From: Chloranthus sessilifolius
Taxonomy: Eukaryota > Streptophyta > Magnoliopsida > Chloranthales > Chloranthaceae
Direction: 5' to 3'
DNA length: 64,000 bases
Assembly (NCBI GenBank): GCA_021018995.1
Contig: CM037590.1
Location: 64,637,597-64,701,596, forward strand
The first letter of the stretch is position 1, and each line of letters opens with the position of its first letter. The position numbers and the translations under genes were made by a program. A model generated the notes under the pieces. The model was not told the DNA's origin, did no database searches, and saw nothing but the letters and a program-made list of their open reading frames with translations. This document shows, piece by piece, positions 1 through 64,000 of the stretch.

Positions 1-620
1 AAAATCAAAATCAATAACGGTATTCCAACCAAAACCAAGGTGTTAATCAACAAAGATATGCGAGCCTAAACCAAGGCCAAAACTCGGGTCAAGGCCAATA
101 CCAAAATAGAAATCAATACCCCAACACCTATCAGAACCAAAATGCAACACAGAACCGACCGGCCCACGTGTCGAACTATAGTAATGTCCCTCCACCACAA
201 AACTTTAATTCAACTAGAGGTCCCTACCAACCGAGGCGGGAACATTATCCCCCTCTACTTGATATAATCTCCAATATCTTCCGATTTCTTAACACTCAGA
301 ACCTCCTCCAATTCCCACCAGAAAAACTTCGCCCATGGCTTGCAAATCTAGACTATAATAAATACTGTGCGTTCCATCAATATGCTGGACACAGCTTAGA
401 GGACTGTTGGGTCCTCCGAGACGTGATCTATGACATGAGCGATCGGAACCAAATTGATTAGGAAGCATTGAGGAATCTTAACCCTAGCGACAACCAACCC
501 CAATAAAAGTTGGGGATCATAAACAACCCCATGCCTAATCACAACCAAGGGGCACCGGCCCAGGTCACTATCGTAGATCTCTCCAGTCAACCCTTGTTCC
601 AGCCCTCCACTTTAATCACT
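1..620 (+). pseudogene. G1 gag C-terminal part with zinc-knuckle-like motif
   Basis: The first 150 bases encode an Asn/Gln-rich linker built from repeated AACCAA-like units. At about 366-410 lies a C-x2-H-x4-H-x4-C pattern (CAFHQYAGHSLEDC), the variant zinc knuckle typical of plant Tat-type gag, followed by a charged helix (LRDVIYDM). It would bind genomic RNA in the virus-like particle. The same order is seen in G2 near 44523-45000. It is a decayed fossil. Confidence 0.7.
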
Positions 621-2165
621 CGCATCTAACCCTCCAACGCTCCTACTAATCTTGTGAGAGTCTTTTCACCCCCACATCCCTCGATCTTAATCACTCGCAT
701 CGCTCCACCAAACCCGCCACCCTATCCAAAATTCACCCAGATACGAGTCCACTCCTTTAGGGCTAGGAGACCATTTTTCCATCGTTCCCCACCAGAACCT
801 TCGACCCCTCCAAATCCTGAACTGACACCCTCACCACCTCCATCGTCTGATTCTGAACCTGAGTTTGGAGATCATGCTCTTCAAACCGCAGCCCAAGTCG
901 CCGCATGGATAGAAAATGTCACTTGGAAGACCCCAAACCTAGAAAATGAAACGAAGACTGAGTGCTCACTAAACATAAAGGAAGGCAAGCAAGAAAAACT
1001 TTTCGACTTGCATGAGACCCTAGTCTCAGCTTTCTTAGAAGAAGAGGATTACACGCAGTACCTCCTGCCTTGGAATGGTGCTGTGCAGGCCCACGCTTCG
1101 ACCTCTAATTTTACTCGCTTTGAAAATACATCGACGTCGAGTCACGCTAGGTTCGCTCAATAGCTGACTTGCCCAATTCTCAAATTCGGAACCAATTACC
1201 CACCTCCTCCTTTCCCTCGAAACAAAGATTTCACGAATGCATCACAACTAGATGGGAATGCAAGAGAAAGAGAGGTTCACTTGCCGCTCTCACCTCACAG
1301 CATTCCTCCGCCAATTCCCGCACCTCAACCACTTCAACCACCCGCACTTAAGGCTCATCGGCCATGCAAAGAGATTACACTTGAGCCAGGGCAAGAATAC
1401 GACCTATTACAGCACCTTCAAAAGATCCCAGCTCAGATATCTATATTAGAGCTCATCAAGAAATCTCCTGATCATCACCGATTGTTGGTAAGGACACTTG
1501 AGGACACACAGGTAGATGAGGACATGACCTTAGATGAGCTTCATCAAATTGCCTCGGTCATGGCACAACCTCCAACACTCACATTCACCAACGCGGACAT
1601 GCCTAAGGAGTCACTCCGTGGGAGTGCCGCTCCTATATATCTCAAAGTCATCATTAGAGGATTCTCTGTACCTCATGCGTTAGTGGATACCGGAGCAGGA
1701 CTCAATATTTGCCCGCTCACGATGTTGAAGACGCTCGAATACATAGAACAAAACATTAGGCCCTCAGCCCTGTCACTCATAGCTTCTGACGGCTCATGTC
1801 ATTTTATTAAAGGAACTATTAAACTCCAAGTTCGTCTTGGACCTGTAACAAAGGACGTCACCTTCCATGTTTCTGATTTCGCTAGTATGTACAATCTCAT
1901 CTTAGGAAGAAAGTGGTTGGAATCAATGAAAGTCATCGCGTCTACGTATCATCAATGCGTCAAGTTCTCATATGGGGACTCTATCATTCGTATATACGCT
2001 GATGCACCTCTCCAGGAAATGGATACTGATTATACGGCAAGCATTCCTATGGCCCATGATTACATATTAAATATGGGTCATATTCAAAGGACTCAAATCC
2101 CGAATGAGATAATCATAGTAGAAGTCCTCCCCCCTACCCATCCTAGCTCTCCCCTGACGTGTTGA
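621..2165 (+). pseudogene. G1 Pro-rich linker and aspartic protease
   Basis: About 650-1330 is rich in Pro and Ser with little other character, a spacer between gag and protease. From about 1560 to 2060 is a retropepsin-like fold: the active-site box ALVDTGAG is at about 1678-1701, followed by the hydrophobic LILGRKWLE block near 1900. The protease would cleave the gag-pol polyprotein. The matching region of G2 is 46100-46540. It is part of a broken element. Confidence 0.75.
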
Positions 2166-2237
2166 CCAGAGTTGATGAGGAGAGAGGTTTGTCCAGACCT
2201 TGCCAAGCTTTATGACATCAACCCCATCACAACCAAA

Positions 2238-2357
2238 GGATGGGATCTTATGTACCAACTTGGAAACATTCCTCACACCGGACTCGGAAAGAATAAGCAA
2301 GGTCATGTAGGACATGTTGTCCCAACAAAAATACGCAAGCACATAGGGCTAGGTTAC
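2238..2357 (+). pseudogene. G1 G-patch domain between protease and RT
   Basis: About 40 residues beginning GWDLMYQLG and containing HTGLGKNKQG and a closing GLG fit the G-patch consensus of spaced glycines and a GLG core. G-patch domains bind RNA or activate helicases, and in betaretroviruses one follows the protease, as here. G2 has the same domain at 46750-46868 with a closer match to the consensus. The role in this element is inferred only from position. Confidence 0.7.
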
Positions 2358-2399
2358 CGATCGGACGGCTCACAAGCATACTTGTTCCCTTCCTCACCA

Positions 2400-4140
2400 A
2401 AATAGTCTCTATATGATCATTTTGTCTACGGGACCACTGAGAGAGCTAATGTACCTAAGCAAATAGAGGTATCCTTCACTAAATCCCAAGAAGTGGAAAT
2501 TAAACAAATGGCTAAAGCGTTCAATGATTTGATGAACCTAAATGACGACATTGATAAACCCCTCGAAGGAGTCAAACCCTTGTTTGATCTCAAAGAGCCC
2601 ATAGAGGAGAGGAAGGAAGAACCTCCCGAGCCTGACCCACAAGTAAAAGATTGAGAATCCACTGATGATGAGAACTTCCACATAGCTACCTTTCAAGGAG
2701 ATAAAGAACATTTATTCTCAATGTGGGAAGAAGATGATGCCTCACAAGTGGAGTTTAGCTCGTATAACATCAGCCTCTGCCTTGGCCTTAAAGGATGGAA
2801 ATGCCTGTGGGACTCCCCTGTTGCGAGGCATGCACTCACATATTAGAGCAATTCGCTAGTAAAATCCAATATTCTGTGTTGACAGAAGGGAACGACTCCG
2901 ACCCTCTAACGATAGAAATAAGCAACAACTCACCGACTCCGTTATCGACGCAAGAAGAAGAGAATTCTGACAGCCAGTTGACTGACCCCGGAGGAAATAC
3001 CCATGCCCCACTCTTAGAGTTTGAAGAGAATTTAAGCTAGTCACGCCTTCATCCCCAAATGCACTACAACTCCAAATATTTTGGAAATCGCTCGAGGAAG
3101 AGTGGCGACCTCCGCCAAGGGATGACGAGGACTACTGGATAGACTTCTCTGCACTCGAATTAGCAAAACAAGCCAACCTAGGACTTCAAACCATATCAGA
3201 TCAAGAAAGTGAACTTGATATTATCATCGATTCTGAAGAATGGGAATGCCCTTGGGAATCTCCCTGCGTTCTTCACTATTATCAGCCTCGTTGCCGAGCA
3301 TGCGTACTCATCCCGACATATTATGAAGATTAAGAGAAAGAGCTCCCTCCCCCTGGGGATCGTTTAGGAGATTTCCCTTCGCGGGAAGAGCAACCATATC
3401 ATATTTTCGAGGATGATAGTTCAATCGATTACAATCTCCAGAGATTCTTTGAGGAAGAGGCAATCAATGTGATAGAGGGAATGCAAACTATGATACCCCT
3501 GTCACCCACATCATTTATTCAGAAGATCTCATTAGATGAGGACTCCAAAAAAAAAATGCCAAATTCAGAACAAGTCCATGCCTCCCAAAAAATTGCTCGA
3601 ACGGCTCTAGCGGCCATCTCGCTCCCTTAATTAGAGGAGGCAACTCTCCCGGTGCCTCTTGAAGCGACCGACCCTATACCATATCTACTATCAAAAATAA
3701 AAAAAATAAAAAAAGTAGAAAACCCTAAAAAATTAAAAATACAAAACTCAAAAAAATCAGGACACCTCAAAAAAGAAAGGGAACCCTTCGTCCCGAGTCC
3801 ATCGTCTGATCAATAAGGAGACTTTTCTCTTGAGACTACTATCCTATCTTCTACACTAGGATATAAAGCATCCCGACTAAACAACAAGCCGGTGAGCATA
3901 CCTGATGAGATACTTCATGACTTTGAGAGAAGAATCAATAGTCTTGACCTTCACCTTATCAAAGATCTCTCAGTCATAAATTGCACCGATGAAGGGTTAC
4001 TTCTCGCAAAATTGAATCCCTAGTATAGTAATTTTACAGTATACAAGCTTACTGATGAGGAGGAAGGAACACCAATCGCCGAGGGAGCGCAGGACCTCTA
4101 ACGGGTTATCAAGCATTTTGATGAGCAAACTCAAGTTGCC
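2400..4140 (+). pseudogene. G1 G-patch to RT linker with Cys/His module
   Basis: This 1.7 kb stretch has decayed coding character (acidic, Glu/Asp/Ser-rich) and no family I recognise. At 3241-3303 it carries W-x-C-P-W-x-x-P-x3-H-x-x-Q-x2-C-x2-C, a possible single-zinc module. A degenerate relative lies near 2795-2850. G2 keeps both copies more clearly. The A-rich tract at 3680-3770 looks non-coding and is also present in G2 near 48220-48300. Confidence 0.5.
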
Positions 4141-4930
4141 GTGAAACCGATAGAAGAAATTAACTTTGGCACCGAAGAGAAACCTAAGAAATTGCTAGTC
4201 AGCGCAACGCATAACTTTAAAGAACGTCAATGTATTGTGCAAGTCTTGCAAGAATACTTGGACTCTTTCGCATGGTCCTATGAAGATATGCCTAGTTTAG
4301 ACCCCAGCTTGGTAGATCATCGACTCGTCTTGGAACCCGACGCGAAACCTGTAAAGCAAAAACTCTGTAGGATGCACCCACAAACAGCCCTTCAAGTCAA
4401 AGAGGAAGTTGACAAGTTACACAAAGCTAAATTCATCCGTGCCGTCCTCTACCCTAAATGGGTCACCAACATAGTACCTGTCGCTAAGAAGGATGGAAGA
4501 GTACTGGTTTACATTAATTTTTGAAACCTCAACCAGGCATGCCCAAAAGATGAGTTCTCACTTTCACACATTGACACTCTAGTCGAATACACTGCTGGGC
4601 ATGAGATGTTATCCTTTATGGATGGTTTCTCAGGATATAATCAGATCAAATTAGCTTAGTCCGACCAAGAGAAGACTTCTTTTACCATACCCTGGGGAAC
4701 GTACTGTTACGTCGTCATGACTTTTGGGCTCAAGAATGCAGGAGCTACGCATCAATATGCCATGATGGCCATTTTTCATGACATGATGTATAAATGCGTA
4801 GAAGTCTATGTCGATGACATATTAGTGAAGTCCCAAACGTGGACAGGATATGTTGAAGCACTCTGACTAGTACTACAAAGAGCTAAGAAATACCAGTTGA
4901 AAATGAACCTAAGGAAATGTGTCCTCGGAG
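4141..4930 (+). pseudogene. G1 reverse transcriptase
   Basis: Typical Ty3/gypsy RT blocks are present in order: FAWSYEDMPSLDPSLVDHRL, the YPKWVTNIVPVAKKDGR strand pair, the FMDGFSGYNQI block near 4616 and the catalytic YVDDILVK box near 4807-4830. The enzyme would copy the genomic RNA into DNA. G2 has the counterpart at 48816-49360. It is a broken fossil. Confidence 0.85.
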
Positions 4931-6080
4931 TCACTTTCGGAAAGTTACTCAATTTTATAGTTACCAAAAGAGGAATTGAAGTCGACCCTGCTAAAGTTAC
5001 AGCCATCCTTGAGATGCCACCTCCCCGTGATATCAAAGAATTATGAGGCCTGATAGAAAGATTGCAATTAATCAGGAGATTCATCTCCCAACATTTAGAC
5101 ATATGCGATCCTTTCTATAGACTACTTAAAGGAGGGATCGAGTACAAGTGGGATGACCAGTGCTAGCAAGCCTTCGATAACATTAAAAGGTGCCTCCTTA
5201 ACCTACCAATACTATCGCCCCCAGTCCCTGGAAGACCCCTAATCCTTTATCTCTCAGCAAACGACAAAACAATGGGAGTAATTTTGGGACAATATGAAGA
5301 AGACGCCAAAAAAGAGAAGGCTATCTACTACCTTAGTAGGATGATAGTCGAATACGAACAAAAATACACTCCCATGGAAAAGACCTGCCTCACACTGGTA
5401 TGGGCTTCGACCAAGTTGTGACACTACTTCAGAGCACATAAGATATTAGTACTAGCCCAAATGGACTCTATGAAGTATGTATTCGAAAAGCCCGCAACAT
5501 CCGAAAAGATCGCTTGCTGGCACATGCTATTACAAGAATTTGACATCACTTATGTCACACAAAAATCGATCAAAGGACAAGCCATCACTGATTATCTCGC
5601 AGACCTCCCACTCTTGAACAACAAACCTATACACGCAGATTTTCTCGATGAAGACCTATTCACGATTCATAATGAAGAGCTCGATAAGACTTCATGGACC
5701 CTTTATTATGATGGCGCTCTAAACCACAAAGGAAAAGGCATCAGGATAGTCCTCCTGAGCCTGAAAGGAGTTGTCATACCTAAATCGTTTCAACTAGACT
5801 TCTCTGTCACTAATAATGTCATGAATACGAAGCCTTCATAGTCGGACTACGAGCAGCACTACAATTAGGAGTAAAACAATTGAAAACGATCGGTGATTCT
5901 AAGCTAGTAATCTCACAAGTCATAGGAGAATGAAAAACTAAGTAAATGAGACTAATGACATATTTAGAAATGGCTCAATATCTAGTAAAAAAATTTAAAA
6001 GAATCTCTTTTACGCATATTCCTAGATTAGAAAATGAGCTTGCAGACTCCCTAGCTACACTAGCCTCTATCATTCAGATA
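4931..6080 (+). pseudogene. G1 RT connection and two RNase H domains
   Basis: The RT thumb/connection region (KRGIEVDPAKV-like, then RRFISQH-like) is followed by the usual gypsy RNase H from about 5150 to 5630. A second RNase H-like domain begins near 5696 with WTLYYDGA, the start of the archaeal-type RNase H that the plant Tat lineage is known to have gained. RNase H would remove RNA from the RNA:DNA hybrid. The double domain supports the Tat placement. Confidence 0.75.
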
Positions 6081-6279
6081 CCCCTTGGACAAAGTACCAA
6101 AACCTTCGTCATAGAAAAATTAACAGTACCCGCCCACGAGGTGGCATGGACTGTCAAGAGGGGATTATCAATTCTTCCCACAAGTATAGGACCAAAGGGA
6201 GCAATTACTCTAGAAAAGCACGACAAGTCAGGGGCCGAAGTCACTATGTTCATATTTGAAAGGTCACCAATCGACGATG

Positions 6280-7620
6280 GGTAGCCATGGCACTTCGACA
6301 TTTGGAACTTCCTCGGACATCAGTACATTCCTCCCTATGCTATAAAGATCGAACGAAAGACTATAAGGAACCGATGCGCCAGATTCTACATGCTTGGCGA
6401 AATACTATACAAAGAAGCCTTCACTAAAGGAGTACTGCTACGATGCATTACAACCGTCGAAGGACAATACATCATTCGAGAAGCACACGCCAGTGCCTGT
6501 AGTGCCCACGACGGTAGATAGAGACTCGTCGATCAAATTGCACAACAAGGCTACTTCTGGCTGACAATGATAAGAGATTGCCACCTTTGCGTTCAATTCT
6601 ACAAGCAATGCCAAGAACACGCCGCACTCATCAAAGCTCCATCAGTTGCATTAAACACCGTGATCTCGCCATGGCTGTTCTCAATGTGGGCCCTTGACGT
6701 CATCGAACCTTTCACAAACACAGTTGGGAACACTCACAAGCACGCGTTTATACTGACAGCAATCGAATACTATACTAAATGGGCGTGTTTAATCATACGT
6801 CAGAATCACTGCTTCCACACTCGTAAGGTTTATCATGCGCAATATCATCACTAGGTTTGGAGTACCCAGGATGTTTGTCACCAACAATGGACAACAATCC
6901 ATTACAGAGAAGATAAAAAAGTTATGCAAGAAATTCGACATCGATCTACGCCACTCCTCACCATTCTACCCTTAAGGAAATGGACAAGCAGAAGCCACCA
7001 ACAAAACGCTGATTCAAATTCTAAAACGTACAGTAGAAATAAAAAATAGAGCCGACTGGCCTGAATGACTACCAGAAGCACTCTGGGCCTATTGGACTTC
7101 TATTCGTACGACCACTGGCCAAACTCCCTACCTCCTTACCTACGAGATGGAGGCCATCCTATCCTATGAAATACAAGTACCATCCTTACGAATTCAACTC
7201 GATGATGATCTATCCTTAGACGAGAGGAGGATTTCCCTACTCATGCAGCTAGAGTAACTTGATGAAATACGTCTAAGGGCAGTCGATCACGCTCAGGTAT
7301 ATCAGAGGAGAGTGGCCAGGGCTTACGACAAGAAAGTCCTTGAACGAACCTTCAACATTGGAGAATTAGTTTTGAAGAAGGTCATGCCTTCTAAACACGC
7401 CCATCCAAAAGGAAAACTGAAACCGAACTGGGAAGGCCCTTACGTCATAATAGTCGCATACCCTGGCAATGCCTACAAACTGATGAACCAAGACGGGGAA
7501 GAAATCCCTAGCCCTTGGAACACCATGTACCTTAGAAAATATTATCCTTATCCCTGTGATCATCATATCCCGTGGTTGAATACTTATAGTTATCACCCCC
7601 GTAGTCGTCACAACCCATTC
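6280..7620 (+). pseudogene. G1 integrase
   Basis: The N-terminal zinc-binding region (REAHASACSAHDG, then CHLCVQFYKQC) is at about 6475-6620. The catalytic core (MWALDVIEPF, then FILTAIEYYTKW) follows, and the C-terminal GPY module (GKLKPNWEGPYVI) is near 7410-7450. Integrase inserts the DNA copy into the host genome. The matching part of G2 lies beyond the A2 insertion and outside the window. Confidence 0.8.
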
Positions 7621-7710
7621 ATCGGTCGTACGCCTTCAATCCCTAGAATATTCTTGATACCTCCCACTTGTCACCCACCTTCTTATTCGGGCAATCTGAC
7701 CAAGGACTAG

Positions 7711-9149
7711 TGACCTATCCAATCTCTTTCAAAAGTATAAGTAACACCTAATCCTCGTTCCCCTTCCCCGCCATTGGTGGAGATGTTAGAGCAAAAAAAG
7801 ATGAAGATGCTAGGTTCAATGAAAACTCATTATTCTTGCGCCAGCAAGATGCTTTCAAAATATATCTACATATCAAAAGTTGAGCGAGAGCATTACGACG
7901 AATGAACAAGTCAATGAGCTCAGGGAAGCATAAGCAGGCCGTGAGGACATCTTTGATAATTTCACCAGAAGTGTATAAGCAAGCTGCGAGGGCACCCCTG
8001 ATATTCCTATACTACTAGATGTCGTCGTAAGGTGGCGGGAGGAGGATAACTCCTGCTAATCATAGAATGTGAGATTTTGATGATACCGAAATATAACGGA
8101 GAGCTCAATCATGGCACCCTCCCCAAAAAAAAGACTGTTACTCATCTCTTTTGCAGAGTATTAGGTACAAGCTACTCCCCACATCATTGAGCCTTATCCC
8201 TTTTCTACTTCTTTTTATATTTTGGATGATAAGTTGGAAGCCTCGCAGGATATTCCAAGGAATGAAACCGAAAACTCATGAATGACGACTGATGAAATCA
8301 CTTGTTATACTTACCATACTTTTCTCTAATAACCACGGGATAGGATGACCACTACCCTAAGATAGACCCCGTATGCAACTGACCTGATCAAAGAGACCTC
8401 CCCCAGTTTGATGACAATATTGATGAATGCTCTCTTCAAGACTAACTCACCTAATACCCACAACTTCACATAGACCCACAGTGCTCATCAAAGGCCCATA
8501 AAAGCTCCATTGCATCTACACGCTGGGGGATTTTTTTTGGATCAAAAGGAGAATCATACCAAAATCACCGATTCATCCATCAAGAGATGAAGAACGTCGA
8601 AATTACTGTGCAAATAAAGCTACCGAAGAGACTGTATTGCCGATACAATCACGCCCCTACACTGGGGCATTTTATTTTTATTTTTATTTTTAGTTCTTGT
8701 TGCTACGATAGTTATTTGCTTTCCCTATTGCATTACTTTTTTTTTTTTTTTTAAAGAAGAAAGAAAAAAAAAAGAGAAAAAAAGAGCATATATCTACCTT
8801 TGTTACCAGGCTCTGGTTTGAGATACTTACCCCCTTTGACAACTAGCAACGGGGAGGACAAAAATTACTAATGGCTTTATCTTCACATGTGCAAATACAA
8901 AGCGACCTTCAACCACCCCCGGGCCAGCTCGCAAAGCATCCAAGTCCCGATGATGATTGACGGCACCGGGAACAAAAGCAAAAGTAGACACAAAAGGTGA
9001 CTAAAAGAAAAGCAGCTGATCAGGTACACCTAAACCCAAAATCTCAATATATGTGTGAAAAATTTTCTTCCGCTTTTCTTTAATCATCGAGAGGCATCCC
9101 CTCAGATATACAATGCGCACTCATAATGGATAAAATATACACATGCACT
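7711..9149 (+). other. G1 non-coding spacer after integrase
   Basis: I see no supported gene here. It holds poly-T and poly-A tracts (about 8737-8780) and two similar phrases, near 8517-8537 and 8657-8675, each of the form CTACAC..TGGGG followed by a T-rich run, which look like decayed polypurine or terminator-like signals. Confidence 0.5.
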
Positions 9150-11555
9150 CACCTACTCCCTACGCTGTTGCTGCGACGGTCGAGCACCATTGTCCCCAGT
9201 ATCATCGGCTCGAAGGTCCGTAGATTGATCCGCTGGGACGGTCGGGCACCACTGTCGAGCCTCCGCTAATCGAAACCCCAACTCATCCTCCGTCGCCCTG
9301 GCCCTAGCGACCGAGTTGGTCAAAGAGTGCAACATCTTCTCATCAGGACGAGGAGCATGCCCCATCTGCTCCATCGCCCTTGGAGAGCATCCAATGCCCC
9401 CCGCACACTCGCCGTGAGATGGCCCTCCTCCAATGCGGCCAACCTCTCCCTCAATGCTGATGCCGACTCCGGGCCACCAATAGCGAAAGAACCACTGCCA
9501 TGAAAGGGACGTGTGAAGAGGCGCCCACCACCCAACATGCTGAACCACCTCAGATCCTCATACATCCGCCACACGCCTCGTGACCTTGGTCCCCCCAGCT
9601 CTAAAATCGGCTATCTGGAGCGCTATCCGCTCCGTAAAATTTTGGCCTGGAAGGCTGGTCATCCTCTTCGCCACTCTTAGGCTACCCCTGGAGGGACTCC
9701 TTGAGCGAGCCCCACCTGTCGTGCCACTCGAGAGGTGTGAATCTTCTCTACCCTCTCAAAATAATGGACCCATATGTCCACATCGAAGAAGGGCCGGCTA
9801 GACTCAATCACCGCCTCAACTGCGTCCTTCTCATCGTCGTAGGGCCTCCAGATCACCTATCCAAATGAACAAATTGACCCATTAACAAAGCCTAAGAATC
9901 CCAAAACAAAACAAAGGCAAACAAAAACATGATGATATATACCTGCGCCGTATGCATATCCTCGAAGAGGCCTCGCGCTGTTTGAAGATCCGTAGACCAT
10001 CGGCGACCCTTCAACGCCTCTCTCCACACCTGCATCTGTGGAAATGTGAATGTAACCCCCACCGGAATCCCTGGACAAAGAAAAGAAAAATGATTATAAG
10101 CCCAAAATTGGAAAAAAAAATAGCAATAACACATAAAAGGGCCATTAAAAATCACTAAGACAAAAAATTAACAAAACTAAAGGACCTCCATGATACCAAT
10201 TAAACTAAAACTTACCTGGAGGAATGGAAGGAAACCTCCGATCGACGCGATGCCCTGTCCCCGATGGTAGAACTGCTCATAGAGATGTGCCAACGCTGTC
10301 GCACCCCACGCATAGGTACAAACCCGATCCAGATCCCCAAGAACCATAAAAAATAATCCAATGATGCATCCCCGAGTCAAAGATGAAAAGAGTATTGCAC
10401 CTAAGAAGTACATCAGAAATGCTCAGAGAACCCTATCTGCAGCCAACCCTAACTCGGTCACGAGCTCCCGACCCGCCACTACCGCACACCGCGCCTCATA
10501 GGGTGCCCTCGCCTCCAAATGATGCCTCGGAGGGACGAAGCCACTCGCAAATGTATCAAAGAACCAAGTGACTCTAACCACACCTGACCCTGATCCACTC
10601 GACCTATAAGGGACTCCCAAAATCTCCTCACACACCTCCAAACACTGTCCCTCCATCCGCCCTGTGATCAGCTCACCCTCAAAACTAAGACCTGTGATGC
10701 AAACCAGCCCTTCCGAGTCGGCAAAGAACATACCAACTGAAGAGAAGCGCTGATGCCTCGCCCATCTCTATGATCGCTGCGATTAGGCCTCGGTCGACCT
10801 GAAAGGGCTCCAACCCTAGAATCGTCCCAAAACCAAAAGACACCAGCCGCTCCCACTGAAACTCCGGCAAGGCACGGTAACAATCATGAGACTCACCCCA
10901 TGCCGAGCTGATAGCCAGCTGCAGAGGCTCCTATTGACCAACATGACCAAAAGAATGAAGACTAACACGTACTTATGATGAAAGATAAATGAATTGAGGA
11001 GTTGAAAACGAATAAAACATGTCTCAAGCGCTATGACAACTTACAACAGGCACACAAAACATGATGAGAACATCGAACATAAACATGGCCTATTTCTAGA
11101 TGCGAGCATTATGCATGAGCGAGCACGCAACAAATAATCAATGAAGGTTCGTCGTAAATTAAAAGGGTTTACAGATCAAAATAAGCCTATGTCATAACCT
11201 GAATGCCTAGGAAAATGAAGGAACTCTTGCTTACGGGGACCTACCTGCCCTTTGGCAAAGAAATCCTCCAGCAGATAGAGCTTGCGATCTCGAGGCTCCG
11301 CACCTGGTCGCCTCACCCCTCGCTTCCCTCACCCAGCCTCTCGCCTCCTCCTCGCCTACTCCCCTACCAACCTCGTGCCTCCTCCCCGACCACCATCCGT
11401 CACCTCGGGACCTCTTCTACGATCATCTCCCGAATAGCCTCCTCTATGGCAACAACGCCAACCTGAGCCTCAGAAGTCTCGCCTGCATCCGTCATCAACA
11501 TCCTCTCTAACTCGGAAATAGTGACCTCATGCCTGACACTACCCTCACCCTCCAT
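9150..11555 (-). pseudogene. Antisense plant mobile domain (PMD) gene inside G1, with introns
   Basis: Reading the minus strand, about 10930-9690 matches the PMD family (MAIN/MAIL1-like and transposon-borne relatives) block by block: LPEFQWERLVSFGFG with a DRGLIAAIIEM helix; LVCITGLSFEGELITG with CEEILGVPY and VRVTWFFDTF; a YFLGAILF block with GDLDRVCTYAWGATALAHLYEQ and IGGFLPFLQ; then WRPYDDE. Canonical GT-AG introns lie at 10071-10215 (donor GTAAGT, pyrimidine-rich CAG acceptor) and 9857-9942. A third probably ends at 10931 with its donor near 11230-11245. A likely first exon starts at the ATG at 11555 and is acidic. PMD proteins are nuclear. Antisense ORFs upstream of the 3' LTR are known in Tat elements. 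It belongs to a broken element and is itself decayed. Confidence 0.7.
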
Positions 11556-11725
11556 ATCGGAATAAGGAACTCAAAAAATTGAAGTAAATGGAAGAAGCGG
11601 TGCCTCAAACGGACAACTAGATCACGAGATATCGTGAAAGCACGAAAACCCGAGCACAAGAAAACTAGGAAACTAGAGAATTGAAGACTAAAATGGATAA
11701 CGCGACGAAAAATGAAAGGTTTCAA

Positions 11726-12110
11726 CCATTTATAGAACTCGCCCGAATCGCACGCCTAAAACCCAACGCTCAATTTAATCACGCGCATTACACTATGCGT
11801 TTAATTCAGATCGAACGCCCTATACTCAGTGCGCAATCTTATCGTTGCCCGCTCACTATAACCCGACCACTTGGTTGCGCGTTTCCCTCTAAGCGCGCAA
11901 TCACATTATGCGCCGAAAAAGTAGCGTGTGAATGCTAAGAGTCAGCTGATCCTGTGCATCAAAATACACACTTAATCCCATTAAACGCTACTGAATTGAT
12001 GCTTAATAACCTCCTGCACCTTTGAATGCTCGTTCACGTCGTAGCGCGTAATTCATTCAAGCCTCGTGACTTAAGCGCGTAATTTCTCAGAAAAATGAAA
12101 ATTTTCACAT
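11726..12110 (-). promoter_or_regulatory. Putative antisense promoter of the PMD gene
   Basis: On the minus strand a TATA-like box (GTTCTATAAATGG) lies at 11738-11726, about 170 bp before the presumed ATG at 11555. Upstream of it, to about 12110, GCGC-AAT type motifs repeat (for example GCGCGCAAT in the 11890-11910 area and ACGCGCATTAC near 11780). The same motif family lies before the TATA-like box of the G1 and G2 LTRs. No expression evidence is available. Confidence 0.5.
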
Positions 12111-12990
12111 GCGTAGGATAGTAAACTCCAACTTGAAGTTAAGACATTATGACGCTCACTATCAACTTAAATCACGCCCTTGATAAGACCAACCCAAAAC
12201 ACTCGTAACTTAAGAAAATTTACAACCCAAAAAAAAAAAAAAAAAAAAAAACCCCTTAATTCACAATAAACAAAAATAAACAAAAGAAAACCAAAAAAAA
12301 AAAATGCCCCTTAATTCACAATAATTCAAAATAAATAAAAGAAAACCCAAAAAAATACCCTTTACTTCACAATAAGCAATTAAAACCCAAGGAAAATGCT
12401 CTCTCCTCCACTTTCCTCAACCAAAAAATGCCCCCAACACCTTCACGTGTCCTCAATAAGATTAAATACTCACATTGCCTCTATAATACTCAAAACTAAA
12501 CGGAAGAAAAACTATCCTTAACACGCGCCCAGATCTAAAATAAATAATCAAATTAAAATCAAAAGCATCACACCCACGACGAGACAAACGAAATATAAAT
12601 TAAATCAAACAAAAAAGATTATTGAATAACCACAAATGGAATTAAAATATAATCACATCATAGATTAATAAAAATCATTACAACGCACACCGAGGGCATA
12701 CCCTCTAAATATACAACTTAAAAATAAGAATTCTAAAATCCACACGTTCAAGTAATGCCCGAATCCGGACTTATTCGAGAGACTAGAGATCTCGGAGAAG
12801 CCCAGAGGAGTAACGCACCCTCAACGAATTCTAACTGTGACAACCTCTTCCCCTCACCCCGAGCTGGCAAAAAGGAGAGAGTGGCTTACAGAAAGTCACC
12901 CAGGACCTGTGGACCCACTATTAGAAGCTCCCCTTGGACACATTAAAAAATGAGAAGCAACTAACACTGAATCCGCAGAGCCTATCGAGG
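12111..12990 (+). other. G1 A-rich non-coding spacer
   Basis: A-rich DNA with long poly-A runs near 12230-12250 and 12290-12304 and short repeated phrases (CCCCTTAATTCACAATAA appears at least twice). I see nothing gene-like with good support. Confidence 0.45.
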
Positions 12991-14475
12991 ATAAATAGGC
13001 ATCGGTCACGAGAACTCTGACCCTGCCTTATCCTTGGGTTTCCTCTCTACCACCTTTTTCTCCTCCACCTCTTCTTCTGATGGGGTGGCACCAACCCTAG
13101 TATCACCTCGCATTCCCAATCCCGTCCATTCTCATAATCCACTTAATAAACACAAATCCTCAGGTCCAGTACCTAGGAAACGAAATAGAGATGAATAAAA
13201 GACATTAATGAATAAAAAAATGTCCAAAGTTACAAACACAAGATATCCCCCAAAAAACTTTTAATCTTTAAACTTAAAATGAAAGAAATAAGGAAACAAC
13301 AAGCTAAAAACCTTAGACTCATGCATTTATAAACTATGCCCCATGAGCAAATATCACCCATCTTGAAACCTTCCCAATCTAATTAAATCCAAAACCATAC
13401 ACATACCCCCTTTTCTTTTAGAAAAAAAAAATACAATCTATGACAAAACTAGATAGACTAATAATCACACAACACTTAGCCCTCTGAAAAGCACAAATCC
13501 CTCAAGTCTAGATAGGCCAATAGGATCGAAACACCCAACCACCATCTAAAACCCATGAAAACTCATAGATTTTTAACAAGTATCATCTCAAACAGAAACC
13601 TCAAACAAAAAGACCTCAAACAGAACACCTTAAATGAAACCAAATACCTTAAACCAAACAAAACAAAATCTAACCTGTTCAAGATCACCGAAAAATGTCT
13701 CAAACAAGCCCGATAGAACTAGTTAAACCCTCTAAACAAAGTAAACTGATCTTGAGATAAACCCTGGATAAATCAAAAACGAATCCAAAATCTATATTAC
13801 CAAGCTAAATTAAATCTTAAAACTACGTCAAACAAATCAGATAAGTCCAATTAATCCATTAATTTAAACCAACTAATTGAGCACAATAGACAAAAAAATG
13901 CTCCTTTATTCATAATTCAAGATTTTACAATATCGCCGGAGGCATACCTCCCGAATTACAATCCAAAACGAAAACCTAGAACCTGAACATACAACCCAAA
14001 ATGAAAGAAACTACAATGAGCCAAAGCGAGGAGCATAGCGTCCAATCGGAGGCTTCAGAAATATTACCACCAGACTTGAAGGACTCAAACGAGCCATCGA
14101 CAGAAGCGACGGAAAATGGGTTAGGGATACATCCCTCCATTTATAGCACCTCCTCTCCCCGCCATCTTCGCCTCCTCTGCCGCCGCCTCTGCAATGCTGC
14201 CTTCATTGCTCCCTAGAAAGGAACGGTGTGAAGACTAGCACCCTCATTCCCAATATTGCCCATTCCCAAGATAATACCATCACCGAGCATCACCTCAAGG
14301 TGAAGATCACGTGAAATAATGAATATAGGAAGAAACCCCATCCCAATCTGACGATTAGATTGCTTAATATCACTAAAACACGAATCTCAGAATACCAGAA
14401 CACTCAGAAAAGTCAATACTCAAGACTAAACCAGAGAATGAGAAACAAATGAAGCCTCCCACGCTTATATAGAGT
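12991..14475 (-). other. Possible second antisense transcription unit in G1
   Basis: On the minus strand a TATA-like box (CTCTATATAAGC) lies at about 14475-14464. Downstream are short open stretches, including an Arg-rich peptide near 14200-14130 and a Glu/Lys-rich peptide near 13115-13005. A cluster of the GCGC-AAT dyad motif lies just upstream, the same layout as for the PMD gene. No domain is recognised, and this could be chance in low-constraint DNA. Confidence 0.3.
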
Positions 14476-14479
14476 ACGG

Positions 14480-14835
14480 CCCCAATCGCATGCTTAACTA
14501 TGCGTGCTTAATCTGATCACTCGCCACACATATCCCGCTTAATTTAAAACGCGCGCTAAGATTCAAGCGCGCAATGAAACTGTCACCCGCGCAGATGGCG
14601 CGACGCTCCGATCCCTCACTTTTCAACAGCCACACAATCCAATCAAACGACCTCCCTGTGCCATGCAATATGAAAGGTCACTCGCGCAGTGACCTGGTGA
14701 CCCTTTGATTGCGCGCACCTGCTTAAGCGCGCAATACAATCACACGCCCATATCCACAAACGTAATCAGCCCCTTAGACCCTAAATTGCACACCTGAAAT
14801 CAGGCGTGCAATCGGATCACGCGACGGGAAACAAG
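14480..14835 (-). promoter_or_regulatory. G1 dyad-motif cluster upstream of second antisense TATA
   Basis: This segment is dense in GCGC-AAT motifs. The clearest is a perfect inverted repeat, ATTGCGCGC at 14708-14716 facing GCGCGCAAT at 14727-14735; further copies lie around 14545-14575 and 14800-14840. The CpG content is far above that of the surrounding DNA. Confidence 0.5.
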
Positions 14836-17126
14836 TGCGTAATTCCTAATTTTTACACAAAGATCGGTCCCGATTCGAGGAAAATTCCCTTTGTACCATC
14901 GCGGAACCTTATAAGCTATCCACATCGAAGAAGGAACAACCGCTCACTCTACTCCCATCACGTAACCCTACCAAAAAAAGTCGACCACACCCCTGGTCCT
15001 ATTACAGACAAGATATACATGCCTCGCATGACATCGTCACCCCTGACCACATTCTTTGCCTTATCTCAATCAAAACCCTTTTGTCCAATCTTGCAGCCGC
15101 CCAAGCACATCCCACCATAAAAAAAAACACACACACACACGCATGACACCACCCCAATATCTGATCCCATCGCGAAAATTTTGGCCACGCCCCTATGGCC
15201 CATCGAAAATTCTGAGAATGCAAATATATCAAAAACGCTAACACAACGCAACCACAATGTAAGCTCACTTGACCCAAGATCTGCTAAACAAAAGAGATCA
15301 ACGTCCCAGCGCGAAAACATCTTACCAGTGTCCCACCGCTAACTACGCTACACCTCCCATGCAGACACCACTGCCCGGAAAGCTCAAACAATATGTTTAC
15401 CGCGCCAAAAGAAGAAAAGGGAGAAGGCTCAATCAGGTTCTATCGCTAAAACAAAGAATCTTCCTCCCAAATTGCTCGATACAAATGATCACTTGATACC
15501 ACAGCAGACAATAGCATCCCACTAATGCCAAGCTATAGCACGAACATACTGTCAAAAACTATCTAGGTCCCATCGCGGTATCACCACAATACCACTTGTC
15601 CCATCACAATATCACCTTCCCCAAGACGCTACATCACACCGGCAACCGCCAACCGCTGCAGCAGACAAAGCAAAAAAAAAGAAAGAAAAGACAACTTCAA
15701 AGCTCCATCACAACAACACCCCACTACAATATCACAAGTCCCATCGCACAACCCAGGTAAGTATCACAACCTAGGTAAGTACTACTCATTTTTTTTAATT
15801 ACTCGATATTTCTTATAAATATAGTTATCTATGATTAAGTCAAAATATTTTTAAAACCCATCTCTCTTGACTCGCGAGCTACTATAGTCCTCTCATAAGA
15901 GACAATCATTAGTATTCGTCGAGAAGGTTAGATTGAGTATCTGGCATGCCAAGTGTCGTCTTGACAACCACGTAAACGGTCTGGTCCATAAATTCGTGCA
16001 TCTGGATCTCGCCAATGACGCCTTGGTAGCCACGTCATTGCTTTACTATCGAATTGATCTTAAGTTAAAATCCCTAAAATTTCAAAATCTCAAGACCCTC
16101 TTGCTTGCTTCATAAAAAAAAAATTTACTATTAAAAAAAAAAGCAAAACAAAAAAAAAATTCAAAAAGAAAACAATACTATAAAAAAAAACAAGAAATTT
16201 TTTTTTTTTTTTTTTAAAACAAAGAAAAAAAGCAACAAAGTAAATAGACCAAATTCACCCTTCTCTAAATAACCAAAAAAATAAATACAAAAAATCGATT
16301 AAGTGCCTCATTACCCATATACCATAAAGCTGACCTTGAACTCCTGAGACTACCTGAACTCACAATCAAGCGCATATCCCATTGCGCAGAATTGGATCGA
16401 GTGCATACGCCACTGCGCAGAATCACTTGTTCAGATACCTTAGGACCAGAATTCCCCAACTTAAAGACCCCGTAAACTCACAATCAAGTGCATATCCCAC
16501 TGCGCAGAACTAGATCGAGCACATACGCCACTGCACATAATTATTTGTTCAGACACATAAGACTAGAATTCCCTACTTAAAAGACTGACTCCGATGGATC
16601 AAGCACACGCGCCACTGCACAGAATGCAACTGATCACACCCCACAAAACTCACCTTAATTACCAGCCCAAACTGGCTCCTTTCCCTTGGGAAACTGAACA
16701 ACAAATATACTCAATCTAAGAACTTACAAATGCCTATTGGAAAAGGAACGCCTGACGCGCATTAGTGTGAGCAATGACGCGCCGATCTGACATGACTTGT
16801 TAAAGCCTTCGATATTATATTGCACTATCTTTTTTGTATTACCGGTCCCTGGACCTTATGGACATTTGTATGACGCCCCCGGGTACCTTGATCGCGCCAT
16901 ATCCCTCTGTTAGCTTGCGCCATGCACCCACAGATCCGAAAAGTATCTTTTGACAGCTACCACTGGGCCCTCGAATGCTCCATTTAAGCTTGCACTGACA
17001 GAAAAGAAAGCCAAGCATGTCATGTCAGCATCACCAATTCACATTTGTGAATTCCTAAGAAGTGAGAAGACACCTAATGAGGGTCATCTACTTCTACGAC
17101 GCGATCTTACTTCGCAAGAGCGTACC
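14836..17126 (+). other. G1 3' non-coding region
   Basis: No supported gene. It contains an (AC) run near 15127-15140, several copies of a TCCCATCGCG phrase (15165, 15568 and degenerate copies near 15300, 15598 and 15739), A/T homopolymers at 16125-16220, and the tandem repeat listed separately. The short open frames here have no family resemblance. Confidence 0.5.
16359..16630 (+). repeat. Tandem repeat, period about 118 bp, about 2.3 copies
   Basis: The phrase beginning CTCACAATCAAG starts at 16359 and again at 16477, giving a 118 bp period. A third partial copy (CACGCGCCACTGCACAGAAT-like) is at about 16600-16625. Each unit holds two CACTGCGCAGAA-type words. Confidence 0.7.
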
Positions 17127-17139
17127 GAAGAGGGGCATC
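17127..17139 (+). promoter_or_regulatory. G1 polypurine tract
   Basis: GAAGAGGGG followed by CATC directly precedes the 3' LTR start TGTAGACACC. This is the plus-strand primer site and shows that the LTR to its right is the 3' LTR of G1. Confidence 0.85.
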
Positions 17140-17342
17140 TGTAGACACCCCCATTTTGCCTTCTCGGAGTATACAAACTTGTTTGGTCAACCTTTGACCC
17201 TTTTAACCCGTGGTGTAGGGCCAAACAATAGTACATGGTCAACGCAGTCTGAAATAATAGCTTTGTGGCTCGGATCCAGTAGGGACACTATATACTAAGC
17301 AATGATATAGCCAAAATATATCTTACATTTCATTCTAGAGAC

Positions 17343-17791
17343 CATATCCGGACAACCCTGAATTACGCGCTAGAAACCCACATGAATTCGATCGCTGAGA
17401 ACCACAAGCGCGTGATCACCCACCTTTCGCACCAAACTTTCTTCCCAAACCGATTCGAGACTAGATTACGCACCTAAAATAGGGGCGTGTGATCGATTGA
17501 GCGCTTCACCACCAACGCAGCGTTGGCCTACGCCCGACCTAGTCTTACTACCCTTGACCCCTATGTTTCCTTGATTAAACATTTCAGGTTAAACACTTAA
17601 TTAGATTGAGCGCATGATAACATGCGGGTAATTAGTCCTAATTTGTTAGGACTAGGAGACTCGCTGAGCAAGTTAGCCAGTCGCTCACTGAGTCGGTGAT
17701 CGACTCAAAGCGATTAAGCGTCAAAATTCAGGCGCACAATTCAATTAAATGCCCATAAACAGGCGTGTAATTGGAGAAAAACCTATAAAAT
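17343..17791 (+). promoter_or_regulatory. G1 LTR U3 motif cluster and TATA-like box
   Basis: GCGC-AAT family motifs recur from about 17353 to 17770 (for example GCGCGTGATC near 17408, GCGTGTAATTGG near 17763) and stop just before CTATAAAAT at about 17783-17791. This layout suggests the promoter of the genomic RNA. The G2 LTR has the same order, with the TATA-like CTATAAGAGA at about 41331. Confidence 0.55.
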
Positions 17792-18624
17792 ATTTTTTTC
17801 TTAATTCGCCCGAGAGGTTGGATGAAAAAAGGCTACAAATTTTGAGAGAGGAAACAATAAATTTCGAAACCAGAGAACTCTGAGCACAACCCACAGAACC
17901 TAACCATGATTTTGAGATTCAAGCTTCTAATCTTTGAGGTTTCTCTCCGCAGTCCCAACCCCCTTAGGTAAGGATTTAATATTCTAGTTTCTGACCATAG
18001 CTTATAATCTCTAGATCTATTAATTTTTTATTTTATTTTTAGTCTTAGACCGTAGCGCCCCTTTTCGGACCGAAATTCTTTATATCTGGTTCTAGTTCTT
18101 TGTTTCTAGAACAGTCATTAATCCATTGGTCCGATATACGGATCTTAGACTTTAATTCTAAAATCACGATTTCCAATCCTATCATTATTTTCTAGTTCTA
18201 ATCCTTTGATTCAGAACCAGTCCTTAATCATACGGTCTGATTTCTAGATTTCAGACGCGAATTCAATCTTAAAAAATTTAACCTTAATTTTAGTTTCTTA
18301 TTTCAATACCTGCAAAAATTCTAAATATTAATTCTAGTCTTATAATTCTAGTTTACAATTCAATTCACAATTGCTATTCTGAAATTAATTTTGAAAAGCT
18401 AAAAAAAAAATATTACTTTACCATCCAAAATATAACTCTTTTCTCTTTAATTTCAGCCCCCCGATTTGCCCAAGGGAGCTTACGGAGGGTACTCGAGAAC
18501 GAGGCCAATCATCCTTAGCATAGCAGGCCCAAACCCCCCTTTTTTAGAGTTTTTTTTAGAATTAATAAATTACTTTAATTAGTTTATATCTAGACATAAT
18601 TGATTATCCGTATTAATTAGGCCT

Positions 18625-18985
18625 TGATATAATTATTAGAGTGTTAAATCAGAATTTCCTTTCCATTAGTTTAGTTAATTGATTATTCCAAATTCGAATT
18701 CTAAGAAATTTAGTTCATGCATGATTAGTTATATTTTGCCATTATAAATCCGTCAATAATTAGGGTTGTAGATAAATCAGTCTTTTTTTATTTCCGTTGA
18801 TATTACAATAGAAAATTAAATTCCATGCTTTAATTAGGCCCGTAGAAAAATCAGTCTTTTTATTTCAATTAGAATTATAGTAGAATTATTACGAGTGCTT
18901 CAATTAAAATTATAGTAAAATTACTACAATTGCTTTAATTAGAATCCTAGTACAATTAGCATGCTTAATCTTAGTTAGAATATTA
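18625..18985 (+). repeat. G1 LTR imperfect AT-rich tandem units
   Basis: Units of roughly 36-40 bp of the type TTTAATTAGAAT..TAGTA.AATTA.. repeat imperfectly. G2 has a longer version of the array at 42190-42780. Confidence 0.6.
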
Positions 18986-19476
18986 TTGAAATTGATACAT
19001 ATGCACTCCTAGTACCAATATGAGACTAAAACTGATTGGACTTTTAGTAATACCAGAAGCTTGATGCTCATCGGACTCTTGACAGCATCAGAACACTAAT
19101 ATAACTCACCTTAATAAGCCCACACAACTAGAGCATAATAATAACAGAATTGGGAAATCTAAACTGACCGAAATTATAATTACAAAGGGAAATAAGAGGA
19201 GAATTAAACTAACCAAACTAAGGAGAAGCACTGCTGTTGACGTTCTAGACGATTCAAGATAAAGTAGCTGCTTCACAAGCTTGATCGATGGCGTGTTTGC
19301 GTCGTTAAATATTTGCAGCTAGCGATCGCAATCAAACTAGAAACCTTTCTAGAAAATCCTCCTTTTTTATTTATTTTTATCATTTCAAACACCGCATCGC
19401 TAGAGTTCACTTGGACGATGTAATTGAAGCCAGCGATTCAACGAGGCAGAGGAACTAGAAAAAGTACGCACCAACA

Positions 19477-20206
19477 AGATGCGTTAGGATTGGAATCTTG
19501 CATGTATAATATGTTATGATTTTACTACATGTAATGACTTTGTCATTTTCTTCTTTCATTTATATTGTCGTATTATTATTATCACTCACTAGATGCACCT
19601 AGAATGCACCTGAGTAGTGTAGGGTGGATTGGTGGCATATCCACTGAGTTGCGCGATGTTTAGCAACTCAGCCCTCGTGACATTTATTCTTTTCAAGTGA
19701 TTTTAACGACGGAATGAACACTAATTATCCCTAACCTACTAACGCTGACTTCGTTGACCCCGTGGACACTGAGTACCAAGAGCGTTAGAAGGGTGACGCT
19801 ACATGACACCAGGAGGACCTCGGTGCTAGTTATGATCCTAGTGTCAATTATTAATAACATAGTTTTGGTACTGAGATTAGGATCATCAGTTTAAATAGTT
19901 TATTCTTTCATTTAGTACAATCGTCATTACTTTTGGGCATTTATTGTTAGCCTCGTACTTTTAATTTATGTTTGACCTTTATTTTCCGTTGATTAGTAGT
20001 CATTTCATGGATTCGTACCACATTATTTGTTATTTATTGTTGCCTTGATTTTCATCTTCATTTTATTGGATTCACAGACTTTGTAGAACCATGTTAGCGT
20101 GAGAACTCTAATTATGTATATGTCTGCTTAGTGTATCTAAGATGCGTATGGGTCATAAAACAAAAATCTAGGCCCTCGAGATGGGGTAGAATTTCGGGTC
20201 GTGGCA
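19477..20206 (+). repeat. Probable LTR fragment of a chromovirus-type gypsy element
   Basis: The right end, GATGGGGTAGAATTTCGGGTCGTGGCA (in part), resembles the common 3' terminus of plant chromovirus LTRs. Near 19640-19665 is a CCACTGAGTT...AGCAACTCAG inverted pair of the type seen in such LTRs. No internal coding region is present. Its left end seems cut by the G1 insertion. The family call is tentative. Confidence 0.4.
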
Positions 20207-20220
20207 TATTACTTCAAGAA

Positions 20221-20261
20221 TGATAGTAAATATATATATATCAACACACACACATAGAGAC
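20221..20261 (-). mobile_element. Left end of the copia LTR, cut off by A1
   Basis: TGATAGTAAATATATAT followed by CAACACACACACATAGAGAC matches, across the A1 insertion, the sequence resuming at 38248. It is therefore the outer end of the minus-strand copia 3' LTR. The exact outer boundary is a guess based on the TG start. Confidence 0.55.
20257..20261 (+). repeat. A1 target site duplication, left copy
   Basis: GAGAC directly before the A1 5' LTR equals GAGAC at 38248-38252 directly after the 3' LTR. A 5 bp duplication is the expected integrase footprint. Confidence 0.9.
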
Positions 20262-22733
20262 TGTTAAGACCTGAAAAGTATCACTTTTCACCGCTTAACT
20301 TAATCTCTGTGGGACCCTTAATCATTTAATAAAAGTGTTTTGAGCCTGTTCTGTAGGTAATGAATAGCAGTTGCAATAAGGCCTTAATCCTGCTAAGGAG
20401 CCCACTTTTGCCCCAGAAGTCTCTCAAAAGAAGGGAAGCTGGATCCAGACTAGAACTTGACTGCATAAAGGCAAAGCATAGCAGCAACAGAGCAAGAAAT
20501 GAGTCTCGCACAGTTGCCACAAGGTTCAAAGGATCCAGGAAGTAAGCCTCGCGCAGTCCTCGCAAGTTTCCCAAGACTTCATACCAAGTGTCCACACTGT
20601 TCTCGCGCAATTTAGTGACAGAAGGGCTTCAGAATTATGACTCGCGCAGCTCTCGTGAAGCTCAAGCACTTAAATGCTTGCACAGCTCAAGAAAGCATCA
20701 CTCAAAACCTCGCGCAGTTCACTCAAATCCGCTGAGGAAATAAAGAGCTCCAGGTATTTCTGCGCGCAGCGGCCGCGGGATACAAAACTGTAGAAAAACT
20801 TATCGCGCAGTTCAAAGACCAATGCACATCACGCCCTCGTGAGGATCCTCGCGGAGACCCATTGAGGAACAAACTGCCCGCGCGATTCCTGCGCTATTCA
20901 GAAGGAAAGCGCAATCTCGCGAAGACCAGAGCAATCCAGCAAAGATTCAATGCTCCATCACGCGACTGCTTAAGCTGCAAACTAAGACAACCCCGCGACG
21001 GCTAGAATTTCAAGTTAATCCAATCTCGCAAAGACCGTGCTACCACGCTACAGTCTTGGAAACCAGTGCTACCTGGCGAGGCTCTAAACTCTAACTCTCC
21101 CTCACTTCTGCAGAGGACATTCTGGGAACTTCTAGCAATTAGGGCACGCACTCCAACGCTTTAATTTCTGTGCTCACACCCTGAGGCATCTAAGGAATAG
21201 TATTAGGCCATATGGCATCGTTAAAATTAGGGTTTCCTAACCCTAATGCATCGCCAAGCTGACTACTATATAAACCTAAGCCTGGTTTAGGCTTAGGGGC
21301 CTTTTACCTCTCTTAGAATAGAATTTTGTTTATCTTCTTCTTGCAGTAGCTGTAGACCTCTAGTAAGGTTTAGGTAGATTTCTTTTTACTTTTTTTTCTC
21401 TCCATAGTCCAGCAATTGCTGGCTATGCCTCTGTATGCTTATTTGGTTTAGATTTAATGGAATTTCATGATTGGGTGTTTTACATGTATGGGATTGAAGT
21501 TTGAGATTGAGTTGTTCTGTATAAGGCTGCTGCCTTGAGATCCTCCATTGATAGGTTGTATTATGATCAATGGAGGACTATTTCTAGAGACCTATTAAGA
21601 TCTAAGTGACCTGTGTGTCTGGGCGAATATGCTCCCATACAAGCCTAGCCCCACCACAGGATCCACTAGATCTGAAATCCCCATTGGAGCTTGTGCTTGT
21701 AGCCTTGTGTTCTTGTTCTGTTTTAGTCCTCTGTGAGGAGGATAGCCTCTGGGATAGTCTGTGACCATTTAAGTGGACAAGTTATAGCCTTAGGGTGAGG
21801 CCAATCCACAGATCCAAAATAGATTCTTCGTCTCTGCACTTGTGCTTGTAGTCCTGTGAGAGATTGTGCAGAGACAAACTCCCCTGTATTTGTATAGACC
21901 TGCCATCAGATGGCAGATCTGGCTTGGTTATAGAGATTGTAAGCTTGTGACTGGATCACTGCAGTCTTTCTCGTGAGTGGGCAGTTAGGCTATCTCAAAC
22001 TCTTAACTCTTGCTGGTCCTATGTGCAGGCTAACATGCTCCCATACAGGCCTAGCCCCACACATAGCACTTTAGAAGTTGAGGTTCCCTATGGATTCTTG
22101 TGCTTGTAGCCTGGATGAAGTAGTGCTTACAATGATGGACTTGTTCTGACCCATCTCTGGACTATGATTCCCCAATTGGATAGTCTGTGACCATTTAAGT
22201 GGACAGGTTATAGCCATAAAGGGATTGGATCATGGCACAGAGATGAGTTGGATTCTTTCTCCTCAGTGGTGATAATGCAGCCATTGGACAGGACTTCTAT
22301 AGCAGCAGATTTGAATTTGAGTCATGAAACCCATCAGATCTGCACCTAATAGCATACTTCTCACCCTTTTATATTTATTTTCTCACATTCCATCCTTCTT
22401 CTCAACCCTTTCTGTAGTTAAATCATTAGATTACCAAAGAATGTAGGAATAAGTGACCTTAAATCACCTTCCATTTTAGGATTGCCAGATCTGTAGTCAG
22501 ATCTGGAGAGTCTACAACTGATGGCTCCCTTGGAGCTTTAGATCAACCTTCCCTGTGGGACAAACTCTTACTTATCAAAACTTGCTACAGCAGGCCCTAT
22601 ATCTTGCAGGACTGTGCATATTTTAGGCTTGTTGCCATGTCATTTTCAATCCACCTTTCATTCATTTTCATTAACCCCATTCTTATCACTGCCTCCAATA
22701 AAGTCAGTAGCAAGCATTAGAAATAGCCTAACA
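20262..22733 (+). repeat. A1 5' LTR
   Basis: It starts TGTTAAGACC and ends CCTAACA, with inverted ends TGTTA/TAACA. U3 (20262 to about 21297) is rich in TCGCG motifs. R/U5 (about 21298-22733) contains a module repeated at about 420 bp offset (see findings). It is largely identical to 35735-38247. Confidence 0.92.
21226..21297 (+). promoter_or_regulatory. A1 LTR core promoter: paired telo-boxes, TATA box, hairpin
   Basis: At 21226-21247 two telo-box-like words face each other (ATTAGGGTTT and AACCCTAAT). The TATA box CTATATAAAC follows at 21266-21275. A perfect 8 bp inverted repeat, CCTAAGCC - 7 nt - GGCTTAGG, follows at 21275-21297, about where transcription should start. The 3' LTR keeps all three at 36719-36740, 36759-36768 and about 36768-36790. 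Confidence 0.6.
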
Positions 22734-22739
22734 AGTTTT

Positions 22740-22756
22740 TGGCGCCGTTGTCGGGG
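22740..22756 (+). promoter_or_regulatory. A1 primer binding site (tRNA-Asp type)
   Basis: TGGCGCCGTTGTCGGGG lies 6 bp after the LTR end. It matches the Athila-type site complementary to the 3' end of plant tRNA-Asp except at one position; A2 has the exact form. Confidence 0.85.
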
Positions 22757-23150
22757 ATCTTGATCTAATAGTAGACTCTAGAATTTTGCATTCTTTATTC
22801 TTTGGTAGCTGTACTTGTGAATAATTGATACTGCTGATTTACATTTGGAATTTTTCTTGCAGATCTAGACCGTAGCAAAGGAGGAGACTGGAACTGCATT
22901 GAGAGTCTAGCTACCTCTGTTTACACTTCTCTAACCTTCAAAACCTCAGTTTATTTCTCCTTTGAAGGTTCCATAAGCAGTTGATTAGGATAGTTGTAAT
23001 TTTCTTTTGTACAATGTGCTTGCGAACTGTTTCCCTTGCTGGCGGTGCGTGTGCATGTTAGGAAGGAGATCTCTCAGTCCTACTTTAGAGCGTATAACCT
23101 GAGATTGAAAGGGTAGAAGACCGAGAAGGCATGACACACCACAATCAGCC
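22757..23150 (+). other. A1 leader
   Basis: Non-coding leader between primer site and gag. I see no motif cluster here, in contrast with the A2 leader. Confidence 0.5.
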
Positions 23151-24700
23151 CCTATTGAAATAGAGACTGCAATTATGGGTGAAGAGCAACGAGAACATTG
23201 AAGGAATTGAATGCTCAGGATGATTATAATTCTCCATTGATTCAATTCCCAAATGTTCGAGAATTATGAGATCAAAACTTCCATCATCTAAATGCTTCCC
23301 TCTTTCCATGGGCTTACAAGCACATTGACCAGTTCTTGGCCCTGTGCACAACATTTTCCATTACTGGTTTGGGACCAGAAGCCACTAGGCTAAGGCTCTT
23401 TCCTTTCTCCTTAAAGGATAGGGCCAGCACCTGGTTGTCTACTCTCCCAAACAACAGTATCACTACTTGGAAAGACCTCCAGACAAAATTTTTATCTAAA
23501 TTTTTTCTAGAGACCAAAACCAGCCAATTGAGGAAGGGCATACTTTCTTTTGCCCAGTCCCCAACTTAAGATTTTAACCAATGTTGGGATAGATTTAAGG
23601 AGATCCTCAAACAATGTCCCCACCACAAGATCCTTGACTGGCAGCTTGTCTAGAGCTTCTACAATGGGGTAGATGAGAAGAGCAGAGACATGGTCGATGC
23701 CTCTTATGGTGGAACATACATGCACAAAACAGCTGATGAGGCATGGGACTTGTTCGAAGTCATAAGTGAAAATGCTTTCCAGAAGATGTCCTCATCCAGA
23801 ACTGTTCAAGAGCCTTCTCCTAAGCTGGGGGTAGCTGAAACTTATAAAAGAAAGATGTATGAAGTTAGGGGAAATGATGACCTGAGAATGCAAATGGCCA
23901 ATCTTACTGAAAGATTTGATAAATACTTGACTGTGGTGCAGCCAGAATGGCTGCACAAGTGATGGAGGCATGTCTGATATGCCAATCTCCACAGCATACA
24001 GTGGAAGAATGCCCATCTGCAGGGCAATACCCTGAGTTTGTAATAGAACAGGCTGCTGCTGCCCAATCTTTTGGGCAACAACAATCTGGTGGCTACAATA
24101 AACAACCATATGGATGCCAGCACCAAAATGCTGGTTACCAATGGAGAGACCACCCAAATTTGAGGTGGAGGCAAGACAATTATATGCAGCCATAGCAGAT
24201 GTTGGCCTTACCTCAAAGGCCACAGCAGCAGTTTAAGCAGGTTTATGCCCAAAGGTCGAATTTTCAACAACAGTAGCCCCAGCAATAAAATCAATTGATA
24301 GTTCCCCCACCTTAGCCCCGATGTGCTTCTTTCGAGGACCAGGTTTTGGCCCAATTGCAAAGCCTTAGACCCTTAAATCAGACTGTGACTTCTCACAGTC
24401 AAAGTATTAAGAAAATAGAAGAGCAGCTTGGCCAAATAGCCAATGCTCTGGCTAAGAGAGAGGAGGGTAGGTTGCCAAGCCAACCAGTAGCCAACCTAAA
24501 GGGCCAGTATTTCATCGAAAAAGGCTCCTCAAATTTTGAGGGGGCCAATGCCATCATAGCCTTAAGGTCTGGCAAGCTGGTAGACAACCAGGTGGGAAAA
24601 GAACAAGGAGAGGTCATTCCCAAGGAAGTGTCAAGTGAAAATGATAAGGACTTTGTTAGAACACAAAGTCAAGAACTGCCTGCTACTCTTCAATAAGGGA
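23150..24700 (+). pseudogene. A1 gag
   Basis: About 23300-23760 encodes the retrotransposon gag core (LRLFPFSLKDRASTWLSTLP, then WKDLQTKFLSKFF), the capsid-like part that multimerises. A canonical zinc knuckle C-x2-C-x4-H-x4-C (CLICQSPQHTVEEC) is at 23971-24012. A Gln-rich stretch and a LG.IA.AL.KREEGRLPSQ helix follow near 24420-24490. It is a broken fossil. Confidence 0.85.
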
Positions 24701-24849
24701 AAAATAAAGAGGTTGTAGTTGAGCCTCAGCAGGAGATAAAAATAGATAAAAGAAAAAAATAAAAGTTTAGCCATAGGCTTGTAGCTGGGGAACCAGCAGT
24801 ACCTCAGCTGCCATTTCCTCAAGCTTTGAGTGGCCCTGCCCCCTTTGAT

Positions 24850-25640
24850 AAGGGTCAGGCAGAGATCAAGGAAATGATGGAGACCTTTAAGCAGGTCAAA
24901 ATAAATTTACCCCGGCTTGATGCAATCCGATAGGTCCCAACCTATGCAAAGTTTCTGAAGGACCTTTGTACTCAGAAAAGGAAGGTCAGAGGCCATTTGT
25001 CCAAAAAGGTCTTTGCAACTGATACAGTTAATTCTGTATTAACTATGACAATACCTTAGAAGTTGCAAGACCCAGGGATACCCACTATTCCATGTATTAT
25101 TGGTGACCACACGATTGAAAGGGCCCTTTTGGACCTTAGAGCCAGTGTTAACCTGCTGCCATAGAGTATATATCAGCAGTTGGGTTTAGGGGAGCTGAAG
25201 CCCACCCCCATTGTTCTATTGATGGCTGATAGGTCTGAGAGGAGACCCATGGGAGTGGTTGAGGATGTCCTAGTGGGGGTAGACAAGTTCTTCTACTCTG
25301 CAGACTTCCTTGTTTTGGACATGGGTTGTAACAAGAGTAAATCCCCGATACCTGTCATTCTGGGCAGACCATTTTTGGCCACTGCCAATGCATGCATTCA
25401 ATGCAGGTCTGGGATCAAGGAGGTCACTTTCAGACATATGAAAGTTGACCTTAATGTGTACAACAGTGCAAAGTACCCTCAGCTGGACAATGAGGAATGC
25501 TTTGCAGTGGATGTACTAGAAGAAATTATTGAAGAAGAACTGCCCACTCTGCTGGAGTGGAGCAACATTGTCACTGATTTAATTGAAGTTTGGAACATGG
25601 TGGAGGAAGGAAGCCTAGCTTTAATGTCATAAGACATACC
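24850..25640 (+). pseudogene. A1 aspartic protease region
   Basis: KQVKINLP and FLKDLCT.KRK lead into the retropepsin-like domain from about 25060. The active-site region ALLDL.ASVNLLP is at about 25126, followed by LADRSERRPMGVVEDVLV and ILGRPFLATANACI near 25355-25400. The arrangement is the same as in A2 at 54640-55010. It would process the polyprotein. Confidence 0.8.
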
Positions 25641-25644
25641 CCTA

Positions 25645-26800
25645 GTGAGGTCTTCTGTGGGCTTAGTGCAGCATTCCAATTGGAAACCTACATTGCTGCC
25701 CCTTCCTCCAACCAACAATACACCAATCCTGCTATCCATACAGCAAGCCCCTGATCTGAAGCTCAAGCTGCCAGAGACATTAAAATATGCTTTCCTTGAA
25801 AAAGAAGAAAAACTTCCTGTAATTATCTCCTCTTCTCTAACCTGTGAGCAAGAGGAGGAATTGCTAACAGTTCTGAGGAAGCACAAGAAAGTAATCAGCA
25901 GGACCATTGCTGATCTGGGAGGGATTGATGTATCAATCTGTATGCATAGGATCCATTTAGAAGAGGGCTTAACACCCTCCAGGGAAATGCAGAGGAAATT
26001 GAATCCTCACATGCAGGAAGTGGTTCTAAAAGAAATCATTAAGTTGTTGGATGCTGGGGCAATTTACCCCATCTCTGATTCTGAATGGGTGGCACCAATC
26101 CAGGTGGTACCCAAGAAACTGCATCACAAAGGATCTGGCCTCGGAGAGTTGAGACTAGCCAGGGAGACCACTGGCTGAAGAGTTTGCATCGATTATCAAA
26201 AACTCAACTCCAAGACCAGAAAAGACCACTTTCCTCTCCCTTTTATTGATCAAATTTTGGATAAGTTGGCTGGAAAAGCTTTTTACTATTTTCTTGATGG
26301 GTACTTAGGGTACAACCAGATTCCTGTGCACCCTTTGGATCAAGAGAAAACTACTTTTACTTGTCCTTTTGGCACCTTTGCTTACAGAAGGATGCCTTTT
26401 GGACTGTGTAATGCCCCAGCCACCTTTCAAAGGTGTATGTATGCCATCTTTTCTGATATGATTGATAAATTCTTAGAAATTTTTATGGATGATTTCTCGG
26501 TTTATGGGGATAGCTTTGACCAATGTCTACAACACCTCCATCAAGTCTTACAAAGATGTGAAGAGACCAATTTGGTCTTAAGTTGGGAAAAGAGCCACTT
26601 CATGGTAACAAAAGGAATTGTGTTGGGCCATGTGGTCTCTAAAGATGGAATTGAGGTAGACAAGACCAAAGTCGACCTCATTGCAAATTTTCCCCCTCCA
26701 AGAACAGTCAAGCAAATCAGATCCTTCCTTGGGCATGCTGGATTCTATAGGAGATTTATCAAGGACTTCAGCAAAATTGCTAAACCATTGTGCCACCTGC
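25645..26800 (+). pseudogene. A1 reverse transcriptase
   Basis: The lead-in LPETLKYAFL and the SREMQRKLNPHMQEVVLKEIIKLLDAG start are followed by [32 protein letters not shown], the TFQRCM helix and the catalytic [10 protein letters not shown] box near 26483-26510. The thumb region ([18 protein letters not shown]) ends near 26780. It is part of a broken polyprotein. Confidence 0.9.
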
Positions 26801-27300
26801 TCTACCAGGATGTGCCCTTTGACTTCTCTGTTGAATGTCTGAAGGGTTTTGAAACTTTGAAAATTTGCCTCACCTCTGCTCCTGTACTCCAAACACCTGA
26901 CTATACCTTGCCCTTCGAGTTGATGTGTGATGCATCTGACTTCGCAATAGGTGCTGTCTTGGGCCAGAGAAAAGATAAGCCGCCTGTGGTCATTGCATAT
27001 CTCAGCAAATCACTTGCTGAGGCTCAGCTGAACTACACAACCACAGAGAAAGAGCTTCTGGCAGTGGTTTTCGCTGTGGACAAGTTTAGACCTTACCTAC
27101 TTGGGTCTAAAACTGTCATCTTCACTGACCACTCAGCATTAAAGTACCTACTGTCCAAGAAGAATGCAAAGCCCAGATTGATTAGATGGATACTCCTCTT
27201 ACAGGAGTTTGACATCGAAATCAAGGACAAGAAGGGTGTAGAAAATGTGGTGGCTGATCACTTGTCCAGAATTATATTGGAAAAAGGTGATGATGCCCTT
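26801..27300 (+). pseudogene. A1 RNase H
   Basis: [20 protein letters not shown] carries the first catalytic Asp. [21 protein letters not shown] carries the Glu helix, [13 protein letters not shown] the next Asp, and VVADHLSR the last. Only this single gypsy RNase H is present, unlike the double RNase H of G1/G2. Confidence 0.9.
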
Positions 27301-28653
27301 GCTACAAATGATATCTTCCCAGATGAGCAATTGTTTACTCCAGCCTTTAGTTCCTTGGTATGCACATATTGTTAATTATCTAGTTATAGGCAAGATTCCT
27401 GCCCATTGGACAAAAATGGACAGAGACCTATTTTTCTCACAGGTCAAATTCTTTTTCTGGGAAGAACCTTGCTTATACAAGTATTGTGCAGACCAAATCA
27501 TTCGGAAATGTGTCCCTGAAAGTGATGTCCCCAGTATTTTGGCCATGTGCCATGAAAATGCCTGTGGGGGTCACTTTAGTGGGAGAAAAATAGCTGACAA
27601 AGTGCTACAGTGTGGGTTCTATTGGCCTTCTCTTTTCAAAGATGCCAATACACATTGCAAGACCTGTGAAAGATGTCAGAAACTAGGAGGGCTGTCTAAA
27701 AGAAATTCACTACCTTTACAGCCCATCCTTGTTGAAGAATTGTTTGATGTGTGGGGTATTGACTTTATGGGCCCTTTTCCTCCTTCAAATGGTTTTCATT
27801 TTATCTTAGTAGCAGTGGACTATGTTTCCAAATGGGTAGAAGCCATTGCCATAAGAACTAATGATAATCAGGTGGTCCTCAAGTTAATAAAGCAAAATAT
27901 CTTCTCCAGATTTGGTACCCCTAGAGCCATTAGAGCCATTATCGGATGGGGGATTCCATTTACAATGTAAATTTTGAGAGCTTGCTCAAGAAATATTCTG
28001 TCACCCATAGGGTTGCTACTCCCTACCACCCACAAACCAGTGGGCAAGTTGAAATTTCAAATAGGGAGATCAAGCATATCCTTGAGAAGACTGTGAGGAC
28101 AGATAGGAAGGATTGGGCTGACAAGCTTAATGATGCACTGTGGGCTTATAGGACTGCCTATAAGACCCCCATTGGTATGTCCCCTTTTAGACTGGTCTAT
28201 GGCAAGGCCTGTCATCTCCCAGTGGAGTTAGAACACAGGGCCTATTGGGCCATCAAACATCTAAATCTAGATCTAACTTCGACTGGTCATCACAGGTTGC
28301 TACAGCTGTTGGAATTGGAAGAACTAAGGATGGATGCATATGCCAATGCCAGGATCTACAAGGAAAGGTCCAAAGCTTTCTTTGACAAAGGGTTGTTGAG
28401 AAAGAGTTTCATTGCTGGTGATAAGGTTTGGTTGTTTCATTCCAAACTTAAATTTTTTCCAGGCAAATTGAAATCCAGATGGGAAGGTCCTTACATTGTC
28501 ATGCATGTTTCCCCATCTGGTGCTGTGAAAATCAAGGATCCTAAGTCTAGGAGACTCTTGAAGGTGAATGGTCAGAGGCTTAAGCCTTGCTTTGAAAAAC
28601 CTGCCGACCTTTTGGACACCATTCACTGTCAAGGGGATCCTTCTTCAAACTGA
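27301..28653 (+). pseudogene. A1 integrase
   Basis: The HHCC zinc region (MCHENACGGHFSGRKI, then CKTCERCQKLGG) is at about 27545-27690. The catalytic core starts VWGIDFMGPFPPS near 27750 and continues through [17 protein letters not shown] near 28020. The C-terminal WEGPYIV module is near 28480. It inserts the DNA copy. The polyprotein region is broken. Confidence 0.9.
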
Positions 28654-29853
28654 TTCCACAGGTGTGTCATTACTGTATCATATGTACTTAGTTTTTGGTT
28701 GATTTATCTTGCTTTTTTTAGTATCTATTCTCTAGGATTTGCTAGTGGCCTTATCTAAATTTTGCCCTATTTGTTTTGAACTTCTGATGCTTGGCTTGAT
28801 TCTTGCTGCTTTTGAATTGATAGCTTCTGTTGAATGCCTAATAAGGGAGATCATTTTTTGTTGTCCTTAAGTGTATGATTGAGTTTACATGTGTCTCAAG
28901 ACAGTCATAGGAGAGCGTCATGCCCAGGATTCAACCACAGCAAACATGCAAAAGGCGAGAAGTAGAGCACATGCTCTGCTTTTATTCCTCTTGTCGCTAG
29001 GTCCAAAATCAAAGCCTGGGAAACTATCGCGAGATTTGAAAGCTCTCGCGAGGTTAAAGAGAAAGCCTGGGAAACTATCGCGAGATTTGAAAGCTCTCAC
29101 GAGGTTGAAAAGGAAACCTGGGAGAAGTTCGCGCAGTTCACCTGGACACATTCTATGTACTATCGCGAGATTCATGTGTATCTGAAAGCCTCTCGCGCGA
29201 TTCACATAGAGCCGCACATTACCTGTCGCGCAATTCATATACTCCAGTGAACATCTCGCGCCATCCCCATAAAGTTTCAAAGGCTGTCGCGAGGTTCACA
29301 AGGTAAACTGGGAGACTCTCGCGCAATTCAACAGAAATACTTCATTTCCTATAGCGAGATTCTAAGTCTGTCGCGAGATTTTAAAAAATGAACCTCTGAG
29401 CTTTTCGCACAATCCAAAAGAAACCTAGGAGCCGCTCGCGCGATTCACTTAAATTAATCTCACTCTGTCGCGCGCTCTAAGGATAACTTGAGAGATTGTC
29501 ACGCAATCTAGATTTAATCCAAACCTTCGCTAGGTTCATTCCCAACCCTGAGACCAGAGGGTCCAAAGCGCGCCGAGCTCCGCGATAGGTATTTCAACCC
29601 TGCATTTTGCTCCTTTCCCAGTACTCTTTCCTTTCTTCCCTCTACGAAACCCTAGCTCCTAGCACTCTCCCCCTTCTCTCCTCCAGCATCACTCCTATAG
29701 CTCATCATTCACTCCACAAAGCTATACAAGTGTTCCTAGCATCACCCTCATCTATTGCCCTATGCTCAGAGATCTTGATGTGCCCTGTGCGTCCAATCAA
29801 ACCAAACCCTAGATCTCGATCTCCATTGCTCATACTAGAAGACAGAGTTAGAA
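28654..29853 (+). promoter_or_regulatory. A1 pol-to-extra-ORF spacer with TCGCG cluster
   Basis: After about 350 bp of plain AT-rich DNA, 29027-29540 holds about 16 TCGCG-type sites (TCGCGAGATT, TCGCGCAATT, TCGCGCGATT), some in pairs 19 bp apart (29027/29046, 29078/29097). From about 29600 the DNA looks like a plant 5' leader: pyrimidine-rich with two AAACCCTAG telo-boxes near 29647 and 29802. This suggests a separate promoter for the following ORF, but no clear TATA box is seen. Confidence 0.5.
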
Positions 29854-30588
29854 ATGGCTCCCAAAATTACACAAAAGAGAAAGGGGAAGAGCAAGGACCC
29901 TGCAGAGACCACCCCTAAAAAAGCCAAGACCTCAAAGTCTCCCAAAAAGGGAAAGGAAGTGGTTGAGGAGGCGACGGTACCATCCACAAAGTTCTCTACT
30001 CTTTCTGAGCTCATGGAGTCAATTCCATTGGAGCCTGAAACTGCCTTTGATGTTTCATTTTTTGAGAGCGAACCTCTCTCTGCCCCTGCAGTCCAATTCA
30101 TGAGCAAAGCAGGCCTGCTGCCATTGATGAGAGGAATTCCAGCACTAGCCTACCCCAGGCTGGTGCAGCTGTTCTATTAGCACATCAAGGTCAAGAGGGA
30201 CAATGATGGACAAGGATGCTTGTTGGTGCTGATTGACAACTTCGATATGTTGGTGGGCCCTAAGATGATCGATGAAGTATTGGGAATCCCAGCAGCTTTC
30301 AATCCTAGCTGTGGATATGGCCCCCCTCTGACTGCATCAATTGATACAATTGCACGAGCCCTAACTAGAGGACTAAAAGCCACCGGGGACTCAATCAGAA
30401 GGAGGGAACTAGAACCTGAACTGCTGTTCATTGACCAAGTCCTGCGAAAGAACATCTATTGCTCAGGACATCAACAGGAGAGAAGAACCCCCATTACGGA
30501 TGCTGTCTACTCCTACCACATGGGTCATGGCTTCCATATAGCATGGCTAATTTTTGAGGCAATGAAGGATGTAGTGGCAAAGTTATGA
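29854..30588 (+). pseudogene. A1 extra ORF, Transposase_32-like part
   Basis: It starts with a Lys-rich, probably nuclear-targeting N-terminus (KRKGKSK, KKAKTSKSPKKGK). A domain of the pattern seen in the plant family called putative plant transposon protein (Transposase_32) follows: helices around PALAYPRLVQLFY, then LIDNFDMLVGPKMIDEVLGIP, and YHMGHGFHIAWLIFEAM. A2 has the related block at 58839-59250. The function is unknown. The family match is by eye, and the ORF is broken. Confidence 0.5.
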
Positions 30589-30619
30589 TCAAATAAGAAG
30601 CCTCACACTCTACCCTATG

Positions 30620-31740
30620 CCAGAATCATCACCTTGCTGCTGATCAAGGGGGGCTACAAGATAGGAAGGAATGAGCATACCACAACCCTTTCCCCTACTA
30701 CCTTTGCCAAGAGGCAATGGGGAGTCAGCAGGAGCTTGATGGAGACCCAGAAGAAAAAGAAAGTTGAGGCTCAGGCTTTGCCCAAGCAAGCAGAAAAGGG
30801 AGCCGGATCTGGGTCCATCCCTGCTACAAAGGAAGTGCCCCCAGAACTGTCACAATACCATCATCGCATGACACCCATTCCCCCTTCACCTTTTACTTCT
30901 GCATCCACTACCCCTCTTGCATCCATCTATCACCCCCCTTTGTTCCCATTCTCCATTCCCACTCCCCCTTCACCTGTGCTTGGTTCCTGGGAGGACTCAC
31001 CATCCCCTACCTTACCTCAGTACACAGCCACAATTTCACCCTCATTTCCACCTAAGCCTGCCAACCCCTCACTCATCTCATACAAGAAATGAAAAACCAC
31101 TGAGACCATTCCAACCATCTCCCAGACACCACCCTCAATCCCTTCTATGCCCATTGACCCACCCCACCTTGAAGAAACCACCACCCCAGCCATATCCACT
31201 ACATCCCCTCTCCCAGACATTGACTTAACCCTCAACACATCCATAGGCTTCCAAGCCTTCATCTCCACCTTCCTTAAAACTATGCCTACCTACTACACCC
31301 CTCTGCCAGACTCCCCAACTACCTCACAGCACCATTCCCCTCCCTCCACTTTTCATCATGCTCCCTCCTCCCCTTTCCAACCAGTACCCTCTTCTTCCCA
31401 AACCCAACCTCCTAACTTTGACACACTAACCCTCATCCTACCCCTTATCCAGGACATACAGGCTCAATTATCCACCAATACCCACAAACAGGATCAGATG
31501 CAGGCTGACCTCACCTCCATCCAATCCACCCTCCACACCTTAACCACTCCACCCATCCCTCCCCTACCAACTTCACCCCCCCTGGTCCTGTTCACTGACA
31601 AAACCACCCAAACAGACTTTCCTCCTGAACCATTACTCCCCCCCACCATCACCATTACCTGCTCCCCACCCATTTTCTTTACTCCCTTTCACCATTCTAA
31701 TTTTTCACCCCCCATCACCCCCACCTCGTGTTGAGCCTAC
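30620..31740 (+). pseudogene. A1 extra ORF, Pro/Ser/Thr-rich middle
   Basis: After a Lys-rich stretch, about 300 residues are dominated by Pro, Ser and Thr with short repeats of PP and PSP type. No membrane segment or signal peptide is visible, so I do not support an envelope role. It looks like a disordered tail of the upstream domain. The reverse-strand frames here are shadows. Confidence 0.45.
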
Positions 31741-32990
31741 ACCTTCACCTTTCCCCTATACCCTCCATCCCCCTTATCCTACCCCCTCCCACCTTCTCTG
31801 CCAAATCTACACAAACAGACCCAGAACCTGACCCCATTCCCCCACCACTTGACTTCCCCACTATCATCCCCCCTACTCCCCTCTAGGACGAAGCACAATC
31901 TGCTCCTTCCACCTCTTATCTTCCCATTGCCCCAAAACATCATTTCTACAGCTCCCCCTACCTCACCATCCTCCACCATATGAGAGATAATGAATACCTG
32001 AGGAAGGATGTCCTCAGGGGAATGGCCAAGCTATGCCAGTCAATAGAGACTCCCCTGCTGGAGCAAATTGATGAGATGACGGAGGCCCACAGAAAATAAA
32101 TATTGGGCATCTCCTTGGGGTGGTAAAATATCCTGGAGGAATATCAGAAGACTAAGGCTACAGCTACGAACGATCAGATCAATTGGGAGTATGAGAAATC
32201 AAATGCCACTGCAGCGACTACCCGGGCGAGAATGCTTGAAAAATGCCTTAACAATGCCCAGGAAATCTAAAAAATTCAAAAGGAGATCCATGAGACTGAC
32301 ACCCTCAAATTTTAAATCAAGATAGCCTCATTGGAATCCGCATTGGCTGCTGCCCGTAATGAACCTTACCATCCGTCTCTAATCTCTGTTCAAGTGCCTG
32401 CGCCAACTACTACTCCAGCTCCACCTGCCCAGTCTAAGGAGGCCCCACCTCAGCCCCAGAAAGACAAAGGCAAAGCTCCTGCTTCACCTCCTAAGGAGCA
32501 GCCTCCACCTCTCAAGGCCTCTGCTGCCCCTCCACAAGAGCAAACTTATCCTCAAAGGAGGAAAGTCACTGCCAAGAGGCCTGCTCCCAAAGTTGTCCCC
32601 TTAAAAATTGGCAAAGAACCTGCTGCCCAGTCTGAAGAGGCATGGTCCCCTGCCAAACCTGAGTCCACTGGAAAAGGAAAATCCCCAGTGGTCCCCACTG
32701 AGGAACCCAAAGCTAAAGGAAAAGAGCAATCCCCAGTGGTCCCACCTGCAGAAGCTGAAGCCAAAAGTAAAGGCAAAGGAAAATCCCCTGCCACCCCCCC
32801 TGCTAAGCGCAAAGGCAAAGCCCCTCAAGAACCCAAAGAACCAAAGGCTCCCAAAGCACTAAAAATGAGGGTGAGGACACCTAAAGCTCCTTCTACAGCG
32901 AAAACACCAGTTGAGAAGAAAAAGGAGAGGGAGGAAAAGAAGAAACAAGACAGAGCTGCCCTTAAGGCAAAGGCTAAAGAGATGGGCTGA
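31741..32990 (+). pseudogene. A1 extra ORF, charged C-terminal part
   Basis: About 32000-32340 encodes helix-like, Glu/Lys/Gln-rich sequence that could be coiled coil. About 32331-32990 is extremely rich in Lys, Pro and Ala, with repeated KGKSP(V/A)VP units and a final KKEREEKKKQDRAALKAKAKE helix. This basic tail would bind nucleic acid. Whether it is one protein with the upstream blocks cannot be decided from this fossil. Confidence 0.45.
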
Positions 32991-33662
32991 GATTTCCTTA
33001 CAGATTCTAATTTAGATTAGATCCTAGCTTCTAGATTGTATCTTAGGTTTTTCTTTTTGTAATTCCACTTGTAACTACTTTTCTTACACTTTAATAGAAA
33101 TTCTAGTTTGTATATTGCTCTGTTCTGTGTATTTCTTTCTGACTGTTTAGTACTTTTGATTTTGTTCTTTTTGCCATTCATGGGAGAAGAGTTTTTGAGA
33201 GGATATTTTTCTTTGAACCTGAAATCCATGTAGCGGACAAATGTCGTTGGTGGCTGAATACAATTTGTGCATTGCCTGCCTCAGGGATTTCAATGGCTCC
33301 TTCTTCCAATTGTTGTGCCACATTAAGTGTATCTCGCGAAGATCCCCAGCTCAGCTGCGCGAGAAATATCCTTTACCCTTCTCTGATTGCTCTTCGCGAG
33401 GATCCTCGCGCGATACACTTACCTCTTTTAATACCATGCCTATCTTTGGACATTAATTTAATGCTCCTTCTCTTTTCCAAAGAGCCAGTGTGCATTTCTT
33501 CTTTCCCCACACAGCACGCATTTATTGCCAGGTTTGAAAAGGGGTGCATTTTCAACTCCGCCGATTCACGTTCCCTAGTCCCTTTCTTTTTAAGCGGCCA
33601 TCAGTCCCTTTTCATCTCATCCCTCCTCTTCTAACCATAGAAGTCCATACCTCCTCCAACAA
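32991..33662 (+). other. A1 spacer with second TCGCG cluster
   Basis: T-rich DNA, then 33330-33420 with about five TCGCG sites (for example CTCGCGAAGATCC, CTTCGCGAGGATCCTCGCGCGAT). It lies between the extra ORF and the next small ORF, as the A2 cluster at 60116-60423 does. Confidence 0.5.
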
Positions 33663-33880
33663 ATGGCGGATGACAACCCCTTTGGCTTCCCAATCAAAAT
33701 TTTCCCCATCTAGGACGATCCCCCACCGCCAAAGGAGCCGAACCCTTTGCAATTTCTCTGGGATGAGTATGACAAGGTCCAGCGGATCCTAGGCAAGGAG
33801 GACAAGAAAAAGAAAAAAAAAGAAAGAAGAGAGAGAAAAGAAAGAAGAAAAAAATGGCACCACCTGCATCTCCCCCTCCA
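33663..33880 (+). pseudogene. A1 small downstream ORF
   Basis: Begins MADDNPFGFP and continues through QFLWDEYDKVQRILGKED into a very basic Lys/Arg/Glu tail. No family recognised. A2 also has a small basic ORF in the same place (60589-60855), though the two sequences do not resemble each other clearly. Confidence 0.35.
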
Positions 33881-35552
33881 TCTTCCTCAACCCCTCCCCC
33901 GGCTACACATTAACCCCCCCCCCCCATTTTATCTTTTCTTTTTTCCATCTTTTTGTCATATTTTTTTTTTTCTTTCAATGAAAGTTTCTTTTACTTCTAT
34001 ACTGTGCAGTTTGCATTCTCTGTTTCTCTTTGTTTGTGTTTATTTTTGTCTGACTGCTTGGATTCTACTATTTTTTTTATCACCTCTGAACCAGTGAGGA
34101 CACTGCTCCAAATGGTTTGGGAGTGTGACAGTCTGCCAATAGAATAGTTAACTTTAGTATAATAATGGTGGCATAACTGAGATGAATAAAACTAATTTCC
34201 ACTAAACTTGATACAATGAGGAAACATGTATAAAATTTAAACATTTTTGCGGACTTTTGGAAACAAAAAAAGTTGAATTTTGACACCACCATGAAGCTAA
34301 TATTAGAAAATTTTTGAGTTAAGTACTCAGTGAGCCTAAGAGGAGAGAAACAGACGAAAATACAACCCATGAGTTAAATTTGAAGACCATACCTAGTGAG
34401 ATTTGGGCTCAAAATTTTCTTTTGAAGAGTGTTTCTGGCATTATTTCTGCTTTAAGGGCTGATTGAATCAAGACTTTGTCACTAGAAGTTGTGCAACTCC
34501 AAATCAAAACTAACTGACAGCACTCATGAGACTAAGGAAATGATCCAAGACCCTTATTTGGACAGTTTGAGCCTAAAAATCCAACATTTTAAAAATCTGC
34601 CCTTTTGCATACACCAGTTGAGCCTTAAAATCATACTCTTCTTTCACAAACACCAGAACACTTGCACCTTAACCTCATTACCTGAGTTTACCTTACCCTC
34701 ACTCTGAGAATTCAGAAGGTAAAGGAGAAGGAAGAAAAGATACTGAAAATGGTCCAATATTCTGTGGAAGGTGAAGAAAAGCATCTTGTGAACAGCTGTG
34801 TATCAATGGCAGTTGAGTGGCATTTCATCAAAAGAATGAATAAAGAAAATAAAAAGAGGAAAAGAAAAATAAGTCTAGAGAACATCATCATCTGAAAAGT
34901 GAAAAGAAGAGGAGAAGCTGGCCACCTTGTCTCTAAAATAGAAAAGAAAGATGAAGGTTTTACTGGAATGAAGGTTGTGAAGTCATGAACCACTCCTGAC
35001 CTTGCTGATTTCTCAATTTGGATTCCCCGTTTACCCCTTTTATTCTGTACACCCCTCAGCCATAAGCCACATTACAACCCATTCTAAAAAGACCTTGTGG
35101 ATCCAAAATCAAATAAGCTGTCATGTGGAGATGAAGAGTTGTCCAATCTATGGTGAAAATATTTGAATATGTCAGAAATTAGAACCTTGGCCTATGCTCA
35201 TGCTTGCAAACCCATTTGGGGTCTACAACTGCTCTTGAGCTGTTAAGAATGTGAACACCCTCAGGATATTAATGTTGAGAGATAGCCCAAGTGAGAATTG
35301 GGTCTGAACTTTAACCCCATTGGGATTGTGTCCAACCTAAATCTTGAATCAAAGGTAAGCTGGGTACTAATTTTTAAAACATTGAGATTCTAATGTTAAA
35401 TGAATGATCGTCAGGCAAACACATGTTAACTTTTAAGTTTTAAATGGCCTGCAACATCGCTGCAATTTCCTCTAAGTGTTAAATAAATTTACTGTGGAAT
35501 GAAACTTTAAACATTCGAATTTGTGTTGTCATTGTCTGCACTATACTTAGCT
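33881..35552 (+). other. A1 3' non-coding region with two blocks shared with A2
   Basis: A C-run near 33917-33930 and T-runs are followed by AT-rich DNA without a supported gene. Two short blocks resemble A2: about 34085-34127 (CAGTGAGGACA..., then GGTTTGGGAGTGTG) with 61112-61163, and about 35060-35160 (ATTACAACC, AAAGACCTT, GATCCAA, CTATGGTG) with 62290-62380. Confidence 0.5.
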
Positions 35553-35721
35553 GACTCTAATGGTGAAGTTTGTGGGTGTCTTCACTGAAAACCCTCAGGA
35601 GACTTCACTCCTCCACTAGGGATCACCTAGGGGTTTTAAAAGGCTTGGTACATATGCTAAATGTATCCGTGATCCCTACAAAAGTGGCATTTATAGCTTT
35701 TCTAAGAGACTAGCAAAGATT
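35553..35721 (+). promoter_or_regulatory. A1 conserved block before polypurine tract
   Basis: About 170 bp closely similar to A2 62777-62976 although the LTRs of the two elements are unrelated. Shared words include TTCACTGAAAACC, CTCCTCCACTAGGGATCACC, CTAGGGGTTT, AAAGTGGCATTTA and GACTAGCAAAG. Such conservation suggests an RNA or plus-strand-priming function. Confidence 0.6.
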
Positions 35722-35734
35722 AGGTTTGGGGGTG
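35722..35734 (+). promoter_or_regulatory. A1 polypurine tract
   Basis: AGGTTTGGGGGTG directly before the 3' LTR start TGTTAAGACC. A2 has the identical 13 bases before its 3' LTR. Confidence 0.9.
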
Positions 35735-38247
35735 TGTTAAGACCTGAAAAGTATCACTTTTCACCCCTTGACTTAATCTCTGTGGGACCCTTAATCATTT
35801 AATAAAAGTGTTTTGAGCCTGTTCTATAGGTAATGAACAGCAGTTGCAATAAGGCCTTATTCCTGCTAAGGAGCCCACTTTTGCCCCAAAAGTCTCTCAA
35901 AAGAAGGGAAGCTGGATTCAGACTAGAACTTGACTGCAAAAAGGCAAAGCATAGCAGCAACAAAGCAAGAAATGAGCCTCGCGCAGTTGCCGCAAGGTTC
36001 AAAGGATCCAGGAAGTAAGCCTCACGCAGTCCTCGTGAGTTTTCTAAGACTTCATACCAAGTGTCTGCGTTGTTCTCGCACAGTTTAGTGACAGAAGGGC
36101 TCAGAATCATGACTCGCGCAGCTCTCGCGAAGCTCAAGCACTTAAATGCTCGCGCAGTCTTGTGCAGCTCAAGAAAGCAGCACTCAAAACCTCACGCAGT
36201 TCACTCAAATCCACTGAGGAAATAGAGAGCTCTAGGTATTTCTGCGTGCAGCTATCGCGCAGTGGCCGCGGGATACAAAATTATAGAAAAACTTATCGCG
36301 CAGTTCAGAGACCAATGCACATCACGCCCTCGTGAGGATCCTCGCGAAGATCCATTGAGGAACAAACTGCTCGCGTGATTCCCGCGCCATTCAGAAGGAA
36401 AGCGCAATCCCACGAAGACCAGAGCAATCCAGCGAAGATTCAGTGCTCCATCGCGCGACTGCTTAAGCTGCAAACTAAGACAACCCCGCGACGGCTAGAA
36501 TTTCAAGTTAATCCAATCTCGTGAAGACCGTGCTACCACGTGACAGTCTTGGAAACCAGTGCTACCTGGCGAGGCTCTGAACTCTAACTCTCCCTCACTT
36601 CTGCAGAGGACATTCTGGAAACTTCCAGCAATTAGGGCACGCACTCCAACGCTCTAATTTTCGTGCTCGCACCCTGAGGCATCCAAGGAACAGTATTAGG
36701 CCATATGGCATCATTAAAATTAGGGTTTCCTAACCCTAATGCGCCACCAAGCTGGCTGCTATATAAACCTAAGCCTGGTTTAGGCTTAGGGGGCTTTTAC
36801 CTCTCTTAGAATAGAATTTTGTTTATCTTCTTCTTGCAGTAGCTGTAGACCTCTAGTAAGGTTTAGGTAGATTTCTTTTTACTTTTTTTTCTCTCCATAG
36901 TCCAGCAATTGCTGGCTATGCCTCTGTATGCTTATTTGGTTTAGATTTAATGGAATTTCATGATTGGGTGTTTTACATGTATGAGATTGAAGTTTGAGAT
37001 TGAGTTGTTCTGTATAAGGATGTTGCCTTGAGATCCTCCATTGATAGGTTGTATTATGATCAATGGAGGACTATTTTTAGAGACCTATTTAGATCCAAGT
37101 GACCTGTGTGTCTAGGCTAACATGCTCCCATACAAGCCTAGCCCCACCACAGGATCCACTAGATCTGAAATCCCCATTGGAGCTTGTGCTTGTAGCCTTG
37201 TGAACATGGTGGTGATAGCAGTGTTCTTGTTCTGTTTTAGTCCTCTGTTAGGAGGATAACCTCTGGGATAGTCTGTGACCATTTAAGTGGACAGGTTATA
37301 GCCTTAGGGTGAGGCCAATCCACAGATCCAAAACAGATTCTTCTTCTCTGCACTTGTGCTTGTAGCCCTGTGAGAGATTGTGCAGAGACAAACTCCCCTG
37401 TATTTGTATAGACCCGCCATCAGATGGTAGATCTGGCTTGGTTATAGAGATTGTAGGCTTATGACTGGATCACTGCAGTCTTTCTACAATAGTGGACAGC
37501 TAGACCTAAGGTTGTACTCAAACTCTTGCTGGTCCTATGTGTCTGGGCTAACATACTCCCATACAGGCCTAGCCCCACACATAGCACTTTAGAAGTTGAG
37601 GTTCCCTATGGATTCTTGTACTTGTAGCCTAGATGAAGTAGTACTTACAATGATGGACTTGTTCTGACCCATCTTTGGACTGTGATTCCCCAATTGGATA
37701 GTCTGTGACCATTTAAGTGGACAGGTTATAGCCATAAAGGGATTGGATCATGGCACAGAGATGAGTTGAATTCTTTCTCCTCAGTGGTGATAATGTAGCC
37801 ATTGGACAGGACTTCTATAGCAGCAGATCTGAATTTGAGTCATGAAACCCATCAGATCTGCACCTAATAGCATACTTCTCACCCTTTTATATTTATTTTC
37901 TCACATTCCATCCTTCTTCTCAACCCTTTCTGTAGTTAAATCATTAGATTACCAAAGAATGTAGAAATAAGTGACCTTAAATCACCTTCCATTTTAGGAA
38001 TTTGCCGGATCGTAGTCGATCTGAGAGCCTCATGATGGCTCCCTTGGAGCTTTAGATCAACCTTCCCTGTGGGACAAACTCTTACTTATCAAAACTTGCT
38101 ACAACAGGCCCTATATCTTGCAGGACTGTGCATATTTTAGGCTTGCTGCCCTGTCATTTTCAATCCACCTTTCATTCATTTTCATTTACCCCATTCTTAT
38201 CACTACCTCCAATAAAGTCAGTAGCAAGCATTAGAAATAGCCTAACA
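35735..38247 (+). repeat. A1 3' LTR
   Basis: Starts TGTTAAGACC and ends CCTAACA. It is about 40 bp longer than the 5' copy because of small gaps. The U3 TCGCG sites are present from about 35976 to 36540, the TATA box at 36759-36768. Confidence 0.92.
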
Positions 38248-38271
38248 GAGACCTTTTTACACACTTTCTTC

Positions 38272-38322
<51 letters not shown>

Positions 38323-38580
38323 ACACACACACACATAGAGACCTTTCTAGACACTTTCTCCACTTTTCTTAACACTTACAATGGATTTTTCTAGAACCCT
38401 AAGTGGAAAATCGGAAATTGCCTTTGTCAACACATTTGGAACTCTCTACATAGTTTCTCTATACAACTAACCATATCCTAGATGCCTCTAGAAACTTACA
38501 AGACTTCTAAAAATATCCATAATACAAAAGACACAAATACCCCTAAAATTTAATACTTAAATTAGGTTTAATCTCTAACA
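38248..38580 (-). repeat. Copia 3' LTR, inner part
   Basis: On the minus strand it starts TGTTAGAGATTAAACC at 38580, directly after the polypurine tract TTAAGGGGGA. With the 41 bp beyond A1 the LTR would be about 370 bp. It contains a duplicated segment of about 60 bp around a TA microsatellite. Confidence 0.7.
38276..38320. repeat. (TA)n microsatellite
   Basis: An uninterrupted TA run of about 45 bp followed by CAACACACACACACATAGAGACC. The same word pair, TATATA then CAACACACAC, occurs left of A1 near 20231-20255, showing a small tandem duplication in the copia LTR. Confidence 0.9.
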
Positions 38581-38799
38581 TCCCCCTTAAACCCAATTTT
38601 GTCACTCCTAACAGACTTCTAACTTTTTTAAATACATCATACTTAAGAGGCTTTGTGAAGATGTATGCAATTTGATCTTGAGAGTTCACGTACACGAGTT
38701 CGATCTCCTTCATCTTGACATGTTCGTGAATGAAATGACATCGTGTGTCAATGTGCTTGCTCCACCCATGAAATATTGGATTCTCACCAAGGCAATTGT

Positions 38800-39300
38800 A
38801 GATTTGTTATCCATGTAAATCTTTGTTGCTTCTTCTTGCAGAATTTGTAGCTCATTTAATAGATTTCTAAGTCATATTGCATGACATTGGGTTGATGTAG
38901 CCCCAACATATTCAGCTTCACACGTTGATAATGCCACAATTGGTTGCTTCTTTGACGCCCATGTAAATGCGGTGTCTCCCTTGAGAAATAGAAATCCTAA
39001 AATGCTCTTTCCATCATCCATGTCTCTTCCCCAATCGTTGTCTGTATATCCTACAAGATTAAATTCATTAGAAAATGAGTACAATAAACCATGATCTTGT
39101 GTACCTCTTATGTAACAGAGAAGTCTCTTTGTGGCCTTCAAGTGAGATACATTTGGTTCTTCCATATATCGGCTCAATAATTCAACACCATAATATATCC
39201 GGCCTTGTGCAAGTCAATTATCTAAGGCTCTCAACTAAGCTTTTGAAATATGTAGGATATATTTTTTAACTTCTATCATCTCTTCTTATCTTGAAGCCAC
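38800..39300 (-). pseudogene. Copia RNase H
   Basis: The minus strand reads SHLKATKRLLCYIRGTQDHGLLYS, then LVGYTDNDWGRDMDDGKSILGFLFLKG and KKQPIVALSTCEAEYVGATS. These are the standard copia RNase H blocks, with the Asp, Glu and Asp-containing strands. Part of a broken element. Confidence 0.88.
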
Positions 39301-40010
39301 ATTCAACCGGTGTTTTTACCAGAGTACGATCATGCATCTTAAGTTTCTTAAAGATTTTTTTGCATAGGCACTTTGAGAAATGAATATACCTTCTTTGATT
39401 CGCTTCACTTCAATCCCTAGGAAGTAGGACATGAGCCCAATGTTCGTCATTTCTCATATCATCATGTCTTTGAACTTCTTAAACATACTTGGATTACTTC
39501 CTATGAAGATCAAATCATTGACATACAAACAAACAAGCATAATATCTCCATTTTCATTCATCTTTGTATATAAAGAATGTTCATAAGGGCGCTTAGCAAA
39601 ACCATTTTGTGGAAGAATTTATCAACTCTACTATTTCACGCCCTTGGAGCTTGCTTTAAATTATATAAAGCCTTCTTTAAACAAGCAACGGGAGTAAATA
39701 CCTCATCATAATCAATTTCGGCTTGCTGTTTGTATGATTTTGCCACCAATCTTGCTTTATGTCTTTCAATCTCACCATTTGCATTCTTCTTTGTCTTGTA
39801 AACTCATTTGACGCCAATAGCTTTATGTCATTGAGGAAGTGATGAGCTCCCATGTTTCATTCTTTTCAATGGCATGGATTTCTTCATCCATTACTTTCTT
39901 CCATACCTTTAATTTAATAACTTCTTCAAAACCTATAGGATCATAATCTGCAAATAGCCAACAAAGCGTCAATTTGTCGAGTTACCTCATAAATATCGCT
40001 TAGATATTTT
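39300..40010 (-). pseudogene. Copia reverse transcriptase remains
   Basis: The minus strand keeps the region of the RT catalytic box (LVCLYV.DLIFIGSNPSMFKKFK) near 39450-39540 and upstream copia RT blocks to about 40000. The reading frame is badly broken. Confidence 0.7.
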
Positions 40011-40013
40011 ATC

Positions 40014-40669
40014 TTAGAATGTCTCGGTCCAAGATACTCGAGGATGATGATGAACCATATGAAGAAGTGATGGGGAAAAGTTTTTTTGGCTTGGAGTGAC
40101 CGTATCTATTGGTTCTTGATGAGGTTCCTTCTTCTCGTCCTCCATTTCGATAGTTACTTTTTCTTTGTTATTTTCCCAATCCCGTATGCCTTCTTCATCA
40201 AATTTTACATCCCTACTCACAATGACTTTTTTTGTGATAGGATAATACAACTTATATAATTTACTTCTTTCTCCATATCCTATAAAAATGCGTTATTTTC
40301 CTTCATCATTTAGTTTTTTCCGCATTTCATTTAGCACATTAGCATATGCCACACACCCAAATATTCTTAAATTTGAAACATCGGATTTATATGAACTCCA
40401 TGCTTCTTTGGGTGTTATAAAATCAATTCTCTTAGTGGGACATCTATTTAATAAATAGTCGGCACAAGAAATTGTTTCGGCCCAAATTTCTTTTGGCATC
40501 TCCTTTTCTTTTAACATACACCTCACCATATATGTTGAGAAGTGTTCTATTTTTTCTTTTGGTGATTCAATTTTGTTGATGTGTATATGATGTCGTCAAT
40601 TGATGCCAAATTTCATGCTCTTTACAAAATTATTCAAAAGCATGTGAGGTATATTAACCACCTCGATCT
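40014..40669 (-). pseudogene. Copia integrase C-terminal part
   Basis: The minus strand reads MLKEKEMPKEIWAETISCADYLLNRCPTKRI, then PKEAWSSYKSDVSNLRIFGCVAYANV, then a Ser-Arg-Asp-Val block (ITKKVIVSRDVKFDEEG) and an acidic linker. This is the conserved end of copia integrase and the linker to RT. G2 begins at 40670. Confidence 0.88.
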
Positions 40670-40919
40670 TGTAGACACCCCCATTTTGCCTTCTCGGAAT
40701 ATACATTTTTTATTCGATCAACCTTTGACCTCATAACCCTGATATGGAAACCATGCACTAAAATGATAGTACATGGCTGAACATAGGCTGAAACAATAGC
40801 TTTGTGGCTCAGATCTCGGCGTAGGGAGCCTATATACTGAAATAATAGTATATAGTCAAAATGCAGACTGAAACAATAGTCTTGTATTTCAGACTAGAGA
40901 CCAGACCCGGACAACCCCA

Positions 40920-41340
40920 AATTAAGCGCCTGAAACCCCACGCATAATTCGATTGCACGCTAGACCACAAACGCGCAATCAGCCCTTCTTTCAGACCAAA
41001 CTTCCTTTCCCAGACCTATTTGAGACTCGATCACGCGCCTGACACCAGATGCGCGATTGGATTGAGTGCCACAACACCAGCTCATAATTGGCCTACGCCC
41101 GACCTAGCCTCACAGTACTTGACCCCTAAGTTTCCTCGATTAAACACTTTTGAAGATATGCTTAATTGGATTGCGCATGTACTACCAAGTGCGCAATTAG
41201 CCCTAATGCTATTAGGACTAAGTCGAGGTCACTCCACCGAGTCAAGGTCGACTCAAAGCGATTAAGCACTAGAAAACTGGCGCGTAATTCGATTAAATGC
41301 CTAGAAAATAGCGCGTAATTGAAGAAAAACCTATAAGAGA
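40920..41340 (+). promoter_or_regulatory. G2 LTR U3 dyad-motif cluster and TATA-like box
   Basis: Motif arms of the type ATYRCGCR and its complement recur between 40920 and 41320. Paired arms have centres 20 bp apart at 41030-41057 and 41170-41197. GCGCGTAAT occurs at about 41280 and 41311, directly before the TATA-like box. Confidence 0.55.
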
Positions 41341-42189
41341 TTTTTTTTCAAGGTTGAAAAAAGAGGCTGGCAATTTTCGAGAGAGAACGGATTTTTTTTC
41401 GGGATTCTGAAACCAGAGAACTCCGAGGACAAACCCATAGAGCACCTTAATCATGGTTTCGAGATTCAAACTTCTAATCTTCGAGATTTCTCTCCACAGC
41501 CCCGACCCTTAGGTAATGATTTAATTTTTAGTTTTGACCATAATTTCTAGCCTATAGATTTAGTATTCTATTAGTTTTGATCATAGATTTTAATGTTCAG
41601 TCCGAGACCATAGCACCTTTTTTAGACCTCAAATATCTTATATCTGGTTCTAATTCTCCGAATTTGGAACCAGTTCTGAACCTAACGGTCTAATTCATCG
41701 ACCCTAGGTCTAATTCTGTTCTAAAATCTCAATCTATAGTCCTATTATTAATTTCTAGTTCTAATCCTTCGATTTAGAACTAGTCTTTAATCATACGATC
41801 TGATTTTCTGATTTCGGACCCGAATTCAGTCCTAAAAATTAATTTTAATTCCTCAATTTAATACTTCTAAAAATCCTAAATATAATTTCAGTTTTTATAA
41901 TTCTAGTTCATAGTTTAATTCATAATTAATATTTCAAAAGCAATTTCGAGAAATCTAAAAATACTATTTTACGATCCAAAATTTTAATTTATCTTTAATC
42001 TCAGCCATCTGATTTACCCAAGAGAGCTTGCGGAGGGTACTCGGGAACGAGGCCAATCCTCCTTAGCATAGCGGGCCCAAAACCCTTTTTCTAAGAATTT
42101 TAGAATTAATTAATTACTTTTATTTTATCCCTTTAGTATAATTAATTAGTAGGTTTATCTTATTTCAGCATATTTAATTAATTAAGAGC

Positions 42190-42780
42190 ATTAAATCTTA
42201 GTATGCCTGATTAATTTCTTGCTTTAATTAGAATTTGGTGTGATTAATTTCATTACTTTAATTAGATTTTTAGTATAATTAAGTCATTACTTCAATTAGA
42301 ATTTCAATAAAATTAGTTTACTTATTTCAATTAGATTCTTAATAAAAATCAGTTTATTCATTTTAATTGGATTTGAATAAAAATTAATTCATTTGCTTTA
42401 AATTAGAGTTTCAGTAAAATTAGTCTTCTATTTCAATTAGAATTCTAGTAGGACTACTATAATTGTTTTAGTTAGAATTTCGATACAATTAGTATACTTG
42501 ATTTAATTAGAATTCCAATACAACTAGCATACTCGCTCTACTTAGAATCCTAGTACAATTGGCATGCTCAAATTAATTAAAGTTTCACTAGAACCAACAT
42601 GCTTGCACTCCTAGTACGATTAGGAGACTTGAGCATAATCAGACTTCTAATGGGATTAGGAGACTACAAATAATCGGACTCCTAGTAGTATTAGAACACT
42701 AAATTAATTAGAATTCTAATAAGATTAGGAAATTAAATTAATTAGACCCCTAATAGGATTATAATATTAGAATAGGTCCA
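42190..42780 (+). repeat. G2 LTR imperfect tandem array
   Basis: About a dozen imperfect units of 33-40 bp, each of the form TTTAATTAGAATTY.ARTA.AATTAG..TACT. The array is longer than its counterpart in the G1 LTR. No coding content. Confidence 0.65.
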
Positions 42781-43156
42781 CTCACTCTAACAAATTCGTA
42801 GCTAGATTCATAGTAGAATTAGGGAAGTCTAAACTGATCGGAACTATAACAATAACGGAAAATAAAAGGGGAAATTGAACTATCTAAATTAAGGAAAAGA
42901 TATAGCTGCTGACGTTCGTACGCAGACGATTCAGTGTAGAAGTAACCCATACCCGCTCTTAAGCATAATCATTGACGTGTTTCAGCGTCGATAAATATCT
43001 GCAGCTGGCAATCACAATAAACTTAGAACCTTCCTAGAAACCCCTTTATTTTTAACATTCCAAACGCTGCATCGCTAGAGTCCATTAGGACAGAATTGGA
43101 AGCCATTGATTCAACGGAAACTGAGAGGAACCCAGAAAAAGTGCGCACCAACAGAC

Positions 43157-43176
43157 TGGCATTCGCGATGGGATGG
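43157..43176 (+). promoter_or_regulatory. G2 primer binding site candidate
   Basis: TGGCATTCGCGATGGGATGG begins 3 bp after the LTR end and starts TGG as primer sites do. I could not assign the complementary tRNA. Confidence 0.5.
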
Positions 43177-43240
43177 TTTTGTAAAGTCTTTTTCTAGATA
43201 GTTAGTTTCTATCCTATTTCCCTATTTTCTTCTTTCCATC

Positions 43241-45000
43241 GTGTCGTTTAGATTCTCTTATATATATATGAGTCTTTGTCAAAGACTCGAGATGTCTGAT
43301 ATACGAAGAGTGAGTTTAGGAGACTCACCATTGTGGGGATATCATGACAACCCCATGTACAGAGAAGAATCACTTCACAATTCTAGCCTACAACAACCTG
43401 AGATTAATATGGCTGGTGAGCAAGAGAATCCCTTCTCTACCCCACACACCGGGAACAATCATGAGCTGAGAGATGGTGGCATCGGATAAAACCTTACTGC
43501 CCAACAAATTGTAGAACTCAGTATCCAAAGAATACAAAGAGGAGATGACATCTCCGAAAAATTGCTTCGAGGATTGGCCGTTGTATATGAAACCATTAGG
43601 TCACGACAACTTTTAGAAGAACAAGAGCGACAAGAGAGGCCACCTCCTACCCCGAGTACGGTGTTGGCCCGTGCCACCTCATTGAGACAACCTGCCCACA
43701 CATTCTTCAACGATGACCCTCTGGACAAGGTTTGCTCATGGGTTCCTCTAAGGGACAACACCATTAAAATCTAAGATCTCCCTAAAATGCTCGATGAGTA
43801 TATGGCCAAGAGAGAGCGTCCCGATCACTCATTCAGGTTCGACAAATTTTGCCGAGATATCGAGTTCAATTTACCAACAGGATTTAAGCCACCAAAGTTT
43901 ACCAAATATAATGGCACCAGAAATTTGAATCATCACTTGGCTCTCTTTTGTAATAATTGTCAACCCATATGTGATAATCAAGGACTTCTCATTCACTATT
44001 TGCAACGCTCATTAGAAGGAGAAGCTTTAGATTGGTTTGTGGGACTCCCGCTTTATAAGATTGAAACCTTTGATGAATTAGTCGGTCAATTCCTAGACCA
44101 GTACAAACATTTGATCCAAGAGACAGTTAGTCTCAGCGACCTAATGGCAGCCAAGCAAGGACCTGATGAAGAATTTATCGACTTCATCGCTAGATGGAAA
44201 AAACTCGCTGTCAGGACCGACACTTCAATGAAAGAGAAGTACTCAGTTGATATTATTATCGACAATACTAGGGAACTATTAAAAAGCGCACTCATCATAA
44301 GTGATTGCCCCGACTTCACTGCACTCCACTCTCGGGCATCCCAACTAGAATGATACATTAAAGGTGAAGATCTCGCGTTATCCATAGTCACGTCAAAAGT
44401 AGGCTCTTCCAACAAATCAAAATCAAAAAATAATAAGAAAGCCTTAGGAACTAAGTAAGTTAACACCGTTATCAACCAAGGACAAAACTCTGGTAACAAA
44501 AACTTCCTACCGCAAAATTTCAGACATAATCAAAACCAATAACGGTATACCAACCAAAATCAAGGTGTTAGTCAATAGATATACGCAAACCAAAACCAGG
44601 GCAGAATGAAAATCAAGGCTAATACAAAAATAGGAACCAGTACCCTAACACCTATCAGAATCAGAACACGACATGGAGTCAAGCGGCCCACGCGTCGAAT
44701 TATAATAGCATACCCCCACCGGAGAACTTCAACCCAGCCAGAGGCCCTTACCAACCAAGGCGGGAACACTATCCCCCTTTATCGGATATAATTCTCAACA
44801 TCTTTTATCTCCCTAACACTCAAAATCTCCTCCGATTCCCATAAGAAAAACTTCGCCCATGGCCTGTAAGTCTAGACTATAGTAAATATTATGCCTTTTA
44901 TTGATACGCGGGGCACAACCTAGAAGATTGTTGGGTCCTCAGGGACGTAATCTATGACATGAATGATCGAAATCAAATTGATTGGAAAGCGCTTAGGAAT
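43241..45000 (+). pseudogene. G2 gag
   Basis: An N-terminal region (MSDIRRVSLGDSP onward) leads to the gag core at about 43850-44300: HHLALFCNNC, LQRSLEGEALDWFVGLPLYKIETFDELVGQFLDQYKH, EEFIDFIARWKKLA. An Asn/Gln-rich linker follows, then the zinc-knuckle-like YAGHNLEDCW near 44905-44940. It forms the capsid-like particle. Broken. Confidence 0.8.
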
Positions 45001-46560
45001 CTCAACCCTAATAATAAGCAACCCCAACAGAGTTTAGGGATCATAAACAACCCCATGCCCAACCACAACCAAGCAACACCGGCCCAAGTCACTACCGTGG
45101 ATCTCCCCAATCAACCTTCCTTCCAGCCCTCTACTTTAATCACTCGCATCCAACCCTTTGCCGCTTCTGCCACACCAGCAAGAGCTTCCTCACCCCTACA
45201 TCCCTCGGCCCTGATCACTCGCATCGCCCCGTCGAGCCCGCCTCCATATCCAAGATTCACTCAGATACGAGTCCATTCCTTTAGGGTCAGGAGACCATCC
45301 CTCCATCGTCACTCACCAGAACCTTCAACCCCTCTAAATCCTAAACCAACACCCTTACCACTCCCTTCGTCCGATTCTGAACCCGAGTGTGGAGAGCACT
45401 TTCTTCGGACTGCAGCCCAAGTTGTCGCATGGGTAGAAAGTGTCACCCGTAAGACTCCAAGCTGAGAGAGTGAAACAAAGACTAAGTGTTTATTGAACGT
45501 AGGAGAAAGTGAGTGAGAAGAACACCTCGACGCTAGTCTCTGCTTTCATAGAAGAGGAGGATTACATGCAATATCTCCCACCTTGGAACGATGCCGTGCA
45601 AGCACACGCTCCGATCTCCAACTTTACTCACTTCACAAACACATCAACATCGAGTCATGTCGGGTTTGGCCAACAACCGATGTGCCCAATTCTCAAGTCA
45701 GGAACCAATTACCCACCTCCTCCTTTCCCTCAGAGTAAGGATTTCATGAGCGCACAATCACCAGAGGAGAATGTGAGAGAAAGAGAGGTTAACTTGCCTC
45801 CCCCACCTCACATCATCCCTCCACCAATCCCTACACCCCAACCATTCCAACCACCCACACCGAAGGCTCACAGGCTGGGCAAAGAAATCGCGCTTGAGCC
45901 AGGACAAGAATATGACCTTTTGCTGGATCTCTAGAAGATCCCAGCCCAGATATCCATACTAGAACTCATCAAGAAATCGCCTGACCATCACCGACTGTTG
46001 ATAAGGATACTTGAAGACACACAAGTAGATGAGGATACAACCCTAGATGAGCTTCATCAAATCACCTCGGTCATAGTGCAACCTCTAACCTCTAACGCTT
46101 ATGTTCACAGTTGCAGACATGCCTAAAGAGTCACTCTGTGGGAGTGCAGCTCCCATATATCTCACGGTCATAATTAGAGGATTCTCTGTACCCCATGCAT
46201 TGGTCGATACGGGAGCGAGACTCAATATTTTCCCTCTCACAATATTAAAGATGCTCGAATACACAGAGCAAGACATCAAGCCCCCCGCACTGTCACTCAT
46301 AGCCTACGATGGCTAGCGTCATTTCGTGAAAGGAACTATTAAACCCTAGGTTCGCCTCGAACCTGTGACGAAAGACGTTACTTTTCATGTTTCCTATTCT
46401 GCTAGTACGTACAATCTTATCTTAGGGAGGAAATGGCTAGAGACGATGAAGGCTGTCGCGTCCACATATCATCAATGCGTCAAGTTCCCATACGACGACT
46501 CTATCATCCATATTTATGCTGATGCACCCCTCCAGGAGATGGATACTGATTACGCGGCAA
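45001..46560 (+). pseudogene. G2 Pro-rich linker and aspartic protease
   Basis: A Pro/Ser-rich spacer to about 45850 is followed by a conserved helix region (LEPGQEYDLL, LELIKKSPDHH) and the protease from about 46100: HALVDTGARLN near 46194-46226 and LILGRKWLE near 46410. The same order as G1 1281-2060. Confidence 0.78.
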
Positions 46561-46749
46561 GCATCTCGACAGCCCATAATTTCATATTAAACACAGGTCA
46601 CATTCAAAAGACCCAAATCCCTGACGAGACAACCATTAAGGAAATCTGTCCCCCTGCTCGTCCTAGTTCTCCCCCAACGCGTTTAGTGAGGAGAGAGGTC
46701 AGTCCAGACCTCGCCAAACTTTATGACATCAATCCCACCATGACGAAAG

Positions 46750-46868
46750 GGTGGGATCTTATCTACCAACTTGGATACGTCTCCCACACCGGACTCGGTA
46801 AGAACAAGCAAGGTCGCATAGGACCTGTCGTCCCAACAAAAATATGCAAACACATAGGGTTAGGTCTT
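46750..46868 (+). pseudogene. G2 G-patch domain
   Basis: GWDLIYQLGYVSHTGLGKN and the following QGRIGPV...GLGL fit the G-patch consensus well. It lies between protease and RT, as in G1. Confidence 0.75.
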
Positions 46869-46899
46869 ATTGCTAACTTATTCTCTACCTCACCAAAAT

Positions 46900-48700
46900 G
46901 GTCTCTATATGACCAATTTGTCTATGAGACCACTGAGAAAGCAAATGTATCAAGGCAGAAGGAAGTGTCCTTCGCCAAATCCCAAAAAATGGAAATTGAA
47001 CGAATGGCCAAAGCATTCAATGATTTGACAAGTCTCAATGACGACGTGGATGAATTGCTTGAAGGAGTTAAACCCCTGTTTGATCTTAAAGAGTCTATAG
47101 AGGAGAGGAAGAGAGATCCTTCAGAAATTGAGCCACGATCAGAAGATTGGGAATCCACCGACGACAAAGACTTTCACATAGCAGCTTTGTAAGATAATGA
47201 AAAGCACATGCGCTCAACATGGGGAGAGGATGACACCCTGTAAGAGAATCTTAACCTGTATAGCATCCGCCTCGATCTTGGCCTTGGAGGGTGGAAATGC
47301 CCGTGGAATTCCCCTTATATCGTTCACACTTACCAGTCCTGCTGTAGGGTATGTACTAGTATATTAGAACGTTTTGCCAATTGGACCCAATGTTCTACGA
47401 TGGAGGAATCGAACCACTCCGACCCCACGATGGCAAAGATCAGCAATGACCTACCAGCTCAGCTACCCGCACAAGAAGCAAAAAATCTTGACAGTTATCC
47501 AGTTGATCCAGAAGGAAACACTCAACACGCTCTTATGGAGTTTGAAGAGGAACTCGAACTAGACACTTCTACATCCCCAGATTCGTCGTGACTCTAAATA
47601 TTTTGGAAATCTCTCGAAGAAGAATGACAACCTCCCCCGAGTGATGACGAAGACTACTGGATAGATCTCCCTAAGCTCGAGTTAGCGGAGCGAGCCAATT
47701 TAGGACTTCAAGCATTATTAGATCAAGAAAGTGAGTTTGATACCGTCTTTGACTCTAACTTAGACAGATGGGAATGCCCTTGGGAATTCCCCTGCATTCT
47801 TCACCATTATCAACCTCGCTGCCGAACATGTGTGCTCATCCTAACATATCATGAAGATCAAGGGAAAGAACTCGCTACCCCTGAGGAGCCTTTGGAAGAT
47901 CCCCATCGGTGGGAAGAATAACCATATTACGACCCAGAAGTGAATAGTTTGATCGACTACAATTTTCAAAATTTCTTTGATGAAGAGGCCAATAACGTGA
48001 TAGAGGAAATCCGAACGTCGGTGCCACTATCGCATGCGTCACTCATTCAAAAGGTCTCATTAGCTGAGGACTCCAAAAAAATGTCAAATTCACAACAAGT
48101 CCGCATTTCCTGAAGAATCGCCCGAACGGCTCCAGCAGCCATCTCACTCCCTCAACTAGAGGAAGAAATTCTCCCGGCGCCCCTTGAGGCGACCAACCTT
48201 GTACCATATTTATTGTCAAAAGTAAAAAAAAAATAGAAAAAATAAAAAACCTTAAAAATTCAAAAATACAAAATCCAAAAAAATCATAAAATCTCATAAA
48301 AGAAAGGAAATTCTTCATCCCGAATCAAATTTTTGGCCAACAAGGAGACTTTTCTCCTAAGGTTTCTATTCCATTCCCTGCGCAAGGACGTGAAGCGTCC
48401 CAACTAAATACCAAGCCAGTGATCATACGGGATGAGGTACTTCGTGACTTTGAGAGAAGAATCAATAGTCTTAAACCTTTACCTTACAGAAGTTCTTTTA
48501 GTTATAAATTATACCCATGAAGAGTTACCTTTCGCAAACTCGGATCCCCAGTATAGCAATTTTATAGTATACGACCTTACTGAGGACGAAGAAAGAGCCC
48601 TAGTTACCAAGGAGGCACTGGACTTCCAACGGGTTACCAAGCATTTCGATGAGTAAACCCAAGTTGCGGCAGAACCCATGAAAGAACTTAACTTTGGCAC
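46900..48700 (+). pseudogene. G2 linker with two Cys/His modules
   Basis: Acidic linker between G-patch and RT. Two copies of a 21-residue module, W-x-C-P-W-x2-P-x3-H-x-Y-Q-x2-C-x2-C, are at 47292-47354 and 47769-47831. The spacing C-x8-H-x5-C-x2-C would suit one zinc ion. I know no named family with this pattern. An A-rich tract near 48220-48300 separates it from the RT lead-in. Confidence 0.55.
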
Positions 48701-49360
48701 TGAAGAGAAACCCAGGAAGCTACTGATTAGTGCAACGCTTAACTCTAAGGAATGCCAACAAATTACACAATTCCTACAAGAACACCTCGATTCCTTCTCA
48801 TGATCCTACGAGGACATGCCCAGTTTAAACCCAAGTCTAATAGAATATCGTCTCATCTTAGAACCCGACGCAAAGCCTGTTAAGCAAAAACTCCATAGAA
48901 TGCACCCACATACTGCCCTCCAAGTTAAAGAGGAAGTCGACAAGTTACACAAAGCTCGAGTGGTTCTTTACCCTAAGTGGATCGCTAATGTAGTACCTAC
49001 CACTAAGAAAGGTGGTAGAGTATGGGTTTGCATCGACTTTCGAAACCTCAACCAGGCATGCCCAAAAGATGACTTCCCACTTCCACACATTGACACTTTA
49101 GTCGACAACACCACTGGACATGAGATGCTATCCTTTATGGATGGTTTCTCTTAATATAATCTTATCAATTAGCAGAGTCCGACTAAGAGAAGACTTCCTT
49201 CACCATACCATGGGAAACATACTGTTACATCGTCATGCCTTTTGGGCTCAAGAACGCATGAGCCACGTATCAATGCGTCATGATGACTATCTTTCACGAC
49301 ATAATGCATAAGTGTGTAGAAGTCTACGTCGATGGCATATTAGTGAAGTCCCAAAGAAAT
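48701..49360 (+). pseudogene. G2 reverse transcriptase
   Basis: DMPSLNPSLIEYRL, then KWIANVVPTTKK, VCIDFRNLNQACPKDDFPLPHIDTLVDNTTGHEMLSFMDGFS and the region of the catalytic YVD box near 49320. This is Tat-type RT matching G1 4141-4830. Broken. Confidence 0.85.
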
Positions 49361-50257
49361 GAACCCAAAGAAATGTGTCTTCGGGGTCACTTCCAAAAAA
49401 TTACTCGGCTTCACAGTTAGCAAGCGAGGGATCGAAGTTGACCCTGCAAAAGTCAGAGCCATCCTCGAGATGTCGCCTCTCAGTAATATCAAAGAGTTAC
49501 AAGGCCTGATAGGAAGATTGCAATTCATTAGAAGATTTATCTCCCAGCATTCGGACAGATGCGATCCTTTCTACAGACTACTTAAAGGAGGAGCTGAGTA
49601 CAAATGGGATGACCAGTGTCGCCAAGCCATTGACAACATCAAGAAGTACCTCCTTAACCCGCCAATACTATCGCCACCTGTCCCCAGAAGACCCCTAATT
49701 CTATACCTCTCAGTGAACGATAAAGTAATGAGAGTAATCCTTAGACAATATGAAGAAGATGACAAAAGAGAGAAGACTATCTACTACCTAAGTAGGATGA
49801 CGGTCTAATACGAACGAAAATACACTTTGATAGAGAAGACTTGCCTCATATTGGTGTGGGCCTCCACCAAATTATGACACTACTTCGGAGCACATAAAAT
49901 ACTGGTACTAGCCTGAATGGACCCTTGAAGTATGTATTCAAGAAGCTCGCAACATCAAGAAAGATCGCTCGCTGGCATATGCTCCTGCAAGAATTCGATA
50001 TCACTTACGTCACACAAAAGTCGATCAAAGGACAAGCAATTGCCGATTACCTCACAGATCTCCCACTCCCGAATGATGAACCCATACACATGGATTTTCT
50101 CGATGAAGACCTATTCACGATCCATAACGAAGAGCCCGATAAGACCTCATGGACCCTTTATTTCGACGACGCTCTAAATTATAAAGGAAAAGGCATCGGG
50201 ATAGTCCTCCTAAGCCCAGAAGGAGTTGTCATACCTAAAGATTTTCAATTAGGTTTC
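49361..50257 (+). pseudogene. G2 RT connection and RNase H, cut by A2
   Basis: RGIEVDPAKVRAILEM and RRFISQHSDRCDPFYRLL mark the RT thumb/connection. PLILYLSVNDK starts the gypsy RNase H near 49690. WTLYFDDALNYKGKGIGIVLLSPEG near 50150 begins the second, archaeal-type RNase H. The element is interrupted by A2 immediately after. Confidence 0.82.
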
Positions 50258-51557
50258 TGATCGGTGCTGAAATATGACCAAAAGTCACACTTTAAATCCT
50301 ATATTTAACTGTTCAATGAAAGCATCTGATGGTTGTTGTGAGGTTTTGATGTTTACAGGTGTTTCCGACAGTTAGATTGCTCAAGTGCATAAAAGAAGGA
50401 AATTACAGGCTAAAAAAGGAGATATGGACAAAAAGGTCCAAAGAAGCATTGAGAGCCATGAAGAGAATCAACTTCCATCAAGAAAAGAAAGACTTTGCAT
50501 TGAAGAGTCAATCGATTGAGGCATTATGGTCAATCGATTGACAGATGGAGAAAAACTCAACCCTGGAAAGTCAATCGATTGAGACATAATATTCAATCGG
50601 TTGAGATATGAAGGCAGAAGTGTTCTAAGGGAATTCGAACTCTAAGTCAATCGATTGAGATTTCTGCCTCAATCGATTGAGGCAATTAGGGTTAGTTTCA
50701 ATCGGATATTATAAATAAGAGGCTTACGGCTTTGAAAAGGGGAGTTGTTTTGTTTTAGAGAGAGAGCCTTTTGAATAGAGAGTTTTTATTTTCTTAGAGA
50801 GTTATTATTTTTGAGAGAAAGTTGTGTAATAACTAGAGACTTTTGTAAGAAGAGTTTTCTGAGAGTATTTAAAATTGTGTTCTTCTTTTTACACCTTCTT
50901 TGCTCTTTACATTGGGAATGATTTTGAATACAATTGAAGATCTTACACCAAGGATGAGAGGCTAAAGGTCAGAGGTCAAGGAGGATGCGATCCCCAGATA
51001 AGTACCTATATTTTATGTTTAATGCCATAGTTTGATAATTTCATCATCAAATCGTTTTTCTCAAAGTGTAGTGATCCTGTTTTTAGTGTTTTGATCTAAA
51101 ATACCATGAGATACGCTATGCTTTTCACATGATTCATACCACATGATTAAGAGTCATTGTTTTTAGATAGAGTATGCCGGGTTAATGATCACGCTTAATT
51201 ACTAGTCATGGTTCTCTTAGAATGATGGTGTGTTGATGTTCATAAAATTGTGGGTTTAAAAATAGAAAAGGGTATAAATCTGGGGTAGCAAATTCCTTGA
51301 TCTTGTTTTAAAAAATTTGTTCTTAGATTTCTCATTACATAATTTTTAGATTAATTTGTTTTCTGTCTTGCAATTAGAAAAGTGTTAACTCTTGGTAAAA
51401 ATTAAAATCTGCCCCTTGGTACTTCCTCGGGGATATTTTCTAAATCTCTAGGAAGAATTGAATAAAATTTCAGATTTCCCTGTGGGTTCGACACCCTTGT
51501 TCTTGCCTTACTAGAACAGATCTTGTACACTTGCAAGGGTTTATTTAAAATTGATCA
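50258..51557 (+). repeat. A2 5' LTR
   Basis: Starts TGATCGGTGC and ends TTGATCA, with inverted ends TGATC/GATCA. U3 carries five CAATCGATTG palindromes (50509, 50531, 50572, 50648, 50670) and one variant. A TATA box TTATAAATA follows at about 50709-50717. It is not alignable by eye with the A1 LTR. Confidence 0.92.
50508..50720 (+). promoter_or_regulatory. A2 LTR palindrome cluster and TATA box
   Basis: Five exact CAATCGATTG sites, two of the pairs 22 bp apart, lie within the 200 bp before TTATAAATA. The 3' LTR keeps all five sites (63241, 63263, 63301, 63374, 63392). The position suggests an enhancer-like array for the genomic promoter. Confidence 0.6.
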
Positions 51558-51563
51558 AGTTTT

Positions 51564-51580
51564 TGGCGCCGTTGCCGGGG
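51564..51580 (+). promoter_or_regulatory. A2 primer binding site (tRNA-Asp)
   Basis: TGGCGCCGTTGCCGGGG, 6 bp after the LTR end, is the Athila-type site complementary to the 3' end of plant tRNA-Asp. Confidence 0.9.
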
Positions 51581-51803
51581 AAATCGGCGAAATTTTGGTT
51601 AATTCCGATTAGAGATTTTTTTTTTTTTTATATATAGCAGTCAACCGATTGAGAATAACCCCTCAATCGATTGACTCTATTTTGTGTGTGTGTGTTTGCT
51701 TGTCAGTCAATCGATTGAGCCTTGTTCTCAATCGATTGATTGTGTGTGTTTTTAGCAATAATTGTGTCTCAATATATTGACACAACTCTGTCAATAGATT
51801 GAA

Positions 51804-51806
<3 letters not shown>

Positions 51807-51849
<43 letters not shown>
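51807..51849. repeat. (TA)n microsatellite in A2 leader
   Basis: An uninterrupted TA run of about 43 bp. Confidence 0.9.
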
Positions 51850-51851
<2 letters not shown>

Positions 51852-52020
51852 CCCTAATTTTCTTTCTTAGATTAGATTTTGTGATTTTTTTTTTAGGAAG
51901 TTTTTATTTTAGGAAGTTTATATTCTTAGTTTAGAAATTTTCTTTTAGGAAAGATTTTTTTTTTAGGTTTTTAATTTCTAATTTCTAATTTTCGAATTTA
52001 GATTTTATTTTATTTTATTT

Positions 52021-52034
52021 AAAAAAAAAAAAAA

Positions 52035-52074
<40 letters not shown>

Positions 52075-52100
52075 TAAAATAAAATAAAAATAAAAAATTT
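52021..52100. repeat. Poly-A, (AAT)n and (AAAAT)n tract in A2 leader
   Basis: 16 A followed by about 12 AAT units and several AAAAT units. Confidence 0.9.
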
Positions 52101-52622
52101 TAGTGGTCTTCTTTCCTTTTCCTTTTTACGTTGCTCTCTGTTGATAGCAGCATTCAATCGATTGAAGCTACTTTCTCAATCGATTGATCCTGAGCCACTT
52201 TCTGTGGGCTCTCTACTTTTCTCTCAATCGCTTGACATTCCTATGTCAATCAATTGTGTAAGTCTTGAGTGTTTTAATCTTTGAACCTCAATCGATTGGG
52301 ATAAGTCTCTCAATCGATTGGATAAAATCTTTTCGATATTCGTGCTTTCGACTCTTGGAACCTCAATCGATTGAGTATCCCTCAATCGATTGACCGACAA
52401 TCATTTGTGAGAAATTTTTTTGCTTCAATCTATTGAGACCACGGTCTCAATCGATTGAGTCCGCTTGAGGACTTATTTTGGGTTCTTCAAACCTTTGATT
52501 GTTGGTGGTGTATGAGCTTTACCTCTCATCACCCACATTTGCTACCGTTTAATCCGGAGATCGAACGATCTTTGCGAGACAATCTTAGAATCCAAAGGAA
52601 TCAGTATCATACTACTAATACC

Positions 52623-54470
52623 ATGGCTAATCAAGAGCAAGAAATGAATGAAAACAACAATTAGAATGGCAACAATGTGAATAATGGAAATAATGGGAAC
52701 AATAATTACTATGGGGGACCTAGAACACTTGAATACTATAATGATCCTGGTTTTTACGAGGATCAGGAGTGTATCATGCATGCTCCCATTCCCGGGAATC
52801 ATTATGAATTCAAATCAGCAATGATTCAAATGCTACCAATATTCCATGGTTTGGCAAATGAAAATCCGCACGTTCATCTGAACGAGTTCACTGGGGTATG
52901 CAAAATGTTCAGAGTCCACAATGTTACTGATGAGATAGCGAAGCTCCGACTCTTTCCGTTCTCTTTAAGAGACAAGGCAAAAACGTGGTTCTATTCTTTA
53001 GAACTGCAATCTATTCAGAGTTGGGCCGAGCTACATCGCTGGTTCCTCAAAAGTATTTTCCCATGACTAAAGCCATAGAGATGCGTCAAAAGATCCTTTT
53101 CTTTTCCCAACAACCTCTGAGAGACATTCCATGAATCTTTGGGAGCGTTTTAAGGAGTTAATCGGTTGCCCTAACCATCAAGTTCCAAGGTGGCAACAAG
53201 TCCAAAGTTTCTACAATGGATCGATTCTCAAGAAAGACGCATGGTTGATGCATCTTGCGGTGGATCTTGTGCCACAGAAAGAGGCCATGAGTTGTGGGCA
53301 TTGTTTGAGAAATTGTATCAAACCTCGATACAGAAAAGCGACCTTTAACCACTTTGGACTTAGCACCTAAATCTCATGTGTTGATCAAAGACGGATTGTA
53401 TGGGGTCAACAATAATAACTCTGATCTATCAACCAAGGTTGATATGCTGTCCAATCAGATGACAATGTTGTTAGCTGGAACCAACCAAGCTAAAGTTCCT
53501 GTCACCCCCATCAGTATGCTCAATTTAGAACACCTGTGTCATATGGCTAATGAGTGCCCAACTACCTTGACATTCCTTCCTGATGAATCTACTCTTCCAG
53601 AGCAGATAAATATCACTCAATCTTATCAGCGGCAAGGTAGAAACGTGTACTCAAATACCTACAACCCAGAGTGGAAAAATCACCCCAACTTAGGATGGGG
53701 TGGATCAAACCAAACCGTCAGTCAACCAAAGAATACCGAGCCAATCCTATGAATGGACAACAAGTTTTTCCACAAAATTTTCAGCAAAATTTCCGTCCAC
53801 AACAGAATTTTCAACAGAATTCTAATTTTCACCAGAATTCTAACTTTCAGCAGAATGCTCCATATTCTCATCCAAATTCTGATTTCCGGAAAAATCAGAA
53901 TTTCAATCAGAATCCTAATCAATCTCATACAAGAACTTCAAAGGATTCTGATCTGGAAGAAAAGGTAATGCGCAGTATGCAATCTTTTCAACAGATGATA
54001 ATCGACAAAGTCAGTCAATTGGCAAATCAACTGAGTCGACGAGAGGAGGGTAAGCTTCCCAGCCAACCCATCAACAATCCTCGCGGCCAAGCATCATCTA
54101 ATGAAGGACCATTAAATAGTCAACAGTTGAAAGTTGTTACTGTGTTGCGAAGTGGACGGGAATTTCATAATCAAGTGGAATTGCCTGTGGAAGCAGAGGA
54201 AAAAAGTGAAGCAGACAAAGAGCAGGAAGCAGATAAAAAGAAAGAGTCAGAGAGAAGAGCGGAGAAAGAGAGAAGAAAAGAGAAGGAGGAAGAGAAAAGA
54301 AGAGAGAAGGGAAAAGAAAAGGTGATAGAGGATGAGTCTCCCTCAACTGTCCAACAAGGACAAGATTCAGAAGGGGAACCCGCACCTTTTGTCCCAAAGG
54401 CACCATTTCCTCAATGCCTAACTCCTCCATCAAGAATGGGAAAGGGACCAACAAAAATGGAAGATATTTT
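52623..54470 (+). pseudogene. A2 gag
   Basis: Likely start MANQEQEMNENN at 52623. The gag core is at about 52830-53340 (FHGLANENPHVHLNEFTGVCKMF, LRLFPFSLRDKAKTWFYSL, LWERFKELIGCPNHQV). A degenerate zinc-knuckle region (HMANECPTT) lies near 53540. A Gln/Asn/Phe-rich repeat (QNFQQN type) is at about 53760-53940, then LSRREEGKLPSQP and a long Glu/Lys/Arg-rich helix near 54185-54330. Broken. Confidence 0.85.
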
Positions 54471-55200
54471 CGAAACATTTAAGCAAGTAAAGATAAACCT
54501 TCCATTGCTTGAAACGATCAAGCAAGTGCCTGAGTATGCAAAGTTTTTCAAAGATTTATGCACTCGGAAGAGAAAGGCACGTAATCATGTTTCGAGGAAA
54601 GTGTTCTTGACTAATCAAGTCAGTTCTATATTGCAATTGGAAACCCCACAAAAACTAAAAGACCCTGGAGTTCCTACTGTTCCATGTGTCATTGGTGGGC
54701 AACCAGTTGGGAAAGCGTTATTGGATTTGGGAGCCAGTGTTAATTTAATCCCATATTCATTGTACGAGAAACTCGGACTGGGTGAATTGAGACCCACAAC
54801 GGTCACACTGCAACTGGCAGATAGATCAGAAAGACGTCCGAGGGGCGTTATTGAGGATGTCTTGGTTGGAATAGATAAGTTTGTCTTTCCAGTGGATTTT
54901 GTTGTTTTGGACATGGACACACCTGTTAAGTCACTTAATCAAGCCCCCATCATCCTTGGACGTCCGTTTCTCGCTACGGCCAACGCGTGCATTAATTGTC
55001 GAGTCATGGACATTTCTTTTGGAAACATGAAGGTTCGATTGAATATCTTCCATGCGATGAACCATTTCCCAAACGAGGATGAAGTCGAATGTTTTTACAT
55101 CGATCAGATAGATGAAGTGGTGGATGAGGCATTACCTTCAATGCTTACCAAAGAGGAATTTGAAAATGCTTTGTTGGCCATCTATGAAGAGAAAGGATCG
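54471..55200 (+). pseudogene. A2 aspartic protease region
   Basis: KQVKINLPLLETIKQVPEYAKFFKDLCT leads into the protease: VPCVIGGQPVGKALLDLGASVNLIP near 54680-54755, LADRSERRPRGVIEDVLVGIDKF, then IILGRPFLATANACINC near 54950-55000. The same frame continues into RT, so protease and RT are one polyprotein, as usual for Athila. Confidence 0.85.
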
Positions 55201-56400
55201 GAAGAGAAGCAGTCCGACGAGAGAGAGTCTAGCTCATCATACCAGGATGATCACTTAGTCATGAGTGTGCCTGAGATAGAATCATTACCTGTTGAGGTGG
55301 AGGACGTGTTGCCTCCATCACTTGAGCAACCACCACTTGTGGAATTGAAACAATTGCCAGAGTCCCTCAAGTATGCTTTTCTGGGACCTCATGAAACACT
55401 TCCAGTAATAATCTCATCCACGTTGTCGGCAGAACAAGAAAAAGAATTGTTGAAGGTGCTGAAAGAGCACAAGGAAGCTATCGGTTGGACTCTCACTGAT
55501 CTCAAAGGGATTGACCCATCGGTATGTATGCATAAAATACATTTGGAAGATGAGAGTAAACCTTCAAGGGAACCACAATTTAATCCAAACATGCAAGAAG
55601 TCGTTCTAAAAGAAGTCATTAAACTCCTTGATGCTGGAATCATCTATCCGATTTCTGATAGTGAATGGGTTAGTCCAGTCCAAATTGTTCCGAAAAAGTC
55701 CGGAATCACTATGAAGGAAACTGCTGAAGGAGAATTGGTCCCCACTCGAGAAACTACTGGATGGCGTGTCTGCATTGATTTTCGAAAATTAAACGCCGCC
55801 ACCAGAAAGGATCATTTTCCCCTTCCGTTCATTGATCAAATCCTTGAGAAGTTAGCTGGGCAAGAGTTTTACTGTTTTCTTGATGGGTATTCGGGATACA
55901 ATCGCCCGCTGTCTACCCGGTGATCAAGAAAAACAACGTTCACATGCCCTTATGGTACGTTTGCATACCGCAGGATGCCATTCGGCCTATGTAATGCCCC
56001 GGCCACATTTCAACGGTGTATGTTGGCCATATTTTCAGATATGATCGACAAATTCATTGAAGTATTCATGGACGACTTCTCGATTTTTAGGAGAACCTTT
56101 GATTCTTGTTTGAATCATCTTTCACAAGTGCTGCAACGTTGTGTTGACTCCAAACTTGTTCTTTGCTGGGAGAAGAGCCATTTTATGGTTAAACAAGGGA
56201 TTGTTCTGGGGCACATTGTTTCACAGAAAGGAATCGAGGTGGATAGAGCAAAAGTTGATCTAATTGCTAACTTGCCACCACCCAACAGTGTTCGACAAAT
56301 TCGGTCATTTTTGGGTCATGCAGGATTTTATCGAAGGTTTATTAAGGATTTCAGCAAGGTGGCTAAACCATTGTGCACCTTGCTTGGCAAAGATGTTCCT
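55201..56400 (+). pseudogene. A2 reverse transcriptase
   Basis: LPESLKYAFLG lead-in, [93 protein letters not shown] and the catalytic FMDDFSIF near 56066-56090. The thumb [24 protein letters not shown] ends near 56380. Broken. Confidence 0.9.
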
Positions 56401-56980
56401 TTTGAATTCTTGACATCGCATGCAAGCATTTTTGAAATTAGAGCTCTTATCCAATGCACCAATAATCCAAATACGGATTATTCTCTCCCATTCGAACTCA
56501 TGTGTGATGCATCCGACACGCAATTGGAGCTGTCCTAGGACAGAGGGTGAATAAATTACCTCACGTAATTTATTATGCTAGCAAGTCATTAATTGATGCC
56601 CAACTCCATTACACCACCACCGAGAAAGAATTATTAGCTGTGGTGTATGCTCTGGACAAGTTTCGTTCCTATTTACTTGGATCAAAAATAGTGGTCTTTT
56701 CAGATCATTCCGCCTTGAAATATCTTCTAGCAAAGAAGGATACTAAACCGAGATTAATCCGTTGGATCCTTCTGCTCCAAGAATTCAATTTCGAGATTAA
56801 GGATAAGAAGGGTGTTGAGAACGTGGTGGCTGATCATTTGTCGAGAATTCTACCTGAAGAATCTGCAATACCTGAGATCATCCGTGACACGTTTCCGGAT
56901 GAACATTTGCTAGCAATTGATATAGCTTATGCAAAGGTTCCATGGTTTGCGAACATTGTGAATTATCTGGTTATCGCGTA
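56401..56980 (+). pseudogene. A2 RNase H
   Basis: [46 protein letters not shown] and [11 protein letters not shown] are the standard gypsy RNase H blocks. No second RNase H follows, consistent with Athila. Confidence 0.88.
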
Positions 56981-58060
56981 ATCCCCAATCGAGTGGGGTA
57001 AGAATGATAAGAATCTCTTTTTCTCCCAAATAAAATACTATTTTTGGGATGAACCATGTCTGTTCAAATTCTGTTCAGATCAGATCATCAGGAGATGTGT
57101 ACCCGAAGAGGAGCAAATGAGCATCCTACACTTGTGTCATCTTTGCAGCTGGCGGCCATTTGAGGATGAAGACCGCCTAAAATCCTTCAAAGCGGATTCT
57201 ATCGCCCTCTATCTTCGTGACGCTCAATTTTGCAAGGAATGCCGACGATGTCAACAGCAATATTTCAAAATGGAATATGATGCCCCTTAATCCAATTTCA
57301 TTGAAATTTTTGATGTTTGGGGATTGACTTTATGGGTCCCTTTCCCCATCCTTTGGGTTTTCATATATTCTAGCGGTATGATTATGTCTCGAAATGGATA
57401 GAAGTCAGGCAACCCATCGAATGATCATAAGGTTGTAGTCAAATTCCTTAGAGAAAATGTGTTTACCCGATTCGAGATTCCAAGAGCAATCATCAGCGAT
57501 GGCGGTTCGCATTTTTGTAATAGCCATTTTGCCACCTTAATGAAGAAGTAAGGCGTCACTCACAAAGTTGCTACGCTGCATTCATCCACAGACTAGCGGT
57601 CAGTGGAAGTGTCTAATCGAAATTGCAATTCTAGAAAAACGGTCCGACCGGATAGAAAAGATTGGTCAAACCGCTCTCAGGCTCAGGGCATATCGACCGC
57701 ATTCAAGACTCCGATTGGAATGTCTCCGCTTGAATTGTTTACGGAAAGCTTGCCATCTTCCCCGTCAATTGGAGCATAAAGCTTTCTGGGCGATAAAAAG
57801 ATTTAATTCTGACATGCAAGCAGCTGGGTCACATCGCCGATTGCAATTGAGTGAATTGGAGGAATTACGCTACGAAGCGTATGAGAATTCGAAAATGTAC
57901 AAGGAAAGGTATAAAAAGCTGCATGATGCATCCATTTCTCGAAAGAATTTCACGTTGGCCAAAAGTTTGTTATTCAATTCCCAAGCTCCACCCGAAAATT
58001 AAAATCTCGATGGAAGGCCCATTTCGTAGTGTCCATTAGTGCGCATGGTGCCATAGAAAT
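56981..58060 (+). pseudogene. A2 integrase, badly decayed
   Basis: Recognisable blocks are the zinc region (CKECRRCQ-like) near 57230-57260, VWGLTLWVPF-like core start near 57315, HPQTSGQ near 57580, KACHLPRQLEHKAFWAIKRFN near 57745-57810 and the C-terminal module near 58000. The region has more gaps than the rest of pol. Confidence 0.75.
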
Positions 58061-58838
58061 TCGGAGCCTTGTTGACAATCGCTTTTGCAAAGTTAATGGG
58101 CAAAGACTCAAACCAATGTTTGAGCCGATCACCCAGTTACAGATTGAGGCGATGCACCTCCGTGATCCCGGGATCGACATCGAAAGGTCGAAATACGACA
58201 TGTAAACTCAGCCTTCGAGGCACCCAGCTTGTTGTTGTAAAAAAAAAAAAAAAAGGAAAGGAGCCCACGGTCAATCGATTGACTGTGACTCCTCAATCGA
58301 TTGAAGGGTCTGTGAAAGTCAATTGACTGAGATTCCTCAATCGATTGAAGAGTCTGTGTCAATCGATTGAGCTTCATCATCAATTTTTTTTAGTCTTTTG
58401 TCTCAATCGATTGAGAATTTGGCCTCAATCGATTGACGTCTTAAGAGTTTGTGCATTTGTGTTGGAAGTTGAACCGCCACCCGACAACTCTTGTCATGGC
58501 AGCTGCCGTCTCGGGTTGGTTTTTCGTGGCCCTTTAATGCCCTTCCGTTTCCAAGGACATCAACCAGCGCTATCAATCCTCAATCGATTGACACCTTAGT
58601 GTCAATCGATTGACATTAAGGTGTGGAGTAATGGCACACGCCAGCCTCCAAGCGAAGTACACGTTCGCTTCCCTCCTCGCGATGTGGGGAGTCCCTGCAT
58701 CCTCAATCGATTGAGCAGTACGCCTCAATCGATTGAGGCTCACACTATATATATGGTCCTCCCCACCCGTGGAGTCTTCATTCGAATTCCAGCCTAATTT
58801 TCAAGCCGAGATCTTATCTCTTCCTTATTTTTGATCCC
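58061..58838 (+). promoter_or_regulatory. A2 spacer with palindromes and internal TATA box
   Basis: After the pol end, ten CAATCGATTG sites lie at 58272, 58294, 58338, 58360, 58404, 58426, 58581, 58602, 58704 and 58726, as five pairs 21-22 bp apart. CTATATATATGG follows at 58745-58756, and the next ATG of a plausible ORF is at 58839. This repeats the LTR layout (palindrome pair, TATA, transcript) and suggests an internal promoter. Confidence 0.6.
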
Positions 58839-59970
58839 ATGGCTGCCCTTATCCGACCACCGCGTCCAGCCCATGATCCGATGCGCATCCCTAACGAGCA
58901 TTATGTCGATCGCCAATTCCAAACGGAGAATTTTTTCGACTTGGTGAAGTATCGGAACATCGCGGAATGCGCACGGTCGATCGAATTCATCGAGGCCCTC
59001 CGTTTGGAAATGCTACTGACCCCACCACCCATCGATGTCGCCCCACGCATCATTCGCCTATTCTATCAAAAGATGGTGTGGGTGCCCGAGACCCTCTCCC
59101 CAACCGGCTTGCCGTTTATCACCATTGAGGTAGATAATTGGCAATATAATCTCCATGCATTGATCTTGCCCGTGCCTTTAATTTCTACGAGGCTCGTCCC
59201 GTCAACCACCACCTTCCTCCGGCTATCGAGCGTAGCCAAGATGATATGATCAACAATATGTGTGGTGGTCGTCGTGGGACCGGTCAGGCCATAAAGCACG
59301 CTGTGTTGCCCATGGATATCCTCTTTTGGGATATAGTTATGGCCAATAACCTTTTGCCACATGGCACCAAGACCGAGCGGACATTGGGTCGGTGAAAGGC
59401 GCTCTCGCTGCACACACCAATACTTGGTTTGATCTTTGGGTTGATGCTCATGAGATGTACCGCTACCATAGTGATATCGCCCGTGCCCCCTAAGCGTGCC
59501 GCGATTCTCCTCCACTTCCACACTATGTGATGCACCTTCGATCACCTTTGCCCCATCTATGACGATGAGGAGATGGGCGACATGCAATTCTATCAATATG
59601 GTGTGAATGTGTGGGTCAAGAGTATCAAGGCGATCATCCGCGTGCAATCGGCCCCGGTTGAGGATGCTCCTCCTCCTCCCCGTCCAAACCCCGCACAGCG
59701 CCAACGTGGCGGTGTTAGGCGACCTCGTCCCGAAGAGGTCCCCGATTTTGATGCCGAGGCGGCTGTTGCTCGCCTCGAGGTGCGGATGGATGGGCTGAAT
59801 GCAAGGCTTGGTGGTGTGGATAGGCGGTCCCGGTTTCAAACTGCTCTCCTTATGCGGATGGCTCGCGAATCATTCCCGGATCGTGCCAACAATTTCATCG
59901 ACGGCGCGAGAGCGGCAATGAAGATGAAGATGATGATGATGATGTGTGATTGTGTTGTTTTGTTGTGAAG
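58839..59970 (+). pseudogene. A2 extra ORF, Transposase_32-like
   Basis: Begins MAALIRPPRPAHDP. The domain region (FQTENFFDLVKYRNIAECARSIEFIEALRLEMLL, PRIIRLFYQKMVWV, FITIEVDNWQYNLHAL) has the pattern of the plant transposon protein family Transposase_32, also seen in A1 at 30000-30590. A Pro-rich piece (EDAPPPPRPNPAQ) and a LEVRMDGLNARLGGVDRRSRFQTALLMRM helix follow near 59660-59870. The function is unknown. A long reverse-strand frame here is a shadow. Broken. Confidence 0.55.
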
Positions 59971-60534
59971 TTTTTCTTTTCTCTGTTTGGTGTTTTTGTT
60001 TTTTTTTTTTTGGTTGTTGATGTATCGGATCGGTGGCTGAAAGTTTAAATGCTAATGTTTGTTTTGTTGTGAGCATCTTATTGTGTTTGGTTTCTGGCTC
60101 TCAGTCAATCGATTGAGATCTCTCTCTCAATCGATTGAGCTACTTCATGCCCTCCTAAATTTTCCTCTGTCAATCGATTGAGACTTCTGTCTCAATCGAT
60201 TGAATGATGCACCTAAATCTGAACATTCCTGGTTTTGGTCTCTATTTTTAGCATGGTTCATCAATCGATTGACATTTAGGTGCCAATCGATTGACACTTA
60301 CTTGGTCAGCCAGTCAAACCCCTGCTGGAATAGGGGAGTTTCTCCAAATATTTGATGTGGAGCTCGGATTTACCATCTTTGCCCTCTCTTGTCAATCGAT
60401 TGACACAAACATGTCAATCGATTGACTGAGACTCCTTTCTAAATATTTCTCCATGCACCGCCTTCCGAATTTTTTTTGTTTTTTTTTCTTTTAAAGTGTC
60501 CCTCTTTTAGGAAATTCTTAGCTATTTAGGGCAC
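59971..60534 (+). promoter_or_regulatory. A2 spacer with third palindrome cluster
   Basis: Eight CAATCGATTG sites at 60116, 60128, 60171, 60193, 60262, 60284, 60392 and 60414, most in pairs 22 bp apart. T-runs flank the cluster. It lies between the two extra ORFs, as the TCGCG cluster does in A1. Confidence 0.65.
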
Positions 60535-60588
60535 TTGTCGGGTCCTCCTTTAGTCCATATTTGTAGTTTCCGTCCCTGCCTTGTCGCC

Positions 60589-60855
60589 ATGTCTTCCATC
60601 CGTCCTCGTACGCGCGCCGCAGTCCAAAAGTTCATGGAACCCGCACGCAAACGTGCCCGATACACCGCTCCACCACCCATCGATTGGTCCACCCATACCA
60701 TCATCCACCTTGATGATGAATCATCATCACCCTACCCCACCCTTATCACCACCTGGCACCAATTCCACCACAACAGTCAAGTTGGAATTTCTGAAGAAAT
60801 ATGGCGCTACGCTTTTCCAAAGCCACGGGGCGGAATCTCGACCATGGCGGACTAG
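60589..60855 (+). pseudogene. A2 small downstream ORF
   Basis: From the second plausible ATG the product begins MSSIRPRTRAAVQKFMEPARKRARYTAPP, a basic stretch with a possible nuclear signal (RKRAR), about 89 residues. An upstream ATG at 60535 would add 18. No family recognised. It lies where A1 also has a small basic ORF. Confidence 0.4.
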
Positions 60856-62163
60856 AGGATTTGTTTTTGGTTTTTAGGGTCTAATTTTACATGTCTTTAG
60901 GGTAGGGTTGTTTTTCTGTTTTTGTTTGGTTTGTTTTCGTTTTGAATTCGTTTGTTTCGTGTTGCATCATGTTAGAATTTTGCTTTACGTTGTTATAATT
61001 TTTTTTTTAATAATAATATAGTTTCGTATTTGTGTTTTCTCTCTTTCCCTTGCTCGGTTGTTTTTGTCCTTTGTTTGCATAGAGCAGGTTTGGGGGAGGC
61101 TTTCTTCCCTTTCTCCACATCATCACCAATGAGGACATTGGCCCGTTCAGGTTTGGGGGGGGGTAATTGTTCTTCTATTTAAAATTGAAAAAAAAAAAAA
61201 AAAAACCTTGTAGCTGTTCTCGGATTTTTGAATGTTTATCAGTCAATCGATTGAGCATACTGTCTCAATCGATCAACTGATAAACATTAAAAGATATAAG
61301 AATATAGGCTTTACCAATCGATTGAGTCCACTCACCAATCGATTGAGTTCATTTCACAATCGATTGAGAATTTGGTCTCAATCGATTAACTGAGGGTTGG
61401 CAAAAGCTGTAATCTAATTGATTATTCATATTTGTGAGCATGAAGATTCTTCCTGAAATTTCTTTAATCAATGCTATCATACCATGGTTATTTTATGAGT
61501 GCCCATAAGGTGTAGATATTGAACATTAATGATCATGAATCATGCTTAAAAATAATTGTTTTCATCACTCGCTTTCAATCTCAAAATCGGAGGATTAAGT
61601 GTGTAACATGGAATCCTAAAGATCACAAAGAAAGACTAAAACCTTGAAAGTTTTTGAAACACTTGTCCTTGCTCTTAATGAGTCAAATAAATTCGGAGTA
61701 TCTTTGAAATCCTTGTTCCAATTATTAAAACCCATTGATTTGTGATTTTATGTGTGTTATAACATTACACTAGAAATCATTGTGTACTAACTTGAGGCAA
61801 ATGGGCATATTTTACCATCATGAAAGGAAATGATCTAAGGCCATCATTGGTTCGTCTGTGCTTAAAATGACCCACCTTATAAATTTACCCTTCTAGTACA
61901 CCTTTGAACTTATTGGAAATTTACCTTTATACATTCTTTGATAAGCTGCAATAACCATTAACCCCTTACCGCTTCTGAAAATTCAGCTTGCCCTTACTTA
62001 TTTCTGAGAAATTAGGAACAAGGGATGAAAATGAGTGAAACGAGAGTAAGTGGGGATTATATGTGTTATAGTGTGTACTGAAAAAAAAAAAAAAAAAAAA
62101 GGAGAAGTAAAGGAAATTGCAAAAACAATGAAAAATATATTGAGAAGAATGGTGAGAGACTAG

Positions 62164-62198
<35 letters not shown>

Positions 62199-62776
62199 GA
62201 ATAAAAATACAAAATCAGTAGTTGTTTCTTTTCCAATTTCTCAGAAATTTTTGAATCTATCCTTCCTTTCTTCTCTTAACCTTAACCCGAGCCCCATTAC
62301 AACCTTAGAAAAGACCTTTTTGATCCAATCATGAGTGATGAAATGCCTTGTGGAGAGTAAGTACACAATTGTCTATGGTGCTTGATATATGCATGCTTAA
62401 AATACAGATATCTTTCTTGATGAGATTTCCCTTATAATTCTTTGATACACCATATATCTTTAAACTTGTGAGATTTTCTTCTAATTGTGTTACAATTCCA
62501 TCTCATTCATCAGAAGTGATTTCATTCTGAGTGTATACCCATGGTGAGGATTGGAGTCTAGACATGCGATCTAAAAGTTCCAGTTTAAAGCTTTTTCCTC
62601 TGACATAAGAACTTTGGGCAGTGATGATCTCATGACATTGAGGCATGAAATATGAACATTAGAAGACAATGGTCTGAACTGAATGTGGCATAAATGGAAT
62701 GAACGTGGTTAGATGTATTTTTAAAAAAGATTTTTCAGGAGCATCTAATTGCTAAAGGACATGATTAATCAATCCT
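60856..62776 (+). other. A2 3' non-coding region
   Basis: No supported gene. It has two internal polypurine-like sites (61086-61099 and 61149-61163), four CAATCGATTG sites (61244, 61314, 61335, 61357), A-runs at about 61185-61205, 62081-62100 and 62165-62193, and two short blocks similar to A1 (61112-61163, 62290-62380). Confidence 0.55.
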
Positions 62777-62976
62777 GATAGCCTTGAAGTTTGTAGGTAC
62801 CTTCACTGAAAACCTTCAGGAGACGCAACTCCTCCACTAGGGATCACCTAGGGGTTTAAAGGCTTGTTGCACATGCTAAGTGCAATTGTGTTCCCTACGA
62901 AAGTGGCATTTAAATTTTAGGATGTTAGTTTATTTTTATATTTATCATTCTCTTTGCTCGAGGACTAGCAAAGTGT
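62777..62976 (+). promoter_or_regulatory. A2 conserved block before polypurine tract
   Basis: Counterpart of A1 35553-35721, sharing TTCACTGAAAACC, CTCCTCCACTAGGGATCACC, CTAGGGGTTT, AAAGTGGCATTTA and GACTAGCAAAG. The A2 copy has an extra T-rich insertion near 62915-62955. Confidence 0.6.
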
Positions 62977-62989
62977 AGGTTTGGGGGTG
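62977..62989 (+). promoter_or_regulatory. A2 polypurine tract
   Basis: AGGTTTGGGGGTG directly before the 3' LTR start TGATCGGTGC. Confidence 0.9.
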
Positions 62990-64000
62990 TGATCGGTGCT
63001 GAAATATGACCAAAAGTCACACTTTAAATCCTATATTTAACTGTTCAATGAAAGCATCTGATGGTTGTTGTGAGGTTTTGATGTTTACAGGTGTTTCCGA
63101 CAGTTAGATTGCTCAAGTGCATAAAAGAAGGAAATTACAGGATAAAAAAGGAGATATGGACAAAAAGGTCCAAAGAAGCATTGAGAGCCATGAAGAGAAT
63201 CAACTTCCATCAAGAAAAGAAAGACTTTGCATTGAAGAGTCAATCGATTGAGGCATTATGGTCAATCGATTGATGATGGAGAAAACTCAACCTCGAAAGT
63301 CAATCGATTGAGACATAATATTCAATCGGTTGAGATATGAAGGCGTATGTTCTAAGGAATTCGAACTCTAAGTCAATCGATTGAGATTTACTCAATCGAT
63401 TGAGGCAATTAGGGTAAGTTTCAATCGGATATTATAAATAAGAGGCTTACGGCTTTGCAAAAGGGGGAAGTTGTTTTGATTCAGAGAGAGAGTGTTTTGA
63501 ATAGAGAGTTTTTATTTCTTAGAGAGTTATTATTTTTGAGAGTAATTTGTGTAATAACTAGAGACTTTTGTAAGAAGAGTTTTCCGAGAGTATTTAAAAT
63601 TGTGTTCTTCTTTTACACCTTCTTTGCTCTTTACATTGGGAATGATTTTGGATACAATCAAGATCTTGCACCAAGGATGAGAGGCTAAAGGTCAGAGGGT
63701 CAAGGAGGATGCGATCCCCAGATAAGTACCTATATTTTATGTTTAATGCCATAGTTTGATAATTTCATCATCAAATCGTTTTTCTCAAAGTGTAGTGATC
63801 CTGTTTTTAGTGTTTTGATCTAAAATACCATGAGATACGCTATGCTTTTCACATGATTCATACCGCGATTAGGCTGAGTCATTGTTTTTAGATAGGGTAT
63901 GCCGGGTTAATGATCACGCTTAATTACTAGTCATGGTTCTCTTAGAATGATGGTGTGTTGATGTTCATAAAATTGTGGGTTTAAAAATAGAAAAGGGTAT
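62990..64000 (+). repeat. A2 3' LTR, first 1011 bp
   Basis: Nearly identical to 50258 onward, including the five U3 palindromes and the TATA box near 63431. It should end about 290 bp past the window edge. Confidence 0.92.

Follow-up and report, generated by a model that had tools for sequence, protein, structure and literature searches.

Background

The closest known systems to the arrays of the LTR retrotransposon A2, found within a 64-kb window (the whole stretch of DNA analysed), are the palindromic repeated motifs (RM boxes) of Sireviruses and the VANC/VANDAL system. Among plant retrotransposons, those that carry an envelope-like extra gene are abundant. In those parts of the literature covered here neither that gene nor the Sirevirus boxes has a demonstrated function.

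RM boxes are called Sirevirus-specific relative to other Ty1/copia elements in the sections of the paper covered (Bousios et al. 2010, PMC2829016). As in A2, the LTR holds many copies of a short palindrome ahead of its TATA box, env-bearing elements repeat the motif upstream of the env-like ORF, and its sequence varies between families, with divergent flanks. A2 shares with RM boxes a palindromic motif in at least 8 copies, placed in the LTR before the TATA box and again before ORF1 (taken as env-like by position). However, RM boxes are hosted by Ty1/copia elements whereas A2 is Ty3/gypsy; its array behaves as an RM array does without belonging to a Sirevirus. The same sections report no fixed 22-bp pairing; A2 differs also in bearing arrays in its leader and past the extra ORF. 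RM cores are given as CGG-CCG in all but Tnd-1, which has no env and carries its ACAATCGATTGT copies in the LTR only (PMC2829016).

In VANDALs, as in A2, dense short motifs occupy mainly noncoding parts of a transposon with an extra protein gene, and the motif differs between families and can turn up in an unrelated transposon (PMC5735166, PMC10398659). VANDALs are Mutator-like DNA transposons, whereas A2 has LTRs, gag and RT. The VANC21 motif, YAGTATTAY, is non-palindromic and lies in one orientation in tandem repeats (PMC5735166, PMC10398659), whereas the A2 motif is palindromic, with diverged spacers and a few short tandem arrays. VANC proteins also have highly variable regions, whereas ORF1, the putative binder in A2, is strongly conserved among 11 copies. 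Retand, another plant Ty3/gypsy element, has repeats and extra ORFs (TRP28) between pol and the 3' LTR, for which its authors suggest DNA binding and regulation; unlike in A2 the ORFs are antisense and the repeats ordinary tandem ones, with no paired palindromes in the parts of that account covered (PMC11963269).

Structure of A2 and its motif arrays

The features of A2 are collected in Table 1. Its Pfam domains follow the gypsy order (Retrotrans_gag, Asp_protease_2, RVT_1, RT_RNaseH) and its primer-binding site presumably matches the 3' end of tRNA-Asp; both are characters of an Athila-like Ty3/gypsy retrotransposon, the kind of element we take A2 to be. Pfam detected no integrase domain in the fragmented frames of A2; L040, another copy of the family, has an open piece before ORF1 that matched rve (E 8.6e-12, above the cut-off). 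The best named relatives are plant proteins, up to 56% identical, with no lineage label among the matches listed. Over 1,002 aligned columns the two LTRs differ by 19 substitutions and 16 gaps, and none of the 72 motif columns has changed.

Table 1. Features of element A2, with positions in the window
Feature	Position	Strand	Remarks
Target duplication GTTTC	50253-50257		5 bp; recurs after the 3' LTR just past the window end
5' LTR (TGATCGG...TTGATCA)	50258..51557	+	ends read by eye
5' LTR doublets	50508..50680	.	50508/50530, 50571/50593, 50647/50669; all 22 bp
TATAAATA in 5' LTR	50710		29 bp past the last motif site
Primer-binding site TGGCGCCGTTGCCGGGGA	51564..51581	+	
Leader	51641..52458	.	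8 doublets, several degenerate: 51641/51663, 51707/51728, 51769/51791, 52154/52176, 52224/52246, 52288/52310, 52363/52382, 52425/52447
gag-pol stretch	52623..58207	+	Pfam; split over several frames, no exact motif
pol-to-ORF1 gap	58271..58736	.	5 doublets: 58271/58293, 58337/58359, 58403/58425, 58580/58602, 58703/58725; degenerate single 58319
TATA box, likely internal promoter	58746..58754	+	9 bp past the last doublet, 93 bp before the ORF1 ATG
ORF1 (extra ORF)	58839..59970	+	frameshifted in A2
Array past ORF1	60105..60425	.	4 doublets: 60105/60127, 60170/60192, 60261/60283, 60392/60414
ORF2	60589..60855	+	88 aa, basic stretch; no Pfam match
3' linker	61243..61389	.	3 doublets within the linker: 61243/61265, 61314/61335, 61356/61378
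3' LTR	62990..64000	+	cut by the window end, 281 further bases beyond
3' LTR doublets	63240..63403	.	63240/63262, 63300/63322, 63373/63392 (last = 19 bp)

The sequence-only reading of this DNA had claimed about 42 exact copies of CAATCGATTG, and our count was 42, every one inside A2 and with the same numbers per segment: 5 in the 5' LTR, 10 in the leader, 10 between pol and ORF1, 8 in the gap after ORF1, 4 in the 3' linker and 5 in the 3' LTR. The motif does avoid the genes of A2, exact copies being absent from gag-pol, from ORF1 and from ORF2; the extra ORF is motif-free as described, but frameshifts interrupt its frame in A2. When A2 was shuffled 300 times with its dinucleotides preserved, CAATCGATTG occurred 0.03 times on average and at most twice.

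The full 12-mer TCAATCGATTGA is present at 36 sites in A2, and at 53 when up to two mismatches are allowed; at that threshold only one site was found in the rest of the window. Pairing was stronger than had been claimed, since 52 of the 53 sites form 26 doublets, spaced 22 bp apart in 22 cases, 21 bp in two and 19 bp in two, which leaves the degenerate site 58319 alone. The pairing 58337/58359 was assigned by hand (greedy pairing gave 58319/58337, leaving 58359 single). The pair 60392/60414 is also real, but these are starts of the 12-mer, those of the 10-mer being 60393/60415. The pairing and phasing tests used 23 of the 26 doublets, the three in the 3' LTR being left out as duplicates; over 16 gaps between doublets no clear peak at 10.5 bp was seen, so that a helical phase between doublets is not established.

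Genome-wide spacing and conservation

The host genome (2.17 Gb) contained 69,635 copies of the motif and 2,281 of the reversed word. Doublets at exactly 22 bp numbered 20,419 against 0 for the control, compared with 8,724 (control 1) over the 30 spacings of 23-52 bp and 1,069 (control 0) over the 11 spacings of 11-21 bp; these counts may be lower bounds. The stretches that we read are a small fraction of the genome, comprising the first 5.4 Mb of contig C1, chosen for holding the motif, and loci found via ORF1. The spacing peak that the sequence-only reading gave as a check was found genome-wide, at 22 bp and with poorly conserved bases between sites, and other family members, whose lack of the motif would have spoken against that reading, carry it at the same 22-bp spacing.

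Tandem duplication or gene conversion could have left such doublets as a functionless by-product. A few do resemble old duplicates, the spacers of 58403 and 61356 agreeing at 9 of 10 positions, and Tandem Repeats Finder detected short arrays at 58270-58370, 60098-60139 and 61313-61368. The 10-bp spacers of A2 are also slightly more alike than background, with a mean pairwise identity of 36.6% (21 spacers) versus 27.5%; with the 3' LTR set aside (20 spacers) identity is 37.2%, and 31.1% for the inner six bases. However, spacers diverge between copies and motifs do not. When A2 was aligned to the copy at C1:2.89-2.92 Mb, with LTR sites counted in both LTRs, 696 of 732 motif columns were identical, as against 725 of 908 columns within 10 bp of a motif and 6703 of 7644 other noncoding columns. 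CpG was retained at 56 of 59 positions in motifs and 81 of 123 elsewhere. In alignments of more distant copies (177/180) the motif itself may act as the seed. Upstream of ORF1, in 11 copies and the window, mean identity was 0.862 in motif columns, 0.639 in non-motif columns and 0.577 in the non-motif columns within 10 of a motif, where motif columns are those with a site in at least 6 of the 12 rows, a definition that favours conserved columns. The motif is kept there despite a dS of about 1.2 at ORF1 synonymous sites between the two copy groups. Simple tandem duplication therefore fails to explain the doublets, because the 12-mers are kept between copies while the spacers, of low identity within A2, diverge faster. 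The motif-free coding regions also argue against a by-product, which we regard as most improbable and already largely refuted.

Doublets at probable promoters

A TATAWAW precedes ORF1 and begins 9 bp past the end of the last doublet in 9 of the 11 fetched copies. No clear TATA box follows the leader and 3'-linker arrays of A2, and ORF2 has only CTAAATAT in place of one. The enrichment, the exact spacing, the absence from A2 coding DNA, the conservation against diverging spacers and the adjacency to TATA boxes are observed. From the sequence, the doublets TCAATCGATTGA-N10-TCAATCGATTGA are probably DNA-level, promoter-proximal sites for a predicted binding protein, and the dimeric or tetrameric DNA-binding protein suggested earlier is supported as the best reading, in which binding, dimer stoichiometry and transcriptional activation are inferred. 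One protein dimer would occupy each 12-bp palindrome, and palindromes about two helical turns apart would place two dimers on the same face of the DNA, so that the doublet would be one composite site. Arrays directly precede the TATA box of the LTR and the one before ORF1, and others lie in the leader and around ORF2; a protein bound there would activate transcription or keep chromatin open.

Candidate binding proteins

Of the two candidates, a host transcription factor used by several LTR families seems to us likelier than the ORF1 protein that the element encodes. That such a factor binds the paired palindromes, and that several unrelated LTR families acquired the site as an enhancer, is a tentative proposal but a quite plausible one. 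It is favoured because 22-bp doublets recur outside the Athila-like elements, in the LTR of a Ty1/copia element (L036; Pol_BBD and gag_pre-integrs domains, with a primer site that we take to be iMet-type) and in a third, LTR-like family of 2.5-kb TG...CA elements (L021, L027, L028, L037). Against it, we know of no host factor with such a site, and the second Athila-like element in the window (A1) bears a different array, TCGCGMRRTTCA. The tobacco Sirevirus Tnd-1 is consistent with it, having 8 copies of ACAATCGATTGT with an identical 10-bp core in the sections of the paper covered (PMC2829016). Among the matches listed in a full-text literature search for the motif word, that paper was the only relevant one, judged by title.

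The bolder candidate is the ORF1 protein, as a nuclear, VANC-like DNA-binding activator or un-silencer of its own copies, with the other families carrying the site as hitchhikers; we consider this possible but rather unlikely. The gene sits between motif arrays, is open over 381-391 aa in 9 of the 11 fetched copies (two end earlier) and is under strong purifying selection, with a dN/dS of 0.07 between the two copy groups and of 0.20 and 0.15 within them. Its product combines a basic linker with a heptad stretch of coiled-coil-like character and an acidic tail. A1 has both a diverged ORF1 (28% identity over 47 residues and 30% over 54) and a different array, but the A1 motif is barely better conserved than its surroundings (0.833 vs 0.785, from one element and 3 stretches of 901 bp), and the A2 motif also occurs in LTR families without a demonstrated ORF1. 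ORF1 has no recognisable DNA-binding domain; PF20167, used to look for a relation to Athila ORF1 / Transposase_32, aligned weakly to the L040 ORF1 over 5-176 of its 177 positions (E 0.0061, 16.9 bits vs a cut-off of 45), no PDB relative was found at E up to 10, and structure predictions were worthless, with mean pLDDT 36 and 31. Protein searches gave none of 19 candidates with an ORF1 piece and none of 2 with a motif-rich translation. A membrane segment would also speak against the ORF1 protein: over 19 residues, hydropathy peaks at 1.11-1.77 in the 11 copies and exceeds 1.6, the usual threshold for such segments, in two of them. In sunflower Athila, a nuclear signal is predicted for an ORF that matches Transposase_32, but another, antisense ORF is reported to have a transmembrane helix (PMC11728184). 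In favour of the ORF1 protein, the VANC6 motif is reported in an unrelated transposon (PMC5735166).

In its widest form, which we think unlikely, Athila-type elements would have a sequence-specific regulatory system of their own. The conserved ORF1, usually filed as envelope-like, would be a nuclear protein that binds paired palindromes particular to its family, both in the LTR and at the internal promoter of ORF1 itself; it would keep copies transcribed or free of silencing, and unrelated LTR families with the same doublet would exploit it. If true, the ORF1/doublet system would be to LTR retrotransposons what VANC is to VANDALs. A strictly paired site, with about 20,000 occurrences in one genome and shared by Ty3/gypsy and Ty1/copia elements, is a precise and cheap probe, and whichever protein binds it may control many elements of the host genome.

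RNA structure and other identities

The doublets might instead act as RNA, with a 12-bp stem and a 10-nt loop, as a source of siRNA or a packaging or dimerisation signal. Any two palindrome copies can pair, predicted folds use the doublets, and in maize Sireviruses small RNAs are in excess at palindrome clusters (Bousios 2016, through the parts of PMC10760457 covered). However, 13 of 18 A2 substitutions break the pair. Among 172 distinct doublets with 96 changed pairs, 88 changes were one-sided (55 broken, 33 G-U), 7 were compensated and 1 changed both sides and was broken; 40 of the 96 can still pair, because of the 33 G-U and 7 compensated ones. The outer flanks do not lengthen the stem, although one inner base pair extends it beyond chance (0.74 vs 0.48, p 0.003). 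A stem requires no self-palindromic arm, and in the 5' LTR the TATA box comes after the array. With changes mostly uncompensated, we rejected an RNA hairpin as the main function, and consider an RNA role very unlikely.

Two plant site types were also rejected. The WRKY W-box core, TTGAC, is found at 11 of 42 right ends, and as GTCAA at 17 of 42 left ends; HD-Zip sites are the 9-bp CAATNATTG, one base shorter. In IMG/VR the doublet gave 0 matches and a pol search led nowhere, while the primer-binding site gave 4 matches, all GC-rich contigs with no sign of a retroelement by eye. Doublet matches in prokaryotic genomes were two (L005, L006), each with two ATCAATCGATTGAT palindromes 22 bp apart. 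They share the geometry of A2, but come from unrelated organisms with one doublet each and no transposon array. In L006 both genes flanking the doublet begin with a Pfam TetR_N domain, and these bacterial doublets look like TetR-type operators, a parallel to those of A2 and not a sign of kinship.

Paired palindromes in element A2

The Ty3/gypsy retrotransposon at the end of the window, A2, has its domains in the gypsy order (gag, protease, RT, RNase H), and an integrase core was found in one copy of its family. We call it Athila-like, as a provisional lineage label. Over the part for which both LTRs lie in the window, the 1,002 aligned columns contain 19 substitutions, and there are 16 gaps; 0 of 72 motif columns changed between them, which by itself is not significant. 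A different gypsy-like sequence, older than A2, is present twice in the window, at 3-5803 and 44528-50258. Its two copies have diverged (76-82%), and each resembles the A2 RT weakly; the insertion of A2 lies at the end of the copy at 44528-50258. Region 42208-42761 holds several tandem repeat arrays that overlap, with units mostly of 34-36 bp.

Features of the window, and other stretches that carry the 22-bp doublet
Feature	Stretch	Position	Remarks
A2 LTRs	window	starts 50258 and 62990	
A2 target duplication	window		GTTTC, 5 bp; read by eye, using adjoining stretch L022
A2 primer-binding site	window		TGGCGCCGTTGCCGGGGA; tRNA-Asp type
A1	window	20262-38247	second Athila-like element, 2.5-kb LTRs
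Ty1/copia LTR with doublet	L036	3900-4900	
Related to the copia LTR	L029	4480-5281	
Related to the copia LTR	L034	4988-5653	
2.5-kb TG...CA family	L021	3594-5972	
2.5-kb TG...CA family	L027	3893-6550	
2.5-kb TG...CA family	L028	3794-6311	
2.5-kb TG...CA family	L037	3195-5704	

The sequence-only reading had described about 42 exact copies of the 10-mer core CAATCGATTG, absent from coding parts. We counted 42 in the window, every one within A2, and none in the gag-pol stretch or in the extra ORFs 3' of it, ORF1 and ORF2; in 300 shuffles of A2, the dinucleotide-preserving control that it had proposed, the core averaged 0.03 copies and never exceeded 2. Allowing two mismatches to the full 12-mer palindrome TCAATCGATTGA, there are 53 sites within A2 and one in the rest of the window. 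The pairing that had been claimed is nearly complete, as 26 doublets take in 52 of the 53 sites, 22 of them with starts 22 bp apart, two at 21 and two at 19 (doublet 58337/58359 was assigned by hand). Most exact-match singles are therefore doublet halves, once partners with one or two changes are counted; the unpaired remainder, site 58319, is degenerate.

A spacing peak, which the same reading had proposed to look for, is also present in the whole genome (2.17 Gb). The core occurs 69,635 times, versus 2,281 for the reversed word used as control and a uniform expectation of 2,068. Exact doublets at 22 bp number 20,419 (control 0), about 70 times the mean of spacings 23-52 bp (8,724 summed over 30 spacings, or about 291 each; control 1); the 11 spacings from 11 to 21 bp sum to 1,069 (control 0). 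Among the first 100 genome places listed, 63 gaps between neighbours were below 130 bp and 30 of these were exactly 22 bp.

Conservation of the motif and promoter position

We compared A2 and the C1 copy (2.89-2.92 Mb; L017-L019), counting LTR sites in both LTRs. Motif columns were identical in 696/732 cases, versus 725/908 within 10 bp of the motif, 6703/7644 in other noncoding and 7228/8068 in coding sequence. CpG was kept in 56/59 cases in motifs and 81/123 elsewhere, and 46 of 61 whole 12-mers were unchanged. For five more distant loci, whose BLAST alignments were possibly motif-seeded, identity was 177/180 in the motif, 115/200 within 10 bp and 4740/6257 in other noncoding sequence; for the two most distant loci, 0 motif columns aligned. 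A further alignment covered at most 640 bp before ORF1, from 11 copies and the window. Mean pairwise identity was 0.862 in motif columns, which had to carry a site in six or more of the 12 rows, a criterion that favours conserved columns, versus 0.639 in non-motif columns and 0.577 in the non-motif columns up to 10 from a motif.

In the A2 LTR, TATAAATA lies 29 bp past the end of the last site. Before ORF1, a TATA box lies 9 bp past the end of the last doublet, with the ATG 93 bp after the TATA start, and 9 of 11 fetched ORF1 copies have TATAWAW starting 9 bp beyond the last site; a match at that place is absent from L041 (read from an upstream ATG) and L044. No clear TATA box was found downstream of the leader, ORF2 or 3'-linker arrays of A2.

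Motif arrays in other families

A Ty1/copia LTR and a 2.5-kb TG...CA family have the 22-bp doublet as well. Copies of the latter hold 14-19 sites each (at most one mismatch), with internally duplicated doublet-bearing units; no long ORF is present in its four stretches, and these are perhaps solo LTRs. Among neighbour gaps below 60 bp, 140/200 are 22 bp in Athila-like loci versus 24/59 in other loci, many loci having been chosen for holding doublets.

The other Athila-like element, A1, lacks CAATCGATTG. It carries a CpG-rich array, with TCGCGMRRTTCA-like sites in the LTR and on both sides of its extra ORF, many of them in steps of about 30-34 bp before that ORF. TCGCG occurs 13 times forward in 28654-29838 and is absent from the leader plus gag-pol. 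Three more 901-bp stretches of this family have 5, 13 and 8 TCGCG sites and 0 CAATCGATTG. The A1 part of the case is weak because its motif is barely better conserved than its surroundings (0.833 versus 0.785; CpG kept 51/70 versus 25/47).

The ORF1 protein

The window copy of ORF1 is frameshifted. Scoring the best 150 of 19,057 genome candidates gave several frames open, without stops, over 407-430 aa. Counted from the ATG, nine of the 11 fetched copies run to 381-391 codons and two are shorter. dN/dS was 0.07 between two copy groups (24 pairs, dS about 1.2) and 0.20 (28 pairs) and 0.15 (3 pairs) within them. Its product shows a basic linker, an acidic tail and a stretch that resembles a coiled coil. 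The threshold for a membrane segment is a hydropathy of 1.6, and since 2 of 11 copies exceed it (19-residue maxima 1.11-1.77), ORF1 may include such a segment. Two structure predictions gave no usable model, and Pfam Transposase_32 matched with E 0.006, under the family cut-off. PMC11728184 describes a sunflower Athila ORF with a Transposase_32 match and a predicted nuclear signal, and a different, antisense ORF with a transmembrane helix. Stretch L030 holds an open 423-aa ORF (5290-6558, minus strand; Transposase_32 E 2e-11, 44.3 bits versus a cut-off of 45), whose similarity to A2 ORF1 was not clear in the pieces compared.

Candidate binding factors

The 12-mer is self-complementary, its halves are conserved and the spacers vary freely, as expected of a site that a symmetric protein reads in double-stranded DNA; the fixed 22 bp would join two palindromic sites on one DNA face. 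This is the probable mode of action. The doublets could instead act mainly by pairing in RNA. Pairing is still possible in 40 of the 96 changed pairs among 172 doublets; however, the change is one-sided in 88 of the 96, and 13 of 18 changes in the A2 doublets break the stem, which makes RNA pairing unlikely as the main function.

For a protein binding the doublets, a putative host transcription factor is favoured by the sharing of the doublet across superfamilies and of its 10-bp core with tobacco Tnd-1. A putative element-encoded factor, such as the ORF1 protein, is favoured by the position of the conserved ORF1 between arrays and by the different array of A1. Motif sharing is compatible with this second candidate too, because the VANC6 motif is present in AT9TSD1, according to PMC5735166.

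The comparison literature comprised PMC2829016, PMC5735166, PMC10398659, PMC11728184, PMC12844716, PMC11963269, PMC6911290 and PMC10760457. In a full-text search for CAATCGATTG, judging by titles among the matches listed, only PMC2829016 concerned transposons. In a separate search on Athila, such arrays appeared in none of the titles or abstract openings among the matches listed, subscription papers lying mostly outside the search. A search for a factor for AATCGATT was uninformative, as the matches listed did not contain the word.

Two ATCAATCGATTGAT palindromes 22 bp apart were also observed in bacteria, at 3640-3690 of L005 (an Acidobacteria MAG) and 5230-5280 of L006 (Geothrix rubra). In L006 both genes flanking the pair have a TetR_N domain at their start; the pair looks like a tandem operator, with geometry as in the A2 doublet.
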